Shown in pieces: positions 1 to 64,000 of a stretch of 64,000 bases of DNA; the first letter of the stretch is position 1, and each line of letters starts with the position of its first letter. A program made the translations under genes and the position numbers. The stretch comes from Physcia stellaris (taxonomy: Eukaryota > Ascomycota > Lecanoromycetes > Caliciales > Physciaceae), in assembly GCA_018902385.1 (NCBI GenBank), contig JABSSW010000014.1:724473-788472 (forward strand). The letters are read 5' to 3'. The notes under the pieces were generated by a model. That model was not told the origin of the DNA, ran no database searches, and saw nothing but the letters and a program-made list of their open reading frames with translations.

Positions 1-303
1 CTCTTCAAGTCGGAGAACCCAGACGCTGCCGAGGGAGGATTTATGAACGATATAAATCCAAATAGCGAAGAATTATATTCCAACGCGATGATCGAGACCG
101 GGTTGAACGAGATACGGAGTCGGGCCCCTTGGCCGGAAGAAGAAGGCGAGAAGAATGTCGCAAACAAGGATGCAGGATTCGAGACGGTGCGCTTCCAAGC
201 CATGCGGGTCGCTTACTTCACAATGGACAAGGAAAGTACCGATGAGAGGCCTGTACTCAATAGGATTGTTGGCTTGAAAGAAGATTCTGGAAAAGCTTCC
301 TGA
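1..303 (+). CDS. GLN4: Glutaminyl-tRNA synthetase, C-terminal end (5' truncated by window)
   Basis: The frame is open from base 1 (Leu-Phe-Lys-Ser-Glu-Asn) to a TGA at 301-303, so only about the last 100 residues are here. The segment reads LFKSENPDAAEGGF, then DINPNSEELY, then ETVRFQAMRVAYFTMDKEST and RPVLNRIVGLK. This pattern is typical of the C-terminal anticodon-binding beta-barrel of eukaryotic class I GlnRS. The enzyme charges tRNA-Gln in the cytosol. The ATG at 43 is internal and not the start, because the conserved motif begins upstream of it. The catalytic Rossmann domain lies outside the window. Identification is from motif memory, not from a search. Confidence 0.85.
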   Translation, partial: LFKSENPDAAEGGFMNDINPNSEELYSNAMIETGLNEIRSRAPWPEEEGEKNVANKDAGFETVRFQAMRVAYFTMDKESTDERPVLNRIVGLKEDSGKAS

Positions 304-649
304 TGAGGACCATGATGCTATGTCATGCACTTTACGAATTAATCGCGAGCATAGCAATGGAGTTGCAAGGGGTATATTTGAGAAATGGAAGCATTGTCAT
401 AAAGCTGGGAGGCTTTGTGCCAGAGAAATGATGGCTCCTACCTCATGAGTTCCGAGACGAGAAATGTACAGAATACTTTTAGAGAAAACCTGCTTTTCGG
501 TGTCAAGTGTTAGGAATGGAGTGTTATCATTACAAGACGTATAGATGGAGCTTACAGCGGTATGTGTAATTGAGATCCGAGTGATGGACTGATGGCCGCA
601 TTCGATTAACATGTGACTATCCCTAATATCTTCCTCATCAGGCTCTCAT
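304..649. other. Intergenic: GLN4 3' flank and macro-gene 5' flank
   Basis: No coding signal or repeat is apparent in these 346 bases. They should hold the 3' UTR of the synthetase gene and the promoter of the next gene. Confidence 0.5.
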
Positions 650-1978
650 ATGCACATACTCTTTCAGAAGCTCACAAAATCCATAATCCAGAAAGCATCG
701 ACACATCGATCGTCCTCCACCAAAGCCCTTCGATTTGCAAGAGGAGCTAGAAGAATGTCTTCAGACGTCATCACCCTGTCCGAAATTCCCACCATCTCGG
801 AGCTCTATAAATCCTCCGAGCTGCAACCAGCACCACCAGACAGCTCAACCCCAGAGCCATCGGGATCTCTCAACTCCAAAGTCGCTCTGATACGCACCTC
901 GATCACAGATCTCAAAGTCACATCCATAGTAAATGCCGCCAATAGATCCCTCCTTGGTGGAGGCGGAGTCGTAAGTTCCTCCAAATCCCTCCCCCAGGCA
1001 CGTCAATGTACTACTTTCCACCTCTCCTCTACTGTCTATCCGCCTTGCACAGCACTACATTCTCTGATACTCATACCTTACAGGACGGTGCAATCCACCG
1101 CGCCGCCGGCCCCTCCCTCCTTTCAGAATGCCGCACCCTCAACGGCTGCTCCACCGGCTCCGCCAAAATAACCACCGCCCACGCCCTCCCCAGCTCCTAC
1201 ATAATCCACGCCGTCGGCCCGGTCTACTCCTCCACACTACGTCAATCGCCCACCCTCCCCGCAGAACTGCTAGCCGGATGCTACAAGACCAGTCTAGAGC
1301 TCGCCGCGGAGAAGGGCGGTAGTATCGCGTTCAGCTGTCTCAGCACGGGGGTATATGGGTATCCGAGCCAGGAGGCGGCAGAGGTCGCGCTGGGGGTTGT
1401 GAGAGGGTGGTTACTCGATTCAGCGGAGAAGGGGAAGGGGGGCGGAAGGGAGGGCGAGGGGAAGGGCTTGGAGCGGGTTATCTTCTGCTGCTTCGAGGCC
1501 AAAGACGAACGGGCGTATAAGGTGCTTATCCCGTATGTACCACCCCTCCACTCCATCAGACTCTATGAAAATCGTGCCATACCGCATGCACGCTAACATG
1601 CACCACAGGAAATTCTTCCCACCTACCCCCTCGGACCTCCCCTCCGCTACATCAGCACCCACCGCCACAGCAACCGAACCAGATTCCGAGCCCGGCGAAC
1701 CCCCCGCCCCACTCGACACCCAAGCCTCCTCCCTCATAGCCGCAGCCGAGAAGAGCGCGAACAACGAATCCCCCAACGCCAAGAAGCTAAAGGTCACGAA
1801 CCCCGATCCGGACGTTGGCGACGACTGGGAGACGATTGAGAAGCCGGAGGACTTTTTGGCGGATGAGGATCCTAAGCCGGCTGTCGATGCTGAAGGAGCG
1901 AAGGAGGTGGCAGATGGTAAAGGAGAGAGGGAGGGTGAGGGGAGCTTGGGCAAGAATGCGCTGTTGAAGGATTGGTAG
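650..1978 (+). CDS. Macro-domain protein (ADP-ribose / O-acetyl-ADP-ribose binding hydrolase type)
   Basis: My model is join(650..970,1084..1532,1609..1978), 379 residues. Intron 1 starts GTAAGT; intron 2 has a CTAAC branch site and CACAG acceptor; frames close at both. The macro domain shows VNAANRSLLGGGGV then DGAIHRAAGPSLL, the usual ADP-ribose-binding Asn-Ala-Ala-Asn and Gly-rich loops, followed by YIIHAVGPVY and FSCLSTGVYGYP. Such proteins remove ADP-ribose from proteins or hydrolyse O-acetyl-ADP-ribose. A low-complexity acidic C-terminal tail follows the domain. Two starts are possible: ATG 650 adds about 35 Arg/Lys/Ser-rich residues resembling a mitochondrial presequence, while ATG 755 (MSSDVITLSE) would give a cytosolic form. 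I cannot choose between them from sequence alone. Confidence 0.85.
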
Positions 1979-3033
1979 TCCCTGTCATGGGCGGGGAAAG
2001 CGAAGGAGCCAAGGACTTATGAGAGAGGGTATCGGCATGTGGCTATGATTGAATGAGATCACGGTCTTTTATCATGAATAGCGGTTATGCAGCAAATTAA
2101 GCAGTTCGGAGTAAGGATGCAAGATACCACTGCTTTGAAATATTACTACATTTTCCATCATGGCTTAACACTTATCTTGTGAAGGGAAATGCCTAGCTAG
2201 CACGATTCCCTCCTTCCTCGAGGATGATATCAGATGACCTCTATTGAGTAGAATTAATTGGGGGGATAATAGGGTATGTATTTCAGAAAAACCCCACATC
2301 AACCCCAGCAGCCTCTTGTCCGAAAACCTCAAGTTTAATCAGGAAAGCAATGTATATATAACCTCGGTACATGAGCTCCAGAATCTCATCGTTCCGCTGT
2401 CCAAGGTACACAAATCCCCCAATCTGCTAATGTAGATTACAACCAGACACTCCTGCGAAGGAGACTTGGGGGAATAGGTCAAGGGGAAATGTTTGGGGTC
2501 GTTTGGGGGGAGCGAATACGTAGGGATGAGGGACGAGAGTCTTGACTGATATAGAGGACAGGATAGGGCGTGTTGGAGGGGAAGGGTGGGACCGGGGGGA
2601 AGGATTGTGCAGATAGGAGCTTGGTGGGGAGAAGAGATTTAACGTACCGGTGTATAGTCAAGATTTGGATGATTTGGGGATCAGTGGTGTGCTAAGAGAT
2701 GGAATTAGGGGATTGAAGGAGTTGTGGAAATAGTCCAGTTGAAAGATAGATGACATTTGCTGAGACGAACGCAGGGCTTTCAGTCAAATACCACGACACT
2801 TCTCCTTACTGTGCGATAATCCTGCTCCTTTTCTCTTGCCGCATAGAAAGCTGGAATGAGGGATGTGGGGGATAGGATGCAGGTTGGTTCAGAGGCGAAT
2901 GAAAGGCCATTCGCCGAGGAAAATTATTGAATGCTTACGTAAATGGGAGAAGGTGCTGGAGACAGGATATTGAACTCTGAGAGCAGAAGCCAAGGAGATG
3001 CATTTATAGAACTGTTGGTATACCCTTGCACAT
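1979..3033. other. Intergenic, about 1 kb between convergent genes
   Basis: The macro gene and the Cup1-like gene converge here. Short open frames are present but none has recognisable content, coding bias or splice logic. No repeat was seen. Confidence 0.5.
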
Positions 3034-4445
3034 TTACGTCTTCAGGACCTTCCCATCCTTATCGACGCCCTCAAACGGCTCCCAACCAACCGGTTGATCC
3101 ACACTCAGCACCACCATCTTCTCTTCGTCCACCCGCCCCCATTTGACGTCCCACTTCGCTTTCTCCGGGTTCCACTTTATCGAGGGACACTGTGCGAATA
3201 CGCCCGTCCACATCCGGCGCATGTATCTCGGCGTCAAGGTATGGGCTTCCCGGGCTTGATACTCCACTTTCCTCGCCCGGACTGCTTCCTCCACTTCTTG
3301 CCCCGCGGCCTCCCCGCTTTTTCGAAAGAGCCAGTGCCTCTCGCTCTACGCTGGGGCGGCCCCAGCCAGCTCTCTTTGCCCAAGGCGAGCTCTCCGAGGC
3401 GAATCCATTCCGCTTCGGGGAGAGGGGGCATCAGCCGATCGAGCGTCTCGGCGTACCATTTCTTCGTCAGGTTCTTGATACGTACCACCGGCATCGGCCG
3501 ACCCCATGTATTCGTCTCCGGAATTTTGGGCGCGCTAGACTTGGGCAACGGTTTCTTATAGGCACCCTGCTTCTGCCGCATCTGCGATTTAATCAACGCG
3601 ACGAACTTGTCGGAAAATAAGGGCATATTCGGCTTGGACGCCTGTTCCTTGGACGGCGAGTCCAGCGCTTCGGAAAGCGTTCGGAGTTCCTGATCGTTGA
3701 TGGGGTTGCGGTTGGGCGGCATGAGGGCTTTGAGGAGGTCGTGTTTCCGTCTGCCCCGACGGCCGTAGGTGAGGTCGAGGACTTTCGTGAGCGCGTTGTC
3801 CATGCCAGCATTGGCCTTTTGGAGAAAGCGGAGTTCTTGCCGCGCTTCGGCTAGCATTTGGACGTTGCGTTTGTATGATTTCTTCAGGCTTTCCACGTCT
3901 TTGGCAGAATGAGAGTCGTTGCCGCGAAAAACGGAGCCTGGCTCAGGTTTTCGAGGGCAGTAATCGCGGAAGCGCGATCTGTAGTGGGCTTGAAAGAATT
4001 TGCGAGAGGCTGGATCGGGGAGGTAGCTTGCTTCGCGGAGGAGGGATCGGAAGAGATGGAGGGTAGTAGTGCTATCAATTGAACGTCCATGCTGGCTACT
4101 CCTCGAAGTCTGTTCTCTGATCTCTTGTTTGGCCTCACGGATCTTTTTTCTGGATATTGAATCATCAGTCACTTTCTTCCTCCAATGAGTAGACGTTGAC
4201 CCCTCTCCCTTGAGAGTCGTGTCTTCTCTTGGCTCTTGCGCATCAGGTACGCTAGTCGTGTCTTGATTGAGTCGCCTTATTTGCTTTATATTGGGATCCC
4301 AAATTGCATTGAAGATTTGGCCATCAGATCCCCGCGGTTTACCGGGCCCTCTTAGCAGTCCATCCTTGCTCCTAGCCTGTTCTCCCTTTTTCCCTCTGCC
4401 CATCCACGAGGTGCCAGCTTTGACAGCTCTCGCAGCCCTTTTCAT
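3034..4445 (-). CDS. Cup1-like LYR-motif (Complex1_LYR) protein with apparent frameshift
   Basis: Translation from ATG 4443-4445 gives a basic N-terminal region and then the LYR-type helix LHLFRSLLREASYLPDP with SRKFFQAHYRSRFRDY, near residues 130-165. Next come PPNRNPINDQELRTLSEAL, RPMPVVRIKNLTKKWYAETL and LMPPLPEAEWIRLGEL. LYR proteins act in mitochondria with acyl-carrier protein or Fe-S and respiratory assembly; the fungal Cup1-like branch is poorly characterised. The frame then breaks at about 3343-3350. The better C-terminus (HWLFRKSGEAAGQEVEEA, then PRYMRRMWTGVFAQCP) lies in a frame that needs one extra base and ends at 3034. No plausible intron fits the break, so it is either an assembly error or a true mutation. 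The long N-terminal extension before the LYR helix may mean the true start differs. Confidence 0.72.
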
Positions 4446-4662
4446 GGCGAGTAAGTTGACGGAAACCCAGCAGGATTGGATGTCTAGGCATTGTTAGATT
4501 TTTTTCTGCTAGGCTTGTGTTAGCTTAATAACGAGGAAGACGACAGCGTAATGTGTACCATTGACGTCCGGGGATGAAATAATGCTGTCGGGTTGAAGTA
4601 GATAATAATTCCTGGGTTGACTGGTCTACTAGTCTGAAAAGAGGTTAGCCTAATTAGCCGCC

Positions 4663-4685
4663 GACGCGCTCCCCACTTTCGCGTC
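4663..4685. promoter_or_regulatory. Paired inverted MCB-like sites (GACGCG / CGCGTC) upstream of MBP1
   Basis: GACGCG at 4663-4668 and its reverse complement CGCGTC at 4680-4685 lie about 200 bp before the MBP1 ATG, in the 436-bp gap shared with the divergent Cup1-like gene. ACGCG is the core of the MluI cell-cycle box bound by MBF, whose DNA-binding subunit is the product of the next gene. Autoregulation is an inference. Confidence 0.45.
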
Positions 4686-4881
4686 TCGGAGATGATCTCG
4701 TTAATTGAACGGGATCACGTTCTCTCGCCGATGCTGCCTCTGAGATTGGGCCATTAATCGCAAATAGAAAATCGTGTGAATTGAAGCCACTTCGCTACCC
4801 AAAAGCATATCACAGAGACACCACCCGTGCCCTTCCCTACCGCCAGAGAGGCGCAATCCCTACTGACTGGCCTCAACAATT

Positions 4882-7695
4882 ATGGCTTCAGCTCTCCACG
4901 TTGGCTCCCCCCCAGCTCCTCCCCCTACCTTCTCCAGAATCAACACCGACACTCCAATGCATGGTCTACCCTATCCGGCCCCTACCATGAACTCTTTCGA
5001 TGCTTCCAAATCCATTGCAACCACTCCGACACCGACTCCTCCCGCTTCCAGGGGTAATCACAACGCCATGTCTTACAATACTTCTTCTTTTGCTCCCCCA
5101 AACGGTTATCATTCCCAACAGAGCACTCCAAGGGCATATGCTGATGTCAATGGCAATGTTCCTACCCAATATCTTCCGGGACAGCAACCACAGATATATA
5201 CAGTATAGCCAGTGCATCTACGTCGAAAGTAAGCTTCGCTGATACATCTAATCTAGGCGGTCTATTCCGGTGTCTCGGTCTACGAAATGGAAACGCACGG
5301 TGTAGCTATCATGCGCAGAAGACATGATTCATGGTTGAATGCAACCCAGATTCTAAAAGTTGCAGGTATCGATAAAGGGAAGCGTACCAAAGTGCTGGAA
5401 AAGGAAATCCTTTCCGGCAGGCACGAAAAGGTACAGGGAGGATACGGCAAGTATCAAGGCACATGGATCAGCTATGACAGAGGCGTTGAATTCTGTCGTC
5501 AGTACGGAGTGGAAGAACTGCTTCGTCCTTTGTTGCAATATGATATGGGACAAGACGGTATGACTGTTGCAGGCCAAGGGAACGTAGACACACCAACAAA
5601 AGAACAAGCTATGGCTGCACAAAGAAAGAGAAACATGTTGGGTGGAGGAATTGATAATCGACCTACGGGAAACTCACCTAATGGAACATTCTTCAAGAAT
5701 ATATCGAAAACCGCTGCGAACGCAGTGAATGCTATTAACAAGGCAAGATTCGACTCTCCAGCACCACGACCTGGTACCGGTAATAAATATTCTGGACCTG
5801 CAAGGCGACCTTCACAACAAATGTTTGGCAGTCAAGAATCGGCATTTGCTGGGAGCAGTCAGCAAAGTATGCAGAGTTTGCATTCAGAAAACAGCTTCAG
5901 CAACAGTCAACTGGATCCTGCCTTAAGAGTCCCTTTCTACCCAGCTTCTCAGGACCAAAACCAGAATGGTGACTTCCAAGAGCCTCCACGAAAGCGGGCC
6001 AGGCCTTCATCTACACAGGACCCTTTCGGGAACGACCTTGAGCTCTCTATGATAGACGGATCAGCGGAGCAGGCAGACCCCTTCCATTACCAACACTCAC
6101 ATCGGAACGTGGGCTCATCTTTCACAGGCCTTGCACCGCTGCCTCAACCAACTACTAAAATGGCCATGGAAAGACAACAGCTGCTAATGTCCTTGTTCTT
6201 AGACCAATCACAGTCTGACTTTTCTGCTCATCCGGCATTGCTGCGATTGTCCAGTGAGGATCTTGACTTACCGATTGATGGGACGGCTCATACGGCGCTG
6301 CATTGGGCTGCCACCCTTGCTCGTCCTGCGCTTGTTCGAGCCTTAATTAGGAAGGGCGCGAGCATCTTCCGTCTTAATGGAGGAGGTGAGACTGCACTGA
6401 TGCGTGCTTCTCAAACGACAAACAACATGGACAACAACACCTTCCCGGAGCTGCTGGACCTACTTGGTCCGACGATTGAAGTCCGTGATGGCCGTGGCCG
6501 TACGGTTTTACATCACATTGCTGTTTCTTCAGCAGTCCCAGGCCGAGCAGCCGCCTGTCGCTACTACCTAGAGTCCTTGCTTGAGTTCGTCGTCCGTCAA
6601 GGAAGTAATGCCAACAGTGCACAAAATTCCTTCACCAATACCCTCTTCAACGAGACTCAAGATTCCAACGTCCCGCCCCCTATGAAATCAATTGGCCTGG
6701 CAAGATTTATGAACGAGATTGTCAACTCACCAGATATGTCTGGAGATACTGCTCTGAACCTGGCGGCCAGAATCGACAATAAGAGTATCATTCATCAACT
6801 TCTTGAAATTGGTGCAGATCCCACAATCCCCAATCGCGGTGGTCTGAAACCTGTCGACTTTGGCGTTGGGGGTGAGCCAGAACCTTACAATGAGCGTCAG
6901 CAAACCAGCCTCGTAACAAGAAACGAGGGGCCTCAAACCAGCAAAGTCAACGAAAGCAGCCAGGACCTAATGTCCTGTGAGCACTCACCCCCTTACCTCT
7001 TCATTCTAACACCTATGCTAACCTTACACCTCAATCCAGCAATGACAGACCTCCTCACCCAAACCGACCTATCCTTCAAATCCGAGCTCACAAAGAAACA
7101 ATCCCTCATCGACGAAGCACACTCCAAACTCCGCGACAACACCTCCCAACTCGGCACGGAGCGCCGGCGCCTCTCCGCCCTCCAACAAAAAGCAGACGCC
7201 CGCACCGCCCTCCGGCAACAAATCGCGAACCTGCGCCGCGCGAACGACGACCAGCGAAAACGCGTGCAGCAGAAAGGCGCAGGGGCCGAAACCCTGCAAG
7301 CAGACATTAAAGTCGGCGAAGCAGACGCCGGCCTTCTGATCCCTACCGCCGACCTTCCCGCCCGCAAAACCCCCTCTGCATCCATTTCCTCGTCCCAAGC
7401 CTCCTCGCTCTCGGCTCTCCCCTCGCCTCAGGTCCTCGCTGCGCGCCTCACCGCGTACAAACACACGAATGCCCGTCTAGAGTCCCATGCCAAGGAGCTG
7501 CAAAGCCGCAGCTCCGAGCTGGAGGGGAAGTTGAAGAGGGTCGTCATGCTTTGTACCGGGGTTAGGGACGAGGGTAAGGTCGATGATATGTTGGAGGCGT
7601 TGCAGACGGCGGTGGAGAGTGAGCGGGATGAAGAGATTGAGGTGGGGAGGGTGAGGGATTTTTTGAGGAGGGTTGAGGGCGGTGCTGGGGAGTAA
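4882..7695 (+). CDS. MBP1: APSES transcription factor Mbp1 (MBF DNA-binding subunit), ankyrin repeats
   Basis: My model is join(4882..5202,5257..6976,7040..7695), 898 residues. The APSES/KilA-N domain starts at exon 2 (about residue 108): VYEMETHGVAIMRRRHDSWL, NATQILKVAGIDKGKRTKVL, then GGYGKYQGTWISYDRGVEFC. Ankyrin repeats follow near residue 448 (TALHWAATLARPALVRALI) and near 600 (GDTALNLAARIDNKSIIHQL). The C-terminal third is a Glu/Lys/Arg-rich coiled coil that in this family binds the Swi6-type partner. Mbp1 with Swi6 drives G1/S transcription from MCB elements in the nucleus. The 6977-7039 segment has GTGAGC, a GCTAAC branch site and CAG but is 63 nt without a stop, so retention would keep the frame. 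The N-terminal 107 residues are Pro/Ser/Thr-rich. Confidence 0.9.
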
Positions 7696-8375
7696 GGAAA
7701 GGAAAGTCGAGGTCGTGAGGCGTTAAAGGGGGGAAGGGGGGAGGATTTGTATATTTGCAAGGGAGTTGGGACGGGGGGTTCACGTCGGGCATTTTAAACG
7801 TACATGGTATTACGGGGCATGTTGCATGACTTTGGGGTAGTATTTCTTTCTTCTTCCTCTTCTGCCATATTGTGGTTCTTTAGGTTCTTCACGCTGGGCA
7901 GATCTAGTCGACCCATCTAGTATCGGCAAATATCACATGGCCTGAATCGATCTCCCGCTGTCTTTCGGCTAGGATGAATTTGAGTCTTGATCATGTATGG
8001 CTTTACTGTTCGCTAACATTGGAACCCAGTCATGATGAGGGAGACGGACTTCAACCTGTTTCAAACGGTACCTTATTTGCATGCATCTAAAAAGCCCCAG
8101 AGAAGAGAATACAAGAGAAGAGAAGAGAGAAGGAAAAGCCCCAGAGAAACGATGAACATGGTCGACTTTTGCATCAAACGTGCTCCCCTGACCATGATCT
8201 GCGCCGCCTGTATAATGGCACGTCGCAGTACGGTAAGGCAGCTACTCTGAACGCCGAACCCCCTACGTCCGGAGGAGATGAAGCCTCATGAGCACAGCCT
8301 AGACCGCCTAGATACACGAACAGCAACCCCCTCTCCTCCCCCCATCTCCACCAGTCAAACCTGCATCACCTCCCC
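7696..8375. other. Intergenic between convergent MBP1 and LAT1
   Basis: These 680 bases hold the two 3' ends. A GA-rich run (AGAAGAGA type) lies near 8098-8140. No other feature is apparent. Confidence 0.5.
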
Positions 8376-10077
8376 TCACAACATCAACTCCAACGGACTC
8401 TCCACCACGCGCTTCAACTCCCTTACCCACTCCCCACCCACAGCCCCATCAACGACCTTATGATCGAAGCTGCCCGTAACGACAATCTGCTCGTCCCAGC
8501 CGACACCCACTCCATCCTCTCCCTCCCCCTCAACAGGAACCGCAACCTTGCGCGTCGTACCCACGGCCAGAATCCCCGCCTGGGGTGGATTGATCACAGC
8601 CGTGAACCGCTCCACGGCCGCGTTCATGCCCATGTTGCTGATCGTGAAGGTCCCGCCCTGGTACTCCTCGGGCTTGAGTTTGCCGTCGCGGGCGCGCTTG
8701 CCCAGGTCTTTGACCGTGGCGGAAATGGCTTCGAGGCCGAGCGCGTCGGCGCCGCGGACGATGGGCGTCATGAGGCCTATCGGCGTGGCGACGGCGACGC
8801 TGACGTCCACGGTCGTGTGTTTCCGGATGAAGACCTGCCCGTCTGGGCCTTCGCGCCAGGAGGAATTGACGGTGGGCACTTTCTTGCAGGCGATCGCGAC
8901 GGCTTTGATGAGGAAGTCGTTTAAGGAGAGTTTGTAACGGCCGTCGGCGGAGCTGTTCAGCGATTGCCGCAGTTTGAGGAGCTTGCTGACTGAGAGCGTG
9001 CCCGAGACGAAGTAGTGCGGGTTCTGGTTCATGGACTGGGTGAGGCGGCTGGCGATGGTTTTGCGCATCGAGGAGGCGGGCGTGTCTTCGTAGGCTGCGG
9101 CGGGGGCGCCACCGGGTGTTGGTTGGGAGGGTGAGCTGGAGGCGGGTTTGTATTTCTCGATGTCGGATTTCGTGATCCGGCCGCCGGGGCCGGTGCCTTT
9201 GAGTTGGGTGAGAGGGACGCCGCGGTCGAGGGCGAGCTTTTTGGCAGAGGGGCTGGCGTTGGGCGCGCGCTCGAGACTGGTTTGCAGGCGGCCGCCTGTG
9301 GAGGTGGATTCCTCTGGTTCGGGCTCGGATGAGGGTTTTGAGTCTTCTTGATTGGATTTGGGAAGGGTTGACGGGGAGGTTTCCGAGCCTGTGTCTGCAG
9401 GTTCTGATGAATCGGCAGCTTCTTCTCCAGACTCTTTCTTGGGGGTTCTTTCTCTCCTCCTGCGTCGTCTAAGGTGAATGACTCGAAGGGCGCAATATCG
9501 GTTCCTTCCTCTACCATGACGGCAATCGGCTACTCGATTGTGAGCTACGACGGCCGTTCGGCATGCATTGAACTTACATTTCCAACGGCGACGTCCTTTT
9601 CGCCAGACTCCTTCAAGATCTTCGCCAATACTCCATCTTCTTGGAATTCGAAATCCATCTGAGCTTTGTCGGTTTCAATCTCAACCAGTACATCACCTGG
9701 CGCTATTGTGTCTCCAGCTTGTTTCTGCCATGTTCCTATGTTTCCTGAGGTCATGGTGGGGGACAGAGCAGGCATGCTAACAACGGTATGAGGAGGAAAT
9801 GCTTTGGTACATTAGCGTTGTCATGGCATGGTGTTCTCTATTGACAACATACATTTGGACGCATAGAATCTCGCGAGCGCTGAGAGCGCCGGGGTAAGTC
9901 TGGGAAATTGATAAGCTCATTGCGTCCGCAAATAGGACAGCGATAGGATCAAATTCGATTGTAGCCCTACCTCGAGGCATCATGTCTTCGGTACAGAGAG
10001 GGTGCTGTTTTGATTGCCGATGGAGCTCTCAAGCAAGAACTTCGTGGAGCGCGGCGGAAAACGGCAGTGGCTGACAT
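8376..10077 (-). CDS. LAT1: Pyruvate dehydrogenase E2, dihydrolipoamide acetyltransferase
   Basis: My model is complement(join(8376..9529,9578..9801,9853..9899,9971..10077)), about 510 residues. Exon 1 encodes an Arg/Ser/Ala-rich presequence ([14 protein letters not shown]). The lipoyl domain reads [18 protein letters not shown] and [16 protein letters not shown], with Lys of DKA as the lipoylation site. The peripheral-subunit-binding domain ([35 protein letters not shown]) and the 2-oxoacid catalytic domain follow, ending in [15 protein letters not shown] with the HxxxDG active site. The enzyme moves acetyl groups to CoA in the mitochondrial matrix. The linker changes frame at the G5 run 9442-9446 (C5 on the coding strand): one more C restores [10 protein letters not shown] and all that follows. 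In a conserved enzyme an assembly indel is the likeliest cause. The gene is divergent from SEC7. Confidence 0.9.
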
Positions 10078-10501
10078 GGTGATGGAGAACAGGAGAGGAG
10101 CAATTGAAGACTTCTATGAGCGAAGTCTATAGATTAGTAGAAGTGATTCATTAGTCGTCGCGGGATCCCGAAGGAGCAAGGATGATTTGTTGAGCTTTGG
10201 GGTGAGCTTCTTCTCGCACATTGAAATTCGACCCCTGCAAGTCCCGATAAATCCACCGATCTGACTAAGACTCGCCAGCCAATCGGAGCAGGCCTACAAT
10301 TTGTGTGCCTTCTCAGCTACTTTACATGATCTTTGTTGGAGTGAACAAGTAGCACTCAGCAAAAGCTGTTCAATCGGTTCCTACCACTGCCATGCCGTGG
10401 CAGCCTTCTCGATGCTAACGTCACGTTTGAAGAGAAACAGCTGGCGCTGCACAAGGTGGATACGAGCTGGGCGATCTATTTCCCCAGGTTAAAGACTGCA
10501 C
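10078..10501. promoter_or_regulatory. Divergent LAT1-SEC7 promoter region with CCAAT box
   Basis: These 424 bp separate the LAT1 start (minus) from the SEC7 start (plus), so both promoters must lie here. A CCAAT pentamer sits at 10279-10283 within GCCAATCGG, the form bound by the fungal HAP/CBC complex, which commonly acts on respiratory genes. No clear TATA box was found. Confidence 0.4.
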
Positions 10502-13500
10502 ATGGCAGATGCAAAGGAGGGCGAACCTTCAATGGAGAACCCGGACAGCACAGAGGAGGGCAGTATGGAAGATGGGACTATGCAGGATGTTGACCTAGGG
10601 GAAATCCCGGAGAAAATAGTGGTTACGCCGGCTCCTGAAGAAGTTGAAACCAACGGAGGACTGAATATCAGTGAACTACAAAACAACCACTATGGTACTG
10701 AAAGTACAGTATCAACAGTGTCAGATGCACAGGAACCCCCGCCACCACCAGAAAAGGACCAAAGGTTTCCTTTATCCAATCCTCCAGACGTTTCAAACGG
10801 CGCGTCAACCATCAATTCACCCACGTCAGGTCGTCCTTCCGCAGAGGCCAGTAATGGAATACCCAGGGCCCAGAGATCTGCACCCTTGAGCTCTATTGTC
10901 TTTGTGGTGTCGGCTCTGGAGCAGATTGCTGCCTCAAAAGAGGGACGGAAGAAGAAAGGTCTTGCCGACTCGGCGAACAAGGCATTGGCCGCCATCAAGA
11001 AGCAAGAGGCCACGCCAAATCCAGAAGTCATATTTGAGCCTTTGCGACTAGCCACTGAAACCTCGAGTATACCTTTGACGACCACCGCGTTAGACTGTGT
11101 TGGCAAGCTCATCAGCTACTCTTACTTCTCTATCCCACCTCCCACACAAGAACCCACGTCCATCCCAGGCCAACAACAACAGCCGCCCCCTCTGATTGAA
11201 CGTGCGATAGACACAATCTGTGACTGCTTCCAGGATGAGGCGACACCAGCGGAAATACAGCTGCAGATTGTCAAGTCGTTGCTTGCTGCGGTACTAAACG
11301 ACAAAATCATAGTTCATGGGTCCGGGTTACTGAAGGCTATCCGCCAAGTCTACACCATTTTTCTTCTATCCAAGTCTCCTATCAACCAACAAATCGCCCA
11401 GGGTACACTTACTCAGATGGTGGGAACGGTATTCGAACGTGTCACGAACAGACTGTCAATGAAAGAGGCAAGGCTGAACATGTCAAAGCTGGCTTCGGAG
11501 AAAGGTACGGCGAATACAAGCCAAGTGGAACTCAACGAGAGTAGCTCGGGTCTTGAGGCAGAGGCCGGTAGCGCAATTGATGGTGACGAGGCATCGGAAG
11601 CCCAATCTCTAGATCTTCCGCCATCAGATCAACCGGTCCGAAAGGAGCCTCGAGAAAAACTGACATTGCAGAGCTTCGAGAACACGAAGAGTTTTGATGA
11701 TGCTAAAATCGGCGATAATGCCCCCACAATGGTCACTCAAGCGAAAGCGGTCCCTCCAAGAACGCCATCTGGACAGCAGCTCACAATCAACGGAGATGGT
11801 GACCAAGGTTTACGACCGTCGATTGACGAGGATGAAGAAGACGAGATCTATGTGAGAGATGCCTTCTTGGTATTTCGATCAATGTGTCGGCTTAGTACGA
11901 AGAATCTGAGTCCAGATCAGCAACAAGATATTAAATCTTCAAATATGCGAACAAAGCTCGTATCTCTCGCAATAATACGTACGCTGCTCAACAACAACAT
12001 GATAGTATTCACTTCACCATTGGTGGTTATCAGGAGTAGTTCCAACAACGAGCCTACAAGCTTCGGACAGGCCATCAATCAGTATCTACGTTTGAGTTTG
12101 AGTAAAAATGGAGCTAGCGCAGTGCGACAAGTCTTTGAGTGCTGCTGCGAGATATTTTGGCTTATGATCAAAGATATGAGGGTCATGCTCAAGGTGTGTA
12201 AGCGCATGGAAAATTGCGTGTTGCGATGCTAATCAATTCACTTTCTATAGAGAGAGATTGAGGTGTTTCTCAAAGAGATCTACCTCGCAATCCTTGAACG
12301 AAGAAATGCTCCAAGCTTTCAAAAACTATACGTCATGAAAATCCTCAAGCGCCTATCGGTCGATCCTAGAGCACTGGTTGAGATATATCTAAATTATGAT
12401 TGCGAATCAAATGCATTGGATGATATATTTCAGCGCATTATAGATCATCTTTCACGGATATCAAGTACACCAGTCTTAATTTCACCTCAACAGCAGCAGC
12501 AATACCAGGAGCAACATGCGAAGGAAGTCGATACAGATCTCGATTGGCATGATCACGGCAGAATGCCGCCTTCGCTGACTACAGCGAGTCTGAATGTTCC
12601 GTGGAATCACGAATGGGATCTACCTGTTGACTACCTGCTTAAGCAACAAGCACTTGACTGTCTGGTTCGAACACTACGATCGTTAGTAAATTGGTCGCAG
12701 GATAGCCTCGCAGCTACCGCAGCTAAGCTTCAGTCCATGGACTCTCGACTATCTTCCGAAAGGGCTCGAGACTCCCTCGACACGGGGCAAGCTGCCGGAT
12801 CACCTCGAATGTCTGGGGCAGATACCCCAGTAGCTCCATCAACGCCTATGTTAGAAGACGACCCGGGCCAGCTAGAAAAAGCTAGGCATCGAAAAACGGC
12901 ATTGTCAAGTGGTATTCGACAATTTAACTTCAAGCCGAAAAGAGGGATCAAAGCCTTAATAAAGGATGGCTTTATCAAAAGTGACTCTCCTGATGATATA
13001 GCGGATTTTATAATACGCCACGATAGTCTCGACAAAGCAGCAATTGGCGAATATCTTGGTGAAGGAGATCCAGAGAATGTCGCCATCATGCATTCGTTCG
13101 TAGACTCGATGGACTTTAACAAACGCAAATTCGTTGATGCACTCCGACAATTCTTACAAAGCTTTCGATTACCCGGCGAAGCTCAAAAGATTGATCGCTT
13201 CATGCTCAAATTTGCAGACCGCTACGTCAACGGTAATCCAAATGCTTTTGCCAATGCCGACACAGCCTACGTCCTGGCCTATTCAGTCATTATGCTCAAC
13301 ACTGACCAGCATAGTAATAAAATAAAGCAGAAACGAATGACAGTAGAAGACTTCATCAAGAATAACCGAGGCATTAACGATAGCGGCAACTTACCAGACG
13401 AATATCTGAGCGGCATCTACGACGAGATAGCGCAGAATGAGATTGTCCTCGCTTCGGAACGAGAACATGCTGCTGCCCTCGGAATCACTCCTCAGCCCAA

Positions 13501-16500
13501 CGTAGGCGGTATCGCATCTCGGGCGGGCCAAGCATTTCTACAGCTCAACCGAGATTTGCAAAAAGAAGCATATGCACAGGTTTCTGGAGAGATGTCGAGC
13601 AAGGCCGAGCTGCGACTTCGTAACATGATCAAAGCACAGCGGAAATCACCGACAAAGCAAGGACTACCAAAGTACATTCCAGCTTCGTCCTTCAAGCATG
13701 TTGGCCCGATGTTTGATGTGACGTGGATGTCTTTTCTCTCCGGTCTCTCCGGCCAAATGCAAGATACCCAAAACATCGAGATCATACGGTTATGCATGGA
13801 AGGTTTAAGGCTCGCGATAAGAATTTCCTGTCTTTTTGAGCTCGCGACTCCGAGGGAAGCTTTCGTGACCGCACTCGCCAAATTCACCAGCCTTGGCAAT
13901 CTGTCTGAGATGAAGGCAAAGAATCTCGAGGCGCTCAAGATCCTCTTGGAGGTCGCACAAACAGAAGGAAATCTGCTCCGGGAATCCTGGCGAGACATCC
14001 TGATGTGCATTAGTCAGCTAGATCGATTCCAGCTGATTTCTGGGGGTCGATGAAGGCGTGGTACCAGACCTTTCAAAGGCCCGAATAGTGCCCCCATCAA
14101 GGGCACCTTCAGCCAGTTCGAGAAGATCAATGGCTCCTGGAGCTCGGCCACGACCTCAAGCACATACTACAAACTCAACTTATCATTTCGACATTGCGCA
14201 GGAAAGTCGAGCCCCAGATGTCATGAAGGCAGTGGATCGTATTTTCACCTCGACCACGGAACTATCTAAAGATGCCATCGTCTACTTTGTCCGTGCTCTA
14301 AGCGAGGTCAGTTGGCAGGAGATACAATCGTCAGGCCAAAGTGACTCTCCGAGAACATACAGTCTTCAAAAGCTGGTCGAGATAAGTTATTACAACATGA
14401 CGCGTGTTCGGTATGAATGGAGCAGTATATGGCAGGTTCTTGGTGAACACTTCAATGATGTTGGCTGCCACCCTAATACTCATGTTGTTTTCTTTGCCTT
14501 GGACTCTCTGCGACAGTTATCCATACGCTTTATGGAATTAGAGGAGCTACCGGGCTTCAAATTCCAGAAAGATTTTCTGAAGCCCTTCGAGCATGTTATC
14601 GCTAACAGCTCTGCTGTTACCGTCAAAGACATGGTACTCCGATGCCTGATACAAATGATCCAGGCAAAGGGTGAGAACATAAGATCAGGCTGGAAGACCA
14701 TGTTTGGAGTTTTCACGGTCGCCGCGAGGGAACCTTACGGTAGGTACCGATACAAAGAGTACCACTATTTCAGAGCTGACAATCAACAGAGGCTATCGTC
14801 AATCTCGCTTTCGATCATGTAACTCAAGTCTACAATACGCGCTTTGGCGTGATTATATCGCAAGGTGCTTTTGCAGATCTGGTTGTGTGCTTGACCGAAT
14901 TCTCAAAGAATCTCAAATTCCAAAAGAAGTCGTTAGCTGCCATAGAAATGCTCAAATCGACCGTCCCAAAGATGCTTAAGACACCAGAGTGTCCTCTATC
15001 TCATCGAGCTGGAAGCTCGTTAGACAAAGCCAATCAGGATGGAACACCCGTGCCAAAACTCGCAAGCAGGCAAACCCAAGAGGAGCAATATTGGTTTCCA
15101 GTACTGTTCGCATTCCATAATGTTCTCATGACCGGTGATGATCTAGAGGTCAGGTCACAGGCTCTCAATTATCTCTTCGACATCCTGATCAGATACGGTG
15201 GTGACTTTCCTCGAGACTTTTGGGACATACTCTGGCGGCAGCTGCTTTATCCCATCTTCATGGTTTTGAGGTCAAAGTCGGAGATGTCCAAGGTCCAAAA
15301 TCTTGAAGATCTTTCGGTATGGCTATCAACGACTATGATTGAAGCTCTCCGGAACATGATGGCATTGTTTACGCATTACTTCGACTCTCTCGAATATATG
15401 CTCGACCGCTTCCTTGAGCTACTTACGTTGTGTATATGTCAGGAGAACGACACTATCGCACGCATTGGAAGCAACTGCTTGCAGACATTGATTCTTCAGA
15501 ACGTTACCAAGTTTCAGCCTGAACATTGGTCTAAGATTGTAACCAGCTTTGTCGAGTTGTTCGATCGAACGACCGCTCATCAGTTGTTCTCGGCTGCTAC
15601 CGCAAGCTCGGAATCGTCTTACATCTCAGATGGCGAAAGGATGCGAAGAGGAACAAACGGCGTAGTCGAAACTAGGGACTTACCAATCACTGGCCTTCCA
15701 TCAGAGGATGCACCATCAAGTCCAACACAGATATCGCAACCTGAAGAGTCGGTTGAATCGGCGTCTATGCATCGACCATCATCGCCTAATAGCCAAAACA
15801 CCACCGCCACCCCCGAGCTTGAGGACTATCGTCCACAGTCAGACCTGCAGCAGCAACCAGTTGAGGTGACTACAGCTCGACGTCGCTTCTTTAATAAGAT
15901 CATAACACGTTGTGTGCTGCAGCTGTTGATGATTGAGACTGTCAATGAATTGTTCTCTAATGATGCTGTCTACGCGCAGATACCGAGCTCGGAGCTGCTG
16001 CGGCTTATGTCGCTCCTGAAGGGCAGTTACTCTTTCGCCAAGCGATTCAACAATAACCAGGAACTACGGCGGAGACTCCACCGAGAGGGATTCATGAAGC
16101 AACAGCCTAATCTGCTCAAGCAGGAAAGTGGCAGTGCGGCCACGTATGTGAATATCTTGGTGAGGATGTACCATGACGAAGGCGACGAGCGGAGGAGGAG
16201 TCGAGCCGATACCGAGGCTGCATTGATTCCGTGAGTTTCTCTCATTCACGTTACGGCATATATGCTAATCCAACGGGCAGACTTTGCGCGGACATCATCC
16301 GAAGCTTTGTGTTGTTGGAAGAATCACAAGTTAGGAACATCGAAGCCTGGAGACCGGTCGTCGTCGACGTTATGGAGGGATACACGAATTTCCCTCGAGA
16401 TGACTTCGAAAAGCATATCGAGACCTTCTATCCGCTAGCGGTGGAGCTGCTCAACCGCGACCCTGGTTTGGAGGTGCGACTGGCGCTCCAAGGGCTATTG

Positions 16501-16620
16501 CGGAGAATTGGCGAGGTCCGGATGGGAATGGCGCCAATAGCCACTCCGACGCAGACACCAACCAGTCCTCGCAGCGTTTCCTCGCATTACTTCTCTCGAA
16601 GATCAAGTCGCGGTAGATGA
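10502..16620 (+). CDS. SEC7: Sec7 Arf guanine-nucleotide exchange factor (BIG/Sec7 family)
   Basis: My model is join(10502..12193,12251..14739,14790..16230,16281..16620), about 1,987 codons, the usual length of fungal Sec7. After an acidic N-terminus come the DCB/HUS region and the Sec7 domain at about 777-965. That domain shows FNFKPKRGIKALIKDGFI, the catalytic Glu finger in FRLPGEAQKIDRF and YSVIMLNTDQHSNK. HDS repeats (SEVSWQEIQSSGQ onward) fill the C-terminal half. The protein activates Arf at the trans-Golgi for vesicle budding. One break lies at the G5 run 14042-14046, between QLDRFQLISGG and VDEGVVPDLSKARIVPP; removing one G or adding two restores the frame. The gene should be essential, so a consensus error is more likely than loss. 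Introns are 57, 50 and 50 nt. Confidence 0.92.
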
Positions 16621-17199
16621 TGAGCCAGCCTCTACGGACATCTTTGTTGTTACTGTGTTGCGCTTTAGCGTCATCGTTTAGAGAGGGTGGAGGAGGAAAT
16701 GTACTGGAATGTAGGAGCGAATGGCAGGTTCCGAGCAGGCGCAAGAGCATCTTGAACACTGCATCATGTGTATTATACCCAGCTACAGGAGGCTTAGATG
16801 GTACCTATACAATCGAAGGCTTTGACTACTGTAATATCTACATTCAATCAACATTCACCTACCTTACATGACTGGATGCCAAGCATGTGATGCCGGTTTG
16901 CCGAGTCAGAGAAAGCCGGTTGGATGCCATGAACCTGGTAGTGGTGCAGAAATCTTGATACTATCTCGCATGTACATGAAGCAGGCTTTCTACTATTCCT
17001 CAAAGTAGAAATCACCGTCGTTGTTGTTATTCCTCGTTCGATCAAGGCAGCCTGCCAAGTCTCCAACCGCTTCTATCCTCCTTCAACCCCGCCCTGAAGA
17101 AGCTGCAGCTCTTCACTTCACACAGGCGCTTGTCGCCAGCTTCTTGACTTCTCTTCTTCAATTGACTTTCACAGTACCTCGCGTCGATAAGTCGCAGTG
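16621..17199. other. Intergenic between SEC7 and PLD1
   Basis: These 579 bases hold the SEC7 3' UTR and the PLD1 promoter, which is C/T-rich near 17085-17175. No feature was recognised. Confidence 0.5.
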
Positions 17200-19939
17200 A
17201 TGCCGTTCAACTTCAAAGATCTGCGCAACCAATTGAAGGGTTTGTCTCAAGGACCCCGCACCTTGAACATTCCTCTCGCTAAGAGCACGTGCTTCTATAG
17301 ATACCCAGCTCCACGATGCCAAAATCGGTGCCATTCACTTCAAGAACAAAGTTGGCAAGTTTGGTAATCTAATCAACGCGAATCATCGTCACGACGAGGA
17401 GCATGAGAAGGCCACCGACGATAAACGCACCAAGGTAGCCGAGAGCCACCGCTTCGAGTCATTCGCTCCAGAGAGGGATGGTAACAAGATCAAGTGGTAT
17501 GTGGATGGGCAAGATTACTTCTACGCTGTCTCCGTTGCTTTGGAAAAGGCCAAAGAAACCATTTATATCGAGGATTGGTGGTTAAGCCCAGAGCTTTTCC
17601 TGCGGAGACCCCCCTACCACCACCAGGAATGGAGATTAGATCAGATCTTGAAGAGGCGGGCGGAAGCTGGGGTCAAGATATACATTGTCGTGTACAAGGA
17701 AGTCGCTCAGGCGGTCAGCTGCAACAGCGCCCATACGAAGCATGCTCTTAATGCTTTATGCCCCAAAGGGACTCCAGGTTACGGCAACATCAAGGTCTTG
17801 AGGCACCCAGATCACAACGTTTTCGAAAATGCAGGAGACATGACATTCTACTGGGCACATCATGAGAAGTTCATCGTGATTGATTACGCGCTGGCCTTCA
17901 TTGGCGGTCTGGATCTTTGCTTTGGACGATGGGACAGCAGACAGCATCCTTGTGCAGACGTACATCCTGCCGGGGCTGTAAACGAGATGTTCCCAGGGCA
18001 GGATTTCAACAACAATCGTATCATGGACTTCCAAACGGTCGAGGATTGGAAATCGAACGAACTCAGCAAGGCCGATTACGGACGGATGCCCTGGCATGAT
18101 GTTGCCATGGGTGTTATTGGAGATTGTGTGTACGATATTGCAGAGCACTTTGTCCTCCGCTGGAACTTTATCAAGCGCGACAAGTATAAGCGAGACGAGT
18201 CTGTTGACTGGTTGACAATGGAAGGTCGAGAGGGCGACCATGAAGATTTGGTAGCGGTCCAAAGACCAAAGCATCCCGTGGGGGAATATGTCCGTCATCC
18301 TTTGACTCGGCTGGAAACCAAGCCCTGGGCGCACGAGCACCAAGGCACCGTCCATGCGCAAGTCGTTCGCAGCACCGCCGATTGGAGTAGTGGTATCCTC
18401 ACGGAACACAGTATACAAAATGCGTACAGTGAGATTATTAGGAACGCACAACACTTTGTCTACATCGAGAATCAATTCTTCATCACAGCGACAGGCGAAG
18501 AGCAGGCTCCCATACATAATACTATTGGCCGAGCTATCGTGGATGCTTGCGTCAGAGCCGGTAAAGAAGGTCGGAAATTCAGAGTCATTATCGTGATTCC
18601 CGCTGTTCCTGGTTTCGCAGGAGATCTTAGAGACGATGCTGCTATGGGCACACGAGCAATCATGGACTACCAATACAAGTCGATCCATCGTGGTGAGCAC
18701 TCGATATTTGGCCAAATTGAGAAGGAGGGTGTCAATCCTCGAGAACATATCTTCATTTTCAACCTTAGGTCTTACGACCGTCTGAACAAAACTCCGGCTA
18801 TGGTCAAGCAGGAAGAAGCCTCCGGCGTCAAATATCAGGACGTGCAGCGTGCAGTAGCCGAAGAGATCATGGGCGAGGGCGTCCACAACACCACCGATGA
18901 ACACGACAAAGATGACAAGGCTCAAGAAGAAAAAGAGCGTTTGATGGACCAAAAACGGAAGTTTGAGGCCTCGCGAGAAGAGGCCGGCTTTAACGATGAT
19001 GGTGTTCCCAGCTCTGATAGCATCGCCCAGACCGCCATGTTCGATGGTGGGAAGGTCTCAGAACAGAAGTGGGATGGTGACCTGGAGAACGAGAAGGAGA
19101 ACTTTGTCCAGGAAGAGCTGTACATTCACGGTAAACTTCTGATCGTGGATGACCGAATAGCCATCTGCGGTAGTTCCAACATCAACGACCGAGTACGTCC
19201 CCTTTCTCGTCACGCTCTACAACCTTCGCTAACGCTGTACAGTCCCAAATGGGTATCCACGACAGCGAACTCTCCATCGTAATGGAAGACCGCGACTTCA
19301 TCGACTCAACCATGGACGGCGCCCCCTTCAAAGCCGGCCGCCACGCAGCAACCCTCCGGCGCCTCCTCTGGCGTGAACATCTCGGGCTCCTACGCGCTCA
19401 AGAGCTCGATGCCTCGAAAGACCCGAACGCGCAGCCGCCTGACGTGTGCATGAATGACCCGATCGAAGGGCCCGAATACGAGTTCGTCGCAGACCCGATG
19501 AGCGATCAGGTATGGGATATGTGGACCGGCAACGCGACGAAGAACACAGAGACGTTCCGCCATCTCTTCCGTGCTGATCCGGATGATAACAGTGAGTCTC
19601 CCCAATATCCCCTTTTCTATCCAGTCCTCTCAATACATACATCCCCCACTCATCCCTCCAATTCAATCCTCCAGCCAGCCCGCAAGAAAAAAAGATCCCA
19701 CCCTCTTTCTAACATCAACAGTCAAAAACTGGGACGACTACGAAGCCTTCCTCCCCCGACACAACAAGTTCAAGCAAGGCCACCTGCACGACCCCTTCAT
19801 GCCCGCCGAAGAGGTCCGCCAGAAACTGGACATGATCCGCGGCCATCTTGTTTGGATGCCGTTGGAGTTTTTGCGGGACGCGCCTATGGCCGAGAAGGGG
19901 CTGCAGGTTAATGCTTATACTGAGAGTATTTATACTTGA
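17200..19939 (+). CDS. Phospholipase D (PLD1/SPO14 family)
   Basis: My model is join(17200..17239,17301..19192,19243..19591,19722..19939), 832 residues. Exon 1 gives MPFNFKDLRNQLK and exon 2 continues DTQLHDAKIGAIHFKNKVGK. Both HKD motifs are intact: HHEKFIVIDYALAFIGGLD near residue 200 and IHGKLLIVDDRIAICGSSN near 622. The family segments YIEDWWLSPELFLRRP and YIENQFFITATG are also present. The enzyme cleaves phosphatidylcholine to phosphatidic acid and choline at membranes. No PX or PH domain precedes the catalytic core, so this is the shorter fungal PLD form rather than the long Spo14 type. A charged insert (near residues 545-610) separates the halves. All four exons close in frame. Confidence 0.9.
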
Positions 19940-22138
19940 GGGGGGGATTGGGAAAGGGGAGGGGCAGGGGGATGGGGAGGGGGCGTGCTTTTGAGACTGC
20001 TGGTTGGGATTATGGTCCGGTTTGATAGACTGCATCATTTTTCGCGAACAGAACAGAAGGGTTGATACATACCTTAGTCCTCTCTCTTGCTCATTCCTAT
20101 GATTCGAAGGAAAGTAAAAGAAGAAGTGAAGCAATGAAAACATTGCTGTTATCTCGCAAATCTTTTTTTTTTTTTTTCGAACGAAGAAGATTTGATTGGA
20201 AGGACTGATTTTCGTTTTGTTACCCCCCATCTCCTAGCCCCGACACAACTCATTTCCTATCCCCCCTCAAAACCATGCTTCCCCCCTCCCCCTTCCCTCC
20301 CAAAAATTAAAGGATAATTATCACTACACTGCACTTATTCTCATCCATTACGAATTGCGCCTCTGCGAGGGATCCTGAGGATGTAATCGATTTCTTGATG
20401 GGGTTTCGAAGGAACTTCTCAATCAGTCAGAGTACTTTTCTGGTGAATAAAAATGGTGAGAAGGGGTGGAAGGAGATATGTAATGGGGATGTCATTGTAG
20501 TAAAAAAGCCCTTGATCATATCTATCCCGAGTAATCCTGTTGGAGAATTAAAAGATGATGGATGTTTTATTTTGTTTTCTTTTTTCTTCTCGACTCAAGT
20601 CAATTCTCATCTCTCATCCTCATCCCTGCACTCTCGTCTCCACATACCCGAAGAGAAGCGTTCCCATCCCCATCCCCATCCCCATCTTCACCACCACCTC
20701 ACAAAAAATCTCCAAACACCGGATCCGGGCCAGATCTGTCTTTTTCCGTCGAGTAGGCAGAAAATGTATATCTCTCCATTCCCCACCTCGCCGGACTTGC
20801 CCATGTTCTCTTATCAATCTCGACGGGAAAAAAAGAAATACGAGGATAGGAATAGGAGCTGTGATAGGACCCAAAGGGAAGGGAATAGAAATATGTGTGA
20901 CTTAAAGATATTCCTCAACCCTCCTCTTGGTGTTGTAGTCGAGCTTTTTCGCTCGGGATGGTTGGATAAGATAAGATAACTGCGAGGAAGTGGAAATTTC
21001 GGGTTCTCTTTGTGGGGTAACTCCAATCGCAGCTCTTGAGACGTTCGACGAGATGATGGATTTTTCAGGGGGCATTCGTGTCGCGTGGGAATAATACGTA
21101 TCGTCGCGGTGTATAATAAACGACCCTATTATACGAAGCGGAAGTCATCGGAGGCGAAGAGAGGATCAAGGAGGGTTTGAGGCGTTTATTTCAACGAGGC
21201 TGGCCAATCTTTCGAGAGCGGAGAGGTAGAGACTCGGGTCCTCCTTGGCCAACAACCGGAACGAGGCAAAAGACGAAAACTTTATGTAAGAGGTGCTTGC
21301 GCCTTCCGTCCAGTACTATTCGTCTGCTGAATCCGCAAGCATTGATACCGGGTGCCGCACCATCTGATTAACCGAGTCAGTAAGGTCATGCTGGTGTCGC
21401 GGTATCCTTAATCGTAATAAGTTCTCCTATGCACTAGTGAGCACTTCGGTTTCAGTTGGGAATTAGCTGAGGACGACTTGGAGCGAGGCCCGTCGTCGCG
21501 CTCCGCTGCCATGACCTGTAGGTGCGATCTGAAGTGCTACCCTCACCAGGGCATGGGATAGGCTGGAAGCTCAGGCTGGGGCGATGATTTGATTATGTTG
21601 GCTCTCCTGATATCGAGTGTTCTGCGTAAAGGCAGAGAAGCTGGTGCAAGAGATGTTGAGAAGTCTTCGGTATCCCATGGTCAGGTAATAAGTGGTGCTA
21701 ATTTTTAGGTTACATCGACAGATCTACGATTACCCGACTTCGGGCGGAATCAGAAGATGATGTTGTCTTCATGTCGTCTTCATATGCTTTGTGCCAAACA
21801 CGGGTAAGCGTGTTATCATATTGGGTGTATCGATGGCGATGCATGGGAGGCAAGATAGCACCACACCAGACCATGGGACAGATTAGGCTGGAGCTCAGGC
21901 CCGGGGTGATTATTAGATTATTGCTGGCTCTCATGAGGTCGAGTATTCTGCGTAAAGGCAGAGAACCTGTTGCAAGAAATGATTTGAGGAGCCTTCGGTG
22001 TGGTTTTATACTTCTCCTACCTTGACGGAGATGTCGTTGATCCCTCCTATGACTCAACGAATGCTTCATACAGACACTAGGCCTCGTATCTCACTGATCC
22101 CTCGGTCGAATGTGATCATCGGGTCTCGATCTCAGACG
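19940..22138. other. Gene-free stretch of 2.2 kb, low-complexity patches
   Basis: No supportable gene is present. There is a T-run at about 20163-20178, C-rich tracts at 20223-20310 and a short CCCATC-type run near 20665-20690. A diverged direct repeat (listed separately) lies at 21555-22003. Confidence 0.5.
21555..22003. repeat. Diverged direct repeat, two copies of about 120 bp
   Basis: Copy A (about 21555-21672) and copy B (about 21880-22003) share ordered blocks such as TAGGCTGGA, AGCTCAGG, TTGGCTCTC versus CTGGCTCTC, TCGAGT, TCTGCGTAAAGGCAGAGAA and TTCGGT. They look like two old copies of an unidentified non-coding repeat. No terminal repeats or target duplication were found. Confidence 0.55.
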
Positions 22139-25100
22139 TCAAAGAATAAAGATCGGCTTCTTCTTGTGCCCCAAATGTCCACGCTCCGTGTCCCCACATC
22201 TCCAACAGAGGTCTTCCCCGAACACGAGAGTCAGATGGCCTTTGACCACGCTCATAGACGCGGCGGCAAGTCGAGCCATCCAATTGCCCCGTGCACGGAA
22301 GACCACCGGTCCTGCAGGCCTGTCCAAAAATTCGTACCATGAATCAATGGAGATAAGTTCTTCCTCCTCAGGTAATCCCGTCTTATCGGTGTGGGTGCAT
22401 GTAGACTTGTCGGTTTTGATGACTCGAAATAGGAAATCCTCAAAGACCGGTAGGATTTTGAGATCACCCATCCAGCGTCCCCTATCGTGCACGGAGATCA
22501 CTGTCTCAAGGAAATAAATCTCGGTATCCCGGACTCCGTGAAGCCCCGTATCAATTGGAAGAACGTACTCCGTGAAGGACATATGCAGCGAAGTACTCTG
22601 AAAAGAGTCCGTGACAGTGCCATCAAATTCATCATGATTGATCAAGTTCCAATTGTCAGGCTCAATTTCTCGAGTGCGCGGCTGATCAGGAGGTATCAAC
22701 AAAGCGATGCCTGCGCGGCCTACATTGCCGCGGATCCTTGTAATCTTGAATGCTGGTGTGGAAGCAGGATCGGCCAGCAGTCTGGTTGCGACGTACAGAG
22801 AGTCGCCAGCAGACATGGCCATGACTGCTTGCAAGCCGGCGCTGGAGAGATCAATATTGCCAGACTCTAACATCACTATACACGCAAATGTCGAGGCAAG
22901 ATCCAGGTCAAGAGGCTCAAATGCATGAACGATGTTAATCTTCGATCTCGACCATTCACCCAGGTCATTCCCAGATTTCTTCGTTTGCGTAGATTTAGAG
23001 TCATCGTTCGGGTCGTCTGGATAGTGTTCCGGCATCCACTTCACATTGTACAATTTACTAGAGGTCAATGTCATGGCGACTGTGGCATCGCCGAGGTGTT
23101 CGTAGATATTGACGATAGTACATAGGACCTTTAGAGAGCGCAGCTGCGAAGCCGAAGTCCCAGCTTTGGAAGATACTCCACCCAAATGCCGAAGGAGACC
23201 GCTCTGAGAAATATCCATCGAACTTTGTGCCAATGACGTCCGAATATCTTCACCACTAAAGACTTGCGAAGCAGGCTTCTGATCTTCAAGGATGCGATAT
23301 ATGGCCGCAGTACCAGGGTCACCCAATACGAACTCAAATGGTACCCCGGTCAGGATCCTTGGCTTATCTTTCTGAACGTTGCCCCGGAACAGCGCCATCT
23401 CGGCAAATGGACCGAATATGTCATCTACCGATTTCGTCACGGTTCCTTTATCGAAGATACGCGCGGCGCCGGTCCCGGTCCAGGTCCAGAAGAATCTGTC
23501 CCCATTCCCTACGCCAGCAATCGGGCCCAATACATCAGCGATGCCCTGATGGTCGCCTTCTTCCAACCCTACCAGACCCCTAGGGGCAGACGCGACTTTA
23601 CCAATTGTCCACCACTTGTGCACAGTGGACTCCCGGTCGGCCGACCCGGGAGGTACGACGGTAGTGAGGGCGAACGTACTGATTACATTAGGCTGAGTTA
23701 CAGCATATCGTATGATCAAGCTACCTGGATCACAGCCAACCCGCATGGCTTTGGATCGTAGGAGTCGTATTCGCCCTTGATGGTTGCCAGCAAGAGCAAG
23801 CAGGACGCTCGGCTGCTGTAGGCTCGAGATTGGCGACAAGAAGTCCTGAGCTACCCCAAGAAACCCAGGACACCGTCTCCGCCCGTAATTGAACAACCTG
23901 GTATACTCTGTCTGCGTGATATCGTCGCAAGCAAGATAGCTTTTCGCAGCACCAGCCAATACGCCAAACCAGCTTTTGGAAGAAGGCTTTTGGTAGCCAA
24001 CGCGGGTGGTCCAATCTTTTTTCTCTGTACAATACACCCATAGATCACACATAAGCTCTGCAGCCTTTTTGGCATTGAAGCCTGCATCTCGCCAGCCGTG
24101 AAATACGCAGCCCATACAAATCTGCAGTAATTGAGCGATTGAGATCCGGGATCCGTCTGTATTGAGAGCTTTCTCCTTCTGGACTGGATCGCCATAAAAG
24201 CGATAAAAGGCAAGCGGAAGAGACCAGGTGATACCTCTACCCATTAGGTCATTTGAAGACCGTGATACAGCAGATTGCGCAGATTGAAGTCCTAAAGTAA
24301 GTACGCCGCGAGAATCGATGAGAGGGTCGTCTTGCTTTATAAAGACATTCGAGCTCGACAAGACCGACATGTTGGGGAACAAGTGCCATGCAGAGAGTGC
24401 TAGAAGGATAGAGCTGTTTTCGATACTGTGCGGCATTCCCTCGATGAGCTTGTTGAGAGCAATCATAGCCGACGTCCAACTGTGGATCACGCTGTCATAC
24501 ACGTTCCCTATCGTGCTCACCGGGATGTCAATGTTGTCCAGGATGAGCTTCAGCTGTTTCTGCCGGACTCTGTTAGTAGCATCGCCAGCTCGGAGCCATG
24601 CGCGAGCGCTTGCGTCCCAATTGGCTAGCTGCTGTCTTGTTAGAGTTGATTTTGCGGCCCAGGCAGCGAAGACGTTCAAAGGATCGCTCTCGTCTGCAGT
24701 AGCTAGTTTTTCCTTTCTCCTCTGAACAATTTCCTCCCATATCGAGGTCGCTTCTAATGGCGTCCAGAGCTTCGCAAGCATGCATGCAAGCAGATGAATG
24801 GCTACAGCACCTGCCTGAATAAGTTCCACAATCAGTGCCTCTGCTCCTGGCTCCGCGTCAAGACGCAAGAGCTCTACCAAATGCGTAAATATGAAGAGAG
24901 AAAGATAAAGTCGAGATGGGTAACTGAAAGTTCAGGGTTTTCTTACTCCGGACGTTGCTGCAGCCCAGATGCTTCCCCCATCAACGCCTTGATGGGCAGC
25001 GAACGCACCACTCGTGTTTGCTGTCTTTGACTCCTTTGAACTGCATGCCATTTTGGGTCAGTATTTCCCTTGACGCGTGGCCGTCGAGCCACCAAGTCAA

Positions 25101-25488
25101 AATTTTCAAAGAGACTAAGCCTGCGACGTGCTGGGAGCTTCAGAGGAGAAATAGAATGCCCCGTCCATGCGTACCTGCTAGCAATCTCCGACGCTCGCAT
25201 ACCATAGGCGGTATAAAGACTAGGGGTCGGTGGGAGTATTTGCTCAAACATGGCCCGCAGTTTGCGGGCTGTAGCATGGATATCGCCATCCTCGGCGACC
25301 TCGCGACGGTACGGCGTGAGCGCACTACCCAACGCTTTGTACTCTTTGGGCGCTTCCGTCTTGAATAAAGCAAAGTCAAAGTTGAGGGCCGCGAGTGCGA
25401 CGGTCGTCTCTTGGGTGCCCGACAGCACGGAAGCGGCGAATTTGCCTATCGACATGGAGACTGGAGCCCAGAAGCGGCGGTCTAGCAC
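22139..25488 (-). CDS. Large uncharacterised fungal protein
   Basis: My model is complement(join(22139..24814,24947..25040,25175..~25488)), about 1,028 residues; the 5' end is uncertain. Splicing joins GMRASEIASS to SKESKTANTSGAFAAHQGVD and then GGSIWAAATSG to AGAVAIHLLACMLAKLW. A run like that (FADHVG.D..SIWAAATSG...HLLACMLA) is, as far as I recall, shared by many filamentous-fungal proteins of unknown function. The C-terminus has a small Cys/His cluster, LCWRCGDTERGHLGH. No catalytic motif, signal peptide or membrane helix is evident. The upstream frame has a stop, so an extra 5' exon or the internal Met of MSIGKFAAS must supply the start. A 265-bp inverted-repeat element lies about 270 bp upstream, in the promoter or a 5' intron. 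I assign no function. Confidence 0.65.
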
Positions 25489-25756
25489 ATATTGCTCTGA
25501 TCCGTACCAACAACTTCAACATCAAGTCTGTAGTGAGCGACAGTGAATGTCGAGATAGAACTGCATAGCTAGAGAGCCGCCCAGCTTGTGAGGCAGCCTT
25601 GTCCCCATGGTGAGAGGACAGGAGCTGCAACAACAGCCGGGGTCATCATCATCCATTGGACCTGCGTCAAAAAGCGATACCGGAAGAGTACTGGATTCAT
25701 GCATCCTCCAGCTCTCTACGGCGTCGTCGGCCAATGATGCCCGGTACCAGAGCTCG

Positions 25757-26021
25757 CGGTTGACAGAATAATTCGGACACCTAGTCCTAATTGGGCACAC
25801 CCCCCCAAACTTTGTATGCGAACGTTCTCTTTCACACCTGACTCATTAACTCACGTTTTCGAAGCATTCGAATCAACAAAAATCTCATGCAAAATCGCAT
25901 TATGTCATGAGCAAATAAAACAGTGTGTGCGAAATCAAGCGTTGAAGGGAACGTTGCGCATACAAAGTTTTGGTGAGGTATGCCCAATGTAGCCTAGGTG
26001 TCCGAATTATTCTGTCAACCG
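25757..26021. mobile_element. 265-bp MITE-like element with terminal inverted repeats
   Basis: The left end starts CGGTTGACAGAATAATTCGG (25757) and continues ACACCTAG; the right end is its exact reverse complement, giving a perfect 28-bp inverted repeat. Imperfect matching continues inward for about 50 bp (ATTGGGCA, AAACTTTGTATGCG, AACGTTC), leaving a core of about 100 bp. There is no coding capacity. This is the structure of a DNA-transposon MITE. The AATAATTCGGACAC motif looks like Tc1/mariner (pogo/Fot) ends, but I see no TA or other clear target duplication, so the superfamily is a guess. Confidence 0.8.
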
Positions 26022-26533
26022 GGAGCAGAGAACTCCAGAAGCGCTAATTACTAAGCTGCCAAGGCCCTCATCAGTCCTCTCTCGACCGAGTCTCACTATC
26101 CGAGGTATCGGACATCCACTCGCCCTCAGATGATCACAATCACCCATCCCAATCAAATGAACCAACGACAGCCCGAATTCGGAAACACGATCAATCTAGA
26201 ACCCCATTCATATCAGATCACTTTCTGCATTGCAAAGACGGGTAAGCGTGATTTGATAGGTCATTTTCTATGCGCACTCAATCCTGTCCGGGGCGAGTGA
26301 TCTTCCAACGAACGTGCTCGGCATCAGCGTCTACGATCCATGATGAATTGATCCTATTCGCAATTGCACCATGCTTGACTGGCACTTTGGATTTTCAAGC
26401 TATGCCGCTGGGCCAGAATGAGACCACTTTCGAAGCAATGGAAACTGGTGGGTGTGTGGATACGGGAAATGTGCTAGCGAGTGATATTTTCGTTGATCAT
26501 TAGCCCTTGCGGACAAGTAGGTCTTGAAAAGCT

Positions 26534-26793
26534 GAAAGACAGAGTCCCCTCCCAAATTGAAGCAGAGTCCCCTCCCATGTGCGTATCTAAACTGAAGCAG
26601 AGTTCCCTCCCACCTGCGCATCTAAAGTGAAGCAGAGTCCCCTCCCACCCACGTGTCTAAAGCGAAGCAGGATCCCCGCCCATGTACGTAGCTAAAGCGA
26701 AGCAGAATCCCCACCCATGTACGTGGCTAAAGTGAAGCAGAGTACCCTCCCATGTTATCTAAAAAGCTGAAGCAAAGTCCCCTCCCATGTACT
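26534..26793. repeat. 35-bp minisatellite, six full units plus partial flanks
   Basis: Exactly 35-bp units start at 26561, 26596, 26631, 26666, 26701 and 26736, with truncated units at 26534-26560 and from 26771. The conserved part is AGCAGAGTCCCCTCCCATGT, followed by a variable ACGT-containing spacer and CTAAAGTGA. Units differ by a few bases but show no indels. The array is non-coding. Confidence 0.9.
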
Positions 26794-27071
26794 CGAAATA
26801 AAGATAGTTGTGACTGATAGCACTTCGTCGCGGCCGTTGAGGCGTGAAAGATGATGATGTTGAGAGAGAAAGGGGTTTGGTTGGGGAATAAGTGGTCCCT
26901 GGTGATGTATGTACCTGCATGAGATCTCCCTTGCGTCATGCAATGCGATCGAACCACCAGATCGGTGGAGTAAAATCCTGTGGTTGATCTGGATCTCACT
27001 CTCCGTTAGCAGAGCCAAAGATCCACACATGGGCTCTAGACTCGCCTGGCGCTTCTCGAATCGCGTTGACT

Positions 27072-27569
27072 TCAAGATACCTTCACCGTACACGGTCTGC
27101 AGCATTTCAGCTTGCACAGTCGACATTCGTAGATGAACCAATGGGGACCGGAGTTGCACATGTTGCAGGTCCAGACGAGGATGTTGCTCTCGGACTTGAT
27201 GATGGCGAAGGAATGGTTGCAGCTGCGAGAAGCCATGGTAGGGGTGGGTCGTCGTATGGTGAGGAGGATTTTTTGTTTGGACCTGCTGGGCGTCATCAGT
27301 CTTTGTGGGCGTTGATAGGCAAGGGGGACCTCACATCCAGTGCTGTTACTCCTGAATGTGAAGGAATGGGTGTTGGACTTCGAGGTAGGTTGTTCCAATG
27401 TTCGGCTGTGCGTAGGGCGACACACTTGGTGACTTGAGTGGCTGTGGTTGGTCGATGTCAAGTAGTCAGGGTGCTGTGCTTCCAGGCCGAAAGTCAATGA
27501 CAATTCAAGTGCAACAAGTGACCATGAGGGACATCTTATGGTTGCGCGAGATGAGGGAGGTGACGACAA
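27072..27569 (-). CDS. Hypothetical Cys-rich protein (possible zinc-binding exon)
   Basis: The last 50 residues of this frame read SCNHSFAIIKSESNILVWTC, then NMCNSGPHWFIYECRLCKLK, then CCRPCTVKVS and a stop. Regular CxxC pairs (CNMC, CRLC) with His residues suggest a small zinc-binding fold. The upstream part is Ser/Thr-rich, and a GTGAGG...CCCAGCAG segment inside it could be an intron, so the start is not settled. I recognise no named family. It may be a real small gene or a relic. Confidence 0.35.
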   Translation of the reverse strand: MSSPPSSRATIRCPSWSLVALELSLTFGLEAQHPDYLTSTNHSHSSHQVCRPTHSRTLEQPTSKSNTHSFTFRSNSTGCEVPLAYQRPQRLMTPSRSKQKILLTIRRPTPTMASRSCNHSFAIIKSESNILVWTCNMCNSGPHWFIYECRLCKLKCCRPCTVKVS

Positions 27570-29579
27570 CGCAAGCGGTCAACAGGAGCCGAACCTTATG
27601 CCCAAGGTGTGACATCCACCATTCGGGGAAGTTGCCGGTAGGATGCCGCTCGGTTGAGCTATGGTCATTGACAGTGTCAGGATCGAGTATCGAGCGCTTT
27701 GAAGGTGAGAGATGAAGGGGCCGACCATCGAAGCCATGGCGTTCCTGCACCATTCTGTCGGTAGGTATCCGTTTGGGTAGAGATGCAACGGATAGATGTG
27801 CCGAGTATACGGGATCCACCTTTAGAAACCACGTGGAATGAGAGGCGATGAGAAGCTTGTCGTCGTTTTTGGGAGAGACTAGTCCCGTAGAATGAGCTAT
27901 GGATGACCCAGTGTCAAAGTGGAGAAGACGGTCTCTGATGCTAGAGGCACTTAATCAGCCACCAGAAGGGGTCAGTGCACGACGTCTCCTCGACTATCGA
28001 GTGTATTATTATTATTCGCACGTCAGTCTTTGACTTGGTCATTTCTGAATATAGAACCGGCGTAGATCGCAATTCGCGCACACATTCGACCTTCTGCAGG
28101 GGTTTGATATGCAAACCTCCGTGCAGAGTCGTCGCCGGGCCGGCCATGGAGAGGAATTGCGGTGACGGCCCAAGAGAGTGGGATTCTACGGAAAAGGCCG
28201 TCAATGGGATATGGACTCTTGGCCAGTGAGGAGCGGCACCCCTGGGATTGTGATTCACAGAGGGGGAAGGTCAGCAAGCTGCCAGCCTCGGTGTGTTTTA
28301 CGTGATGACTAGCGACCCTGGGACTGGTCTGTGTCGACGACATGTATGGAGAACTCTTGCCTGCTGACAAGATGGAAGTCGAGACCCCCCAGCATTGACC
28401 TCCTGATGCTTTCTCGAAGGACAAGGTGATGACTGCGAACCTAACGTTGCGCGGATGACTTATGATTTGGTGGCGTTTCCCAGCCCAGGCTGTTGGTGTT
28501 GCTAGAAAGCTAGCGGCCCAGTAGCGGGGTACCTTTGGCCCCACCAACCCTAACTTGTCGGTTCAACGATCCTCGGCAATCTGGATCGGGCCTCGTGCAT
28601 GAAGGCCACCACGTGGCTGAACAGGCATCTTGGCCCAGTCTTCGCACCTTCCACCCCTCCCCGCCGGCTCTGGATGTATTTGATAGGCGTGCAAGGCGCC
28701 CCGAGTGTGATATACTCTTCTGCTAACACCTGCCAAACTCTCCGGTCGGGAGCCCGAATCCGCGGTTCGCCCAATTGTGAATCCAGCAGGATGACATGAG
28801 GCCATTCCCAGGACATGATGCTGATGATTCGCTACCAGCCGGGTGGGTAGCCTCCGTTCTGGCTAGCGCGATAGGTCGAGCACCTGTGACAAATAATTCG
28901 AAATGCTGAGGTTATCGCAGCGGAGAAAGGAGATATGAGGACGTTGCGCGATTATCGGCGCATGGACCTTTGGGGTTTGAGGATCGCGGTTGGAAAGGGA
29001 GATGTAGAATGACGGGACTCCATCTGATCACAGACCCTGGATACGAATGCCATTTGGATGCTCCGCAATAAGAACGAGGGTGTGGCCATATCAGCTACGA
29101 GGCAAGGCGTGCACTAGCCGACCCAGACTTTGACGACATCGCTGCATCGGTTGGCACAGCTTGCACCGTAATTATAGTCACCGGCACTTGCTCCTTGGGC
29201 CCGTACCTGGCAGCATGCAGCACCTAAAATGAGTCCAGCAATCCACTGCGAACGTTGGCACCAGATCTAGATCTCCACATAATGCTAGAACTAAGGTATG
29301 CGACGCCTCTCGTCTGTGCAAGAAATCGTTATGCGCCAAGAAACCGTCCAAACCCGGTCGTGAGAGAAGTCCTCTTACCCGGTTCACCGTCACGAAACGA
29401 TCTGACCGTAGATGTCATCATGTCAGATGATGACACACCGCCCCAGCACCGACACAAACTCGAGCGGGCGACGACCAACGGCAACGCTATCTGATCCATC
29501 CGCACTAGAGAATCACTATTCCCTAGCTGCCATGGTCCCCATAAGGTAGTGCTAGGGAGTGCTAGGGAGTGCCCAGAGC

Positions 29580-30882
29580 CTACAGGCCACCCCCACGCCT
29601 TCTTTTCATGGGCTGCACACTGCCACCCACCGCCAACGGTGTCGTCAACAGCGGTAGAGTTTCATTCTTGGACAGGGCAAGCTGTTGTTTCGGTGCCCCG
29701 GCCACGGCCACCGCGCCGTCGGACTGGTAAACCTTCAGGCTGGTGATCAGCCAATACATGTCTGCGAACGCGCCGGGATGGTTCTGTACAAAATCCTGGC
29801 ACGTGGGTGCAAGGGCGGCACAGGCAGCCGAGGTGGACCAGACAGCGCCGGCCCAATCACCACAGAAGGTTGTGTCGAAAACCTGGCAGTCATCAGTATG
29901 AGACGGAGACTGGTGAAGGAGGGTGACGGCTAGCTGGATTGGCACGTACAATCTGCTGGTTCTGGATACGGCTATCGATATCACAGCCTCCCTTGAACTG
30001 TGCCACCGGTGGCCCCCATGCCGATGGATATGGGTCTCCGCTCGATATGTCATCCGGTGTAGTTCCCCGGGGAAAGAACCAGATACTGATTTCTTCGCTC
30101 GTCCATTCGGTAGCGATAACTCCTCCACCATTAGCGTTGAAGCCCGCACCGTAGGATCGTGTGTCTTGACTTTGAATGTCGCAGCCTGCGTTCGCAGCTT
30201 GACCTGGAGCATTGACGTAGCAATTGGTAGTGGCAAGCGTTCCAGTAAAGGCGTTGCTGTTGTCGATGATGCAACCGTCAGAGGTGTGCAGAGTCATGGC
30301 GTTGTTGGTTTGGTCGTTGACACCCTCGATGATATCGATCTCGCCTGAATTGGGCCAGTTCGGGCCTACGAACCAGCTTCCATGAAGTGTAAGCGAGTTG
30401 ACAATAAGACTTTTTGTTCATAGACTCACTACGCCGGCCATGTACCGCTATAACACGTTAAAAAGTTCTTGAGAATTAATAATCGAGTCACTCACCATAC
30501 GCCGCCAGGCATGTGCAATAGATCAAGAATGAATAGACCGTGGTTATAGGCCTTTTTGCTAGTAATTCTAACGCTGTTGCGCCCAGAACCGGTGGCTACA
30601 TTATTGCTGTCGACACCGATGTGAACTTGATTGGCGACTGTACTGATGAGGCCAGTATTTTGTGCGGTTCCTTGGTCTACGAAATTGACATAGCCATGGG
30701 TAGGATCTCCCCCCTGTAGAGGGTATTAGTCAAGGCTACACTTGAGAGTCGAAGAGGCTCGCCGTGAAAAAATCGAAAAGGCTAAAGAACGAGGCTGGTG
30801 TGTAGTCGTCCTCTAGCACGTAAGCGCCGGTACTGAGCTTGAGCATAAGCCCACAGAGGAACAAAGTTGAATGATGCATCAT
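29580..30882 (-). CDS. Secreted GH16 endo-1,3(4)-beta-glucanase
   Basis: My model is complement(join(29580..29882,29950..30376,30430..30447,30496..30713,30763..30882)), 361 residues with frame closed at all junctions. Exon 1 carries a short hydrophobic signal-like start (MMHHSTLFLCGLML), then YVLEDDYTPASFFSLFDFFT. Exon 2 reads DPTHGYVNF and SVRITSKKAYNHGLFILDL. The catalytic ExDxxE motif is intact in GPNWPNSGEIDIIEG (Glu131, Asp133, Glu136). Then come TDGC-type and GGCDID segments and FDTTFCGDWAGAVW. Family members cut mixed-linkage or beta-1,3-glucans outside the cell. Two oddities are an 18-nt exon and a first intron that seems to use a GC donor (GCGAGC...TGACTAAT...CTACAG, 49 nt). Mono-exonic readings of this region miss the enzyme. 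Confidence 0.88.
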
Positions 30883-32474
30883 AGCTGATATGTCGATCAA
30901 ATTCCTCTATGTGCTCCGTGGGTTCCTTGAAGGGTGATGTAGACATTCTGAACCGGAAACATGGGGAGATTATATCGCCAGGTCGTACATCAGCTGCTCA
31001 ACCGGCTTTCGTCCAGGTGTTCATGGGGGATGCTGTGACTACGGTCACTGCTTCCAAAGGGAGCTGCTCATTGAACCTCGACCAATGGTTCGGAATAGCT
31101 TGTGGTTGCAACATACCACGGCGGCCGTATGCCGTGATGTTTCAAGTGACGGCGTGACAGCATTCGGCATTGAGTACAATCGTAGGATATCCATTAGCAC
31201 CGGAGAATCTCGCTATTGGATTGGGTTGACATCATTTAGAATGTCGGCCGAATATGACTCTACAGGGTATGTAGTGGCAAACTTCTATAAACGCAGGGTA
31301 GACTGCCCGAAGAGCTGTCAAAAGATCTGGCAGATGAGCATCCCGTAGTTCAACGGTCATTAGACCTGGCTAGCCTTGGCTCGTTCGGGATTCAGATTGA
31401 ATCCGCGTAATTTTGGGCCAAGGCTTACATACGGGGAACACGGTATAGCTATGTGAAGAGAGACAGCCGGCGCGTAAGCTATCGAGTCTAAACAGCATCT
31501 CGTTGGCTCTGTAGAGCAGCTATTTGGTCGTCTCGGCCGTCTGACACAAGCACGTGCTGTGAATAGTCGTCATTACATTTCATTTTCACTCGGAAATATA
31601 CTTGGATCACATTGTCTCAGTATTCGTTGGCCCTCAGAGCTGTTGATTGGCAATGAAAACGAAGGTCCGACATACAGATCTGTCGGAGGGGTCACTCTTC
31701 CTGCTGTCCCCCTAATCTTGCGGAACGTTGCGAGGTTGAAGGCATCTAGCTTGCAAGAAGGAAGAAGTATTTGAAAGAGAGATTCCAACAGATATGAGAC
31801 CCGAGACTCGCCGTTGAAGATCTGCATGAGGAGATGCTGCGGGGTAACCACACTGAAGGCATCAAACATTCGGTCGAAGCACGAACCTCCATCCCATGCG
31901 CAATTTTGGTCGTGTGATGGCGAGACTAGAGGTGGTTTCGACGCAAGCAACCTTAGCTGGACATGGACATCCCAGCAGCATTTCCTGGGGAAACGCTGAT
32001 GGTGGAGGCGGTGAGGAGTTCGTTGGGTTGAGTGTATCGGTTTCTCATCGAGCACTCGGATAATCTGAGTGACTGCTAGATCCAAGCATCAAGGCAAGCG
32101 TTACGGGGCAGCGGCGGTGAGGAGAGCGAGATGGAACATGGATGTTGGTCTGACCATCTGAGTTTCCCCGCAGTTTTATATTGGCCGCGCCAAGGAAACC
32201 GGCTTTTCTTACATAATCGGCCTGAATCCTTGGCTTTCCTTCTCTTCCAAGTTCTTCTCTTCTGGACATCGTGAGGTCGTGATTTCCAGCGTTTCCCTTC
32301 TTCGATACAGCTTCCGAATTATCGCCAGAGGCTCTCCACACCAAGCATGGCGATGGGTAGAAGAGCTGGTGCGATAGTACAAGATCCTTCCAGGCCTTGA
32401 TTGATGCCTGCATCTGTATCACCCGATGCTGCCGTAGCCCGAAGAGAGACGTGAGATCCGGTTTCGAGTCTTCA
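30883..32474. other. Intergenic, 1.6 kb without recognised gene
   Basis: Upstream region of the GH16 gene and 3' flank of the methyltransferase gene. Several short overlapping frames exist but none shows recognisable motifs. Confidence 0.4.
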
Positions 32475-34206
32475 TCAAGCCGTCATTTGCCGTTTCAGCA
32501 TCCCACAAAAGCTCTCAAAGAGTACACTGTCCTTCCCTCGGAGCCACCTAACTTGTACCACTTGCCCAATTTCCGCAGCTTTGAGATGAACTTTGAAACC
32601 GATTGCAGGCTCCTCGTCTTCGTCCTCCTCATCGTTGACCACGTCCTCGACCACTTTAAGATTGTCCTTCTTGCGCCGTGCAGCACGCGACCAGACGTTA
32701 CTTGTAGCGTAGCCGATGCCTATCGACAGAGTAGGTTGGTATTGCCATTGTAAATCCAGATCCCCCAGTACAGAGTTGATGCGCTCTGCGGCAGAGGGAC
32801 TTGACACTGGGAATTGATAATCGCTCGGAAATGGCAGTAAATGCTTAGGTAGACTTGCGATATTACGAGCGACATCCTATGCCTCCCATTAGCAGCTCCA
32901 GAACAATTTAACCGGCTAATAAAAAAGAAATATCCATTTCGGCATACACACCTGCCTTGGCCTCATTCCTCCCCAGCTCCAGCCAACCGCCCATCGTCTC
33001 GTCTTCTGTCCTTGGATGAACTCGGTGACGGCCCAGTTTTCAGCTCCTACGGTCTTCAATCGCTCCACGACCTCTCCCACACTACTTAGCTTCCCAAGCA
33101 TACTAGTGTACCACTGTACTCGTTCCCGCAAGATTAGGCTTTCGTCAATCATGCGGCTTACAAAGGCAACTTCACCGCCTACCGTCACCATCTCGACCTC
33201 GGCACCCGTGCAAGCGCTATGCGGAGGACGAGACTTGCCTTTGGCGGATGCCAGAAGGTCGGTTGCAGACGAGTAGAAAGGGGGGTTACAGATTGTGAAG
33301 TCGATACTAGGGAAAACACTCAATGGCGCTCAATAACAGGTCGAAGGTGACGCTTTACCTATCCAGCCCAATGTCGTCAAGTGGAAACAATGGACTATCC
33401 GGTTTAACCTTAAACGGACGGATACGGGGTTGAAGACTGTTCTTCATAATATTATTACGAGCGTAGTGGAGGTTTTTTTCGTCGATGTCTGAGCGTGTTA
33501 GTGCAGTCGCGCATGGATCTACCAAAAGCGAGGACTTGTACCAGTAGCAGCAAATCGCCATTTCGGCCTTTGCACGCAACCCAGAAGTGGATAGATACAG
33601 CTAGCCCCAGTGCCAACGTCTAGACCCGTTACTTCTCTAGAAAGATCGTAGGTGTCATTTCTAAATTTCGGAGAGGTGCTATCCAGAAGGGACTGGATCC
33701 AAAGGATGTAATTGAGTCTAGAAGACGGTCAAGATGGTCCTCCAAAGAACAGAATGTGAAGTATACTTGATTTGATTGACGGCTAGGAATAAAGCGAAGA
33801 AAACATATTTGTTTGAGGGAGACACTCACCTATTTGGGACCTAGGAGGATTTGCTTAGCATCGGGTAAATCAGACACTACGTAGAGACAAACTGGAGGGC
33901 ATAGTCTGTCATCTGGTAGCTCGATATCGATACCGAAATCCCTTCGCAGGAGGCTCTTCGTGAGCTGTCTTTTCAGAATGTCATTCTTGATTCTTCAAAG
34001 CGGTTACTCTCTGCTGAAATGGCTCACTGCACAGCTTGGGGGTTGCTGAAATCCAATTGCGCGTTTGTTTTGAGACTAATCCAGTTCACATGATCAATGT
34101 TTGGCTATCACGACATAGGGGGCTGAACTGACAACTTGTTGAAGGCGGGATCTTCAAGAGCAAGGGCAGCGAAGTCGACATCGTTTTCGTATGGATTGCT
34201 AGCCAT
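32475..34206 (-). CDS. METTL16-type RNA N6-adenosine methyltransferase
   Basis: My model is complement(join(32475..32876,32952..33306,33359..33488,33542..33717,33830..33840,33893..33968,34028..34075,34133..34206)), 423 residues, eight exons, with phases adding up throughout. The start reads MASNPYENDVDFAALALEDP. Then come QLTKSLLRRDFGIDIELPDD, PNRLNYILWIQSLL, the SAM-binding GLDVGTGASCIYPLLG and TDIDEKNLHYARNNI. The catalytic NPPF lies in SIDFTICNPPFYSS near residue 180. Members methylate U6 snRNA and related hairpins; yeasts vary in having it. The C-terminus contains an acidic stretch (DEEDEDEEP) and a predicted RNA-binding tail. Exon 5 is only 11 nt (33830-33840), encoding most of VPNR, and automated gene callers are likely to miss it. 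The SAM methyltransferase upstream on the same strand is unrelated. Confidence 0.9.
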
Positions 34207-34794
34207 TTCTAAACAAAACAAGTCATCTGCTGAGAAAGAACCCGACGCAGACTCTGCTGAATTGAAGACCTGTTGTTGTTACAAGGTTTGAAGATAATCA
34301 AGGGCAATCTTACCAACGGAGCAGAGGTTTACGTTTATTGTTGACATTCTGCCTACGAGTGATTGGCATCACCAGGATGAGAAGCGAGCCAATGAGATTA
34401 AGCTTATGTAATCAGCTCTATATATAGATACCTGGCGTTAAGCCTTCATTTCTCTCCACCCAGGCGAGCCAGGCAGTTGCAGGCCTCAAGAAATACAGAA
34501 CCCCTACACAGAGGCTATCATGTCTTTTCAACAGGACTTGAAAGGTCTCTGTTTGCAACACTTGCTCATTCGTTGATTATTCTCTTTTCGCAGAAGCCCG
34601 ATGATGAGGGTACGCTCCGCTTACACGACGAAGACTGACAGAAAGCGCAGAGATTGGAAGCCCATGGACCAAGGGTGTGCTATCACTTTCCCATTTTGCA
34701 GGCCAGTCCATAAAACAAATCTAATGTGTACTGCATATTACAGCCAGGGCTTGTCGGTCCCACCCAACATGGACGGTTTCTCTGATCTATAATA
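34207..34794. other. Intergenic between two methyltransferase genes
   Basis: Promoter of the METTL16-type gene and 3' flank of the SAM methyltransferase. A TATATATAGATA stretch near 34420 reads on either strand. Nothing else was seen. Confidence 0.4.
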
Positions 34795-35746
34795 TCAATT
34801 TGCTTTCCAAAGCTTACCATTTATCCGAGGGAGAGGCGTCCACGCGTCTTCGGCCGTGGGAACTGTAAGTTCGTTCTCTCCCCATTTCCCCGCCCGCATT
34901 ACAGATTGCAGGGTGTTGCGATCAAGATGACAATCTCCCACGAAGAAGGGCCATACAAGGTTGTAAAGGTCTAGTGGTGAAGATTTAGAGTCACCTGGGA
35001 CTGAAAAAGCCAAGATATGAGAGACTCACTCTGCACCATCATCGAAAGACTATCCATGCTCTTGACATGCTCATAAACAATCAATTTTCCGCCCGGTTTC
35101 ATCAAAGCGTACAGCCGCCGCATTATCTCATCAGGATCAGGGACCGAACACAGGACTTGAACGCTCAGGACAGTATCAATACTGGAAAGCGTGATCCCGT
35201 GCTTCTTGAGACCCATCACATCTTCGATACCACAAGGTAAGATCTCATAGATATCGGTAAGGCCACTTTCCTTCACCTGTTTCCTAAGGGCGTCGTGGAG
35301 ATGCAGGCATGGCTCTACACCATACACCTTCGTGACCTTGAATTTGTCGTATCGTCGTAGTTGGCTTCCAATACCTGGACCAAGCTCAAGCACAGTGCCG
35401 GACGCTTGCGCAACTAAAGCTGGAATCGTAGTTTCTTGCTCTGCCTTCGCGATTGTTGGGCCTAGGAGCTGTTGAATAACCGTTGGCGGTACGGAATTAC
35501 CCTACTGCTTACCCATTATCAGCCAGAATTGTCCAAATATGGCATCTTTGACCTTGGTAATATCAGATAGGCCGCTCGGCTCTCGTATTGTCATGCGCAA
35601 CAAGGCAATGGTGGCAGCTGAAGTAGGATGTCAACAGCGGTACGGAGTATTACAGATGGGATAATCAGCGTACCGCAGGTAGCAATTAGGAGAAGGATCA
35701 ACGGGTATATGTAGGCTTTACAGCGCTGCAGGATGTAAAGCGCCAT
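34795..35746 (-). CDS. Membrane-anchored class I SAM-dependent methyltransferase
   Basis: My model is complement(join(34795..34970,35030..35461,35513..35617,35674..35746)), 261 residues. Exon 1 joins exon 2 in frame to give one N-terminal membrane helix (YPLILLLIATCAATIALL). Motif I is LELGPGIGSQLRRYD (near residues 84-98). Then come GVEPCLHLHDALRK, the Asp-rich beta-4 region DTVLSVQVLCSVPDP, and LMKPGGKLIVYEHV, which resemble METTL7/UbiE-like enzymes. The C-terminus reads NLYNLVWPFFVGDCHL. The substrate is unknown; related proteins act on lipids or thiols at the ER. Without splicing, the 35462-35512 segment shows an in-frame TAG; its GTAAGC donor and CTCCTAG acceptor make it a 51-nt intron rather than a defect. 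Confidence 0.82.
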
Positions 35747-38700
35747 GATATCAACCTCTTGCCCATCCGATAGTCGCAATGTTTGTCAAGCCTCAGAGAA
35801 AGTGTTTTCTACAGATCTACGTGATAGAGATATCCATTGACGTATGGAGGGACGACTCGAATCCCAGTTTTATGAGTCATGTACAGATCTTTCGAGCCAA
35901 CTGAAAAGGCCACAGGAGATCCTCCGAAAGAGGTCCAGATCTTATAATTCTGTATCTTACGGCTAGCGACATGAGCGTATTTTAGGCCTTGTAATATATA
36001 CAAGCACTCTTACCAGACAAGGACGAAGTTTGCCGCCGGATTGGTCCTCCGCACAATGAGCAACACATGTCTTCGTTATGCCGTAGAATCTACCCAGCTG
36101 GTGCCATAAATTCGTGTTCGCAATGAGCCGTTTGGCTCGCTCAAAGTCATGATGTTGGCTCTGTTATAGCGAAGTCTCCTGGTGTAAGGTAATCCGATAT
36201 CGGCTTTCACTCAGATCACATCATCGCATTGTCCGATGGTCGATCTGCAGCCACACGAGTCACTCCTTCGGACGTATCTGTGCTCACCCAACGAAGACTG
36301 AGTCCAAGATGGCTCCTTTGGGTTATGTCAGACCAGACGTCCTCGAGGGAATCCATGACATGATCCGAAAGGATTGCGATAATGTCTGCAAGGGGTGAGT
36401 ATTTCTGTACCGCCTGAGCCAGCGGGCTCATCACAGAAGCGGTAAGGAGTTGGGAACGTTGTGCTCCATCACGTACGCCGTGAGGACCTCGTCACTGCTA
36501 ACAATTGCCGAATTTATTACTTCACATTCTAAGGGAACATGGCGTCGATGACATGTTTTATTATAGTCACCACGAGTGAAGTATAATGCGTACTTTCGAC
36601 TACGGCTTCGTGGGTTTGACCCTGGGCAGGGTAGCGAATATATTGAACCGCCATCCGAGCATTGCTCTCCACCAAACTGTGCTAGTTTTAAAATCTCCGG
36701 CTGAACATAGGTGGATATCGAAGATAGAAGGCCGGTAGGGTATAGATCTTCACGACGTTGACCAGGCAGTCGACGGCACTTGCAGCCCTGCTCGACGCAA
36801 TCCGTTGACAATTAGGTCCTCTTCATGGTTGGCAATACCTAGCAGTTGAAGTTCTTCCCACCCCAACGTATGATGTGGCGTTGAGCAATTGGTTGTGCCG
36901 GTGGGTGAGATAGAGCATTCCCTGACTCGAGACTCAACGTACTAAGGAACATTTCTGATCAGCCATAGGCCGGCCAACAAGATCCTAGTTCCTTCAACTC
37001 CTGTAAGACCTCATCATGAGACATCCAGGTTACCACGGGATATATCTTTGGGGTTGGGCATCGCTGCTGGCTCTTTGAGCTTCTACGTGTCCTTGTTCTC
37101 GTACGAAGCCTCTCGTTTCCCGTCAGAAGCGACAATGGTTGCTCGAGCTCTGGGCTATATGAAGTCAGCATGGTTGGGGTACCGCAAGGATAATGATGAT
37201 ATGAATTCCAACATACATCTCTTCTACTCGGGGTTTTGCAAAAGCTCTGAGTCATTGCCAATCTCTTGCTCATCAGAAGGGGATTGCACCGGTGGACGGC
37301 ATCAGCGACACTTTTAGTGATGATTCCTATACTGACCGAGATAAATACCGTGGCACTGACGAAGTTGAGGTCGGTCAAAGCCTCAAAAAAGGGTTGGATG
37401 ACCGGTATATGACGTGATGTACAGATTGAGTACCCTGTTTCATTGTGCTCGCGCATTTCTGGTCAAAGGAGCCTACAGTCGACAACACGGCCAATTAAAA
37501 CGCTCTAGATACCCTCCCCGCAACCAATTTTCTTTTGGGAAAAATAACAGCATTTTACGGAGCAAAACCTGACGATAGGACAGATGCTTAATACAAGCCG
37601 TTATTTGGGTGGTGAGCAATAAGGGTTCTTGAGCTCAGAGCCTAGAATGAATAGGTGATGCGTTGTGGATTAGGATCGCTAATATGCGTAGAGAAATTCA
37701 GCCTCTAGTATTGATCAGAAACACATAAGAGGAGCGCAAGCCCATCTGGAAGGGAGTAGCCAGTCTAGAAAGATCTCGACCCAGCCTCGATATCATTTGA
37801 TGAGGAACCAAGTACAGGGTACTAACATTGTCAGGATAGGTCCTGACCATCAAAGCAAAACGTAGAGTCGTCAGCAATACCCAATCATGAGTCGGGATAT
37901 TCTGACTGCAGGAGAAGATGATGGAGCATTGCGCTCCCTAATTGAAATACGAGACAGGGAATACCCGAATTCATATATGTACAAGAGAGAGAGGCGTCTG
38001 TGTGAATATCATAGATGAGAGAAAGGCATCATAACCAAACTAAGAAATATGCTCCTTCGAGCTAAGGAAAGTTCGCTAGTACATGCTCCCATCGTGGGAA
38101 GGCAGGCGTGTCTCGAACACGAGAAGGAACGGAAGGAGCCGCTATGCGCTATTCATGTAGCGATACTGATCATAGAAAGTAAATCCGTACTGAGGCACTG
38201 CTGGAATATCCATCCAAAAGTACCACGGGTAACTTCGACAGCTAGTCACCGCCGAGTCCTCCTACAGCTCAAGAAGCCTCCCGTCTAATGTCTACATCGC
38301 TGGTAACGGCATAGAAGGAGCAGTATTATGCATTGAACTACGCCGATACAGTCTATTTGTTGGCAAACCCATCTGTTCATCGGATATTGCACAGAAGCGA
38401 TCTCTCACTACAATGCTATTACAACGCGGATATCAGACTGCTTGGACGATTTTTTTATGCTCAAAGACAAGATATTTGAATCAAAATCCACGAGACAGAT
38501 AGGGAAGTGGTGAAAGAAATGATTATAAATAAGATTCAGGCACCAGATTATTGATGATGACTTAGAAGATCAACTTCGAATTAGAAAACGGTAAAAGTTC
38601 AAGAGAAAGATAAGCACCTCTCAAGATTATGGCAGCGGCCGTGGCGATTGAGGTCCTCCAAGGAGACAATAGTGTAGGGGAAGAGCGATGATGAGAATCG

Positions 38701-40024
38701 ATCGGAGGAGAGATGAAAATTCATCGCTAAGATGCTGAAGATATCCACGATGGGAATAGGTGCCATCAAACCTTGACAATACAATCCGCCTTGAATCCCG
38801 CCTCTCCCTCCTTACTCTCAGGAATCAGTACCGTTCCATCTCCTTTCCAACAGCTAAAGATCCCCACGAAATCAGCGATATCTTTTGTTCCCCAGCTCGA
38901 CACCTCTCAATAATCATAACGATCATTCTTCGAGCAAGAACATGGAGAATCATTCATTCCTCACCAGTCACAGCATCATCTAACTCTCCACACCCCCATT
39001 TCCATCCAATATCAATGCATTCCCTCCAACCTCAACCCTCCGCCCCACACCTCGATCCCTCTCCCTCTCCCCCCTAGCGCAGCTCCAAAAAAAACTCCCA
39101 AACCCCAGTCCTGCATTGATCGAATTTACCCTAGCCACTACTATTCGACTGACTGTCTCACTCAACGCCAACTCCATTCTTGCCCCTAAATCTTCACAAA
39201 TGTCCCATTCGTTTGATTTACCAATCCCCAATCCCCATCCCCACTCCCCAGTTTCCTACTCCGAGCCATTAACCCTCACCTCCCGATCCCAAGCGCTCGC
39301 CATCCATCCCATGCATCTCCATCCAAACACACCCCCATAAATTATAGAGGCGCGACCAGTTCCGCCAGCGCAACCCGGCAAAGATATCGATAATGGCGAT
39401 TCTGGCAGTCCCTCCCCTCCTCCACTCCCCTCCTCCCCTCCTCCCCTCCTCCTCCTCCGCTCCTCCTCTTCCTCTCCTCTCGTCCCCTCCTTTCCTCCCC
39501 TCATCCCCTCTCATCCCCTCTCTTCCCCTCCAACCCTCCTCTGCTCCACTCATCCTCTCCTCCTTTGAACCCCTCCCCCTTCTCCTCCATCTACACCTTC
39601 ACTCCTGTCCATTCCACACCCAAGTCCCGTCCACTCTTGGCCGGCGCGGGTCCCGGGTCTATTTCTAGAGGTGATATCTTAATTGGTTTGGGGGGGGGGG
39701 ATAGTGCGGTGGATGAGGCTTGGGGAGGGGGAGAGGGAAGGCAGGTGGGGACGGGAGAGGGAGTGGGGTGGGAGGCAGAGATAGAGGCGCAAGGAGAGGG
39801 CTGGGAAGAAATGAATACATCATTTCAGTAAAAAAGAGGGGTTTCGCTTCCTCATTCTGTAGTCTCTTCTTCAGATCGCGGAGCACGATAGCTCGGATCG
39901 TACCGCTTCTCTTGCCCTCTCATCTCACTTCCCATCACCCCTCCCTCCCTCCCTCTAACCCCACCGCCCCTCCATCTCTCCCTCCCTTCCTCCCCACCTC
40001 CATCCCCATCCTCCCCTCCCCCTC
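35747..40024. other. 4.3 kb without a supportable gene
   Basis: Minus-strand frames at 36216-36811 and 36959-37456 are moderately long and could be relics or exons of an unknown gene, but I recognise no motif and cannot splice them convincingly. The stretch 37500-38800 appears empty. Positions 39390-40030 are dominated by C/T runs (listed separately). Confidence 0.4.
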
Positions 40025-40030
40025 TCACTC
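39393..40030. repeat. Polypyrimidine / polypurine low-complexity tract
   Basis: 39393-39560 is almost pure C/T on the plus strand (CCTCC and TCCCC units). After a G/A-rich patch at 39690-39810, C/T runs resume at 39920-40030. The last intron of the P450 gene (40185-40320) contains GGGGAAGGGG-type units. These look like simple-sequence DNA rather than genes. Confidence 0.7.
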
Positions 40031-42138
40031 CCCAACCTCCCTAACAGTAACAAAAAGATTCGCATTCCGCTTCGGCACAAAGCAGTCCTTCCACTCCATA
40101 TCCCTCTTCGAAGTGCCCGCCAACCGTAGCTCAAAGCGGCGGAAGAGGTGCGCTAGGAGGAGGTAGAGTTCGCAGTAGGCGAGGCTAGAAAATCTCCAAT
40201 CAATCCATTTTCTTCTTCTTTTTTTTTCGTGGGGGTGGGGGAAGGGGAAGGGGGAAGGGTGAAGGAGGAAGGGGAAGGGGGAAGGGGGAAGGGGAAGGGG
40301 GAAAGGAGAGGGGAACTAACTTGATCCCAAGACACGCCCGCGATCCCCTCGAGAAACTAACCAGATACTGCTCCAGCTTCGGATCCCCGTCCAGCCAGCG
40401 CTCGGGCCGGAATTCTTCGGGGGAGGGGAAGATGGATGGGTTCATGTGGTGCATGTAGATGCTTGAGGCGACTAGGACCTGTGCGATGGCCCAAAAAGCC
40501 AATGTCAGAAAAGTCGGGCAATCACATTTGCAGTTCCATAATTCAGGGCATAGATTGATTGGAATGAATGAGAAACAGGACCAGACTTACACCCGGCGGA
40601 ACATGCCGCCCGCAGAACGTCGCGCCGCCGGGGGGCACGACGCGAGGGATGCGTCCCGGGATGCCATAGCTCAGCCTCAAGCTCTCCTTGACCACCGCGC
40701 GCTATTCAAGCCCCCAACCCATTAGCCTGAATCCCCCAAAATTCAACATTCAAAAGCAAAGCAAGCATACCAAATACGGCAACTTCTCCAAACTCGCCCA
40801 GTCCACCGCCATGCTCTTCTCCGGCATAACCTGCCTGAGTTCATCCTTCAGTCGGTCGAGCATGTGCGCGGGCCCATCTAGGAGGTTGAAGACTGCTACT
40901 TCGAGGGTTTGGGACGAGGTTTCCGTGCCGGCGGACATGAATGTGAAGGCGTCGGCTGTGAGGTTCTGTTCTGAGGGGGTGAATTGGCCCTTTTCGGGGT
41001 TTGGAGAGAGGGTGGTGTCGAAGACTGAGGTTAGGCGGCCTTCTCCTGTGGGGGCGGAGAGGAGGTCTTTGATTCGGGAGTTGCAGTGCTATTTGGGGTG
41101 AAGGTTAGCGAAGACCTTGATAATTTGGTCTTATTTCAGAGTTTTAAAGATGAGACATGGAACACTTTCTCGACGAATAAAGCGTACGTGAGATTCGTCA
41201 GGCAAACAAGAGTGTAGACTGGGGTTGATTAAAGGGAGATTTCTAAGGATTGAGAACTCTCCATTCACCTTCAGCATTTCCTTCGTCGTCACAAACCCCT
41301 TCAAGTACTTCTCCAGCGCCCGTTCGGGAAGCATATCCGTCAACTTGAAGAGATTCTCAAACGTCCTTGGGAAGTAGATGGCCCACTGCAACGTACTCAC
41401 GAAATCCACAATCGGCACCAAGAAACCGCTGTCAAAATTCTCCGCATCAAGCGCACCGAATGGGTTTTCATACACGAAGTTCATCACTCCGTCCATGGTG
41501 TAGCACATCAACCCCCTCGACATATTCACCGACTTCCCGTTCTGTCCCGATCGACTCAGATTGTCGAGAAACTTGACGACGCAGGCGGCAACGCGAGGTT
41601 CTGCGCGGCGAATCGCCTCACGACTGAAACTCGCTGCATACATGTTCTTTCGTGGCAGCGCGGTTTCCCGGCAAGCGTCTGCGAAGAAGCTACCTGCAAG
41701 AGTAGGATTATTGTAAAAGATGGCGAGCTTATCGAAGTGGGCGCCAATCTTGAAGATTCTATAAAGAATCAACGGGGAGGTATGGGATGCAAGGAGTGAC
41801 CCACTGGTTATAGCCTTCCATGTCGCACACATGCAAAGTGTTGGGCCAAGCTCGAACAATCGGTCCTGCTGAATTCAGTCGTGATTCTCAAGACCGAGAA
41901 GAGGTGACTGCTCACCATACTTTTCATGCAGAGCAGGAAACGACTTTACGTAGGACTTGCCCCCCAAATCGAAGAAGGCTCCGTAGAGACTGGAGGCTCC
42001 GGCGAGTTTAGGCCCAGGGAACTTAGCCAGAGGATGCAGAGTCAAGCGGTAGATGTATCTGCAAATGAGTGCCAGGAGAATGCCAATGCCAGCGCCGATC
42101 CATGAGTAATCCCGGATGGCAGAAATGATGGCGTCCAT
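40025..42138 (-). CDS. Cytochrome P450 monooxygenase
   Basis: My model is complement(join(40025..40184,40321..40478,40591..40701,40771..41088,41269..41758,41805..41865,41916..42138)), 506 residues with all phases closed. An N-terminal membrane anchor (IGAGIGILLALICRYIYRL) is followed by HPLAKFPGPKLAGASSLYG. The I-helix oxygen motif is AGTET (near 309), the ExxR motif is ESLR (near 370), the PERF-like motif is PERW, and the haem loop is FSRGSRACLG with Cys near 450. It is therefore an intact microsomal P450. I cannot assign the CYP family; the N-terminal pattern is common in fungal secondary-metabolism and detoxification P450s. No polyketide synthase, NRPS or terpene synthase lies in the window, so a biosynthetic cluster is not supported. 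Confidence 0.92.
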
Positions 42139-42830
42139 TATTCTTCCTATGGCATGCAAAAGCAAATTCCGGAGAGTCGGGAAGAGAAACAGCTGCGGAG
42201 AGTTATCAAGTGAAGGGCATGGCTTCGAGGTCGATATATGCTGTCAAAACAGGAATGTCGATGTCGTGTGGCTAAAATCCCACGTAACGGTGTAGTCGAT
42301 AGATGCATCCTAAGCCGCCAGCACAGAAATCGCAGAAGATGATGCAAAATGATTGGGCGGGTTGGGTGTGGTGTGATAGGATGCGACTCCGACAGGTTGA
42401 CGGAGCGATGCGAATCGGAGCTGCGAGCACCGACCGAGCAAGATCGCCCACCAATATGCAGGGCATGCAGCACCAGTTCAGAACGTGCAGCAGTTAGCAA
42501 ATAAGAACGCTCTGTGAGCCACCACAACCACCGATGCGGCACAGCTGCCCTGCATGCCAATCGTCACTGAAAAAGAATTGTGCTTGGCTTCTTGATTGTG
42601 TGGAGGATGAACCAAGCCACTGCGATGAAGAGCAGTTATCATCATCTCTCTCCCACATACAGAGTTCATGTTACCAGTGTTGGGAAGTCAATCTTCGGGT
42701 CTGCAATGCCGATTGACCTGTTGCAAGATTAACAGCTTCGGACTGGGTGAGAGGTGGCTGGTTAGTGCCAAGATGGCAGTAAAATGTTCGTGCGCGGCGG
42801 CATCATGAGAACGCGGCCACCAATCAATGT

Positions 42831-42924
42831 GTTAGCGTGTGCATTTCGAATGCGAAAGGGTGCGAAGGAAAGCGCAGAAATCCAAATCCAGAGAGACTCT
42901 GCATTCGAATTGCACACGCTAATA
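42831..42924. repeat. Foldback: 21-bp inverted repeat with 47-nt loop
   Basis: Left arm 42833-42853 (TAGCGTGTGCATTTCGAATG...) and right arm 42901-42921 are reverse complements at 20 of 21 positions, and the match extends a few bases outward. It lies upstream of the P450 gene and downstream of the DUF4246 gene. It could be a tiny MITE or a structured regulatory or terminator hairpin. No target duplication is evident. Confidence 0.6.
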
Positions 42925-43180
42925 CAACTCATCCCGCGTTTGATGCTGTCCGAAATGCGAATATATTCGGATTTAATTAGACTTTTCGTCGAGCTGCTGT
43001 TCTACATTGAGGATGGAGATGAACATGTTAACAGAAGGCATACTAGATCCTTTTCGTACTCTCTGCCGGATGAACCCATGATTTTCTCCATCGTCAGAGA
43101 TGCAGATTGTTCTGGTCACTTTCAATCATCTCAGAAACGAACAAACCAAGCGGTAGCTGCCCGACTTACCTTCGGTGCAC

Positions 43181-45720
43181 TCAGTGCTCACATAGCTATG
43201 TAGAAGCCGTCAGTACATTGCGTAGAATCTGGATATGGCTGGTAAACGGCATCGGTACTCACGCTAAAGGTGATATATTCGAACAACAATTTTTGATCTG
43301 CCACACTGGTGTTGTCTTTTATCAACATGGACCCTTTGAGGGCATCGAGAAACTTACAAATGCTTCCTCTCCTCCATCAGCTCCAGTCGCTGCTCTTTAG
43401 CCTTCTCGAGGGAGATAGGAAAGTCATCGACCATCTATACCCTTTGTTAGCTTCTCTTCACTCCGACCGACCAACGTCATTAGGTGAAGCAGGTCAAGAA
43501 GACCGAATGTGACAAAACGCAGCCTTACTCCCAGAATGTGCTCGTTAATCTCCTTTGGCACTTTACTCAATGGACCGATATCGCGAATCTGTTCTTCCCA
43601 CCACTCTTTCTGCTGGCACGGGATGTTGGCCGTGCTGATAATTGGTCGATGAGGGTCGACGAGAAAAAGGGCGAGGATCTTGCGGTGGCCTGATTTGCTG
43701 GGGTCTTGAAGATGAAAGGGTTGGACGCGGTGTTGGAAGACCTGGAATGGTGTTAGTGTTTGTGCTTGAAAGTAGTTGTTGAGCCTCTGGAAGAAAATAG
43801 TTGGCTAGGTTGTAGAAAGCGCATCTCTGCGGCAGAAAAGAGCTGAAGTCCTTGGAATGTTTCAAAATAAGAGCGGTTGAATCCGCTTACGTTCGGAAAG
43901 GTAAGAAGTCGACCAGCCTGTACCGGTTGAGAATCAGTGACTCGGGGACTCAACTCGATACGACAATGACAACTCTACCTTGGTAACCACCTTTCCCAAC
44001 TCCTGAACACTCGGTTCTTCGTTCTCGAACCCATAGATCGTTTCCAAAGCTCTGTGGTCACCTTGCTCGTACACCAGATCCTGGCCATTATCTACTTTGG
44101 AGCGAAAAGCTAGAAGGCTCTCAGAGATGTTATCGGAGTCATAGTAATACAATGCCGTAGCACAACTAGGCCGCCATTAGTCACCGCCACACCCACAGAG
44201 ACGGATATCAATACATGTTCTCGTTCAACTGTCCCTCGACATGCCAGCTTCCCCCCTCATACTTCGGCTTCTCTGGCGTGAGGTGGATATTAGCAAGCTT
44301 CACAATGATCTGCAACTTCCCGAATGCTTTCCCAGATCTAGCGATCCTTTTCTTTTCTCGGAGTTACTGCCAGCTCCTGCATACTTAGCAAGCATTCTCT
44401 TCTCTGGTGGCTCGAAATCCTTGGGCTCTGGTTGCAGTACGATGCGATTGTCCTGCCACGCCTCGTGCGCTGCCTCATAGGCATCCCAACCATCGTCTCC
44501 GCTTGGGCATTCAGGCTCCAACTCGTCACCTTCTTTGTAGCCGCTACCTTCCATCTCGATGCGTGGAGGAGGCGTCCATTCGTCTTGCAGTGGAGACAAT
44601 GTCGCGTTCCATAGCGGGATGGCCTTTGAAACAACATGTGAGATGATAGAGTAGAGTTCACCGTAACGATGAGGATGAAGATTGTTGATGTAGCTTGTTA
44701 TTCTGGGGGACTGCGTGAGCCATGCTATGTCTAGTCAGGTAAGCTACGTACCTCACGTCATCGCTGTCAGGATGAATCTGGAACTCGCTAGGTAACCATT
44801 GATATTTTTAGACCAAGCCTCCAGAGTAACGCCAAAAATATCCGTCAATCCAGAGGGACGAATTGGACGCTGGGGGTCCTTGATCTTCTCATCAGGAGGG
44901 ACTGGTACGACCTCGCCTCCACCACAAGCCTCAAGACAGTCCTGTATGTTGACAACGCTACGCGGGAGGATGCGCGACTGCCCGTAAACCAACGGAAATA
45001 ATGATGGATGAACGAGATCCAGCACTTGCTCGTCAGAGCCAGGATGCCAATCCTTCTTCTTGTCCGGGACGTTTTCGAGAGGCACCACCGCTCTGAGGAG
45101 AGACCGTCGGAGCTCTTCAGGAATGATGCTGTCTGACTTGAAGATGCCATCGATCGCTTCGACGAAGTTGTGCTCTTCAAATAGCTTTGCTTTGTATTGT
45201 AGCTCTGCAATGCACTTCGTGGACAAGAATGTTAGCTATGTATATAAATGTTAGAAGCACAATACCGATCGGCCTTCAAAGCACCGGCTAAAGACAAAGG
45301 TTGCTAAGAAAAAAAATCAAAAGCGTCAGAACTTACCCAGTCAACCATCTTGTCCGATATATCAATATTTGGGGTAGCAAGTGCTTCCGACTTCCATTTC
45401 GCAGTGATACTTTCATTGAAGGCTTTTTTCTCCCAGCCAGCCTTGTCCGTGATCCTATTCATGAAACTCATCATAGTATACTCGCGTACCGTCAGAAGAG
45501 GGCCACTGCGTTAATGTGAGCTCCATAGGTAATCTTCGTCAATAGAGGTCTCCTACCTGTAGCCTTCGCCTAAAAGCGCATTTGGAAACCGCTGATCTGT
45601 TCTATAAGATCTATCCATTTCATCGAAGTTAGCCTTCAGGGCCGCAGAAAAGTATTGATATGAGTAAGTTGCCGTTTGGGCATGCGGTCCAGGCCACTCA
45701 AGATATGAAGGCGACTATAT
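43181..45720 (-). CDS. DUF4246-family protein
   Basis: Exons from the stop: 43181..43195, 43263..43305, 43358..43434, 43529..43741, 43891..43917, 43979..44165, 44215..44337, 44385..44702, 44752..45214, 45337..45505, then 45557 up to about 45720 (start not found). Diagnostic stretches are TMMSFMNRITDKAGWEKKAF, KMVDWCIAELQYKAKLFEEH, LQIIVKLANIHLTPEKPKYE, GGSWHVEGQLNENICATALY and AGRLLTFPN-VFQHRVQPFHL. The family is widespread in fungi and of unknown biochemistry. The HxE and downstream His pattern in a beta-rich C-terminal half recalls Fe(II)/2-oxoglutarate oxygenases, but that is inference. A one-base deletion in the T5 run 44805-44809 breaks the frame between LEAWSK and YQWLPSEFQ. The terminal exon is 15 nt and another is 27 nt, so the structure is unusually fragmented. 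Confidence 0.8.
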
Positions 45721-46408
45721 CTGTATTGGGAACTTACTGGTGCGCGCCATGATTGAGAGCTATGCCGTAGCCCGGCAAGCAAATCTTTGCATTGATCGAA
45801 CCAGCGTCCATGCTGGAGGAGCAAATCCGGAGTGGAAATTGTAGGATTGCTTTCGTGTGGGCGCTTCGAAGATCGGGCAAATCAGCACGGTAACGGTGGA
45901 ATCCGGACTGGGACCGATTGCGGCGAAGAAGCTCGAGAATTGGGTGTGGGAGGGAAATTTTGCAAAGTCGTTTTCCTTTAAATATTGAATCGCGATCCCA
46001 CGATATCAGGTGACTATCTGGGCCTTGGCCAGGCAGCGTTGCTGGTCATTGGTCGTACCTTCTACTTCCTCAGCCAGCGTGTCAATGGCGCAGAGTTGCC
46101 TAAATCACGACGCAGAAAGACGCTAAACCATGATTCTGCCTAAGGAGAGTCGACAACGGCGTAGTGAAGCAGTACCAGTGAAAATCGACAGATGGGAGAA
46201 GCCCAAATTTGGAATAAATGGCGGTGATCCAAGGAAAGCGGATCGGCTTGGCCAGAGCGGGCACGATTCCACCGCCAGCCCGCTTGGAAGACATGTCCCA
46301 ACGGGATCTCACTGCCATCGCCTTGCACTAACATCGAAGTCCCGATTGCAGAAAGCAAGGAAGTGCTCGTTCTCGAGGTTTGTGAGAATACATGTAATGT
46401 AAGATAAT
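45721..46408. other. Upstream flank of DUF4246 gene, pre-insertion DNA
   Basis: Normal-composition unique DNA in which the promoter and possible first exon of the DUF4246 gene should lie. It ends at the GTGTA target duplication of the LTR element. Confidence 0.4.
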
Positions 46409-46413
46409 GTGTA

Positions 46414-46571
46414 TGTTGCGAATCCAAGCCTGAGCCCGATTGGGACTAGCTTATTGCCTTTGTATATTAGCGAGCAATTTCTCACTTTTATTCGATGTAT
46501 TCTACATCTATACACATTTTCATAGTCATAACAATCAATACATGATTATGAATTTTCATTATATTTTAACA
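46414..46571 (+). repeat. Left LTR (158 bp)
   Basis: It differs from the right LTR at 26 positions, all transitions. Its outer ~95 bp retain CC, GG and CT that are T or A in the right copy, while its inner end is mutated (TTTTCATT where the right copy has CCCCATT). Confidence 0.92.
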
Positions 46572-46790
46572 AATTATGAGTTCGACGCTATACGCGTCGC
46601 AATTTCACGATGAACATTACATCGTTTTTTACAAACAAACAACGAATGCACGATCGCAATTGATTTCACGATCGTAATTTGTCATTTCGAGCAAAAATTT
46701 TTCGTCAACGTAACGCGTTTTCGTTATTATCAATTGTAATTAACATTGTTATAATGAGTTTTGAACATACAAATCATTGAAATTTTACAT

Positions 46791-46918
46791 ATTCAAATTC
46801 ATTGAAACATATTCAAATTCAATGAAACATATTCAAATTCATTGAAACATATTCAAATTCATTGAAACATATTCAAATTCATAAAACATATTCAAATTCA
46901 TAAAACATATTCAAAATC
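46791..46918. repeat. Tandem array of 19-20 bp units inside the LTR element
   Basis: The unit ATTCAAATTCATTGAAACAT repeats four times at exact 20-bp spacing (46791, 46811, 46831, 46851), then as 19-bp variants ATTCAAATTCATAAAACAT. Confidence 0.85.
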
Positions 46919-47117
46919 ATGAATAAATGTGCAATTTTATTGATAAATCAAAATTATTGATATTTTTATCAAATCATTGTTGATCATACGCAAAATCATT
47001 GTTGATAAATCAAAATTATTGACGTTTAAATTAAATCATTGTTGATTGTAACATTATTGATCATACATATTCGTTGTTGATAAATGAAAATCATTGATGT
47101 TATATCAAATCATTGTT

Positions 47118-47520
47118 GATTGAAAATCATCAAATTGCAAATTACAAAATCATTAAATTATCATTTATACATTATTCAATCATTAAATTGCAAATTACAA
47201 AATCATCAAATTGCAAATTACAAAATCATTAAATCATCATTTATACATTATACAAAATCATCAAATTGCAAATTACAAAATCATCAAATTATCATTACAT
47301 ACAAAATTATCAAATTGCAAATTACAAAATTATCAAATTGTCATTTAACATTTATACATTACTTAAAATCATTAAATTGCAAATTACAAAATCATCAAAT
47401 TATTATTTATATATTATTCAATCATCAAATTGCAAATTACAAAATCATCAAATTATCATTTATACATTATTCAATCATCAAATTGCAAATTAAATCATCA
47501 AATTATCATTTATACAATAT
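47118..47520. repeat. Second tandem array: AAATTGCAAATTA-containing units
   Basis: The core AAATTGCAAATTACAAAATC occurs about eight times, alternating with TCATTTATACATTAT-type spacers in a higher-order pattern. Open frames across it are an artefact of the repeat. Confidence 0.8.
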
Positions 47521-47872
47521 CACGAGAATTTTTGTCAATGATTGTTGAATATTTTTTTGTTTTGTTTCGTTTTAAAAAAATTTTTATACAATGCTTTATA
47601 ATTGAATACAAAATATTTATTTTGAAATTGAACGATATGACGTTTCAACAATCATTGACAAAAAAAAATTATGTAATGAAACATACATAACAAAAACATT
47701 TATTATATATATTGATCGAATCGATTTATCATTTTATTTGTCGAAAATGCTGAACATTTTTTTCAATTTTTTCACAAAATTTTTAAGAATTTAACGAAAT
47801 CAACGAAAGCATAATTGAAAATTCATTAAAAAAACAACAATTCGTCTCAATCGAATTCGATTTGAAAAAAAA

Positions 47873-48030
47873 TGTTGCGAATTCAAATTTGAACTCGATT
47901 GAAACTAATTTATTGTTTCTGTATATTAGCGAACAATTTTTCATTTTCATTCGATGTATTTTACATTTACACACATCTTCATAGTCATAACAATCAATAC
48001 ATGATTATGAATCCCCATTATACTCTAACA
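47873..48030 (+). repeat. Right LTR (158 bp)
   Basis: Same length as the left LTR. The inner ~100 bp are depleted of CC and CT, but the outer ~50 bp keep ATCTTC, ATCCCCATT and ACTCTAACA. Confidence 0.92.
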
Positions 48031-48184
48031 GTGTACGAGAGTGAGGGAGGTTCCCACTACCTGGAGTGCGGCTCAATCAAACCAATCTAATGGGCTATCC
48101 CTTCGGCTCTGTGCATAGTGTTGCTGTTCTAGGTAAGTAGACATTCAGTTCATGATTTAGGCTACCCACAGGTTTTCTGCCTCA

Positions 48185-48682
48185 TCAGCTTTCGATGTCC
48201 GTATTCCACGCACCCTTCTTACTCAACTCTTTCACAGTATTGACCTTCATCCCAACCCACTCTTACATTCACTCCGCCCCAATAGAGTGATGGAATTTGA
48301 TGATTGGCTTGTACCACTTCAAAACAGTCCACTCGAATCTCTTCCCTCGTGTTTTTTCCTCCCTTCAACTCAAGGGCCAAATCGCCCAGTGATACTCTCC
48401 ATGACCACGACGACGGAACTCTGGACGAACGAATAAATCCTCAAGATATATTCCTGGGGCGGCGCGCCACGAAGAGTAATTGTTGAAGAATAATGCCATC
48501 CCTGTACAGAGTTTTGGATTCGACGATGTTGGAGGGAAGATTAAGAGCGTGTTCGCAAATCCTGAGAATGGCTGGGAGGGGAACGAAAGCCTGGCTCGTA
48601 GGGTTTCTTCGGTCGCAAGGACGGAGTCTGAGTCATGCTCGTAAGCTGCAAGCTCTTGAATTAGGGAGAGGATCGTAGGCAC
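48185..48682 (-). pseudogene. Decayed GNAT N-acetyltransferase
   Basis: Read on the minus strand from VPTILSLIQELAAYEHD, the frame shows GMALFFNNYSSWRAAPGIYL and EDLFVRPEFRRRGHG, the acetyl-CoA pyrophosphate loop of GNAT enzymes (polyamine/thialysine acetyltransferase-like). The same frame continues through a TGA (48365-48367) to KRFEWTVLKWYKPIIKFHHS, then TGA (48269-48271) and TAA (48263-48265), to EWVGMKVNTVKELSKKGAW and a stop at 48185. The region after RRRGHG has lost its usual sequence. Three internal stops with recognisable sequence on both sides mean a pseudogene. A 5' exon probably ended at the GGCCAG acceptor just upstream of 48682. It retains many CC and GG, so it was not altered by the process seen in the neighbouring repeats. 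Confidence 0.8.
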
Positions 48683-49162
48683 ATCTGGCCAGGATCAATG
48701 TCAGCGTCGGTTGCGAGCAGTGGCAGAATAGTTGTGAGCGGGACCCACAGCTTAGCAGCTTAGCATCTTGTCTTCAGGTTCACGCTACTGATCGTGGGTC
48801 AGGACCGCACGCAAAGGAGGCCTGAGCCACGATTAAGAGCTATGTAAAGTACAACCCTCTAGGTATGGCATGCTCAGGAAGTGATGATGCCCTTGGCCTG
48901 GCTTGACGAAATTGTAGAAGAGCGAGGCATACCAACTTCTGTAGCGCATCACAATGTTGCTGCTTCAGGATTGCAAGAAGACATCGTATCACGGTGGACC
49001 TTGGGATTGAAAACCCATTCCCCCATTGTCTCAGCAAGTCAGTCCCCCGGATTTTGCGACTTTTAGAAAAAATCCGAGAGATCCCCTCCGCATCCAATTA
49101 GTGAAATTTAGCGTGTTTTCACGCGATCTTTTCTCTCTCACTTCAATCATCATTATTTCACC
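48683..49162. other. Transition from unique DNA to CC/GG-free repeat block
   Basis: Normal composition until about 49060. CC and CT then thin out, and the last CC is at 49161-49162. No LTR end or target duplication is visible at this edge. Confidence 0.6.
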
Positions 49163-49768
49163 AAATTTACGTGTATATGTGTATAATTCAGTGAAGAAGT
49201 TCGATAGTATATAAACATTCAATAATTGAAATATGATTACATTCGAAATTCGTTTGAAATCACTAAATCATTTTCAAATGTCTCGAAACGTTTTCAGATT
49301 TTTCTATTAATCAAAGCATTCGTATGACATTTTCTTCGAATCATGATAATTTTTGAAACATTCATGTGACACGTATAAATTCATTTTACATATTATACAA
49401 TGATTAAACGTTTTGCGACTCGAACGATGTTGTATGTTGACATTTTTGAAAATAAATGTTTGACGTTTTCGAAATCATTGATCGAACAATCATTTCATTC
49501 ACAATAAATTGATTTGATACATTTTGATGATTGATGTATGATATTTGAATTTCGTAAAAATTTTTCAATCAATTTTTGAATAAATACACGTCGATCTCGA
49601 TGACTGAAATTTTTCGTTGATTGATAATGATTTCATACGATGTATGCGTTCGTATTGATCAAATTCATTAATTCGTTTCGTTCATTTGATTTGTTCGAAT
49701 CGTAATATCGTTAATTCATTTCGAAATTGATTTGCACGATTCACATAATTTATATGAAAATTGTATTG

Positions 49769-49960
49769 TGTTACGAGCATGTCTGAAATCTCGATTGAGA
49801 ATTTATTTTATCAACGAAAATTTTTATGAAAATTAGCGTGATTTGAATTTGACGCACAATTTATTTCAAACATTTCGATTTTCTGTACATATTTGTTTTT
49901 TAAATCAAATATTCTCGTTTTGTTATCTGTTTATCTTTTAGTCAGACACGATCTCTGACA
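49769..49960 (+). repeat. Left LTR (192 bp)
   Basis: It differs from the right copy at 15 positions: twelve CpT/ApG-type transitions, one CpA-type, one CpG-type and one T/A transversion. Confidence 0.9.
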
Positions 49961-51625
49961 TTATATTTGATTTTCATCGTGACGAACGATGTAAATTTCA
50001 CACTCGCAAAGTCAACGAGAAGAAAAAAACGCGATCATTCAATTCGTGACGATTTCATTTTCAGCACAAAATCTATCAATTCGCAATGACGATGATTCAT
50101 TGTTTTTAACACAGCAAGATTTCTCGTTTTGCATTTTGCGAGAATAATTGACATTCGATTAAATTTTGTTTTGTGAATTGCTCGTCGAAATACGCGAATA
50201 ATTAAATAAAATCGTCAAAATGTAAAGTTTTCTTAGAAAAAAATCACGAAACAACAAAACGAATTTTCGTGAATTGAATGAAAAATTTACATAAAGCATA
50301 TTCAAATCAACGAAACGAAAATTCTCTCGAAAAAAATCACGAAACAACAAAACGAATTTTCGTGAATGAAACAACAAAACGAATTTTCACGAAACGAAAG
50401 TTTTTTTGAAAAAAATCACGAAACATGACGTTTTTCGTGAATTGAATGAAAAATTTACATAAAACATTTTCATGTCAACGAAACGAGTCAATTGTCGAAT
50501 TTTTTGTTTTTGAAATCAATTGATCAATGAATTTGTTCGAACGACATTCGAGTCAACAATCAATTTTCTATTTTCGAATCAATACGACAATCAATAATCG
50601 ATTTTTTTGTTTTTCGAATCAATCAATCAATCAATCGTGTCAATTTTTTCGCTCGAATTTTTTGCATTTAATCAATAGTCGATTTTTTTTCTGTTCGTCG
50701 ACATTGAATGATTTTTACAATATTCATTTTTTTAAGCGTTGAAACATCGTTTGATAAAAAAAAAAAATCACATACATATCAAATCATTTATTTTTAACAA
50801 ACAAATCAACATTCAAAACATCAAACAAAAAAAATTTGAATTTCGTTTCGTTTCGTATTTGTTTCAACGATTTGTTCGTTGCGATGACATTCAATGAATT
50901 CGTTACAACGATTAATGAATTTGTTTCAATGAAATTTTTAATGAATCGATTAGAACGATTTCAAAATGTATGCGTTCGATTTTTTACATTTTCGCAATCA
51001 ACATCAACGAAAATGAATTTTTTACACACACGATACGAAAACAATGACATGATATGAAAAAATGAAAAACAACAATCAATGTGAATTTGTCACGCAATCA
51101 ATTCAATTCGTTTTTTTTACAAATTTTTGTTTGTTTGTTTGTTTGTCGTTAACACGTTTTATTTCGAATATTTGCAGTCAATCAGAACGCGTCGATTAAT
51201 AAAAACTCGAAAAATTCAAATTCGAAAAATTTGAAACAGCATACGTTCGCGAAATCGATATCGTTTTGTTGTTTTTGTTTTTGTTTTTGTTTTTGTTTTT
51301 GTTTTTGTTTTTGTTTTCGTTTTGTTTTGAAACATCGATCGTTTTATTATATTAATTTGCAAATATTTTCGCGATCAAAATTTTCATCAAAATTTTCAAC
51401 AAGATTTTCATTTTCGTTTTCGCATATATTTTCTGTTTTCGTTTTCGCATTTTCTGTTTTCGCATTTATTTTTTCACGTTTATCGCATTTGTTTTGAAAT
51501 TTTCAACGTCAATTATGATCAAACAAGTATTTGAATCATCGTCGATGAATTTTTTCGCAATGTCGATCGATAAGAAAAATAATATATTCGTTTCGAAACG
51601 AAATTTGAAAAAAACGAAAAAATAA

Positions 51626-51817
51626 TGTTACGAACATGTTTGAAATCTCGATTGAAAACTTATTTTATCAGCGAAAATTTTTATAAAAATTAACGTGATT
51701 TGAGTTTGACGCACAATTTATTACAAACATTTCAATTTTCTGTACATATTTGTTTTTTAAATCAAATATTTTCGTTTTGTTATTTGTTTATCTTTTAATC
51801 AGACACGATTTTTGACA
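51626..51817 (+). repeat. Right LTR (192 bp)
   Basis: Same length as the left LTR. Most CT remaining in the left copy is TT here (for example ATCTCTGACA versus ATTTTTGACA). Confidence 0.9.
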
Positions 51818-51822
51818 TATTG

Positions 51823-53169
51823 CAAATTTCGAAATCATCGCGAAACTTTCACAACATGAAATCATGTAAAATGTTTTTATGTAAAATTTAAAAAATGTGA
51901 CATCAAAAATGTATAGCAAAAACGATTGTATGACTAAATTAATAATTGCAAAATTAATTATTTTTCAAATTTTTGTTCATATAATCAATCAATTTGTTCA
52001 ATCGTACACATATTTCGAAATTTATTCGAAAATATGAATTTGTTGAATTCAATCGAAAATTTGATGTTGACGTGATCAAATTGATCGTTTTCGTGATTTA
52101 TCGAATTTCGATGATCGAATTGCTTGATATAATTTTATCGAAATTCGATTCGCAATATTTTGTTGATTTGAATTTTGAATGTTTTACATGCGTTTTTTTC
52201 TTAACATCGAAACTTTTTGAAATGATCAATATTTTTCGACATGTTTCGCAATAAAAATTGTTAAATTTGTGTAAATATGTTTTTTTTTGAAATTTGAAAA
52301 ATCGCTGTAATCGCGATTTTCGCATTCGTAAATCGTTGAATTGAAAAATTATTGTCATCGTGATTTTCGCATTTAATTATTTTTTATTTCGATTTTTAAT
52401 CAATTTGCGTTAAAAATTTGAAAATACATTTTTTTGAATGATTCAAAAAAAGCATGATTTGACGATTTTACTGTTTGTTGTTTTCAAAATCGAAAATTTG
52501 ATTTCGTACAATTCACAATTTTCGATTTGATGATTGACAATTAATTGATTGATAATGAATTTTGAATTCGAATCATTTTTTATTTTTTGTTTTTTTTTTC
52601 GTATATCGAATTCATGAAAAAATGTTCAAACGCGCAAAACGTTGTTGTCGCGATCGCATTCGATATATCAAATTTCGAAAACTTTTTTGATTTTTTTTTT
52701 CATTTCACATTTTATTCGTCGTTCAATCAAATCGAACAACAATTTTTGAAAATATTTTTGACACGATTCAATTTTTCATGCGTCGTAAATTCTAAACAGT
52801 AAATAACATTGAATTACATGTGAAAATTGAATTTTTTTGTCAACGATTTTATCGTGAAAAATATATTTATTTGACGTCGAACGCGTCGACGATTGATAAT
52901 TTTGTTGACATCGTTTTTTTTTTCGAATTATTTATGTGAAATTTTCGAAACATATTTTTTAAATGTTTAATCATTGCAATTGATTTTCAAATACGTTTTT
53001 CGTAATTTTTTCATTGAATCAAATAATAAAATTTTGACTTATTGTATGATTTATTCGAAATTTGATTTTCTTTATAAATTTTGCTGTTCAAAATGATTTC
53101 AATTCAAAATTTTTCGTTCGTGAATTTTTCGTCATTTTCGATATTCGATTGATACGTGAATTTTAACGA
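51823..53169. other. AT-rich DNA between LTR element and gypsy remnant
   Basis: It probably includes the 3' end and 3' LTR of the minus-strand gypsy element, but I could not match a second LTR copy. Open frames here have no recognisable content. Confidence 0.4.
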
Positions 53170-56100
53170 AATTTTCTTTTTTTTTTTAAATTTGATTTTT
53201 TTCAGCAACGAGACGTGAAAAACGACATGAATTCGTCAACGTTTGAATATTTCGAATTGATATGTTTGATTTTTTATTGTTTTGAATATTTTGAATGAAT
53301 CGAAAAATTTTCATTCGAATTTTTTATTGCGTTTGATGCGAATGTTTTTATCATTGACGTTGACGTAATTTTTTACGTAAAAACGTTTTATTTTTGTTTT
53401 TGCATTTTTGTATTTGATTTGTTGTTTTTGTGCGAATGCTAAATTGATTTTCAATATTTTCATCAATTCGATCAGTTTTTCGACATGCTTTTTCGCAAAT
53501 TTTGATTTAGTTTTGAAATTTGCAAATTTTTCGAAAAATATTTTTGAAATATATTTTTGCATTATCACAAAAAACGACATTTGCGTTGACGCATGTTTAT
53601 TGTTGTTGTAAACAAATTCAATCATCGACAATAATTTTATTCAGTTATTTTGTTGAAAATTGACGTAAATTTTGAAATATTGTTTCATGATTGAGTTTTG
53701 ACGTTTCGTTTGATCATCTGTTTGCGAATAATAAATCGTGAATAATTTAAATTTGATTTTTAAAACATAACATAAAACGTCGTGATATTTCGAAATAAAA
53801 ATCGATTTTTTGTTTGTTGTTATCGATGAAAAAAAATCATGAAATTTAGTGATTTTTCGAATCAATATTTCGACGAAATTTTTTGCGATCATTGTTTTTT
53901 TGATCGAAATGTAATATGTCATTTTCGTTAAACGATTTACGACAACGAATATTGAATCGTACGTTGTTTCGTTTCATGTTTTGTTTTCAAATAAATTTGT
54001 CACGAAGTTCATAATAATGTCAATTCATTTGAATTTCGATATAAAAAAAAACGATAATTTTTCGTATGATTTGTGACGAAATGTTTTGCTTTTTTTGCAA
54101 ATTGCACATGTTTCGCAATATTTTTTTATTTGTGTTCGCATGTTTGAATCATGTTAAAATTTTTTTTTTGTTCGATCAATAATATTTTCGTCGTATTAAT
54201 TTCAAAATGCGTTTTACATCGAAATGATTTGCGAAAAAATTGTCATGATTCGTTTTTATGACGTTTTTTTTTAAACTCGATGAAACGTACAAACGATTTT
54301 CGTGTCACAATATTTTTTTTTCGTCTATTCAAAACGAATGTGATTTTTCAAAAATAATTAATTTTTGTTTCATTTGAATCGCACAAAATTTTTTTTTTAA
54401 CAATGAACGAATCAATTCGACAAAATTGTCAATGATTTTATCGTCGTATGTTGCATTATGTTCATGAATATGTTTTCGCGCAATTATTTCGTCGATCGAT
54501 TCGAAAATCGTTGCATTATTTAATATTAATGTTTTTCATTCGTTGATAATCACGTTTGATGTATTTGAAACGTCAAAAAAATCATTCGAAAAATTGTTTT
54601 TTTCATTTTTTTCAAAAAGTTCGCACGCGAAATTTTCATTTTCGTTGAATTTGAACATCGTTGTTTTGATTTCGTTCACATAAATCGAAAATTCGTTTGA
54701 ATTCGTTTGTAAAAATTGTCGCAAACGCGTCAAAATTTAACGATTGTTTTCAATTTCATTTTCGATGATCGTTATGTGATCAAATCGTTTTGACAAATCG
54801 TTCGCAAAATTTTTATTGTCGAAACGATAATCGATGACAAAATTGTAACGTGACAATTTTTGTGTTCATCGTATTTGTCGAAATGATAATTTTGTTGTAA
54901 TCATAAAACGATTGAAATTTCGATGATTCGTTAAAACGAAAATTTGTTTTTTCGTTTTTTCAAATAATGACGTCAATGTTTAAATGCGAAAATTATAATC
55001 AGAAATTTTTTGTCGTAAATTTCATAATTACATTTCGCGAATATCATTTTTTTTGAAAAATAAATTATCGAATGTCAATGATTTTTGTCGTTTGATTGAT
55101 AAAGTATTTTTTTTATTGTTTTATTCGAAACGTCGATTTTCACACGAATAAATTTAATCGAATCGAAATGTTACAAAACAGAAATTTTCATAAACGTTTT
55201 GCGTAATCGTTTGAATGATTCGAAGATTTCGAAAATCAAAAATTCGTTCGATAATCGTTTTTTATTGTGATTTCTATTTCGATTTCGTTTTTTTTTTTAT
55301 TTTTTTCTTATGAAATTTTGTTGATTTTTTTAGCATGAAAATCAAAAATAATGTCAATTTATTGAAGTTTTTGATAAATCGTTTATAAAAATTGCACAAT
55401 TCGAGAAATTCGAAAATTTCGAACACGTTTTTAGATGTTGATCAATTTTGTATAATTTCGATTTTGTTTTGTTGCATTTGCATTTTTTTCGATGAAACGA
55501 TAAAATTCAAAAACTCGATATTATTTTTGAAAAATTTACATTTTTTCATGTTAAAAAAAAATTTGTGTTTTTTTAGACGATTTAATATTCATTTGACGTT
55601 TTCAACGTGTTGTGTTTCGTTTTTGAAATAGATAATTATATCGTTCAAATAAATTATGATCGACAAATTTAATCGCTCGATCAAAATTTTGTTAACGAAA
55701 TTTTGAAACGTTGCAAATACATTAATAAAATCGAAAAACATGACGATATATTCAAAATGTTCGTATCGTGTTTTGAACGTTGTTTTTCATTCATTTTTTT
55801 TAATACGAAATCGATTGTAAATTGTTATCATGTCAAAATTTGTATATTTGCGAATTTTGTTTAAACGATTTAAACTTTCATCGATTAATGATAGAGAATA
55901 TTTATTTTTGATCGTTAAAAAATTAAAATCTTTGTAATTTACGCATAATCGTAAAATCTCGTTTTTTTTTAACGAACAAAATTGAAACGTTTGCAAAAAA
56001 AATGAAAAATCGAATAAATTCGTTTTCAAAATGTTTATTCAAATATGTTCGCAAAATTTTGAATTCGTTTTTTGACAATGCGTAAATGAATTCATACGAT

Positions 56101-57273
56101 GATTTTTTGTTTGATTTTAAATTTATTGCATGATTATCGAATTCATGATTAAATAATTCGTATGTTTTGTTTTCATTTGTCATGTCAACGAATTCTTTCA
56201 AAATTTCGAATAGAAAATTCTTGATATTTTTTTTTATTTTCGCGAAAACAGAATCGATTTGCGATCGTCGTTCGATATATACGTCATTCAAATATTTTAT
56301 TTCATCAAAAATCATTTGTACGAACATGACGAAAACGTGTTTTTTTTTATTGAAAATTGCATTGATTAGTTTTTTTAATTCGATTTTTTCGATACGATTT
56401 GTGATGAAAAAAAAACGATTTTACAATCATTGATCACGATTCGATTTTGTCGATGTTTCAATCTATATTGATTTCAAATAATTGTATTTAAAACAAGTTT
56501 AAAATCATGTCTCAATTTAAATTTGTTTCTAAAAAATTATCGTTAAAAAAACTATTCACGTCGTTTTCATTTTGTATTTCGAATTGCACGAAATGAATTT
56601 CATAAATTTTAAATGAATGATTTTTTATGATCATTGTTTCGCAATTCGATACGTTGAATGATTTTAATTCGAATCGTTTAACAAATTTATGATTTATTAA
56701 ATTGATTTTTGTTTTTGAATTCATAACGATTTCGAATTTCAATTTGTTTTTTTCGTCAAATGTTTTATTTATTTTGATTTTGATTTTTTTGCATTTGATC
56801 ATGCGAAATTTTTTACGACGACGTTTTGCGTTTTTGATTTCGATAATGAACGTATTGAATTCGTTCGAATTTGAATTTATTCGATCATTTGTTATTGAAT
56901 TTTTTTTTGAATCAATTTGATTGAAAATTATCAAATCGATTATTTTTTTGATTTTGATTCATAAAAAATTTTCTCGAATGAACGAATATTCGATTTAATA
57001 TTTTTACATTTTTTTATATTGCATTCAGATTTATCGCAATTTATGTATCGATCGTTGTTCACGATATTGTTATATTCGATTTTGATTCAACGTCATAATT
57101 TTTGAACTTGATTGATTCTCGATTAAAATTATCGAATTTGAATTTTTTATCGTTTTTTCGATTTTTTCGTCGATTTTTGTTAATTTGATTTTTGTTGTTT
57201 TCGTTTTCATCGAAATTATTTTCATTTTTTTTGCGTTTGTTAAAATCGTTATCAAATTTATTTTAATTGACAT
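53170..57273 (-). mobile_element. Decayed Ty3/gypsy retrotransposon A (internal region)
   Basis: Order on the minus strand is gag knuckle, protease, RT, integrase, as in Ty3/gypsy. A degenerate zinc knuckle lies near 57003-57045. The protease region (LINHKFVKRFEL) is within 56512-56934. RT is at about 55620-56030 (ILRLCVNYKDFNFLTIKNKY), with the active-site YxDD reading YLND. The integrase core is at 53641-53922 (YYSQTDDQTKRQNSIMKQYF), with the usual catalytic Glu as Lys. The integrase C-terminus is at 53311-53631 (EFVYNNNKHASTQMSFF), running into VFHVSLL near 53180. Trp codons appear as TGA (53236-53238, 55787-55789). No Pro, Gly or Trp is encoded. The element is inactive; its LTRs were not identified. 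Confidence 0.85.
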
Positions 57274-59369
57274 TGCGTTGTTTTTTGCGTTGAAAATTTT
57301 CTCGTTGTTTGAAACGTTTAAAAATTATTTTTTTGTCGTTTTCAATTTTTTGTTCGATCAGAAAATTTTGATTATTTTAAATTAAATTCAATACGAAATT
57401 TTGTAATTTTATTGTTGATGAAAATTTCATAAACGAATGTAAATGTAAGAATGTAAACACTGCGTGACTAGAATGTGCGAATAATAATATGAATTGCTAT
57501 GATAAATGCTAAACACATAGTAGAACTAATTGCTAAAAAAACAGAAAGAAATTCGTGAAATTTCGAGTATATAAACACGAGATGCGATAGCTAAATTCGC
57601 AGCGTTTTAGCGTTCGCTTGATCGATTTCGTTTCATTACAACTGTCTTTTTTCTGAATGATCGATTTTTCGTGTCAAATATCAATGTTTTTGTAATACAT
57701 CATTATCGCGTCGCAACAACGTCGTTTTGTATGTAACATTGTGTTTTCAATTTGTAGTTTTGAAGCACTGTAATTCAACAAATAGAAGTAGCAATAGCGA
57801 TGTAATGCAATTTCAAATATTGCGCTCGTGTTGTGAAATCGAGTCGAAATGAATCGCGTCATGTGTTGAAAACTTTTTATTTCAAATTTCGAATTCATTT
57901 TTTGAATTTTTTTTTTTCAGCATATTTATTTTGTAGCAACGTACGTATTCATTTGATTCTTTTTGTTTTTGCGATAGCAACAACTATTTCAACGATGATG
58001 TCAATTTGATATATTGCTGTTTGTACAGTTATTACATCACTTTTGCAAATGATAATGCTGTCGCAATGATGTTTCAATGACGACGAAATTGAATTTTCAA
58101 TTGTCGATCGTGTAATACGTGTGTTAACAACGCAATAAATCATGACGTCGTTTTTTTTGCTTTTTACATTTCGCAAGTCGCTTTCTGCAATTTCTGTTGT
58201 AAATGTACTGTTTATGATGTTGACGTTGTTGATTCAATGCTAAATTGATAAATTTTTTTCATTTGAGCAATTGAATGAGAACACGACAACTCAAATGTTT
58301 TTTTCGCGTGACAGTCGCGAACGCATGTTGTCAAAATTTAATAAACAAACACGCACAATTGTTTCGAATCAGTGTTAATGTATGACAAAATCAATTCATT
58401 TCTGATGTCAACGTTGCGTTCGAAAATTTCGCACAAATTCTAAACACGTTTGCGAAACTTCGAGAAGTAGCAAACGCGTCAAATGTCAATTCTATAGCAA
58501 AAACTCGCATTATTGCGAGAAAAACATGATTTTTTCGCAATTTCAAATTACTGTTCGCGTTTTTGCTGCTCAAAATAGCGCTCAAAACAAATTGAAAACA
58601 ACTTTGAAACTTTGAAAAAATAATAGCATGCAGACTTTGTGCGTAACGTGATTAACATGATGCAAAAACAAATCGAAAAAATTCGTTATTTTTTGTTTTG
58701 ATCGCGTTTCGCAAAATTGTTGCAACAATTACATCAAAATTTGTCATAAAAAACGACTTTCTGCTCGTTGTTTTCTCGTTTTCGTTCGTTTTTGCGCTTG
58801 CTCGAAAGCAAATCAAAATTTTTTCTGTTTCGTTTATTGATTTTGATTTTGATTTTGATTCGTTTCGCGTTGTCTTTTTTTCGATTTTTTTCGTTTTCGA
58901 TTCGTTTGCGTCTGTTTTCGACTTCGTCTCGTCTGCGTCGCAAACAAATTCGTTTGTTGTCGCGTTTGTTTTTGCGTTTGCTTTCGCGCAATAAAATCGC
59001 GTAATACATGATAAACAACGTTTCAATTAAACGCGACGACAACTAACATGACGCAATCGAAATCGATTTGATTGTTGTGATTTGAATTTTGACTGATGAA
59101 TTTATCGACGCGTTGACGTACATTTTCGTGTTTTTTTGAATTCATTAAATCGCATATCTGATGCTGATTCTGTTTGTTTCTGTAGTTTGTTTGCGTTGAG
59201 ATGTTGATGTTTGATATTTCTATTGTAACGTGTTGTTTTGTGATTTGTTTGCTGAAATTTACGAACTTCAATATACTTCTATAGCATCGAAATGTATGCA
59301 AATTGCGCATATAGTCAAAAACAATTCGCAATATCATTTTATTGTTTGTGTTTTCGCGTCGCAATTATT
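57274..59369. other. Inter-element AT-rich DNA, candidate LTR zone
   Basis: It should contain the 5' LTR of element A and the 3' LTR of element B. The segment 57430-57640 differs from its surroundings in being richer in TA and CTA (GCTAAACACATAG, GAGTATATAAACACGAG), as expected of an LTR promoter, but no partner copy is in the window. Confidence 0.35.
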
Positions 59370-62300
59370 GTTATTTTTGCTTTTTGAATCGTTCACGTTT
59401 TTTCAATTTTAAAAATTGACGTGTTTGTTTTTTTGCTGAAAATTTCTCGCTCGATTTCGTTTTGAATTTGTTTGTTCTTCGACGTTTTGCAATTTTTTCA
59501 GATTTGCGTAATTCGCGCGCATTTTCGAACTTGACAATTGCGTTTTTCGCATTCTCGAAATGTTTCATTGATTTTCACGAGTTTTTATATGACGATGAAT
59601 TTATTCATGCAATAAAATATTCAAATTGATTTTTTTTAATGCGCTTGTCTAGCATCTGCGATATCTTTCATTTTTTTTCGTTTTTCATTAGTATTGATTG
59701 CGACTTTGAATTTGCGTCGTCACGACTATATCAAAATTCGAGTAAAAAGACATGAAACACAAAATGTATGAATTCATATTGTTTAGACAAATCAAGCTCG
59801 TAAATCTGCGTATCTATTTTTTTGACAATTTCGAAAAAATTCAATTGTTTATAATCAATTTTCTTTTTGAAACGCAATGTGCGTATATTTACATCACGCA
59901 ACAACATTTTTTTTTCAGATTCAAAATTTTTCATTATATGATTTTCATTATAATATTTGATTTGTTGTTCGAAAATCGCTTTTCACAATTTCATTAAATG
60001 CGCTCGATTGCTTCGCAACGTTTTTGTTTTGTCTATTGCAAATGTTGTTTTTTTTCTTTGAAAATTGCTCACAAAATCGCTGTCTAGAGTCGCAACGTAT
60101 TCAAACAAAAATTCTTGAAAAGTTTGATCAATGTTTGAATGTTTGCTATTATTGTAGACAAATTGTGTCATGAATAACAATTTTGATCAATTATTCTGTT
60201 TGAAATTGCAATACACACGCAAATAATGCTCGAACACAACATTTTGTTTTTCTGTTTGCTCATTTGTTTGTGAATGAAAAACAATGCTAAATTTACGTTT
60301 CGCTTTCAAATTTCAACACAGAGTAAATCAGAAATTGTTTGTGAAAAAGAATTTTCGATTCGAAATAATGCTACGCATCATTTCATGACGACATACGAAT
60401 TTTCGTCATAGCAAATTCGCAAAATCTATCGCGTTTAACGTCTTTGTGATTGCTATGTACGTTGCGTATTTCGTCAATTTGTTTATCAATACTAATATTG
60501 AATCGCTAGTCTTTTTCGTATAAAAATCTTTAGCAAAAAACATATCTGTAATAAAATTCATGATAATTGTATCAAATGATTGTTTTTCATTTGATGAAAT
60601 TGCTATCATATCGTTATAAAATTTATGTCGATGAATTCGTATTCGTTGACAATCTGAACAAATGCGTACATAATTTGTTATTTTTTTAATCATGTCAAGT
60701 CAAAAGTATTTGCGTCGCACAACATTTTCGATTTTTGTTCGCGCAAAATGCTCAACATTTGAATCGTCATAATTCATACGAAAAATTTTTTGTTTTGTAG
60801 CGAAATTTTCAAATATATAGATTGCGAAATCACGACGAAACAATTCATTTTTTTCAACATTTCATTTCGAAAACTCGTTTTGTTTGTTTGCGTATTTTTG
60901 ACGTCATTGTTTCTCAACAACAAAAACGTTCTTTTGTTGTAATTTGAGTAATCACGCAATCATTGATTTTCGCAATTTCAAATAAAATTTTTTCGATTTC
61001 ATAATTTGATGAACTAAAAATCGAAATGCGACAATGTCTAAAATTTTGCAAACACATTTATCGAGAATTTTCTCATTCGAAACAATATTTCGAATATTTG
61101 TCGTAACAATGTTACACAATCGCGTTGTCGATGTTGCAAATTTGATTGAAACAAACACACGTTAATCGTTTTGCAAATCAAATTGATAATTCTGATTGCG
61201 AAATTTGTTTCGCAAAATAGACAAAAATTTATCATTGTTTTTGTCGCTATCGTTCGATTTTATAAAATCAAATTTTCTCGACGACGCGTTCGCAAAATTC
61301 AATTTGCTTTTGCGATATTTTATATTGAAATCAAACGCAATTAGTTTTTCAATTCAACGAATCTGTTTCGCATTGAATTTTTTGATTGTCATAAAATATC
61401 GAAAATTGTTGTGATCAAAAATAACGCGAATAAGATGTTTGCTATTTTGCAAATAATGTTTTCAATTTTGAAATCAAACATTATCGCATAAAATTCAAAT
61501 TTTTGTCGTTTTTGTATTTCAATTAATTTTTGTTTTTTGAATTTGTAATGAAAACGCAATATAAAAAATGTCATTGATCGTTTTTGTTTTTTGATCGAGA
61601 CATCATTTGTTTCGCGATCAAAAACATCAATTTTCATGCGTAGTTTCGCTTTTCAATCATAGTGCGTAAAAATAAAAGCAATCGTGAATTTAGTTTTGAA
61701 CTCGTTAAACGCAATTTTAATTTTCTTTGTCATAACAAATGAAAAACGACTTTTTTCTTTTTTCGCATCACGCGTCAAATTCGTAAATGATGTTACGATT
61801 TGCGAAATTTTTTTAACAAAACGTCTATAAAATTCAGCAAAATTTAAAAAAATCATGATATTTTTCGCATTTTCGAGTTCAAATCAATCGACGATTACGT
61901 TTATACGCGAACGTTTCATTTGAATATCATTGCGTTCAACAACAAAGTTTAGAAAATTGATTTTTTTTTTGTTGAATTCGCATTTCTTCAGCTTGACATA
62001 CAAACGATAACGTAACAACGTTTTGAACATCAAACGAACATGTTTTCAATGTTGTTGTTCATTTTCAAAATAAATCAACACATCATTCAAATACATCACG
62101 CAAAAAACGTCAATGTATGATTTCAATGTTTCATTAACATAAAATTGAAAAGTAGCAAAAGCGTTAGCAAAATCGAAAAACATAATTTGATATTCATATT
62201 GTTCATAGCGAGTACGAAAAGCAATTTTTCATTCATTTTTTTGACGAATACGAATTTTATGATACGCATTTCGAATGTTTATTTTGATGAAATGTCTAAC

Positions 62301-64000
62301 ATTCGCGAAACGTTTTAACGTTTCAAACAACAACGACAATGAATAATTGTTTTTGATCGTGATTTCATTGAATTCTCGATAATTCACACATAAACGCAAA
62401 TTGTCATTCGACTTTTTGACAAACAACACAAATGTTTTCGCAAATGCGTTGAAAAAACGAATTCATTTTTTCGTCAACGCGTTCTCGAGATAATTGCGTA
62501 TAGCAATAAACTCGTCATGTGACATATTGTATATAAATTCAAAACGCGACTTTTTGTTTGATTGCAAATCAATAACATACTCGATTTGATCATGCGTATT
62601 CAAATTGTTCGACAACGTTTTGAAGAATATTTCGATTACTTTTTTGATAGCATCAAAAATGTGATCGTTACGATTCATTTGTAGCGCATCACAACGAGCA
62701 ATATTTCGTTTTCGATATTGATAGTTCTGTGTTAAAAAAAACATTTGATATGACATTGCGACATAAACACGATCGCGATTCGCAATAACAATCATAATTA
62801 AATCAACGAATTTTTTCGCAAAGCAAAGATTGATTGAGATTTGTTTGAATTTTTCATAATCATCATCACGATATAATCAGCGACAATCATGTCAGCGAAT
62901 GTCAAAATCGACAACATTCAATCATGAATATTCAAAAATCATATCGTATTCACGCATGTCAATCGTTCAAAAATCAATATTTTGTTTTTTTACATGCTTT
63001 TCATTATCTCGTGTTATGATATGCACGTTCTCATGATGTTCATATATTTGAATTACACGATCGTCAACAGTTTTTACATGTTGTTTAGCAATTTTTTTGA
63101 GTTCAGACAATTGCATTTGTTTGACAAAAATTTGTAATATAAAATTCGTTTCGACATCAAAATCAATCAAACAAATAATTGTTGTATTGTTTGTTTGCGT
63201 AACAAATGTTTTGATTGATAACGTGATTATCAAAACACGAAATTTATTTCGCTTTAAATTTATTCTCAATGTTTCAACGACAAGCATCAGATTCGTTTTT
63301 TTCTCGACGATTGATTTTGATTTTGATTGCGTTTTTTTTGAATTTGCGCATATTTTTCGCACGCAAAATCATTTGTTATATGATTCGATTTGTCACATGA
63401 ATAACACGTACGTTCGTCGAGTTCTGAAAATGCGAAATTTTGATTTTGATTTCGATTTTCATTTTTTTTTTCATTTTGTTGACTTTGCTGCGATTTCGAG
63501 AATTGATTTTGATTGTTTCTTTGAACGTTGTCAGATTCAGCAAATCTATTACGCGAAATTTTTTTGTTTCTATTTTTGTCATCGTCATTGTCATTTTCGT
63601 GATTTTTTTGATTATTTTCATTATTTTGTTCTGTTCTCGTAACATTGTTCGACGATTTATCTAAAATATCATCGTCGACGAGCAATTGTTTCGCAATCAA
63701 CAAATTGACGACTAGTTTGAAATAAAAATCGATTTCATGATTTCGCATTTTACACATTTGATGCGAACTAAAGCATGAATTTTGATCAACAATCTCTTTT
63801 GTCGTTTCTCGTTCGAGACGCGACGTTTCAATTTGTTTCACAACTTAATTAAATATTGATTGAACGCAACAACGCTTTGTCGAGACAATTGTTTGACATT
63901 TTCAATGATAATAATCGTGTTCATGACACGAATCATCGAGTTGCTAAACAACGTCAACAAATAATCTTTATATTGTTTTCATGTTTGTTTTTCAAATTGA
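59370..64000 (-). mobile_element. Decayed Ty3/gypsy retrotransposon B (chromovirus type), 5' end outside window
   Basis: On the minus strand, gag is at about 63290-64000 with a Cys knuckle (CYSCDKSNHITNDF). Protease is at 62967-63362 (CLIDFDVETNFI). The RT leader is at 62463-62795. RT is at 62229-62429 (LRLCVNYREFNEITIKNNYS), continuing to a YLND active site near 62090 and FLNFAEFYRRFVKKIS at 61653-61856. RNase H is at 61389-61637 and the integrase zinc and core region at 60406-60693 (ICSDCQRIRIHRHKFY). The integrase C-terminus is at 59983-60180 and 59731-59934 (IHFVFHVFLLE). A chromodomain tail is at about 59500-59640, with two TGA at Trp positions (59575-59577, 59605-59607). The order and the chromodomain place it among fungal chromoviral gypsy elements. 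It cannot code for active proteins. Confidence 0.87.

Follow-up and report, generated by a model that had tools for sequence, protein, structure and literature searches.

Loss of CC and GG from repeats of the lichen fungus Physcia stellaris: a probable RIP-like process aimed at CpC and CpT

What process can deprive the end of a fungal contig of every CC and GG dinucleotide and leave CA, TG and CG abundant? The question is raised by the lichen fungus Physcia stellaris (GCA_018902385.1, JABSSW010000014.1, hereafter C14, 724,473-788,472 of the forward strand; the window is this whole stretch of 64,000 nt), in which a block at 49163..64000, made up mostly of repeats, runs up to the contig end (C14 position 788472) in a C-to-T (and G-to-A) mutated state. 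A first-pass annotation, made from the letters of the sequence, had described the block as free of both dinucleotides and had ascribed this to a C-to-T process that strikes CpC first, CpT next and spares CpA. We consider it probable, with good confidence, that P. stellaris operates a genome defence akin to repeat-induced point mutation (RIP) with an inverted target.

A contig end without CC or GG

A direct dinucleotide count over 49163-64000 (14,838 bases, G+C 27.3%) returned 0 CC and 0 GG, where about 552 of the two together are expected from base composition and 200 mononucleotide shuffles of the same interval averaged 552 and never fell below 500. The annotated absence of both dinucleotides from 49163 to the end, and the estimate that chance alone would give several hundred, therefore stand; CT and AG are also as rare as had been stated (228 and 180), against 895 CA, 1035 TG and 854 CG. 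The comparison interval 1-20000 (G+C 51.3%) holds 1289 CC and 1308 GG, and CA and TG together reach 132 per kb there against 130 in the block, with CG at 59 against 58. Because the repeats are stripped of every CC and GG, a six-frame reading of the block contains no Pro, Gly or Trp codon. Position 49163 is a boundary by count only, the final CC lying at 49161 and CT sites persisting at 49128-49141; positions 1-45000 and the spacer at 48036..49080 are of normal composition. Among 20 arbitrary 1-kb samples drawn from 14 contigs of the genome, two were without CC and GG and the other 18 carried 54-161.

The contig end is packed with repeats. Ahead of the block, a second CC/GG-free stretch (46458..48013) lies within a single short LTR element (46414..48030), whose TG...CA termini and 5-bp target-site duplication, GTGTA at 46409..46413 and 48031..48035 (plus strand), were read from the sequence; its interior is mutated and the outer ends of its LTRs (left, 46414..46571; right, 47873..48030; both plus strand) are largely spared. 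The spacer separates two mutated repeats and is itself unmutated, with normal CC and GG, and for its parts 48036-48200 and 48800-49074 no second copy was present among the matches listed. After it come a dispersed repeat some 690 bp long (49081..49768), with 45 matching stretches among those listed, its own included, whose starts differ by a few bases, and a direct repeat, LTR-like, in two plus-strand copies (49769..49961 and 51626..51818) that differ at 15 positions, namely 12 CpT, one CpA, one CpG and one transversion. Two retroelement families come next, both assigned to the minus strand from their reverse transcriptases (PF00078), each now a remnant with two in-frame TGA: family A (51880..56000; remnant at 55499..55960, minus strand, hit C14:779971-780432) has at least 40 matching stretches in the genome, its own included, with 31 of 1151 candidates scored, and family B (57500..63900; remnant at 61944..62417, minus strand, hit C14:786416-786889) has at least 31, its own included, with 25 of 236 candidates scored.

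Target spectrum of mutated against unmutated copies

Copy-against-copy alignments in two element families display the very order of targets that had been annotated. For family 1, a Gypsy element, four copies (L028-L031, from 38 listed stretches besides two unmutated copies) were scored against the unmutated copy L025, and C-to-T change was found at 2006 of 2269 CpC, 1222 of 1963 CpT, 80 of 2085 CpA and 41 of 2112 CpG sites; the second unmutated copy, L027, set against L025, gave a background of 24/569, 21/491, 18/523 and 15/523, respectively. Family 2, in which five of 19 other listed stretches were compared with the reference L071 and a background copy is absent, gave 1203/1238 for CpC, 1046/1280 for CpT, 48/1225 for CpA and 40/1085 for CpG. 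The rate of change at CpC exceeded that at CpT in all nine copies compared, and C:G to T:A transitions are nearly the sole change in L028-L031 (676 of 727, 757 of 813, 948 of 986 and 968 of 1002 changes, with 28, 23, 23 and 23 transversions). Change at CpA and CpG is at or near background; nor is CpA the depleted context, a finding that the annotation had named as fatal to its claim, in the nine copies of the two families, in the family A loci or in the 20 arbitrary kb. Given that CpA change is 4.8 and 4.2% in the two most mutated Gypsy copies against a background of 3.4%, and that family 2 lacks a copy from which a background could be taken, the targeting of CpC and CpT may be accompanied by slight activity, about 1%, at CpA.

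Unmutated references took the place of an alignment of 16 family A copies in which an ancestral C was assumed wherever any copy has C; that approach, which yielded about 23-47% of CpA and 24-39% of CpG changed per copy, was dropped because older copy-to-copy differences count as mutation in it. The L070 copy (C39), being single-copy, was also dropped as a reference.

A target composed of C followed by a pyrimidine might call to mind ultraviolet damage or some other general dipyrimidine mutagen, lichens being exposed to light. The signature of UV is C-to-T change at TpC and CpC, and TpC before a purine was spared in the Gypsy comparison (TCA 19/586, TCG 16/695); since, moreover, positions 1-45000 and the spacer have kept a normal composition and the patches of change described below are strand-exclusive, such a mutagen is scarcely credible as the cause.

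Strand patches, edges of mutation and coding consequences

RIP in Neurospora acts strand-wise, hitting a single strand in any one patch, and one-strand patches with sharp switches between strands were found in one of the four Gypsy copies compared, L028. Over reference positions 0-800, the bottom strand of this copy is changed at 73 of 78 CpC, 19 of 42 CpT, 1 of 70 CpA and 0 of 54 CpG sites, against 4 of 52 CpC and 0 of 39 CpT on the top strand; over 2230-2520, CpC is changed at 19 of 21 sites on one strand versus 0 of 13 on the other. Most compared copies are mutated on both strands.

One-strand C-to-T change over hundreds of bases would also suit a processive cytidine deaminase of the AID/APOBEC or bacterial-toxin type that hypermutates retroelements, for instance on cDNA, and the genome holds eight PF00383 matches, which may equally be ordinary metabolic or tRNA enzymes. 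To our knowledge, the targets of such deaminases are defined by the 5' base. In the Gypsy family, however, CpC change amounts to 85-92% whichever base precedes it, and in both families the target is set by the 3' base, with little influence of the 5' neighbour; the presence of mutations on both strands in most compared copies and their halt inside LTR ends are likewise unlike minus-strand cDNA editing, and a deaminase of this kind is very improbable.

At the three edges tested, C-to-T change gives out while still within the repeat, about 50-100 bases from its boundary, and no spread into the adjoining DNA was seen at any of them. At the edge of the repeat that begins at 49081, CC persists to 49161, so the CC/GG-free block begins about 80 bases in. 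Within the short LTR element, 17 sites of the left LTR up to 46508 are intact where the right LTR is mutated, and the left LTR is mutated from 46518 onward; one CpT site (46460) and two CpA sites differ in the opposite direction. In the right LTR, mutation affects the inner part to 47967, and the outer part is intact from 47977. All 26 differences of this LTR pair are transitions, 24 of them at CpC or CpT and two at CpA (the direct repeats at 49769 and 51626 have one CpA difference in 15). Four of the eight loci examined carry some CC/GG-free flank without homology to the other loci under comparison (L015:1-400, L016 at about 5800-6000, L018 at about 5800-6400 and L017 at about 6000-7131); these flanks may be other repeats or may reflect spread beyond repeats.

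Spread of the latter sort could be the work of a DIM-2-like methyltransferase that methylates heterochromatic repeats at CpY, the 5-methylcytosine then deaminating with the RID step absent, and the genome does contain a DIM-2-like gene whose open frame is long (1118 aa). The CpT preference that this explanation entails is nevertheless contradicted by the excess of CpC over CpT in every copy compared, an enzyme acting on all CpN should affect CpA and CpG too, yet both show background or near-background change, near-complete one-strand CpC patches with sharp switches are unlike the slow deamination of methylated DNA, and change halts inside the repeat at three edges; we therefore deem it unlikely.

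The consequences for coding follow the same targets. Across the four Gypsy copies TGG has become TGA in 39 of 48 cases, whereas CAA has become TAA in 0 of 68 and CAG has become TAG in 0 of 79, and among 150 reverse-transcriptase hits (of 527 candidates) the in-frame stops comprise 250 TGA, 33 TAA and 3 TAG, ten hits being free of them.

The proposed process and its place among known mutation systems

The RIP-like process that we favour leaves repeat copies hypermutated from C to T, CpC near saturation and CpT in part. It would involve a step of the sexual cycle that recognises homology between repeat copies, followed by an enzyme of the cytosine-5 methyltransferase class that would read the 3' neighbour as a pyrimidine and would modify and deaminate C, one strand at a time, in rounds presumably recurring until CC and GG are exhausted. 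The sequenced culture was grown from ascospores, and apothecia are abundant in the species (PMC7513301). The coexistence of the two unmutated Gypsy copies L025 and L027, carried by contigs C5 and C12 and 95.4% identical over 4 kb, counts against this reading, since a RIP active in every cross should have struck them.

A search of the genome for homologues of RID and DIM-2, which the annotation had put forward as candidate causes, found two RID-class genes (RID-A and RID-B) in addition to the DIM-2-like gene; the name RID-class rests on kinship with DmtA proteins in a comparison set without a Neurospora RID sequence. An altered preference of a candidate RID/DIM-2-type methyltransferase fits the data, and the enzyme is most likely one of the two RID-class proteins. 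RID-B is a short, divergent RID-class paralogue in which the loop that follows the catalytic Pro-Cys is altered; the loop pattern recurs in 32 of 33 RID-B-type proteins and is absent from the 187 others examined among those listed from fungi and the lichen search, the RID-B group (10 rows) falls on one side of a branch with SH-aLRT 99 in a tree of 40 chosen rows, and the structure of a RID-B relative, P0001, is predicted with a mean pLDDT of 88.4. RID-B is the candidate favoured on these sequence features, a choice that amounts to a guess; the genome has RID-A and the DIM-2-like gene just as much.

Related proteins free of Pro and Gly occur in other assemblies, at least one from outside the P. 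stellaris genome, which suggests that the process is not confined to Physcia. Among six ENA proteins (P0240-P0245, 77-85% identity to the query), five are without Pro and Gly and the sixth has two Pro; the longest contigs of their assemblies, at 1.1-3.6 kb, point to short-read data. These proteins also bear on the idea of an assembly or base-calling artefact, such as methylated C miscalled by nanopore and left unpolished, to which an assembly from nanopore and Illumina reads (PMC7513301) with repeats that are hard to polish might lend itself. The same deficit in other assemblies, together with the variation among copies in degree of mutation, with strand patches and sharp edges, makes such an artefact exceedingly improbable. 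Bacterial and archaeal contigs, when searched, gave 15 loci with CC and GG near expectation, which are probably stray eukaryotic DNA, and a search of viral contigs gave no matching loci.

A more far-reaching and still tentative version of the RIP-like reading is that a lineage of lichen fungi possesses a RIP that reads a 3' pyrimidine, not a 3' purine, as the duplicated RID-B with its rebuilt catalytic loop would have taken over target choice; it would change most CpC of one strand per event, strip repeats of all CC and GG and hence of Pro, Gly and Trp codons, operate in more than one organism and, if real, have been overlooked because standard RIP indices score the mutated repeats as unmutated. 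RIPCAL at default thresholds does score 49163-64000 as not RIPped. Heavily mutated genomes can thus escape surveys that rely on TpA/ApT and CpA indices, and decayed repeats can account for Pro/Gly-free open frames of low G+C among metagenomic proteins. Target choice in RIP has so far been treated as CpA-led throughout the ascomycetes, and a survey from 2025 that covered 1,239 fungi holds that RIP-like defences share a CpA preference (PMC12543289); a natural system that is CpC-first and spares CpA offers a direct route to what in RID sets the target.

Searches of an open-access library brought up no CpC-led RIP, and within their reach the annotation's statement that it knew of no such fungal process stands. 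With Microbotryum and the rusts, where repeats undergo C-to-T change at CpG (TpCpG) and only a Masc2-like enzyme was found (PMC4352252), Physcia shares a non-CpA target in repeats. Botrytis, Sclerotinia and Magnaporthe have CpT-rich C-to-T signatures accompanied by CpA, and share with Physcia both the targeting of CpT and RID/Masc1-class genes, two in some species; the term CpC is absent from the accessible text of that source (PMC4352252). Monilinia, in which CpC-to-TpT double changes stand beside classical CpA-to-TpA RIP (PMC8959702), shares an effect on CpC. Cladonia rangiformis, also a Lecanoromycete, resembles Physcia in that gene space is sharply set off from the repeats and homologues of RID and DIM-2 are present; its repeats peak at about 16% G+C, and the accessible text, from which 'dinucleotide' and 'CpA' are absent, does not give the target (PMC12542154). 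Trichoderma reesei, an ascomycete likewise showing C-to-T change in duplicated DNA, targets CpA and CpG about equally first, then CpT and CpC last (PMC5496416).

Neurospora crassa RIP has the target order CpA>CpT>CpG>CpC (PMC5496416) and has in common with the Physcia process the C-to-T transitions in repeats, a target set by the 3' neighbour, RID-class genes and the inactivation of transposable elements. The preference for CpA and rise in TpA that mark canonical RIP are, by contrast, lacking in the block (TA/AT 0.44, composite -0.95). In Physcia CpC exceeds CpT, CpA and CpG differ little or not at all from background, the products are TpC and TpT as opposed to TpA, and nonsense codons arise from TGG to TGA, whereas in Neurospora they arise from CAA and CAG to TAA and TAG.

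Repeats without CC and GG

A dinucleotide count of window 49163-64000 returned no CC and no GG against about 552 expected, with CT and AG down to 0.28 of expectation and with CA plus TG and CG occurring per kb as they do in bases 1-20000, which bears out the first-pass annotation of a block emptied of CpC and, next, of CpT. A second run without CC or GG spans 46458-48013 and, as far as searched, both runs sit in repeats: a short LTR element (46414-48030) flanked on both sides by a GTGTA duplication, a dispersed 690-bp repeat (49081-49768, at least 45 stretches), and the retroelement families A (51880-56000, at least 40 matching stretches) and B (57500-63900, at least 31), the window's own copy being counted each time. 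Genome matches to 50001-51870 are few or weak. Degenerate ATTCAAATTCATTGAAACAT-type tandem repeats lie at 46724-47784, within the short LTR element.

Among 20 retrieved family A loci, one of them the window itself, five (L007, L008, L011, L021 and L022) have no CC or GG over their whole length, eight have 1 to 7, and seven have 51 to 179, largely within unmutated flanks; two of 20 arbitrary 1-kb genome samples, a small set drawn mostly from larger contigs, also have none. The window is the final 64 kb of contig C14, and its bases 1-46000 have the look of normal gene-containing sequence; this unmutated part holds a 275-bp imperfect palindrome (25752-26026, self-complementary to 71%) together with two direct repeats of roughly 140 bp each (21541-21671 and 21861-21999, 81% identical). 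The P. stellaris assembly searched comprises 44 Mb; the genome paper on this lichen-forming fungus (Caliciales, Lecanoromycetes) gives 46.57 Mb, from nanopore and Illumina sequencing of a culture from ascospores, and its section 38 and accompanying passages make no mention of repeat-induced point mutation (RIP) in the species (PMC7513301).

Target spectrum and coding consequences

The targets could be read directly from a Gypsy element with two unmutated copies, L025 (C12:58600-62600) and L027 (C5:1164810-1168809 plus flanks), which are 95.4% identical over 4 kb and differ without bias toward CpY (CpC or CpT), and at least 38 further matching stretches, four of which were compared. Relative to L025, these four copies had undergone C-to-T change at 2006 of 2269 CpC sites (88%) and 1222 of 1963 CpT sites (62%), versus 80 of 2085 CpA (3.8%) and 41 of 2112 CpG (1.9%); the background given by L027 is 24/569, 21/491, 18/523 and 15/523, respectively. 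CpC change is 85 to 92% whichever base precedes the target, the second base 3' of the target has little effect, and transversions are few (28/727, 23/813, 23/986 and 23/1002 changes). Since CpA change per copy is 3.1, 3.3, 4.8 and 4.2%, the process may also act weakly on CpA, at about 1%. In a second family, where five of at least 19 other stretches were compared with one unmutated copy (L071) and without a background copy, the values are CpC 97%, CpT 82%, CpA 3.9% and CpG 3.7%; the CpY rule thus holds in two element families. The unmutated Gypsy copies, which coexist with mutated relatives, may postdate the most recent cross, or some crosses may escape the process.

Codon fates follow the same spectrum: TGG became TGA in 39 of 48 codons, CAA never became TAA (0/68) nor CAG TAG (0/79), and among the reverse-transcriptase matches scored (150 of 527 candidates) the in-frame stops comprise 250 TGA, 33 TAA and 3 TAG. 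A block without CC and GG cannot encode Pro, Gly or Trp. When a mutated 264-residue reverse-transcriptase frame was used as query, 223 proteins matched and 120 were listed, 69 of which have neither Pro nor Gly; because such a query favours Pro- and Gly-free proteins, this demonstrates their existence and not their frequency. In these 69, Pro of the unmutated element is Ser, Phe or Leu in 87% and Gly is Asp, Glu, Asn or Lys in 93%; His is kept in 64% and Gln in 53%. One of them, P0341 (453 aa; JGI and NCBI sources), reaches at most 51% in the P. stellaris genome across 93 scored places and therefore comes from another genome; P0277, whose best matches there are 72% along the full length and 80% along part of it, may on this similarity come from a near relative. 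The listed proteins (P0240-P0359), from public protein sets, include reverse-transcriptase frames without Pro and Gly in which some Trp is present, probably through TGA being translated as Trp by a gene caller with another, inferred code, so that decayed repeats are recorded as proteins. Separately, contigs in bacterial and archaeal MAG records (L055-L060; 30-34% G+C, normal CC/GG) carry a Gypsy-related reverse transcriptase and are probably stray eukaryotic DNA.

Edges and strand patches

At all three edges tested, mutation ends inside the repeat and stops short of the flank. The LTR element at 46414-48030 is mutated in its interior, and each LTR keeps an outer portion intact at sites mutated in its partner (17 intact sites up to 46508 on the left; from 47977 to the end on the right), leaving unmutated insets of about 95-104 and 53-63 bases; the LTRs differ at 26 positions, all transitions and 24 at CpY, with the pattern reversed at one CpT and two CpA sites of the left outer portion. 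The repeat starting at 49081 keeps CC until 49161, some 80 bases inside. Four of eight loci examined have a CC/GG-free flank without homology to other retrieved loci (L015:1-400, L016 near 5800-6000, L018 near 5800-6400, L017 near 6000-7131); these flanks may be other, unrelated repeats, or mutation may have spread into low-copy DNA.

The least mutated of the four Gypsy copies compared with L025, L028, has two patches mutated on one strand only: at reference 0-800, bottom-strand CpC 73/78 and CpT 19/42 versus top-strand 4/52 and 0/39, and at 2230-2520, 19/21 and 9/17 versus 0/13 and 0/28 on the other strand, the switch from unmutated to mutated spanning a few tens of bases. The other three copies are mutated on both strands along their whole length. 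We read the one-strand patches as an enzyme travelling along one strand, which would convert the majority of CpC and roughly half the CpT sites, later events filling in the opposite strand.

Candidate enzymes and known RIP

The first pass had raised a methyltransferase of altered preference or a deaminase. An APOBEC-class deaminase fits target reading by the 3' base less well than a methyltransferase-class enzyme does; the genome has eight PF00383 deaminase-family matches and encodes at least three PF00145-family methyltransferases. Searches with RID-A (932 aa; public record P0121) gave 57% identity to a Heterodermia protein, covering 83% of the query segment, 67% to Usnea florida, covering 41%, and 43% to Lasallia, covering the entire segment. 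A third gene scores 631 bits to PDB chain 9bap_A, which we take to be Neurospora DIM-2. RID-B (C6:789000-795000; 513 aa, predicted splice), 72% identical to a Heterodermia protein, is, judged by its sequence, a short divergent RID-class paralogue, the class name deriving from kinship with DmtA rows in a comparison set without Neurospora RID. A tree of 40 selected rows sets its group (10 rows) apart by a branch with SH-aLRT 99, within a 20-row set that also contains eight DmtA-labelled rows. The Aspergillus RID homologue is called DmtA. The abstract of PMC2432034 supports that identity. A DFEDKQ-like loop after the catalytic Pro-Cys occurs in 32 of 33 RID-B-type proteins (exception P0028), being common to the Heterodermia protein and metagenome relatives, and in none of 187 other proteins examined, 42 of which show a D..N pattern there; the relative P0001 has a predicted structure of mean pLDDT 88.4 and an alignment with sequence matches to DNMT1 and HhaI chains.

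The mutation process is real, strong and clean; we infer its triggering by homology, its timing and its enzyme. Under RIPCAL default thresholds, as given in the part of PMC2621366 consulted, the block scores as unmutated: TpA/ApT is 0.44 versus 0.64 in bases 1-45000, and (CpA+TpG)/(ApC+GpT) is 1.39 versus 1.29. TA/AT is 0.40-0.77 across all 20 arbitrary samples. RIP target preferences were reportedly surveyed by Clutterbuck in 2011. No case of CpC-led RIP was found in the open-access literature searched. The passages of a ten-genome study name CpA, CpT and CpG signatures and never CpC (PMC4352252), and a k-mer survey of 1,239 species concludes, in the portion consulted, on CpA (PMC12543289). 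The process is very likely RIP with an inverted target: the order given in passages of PMC5496416 is CpA>CpT>CpG>CpC in Neurospora and, in Trichoderma reesei, CpA and CpG roughly level ahead of CpT, with CpC last.
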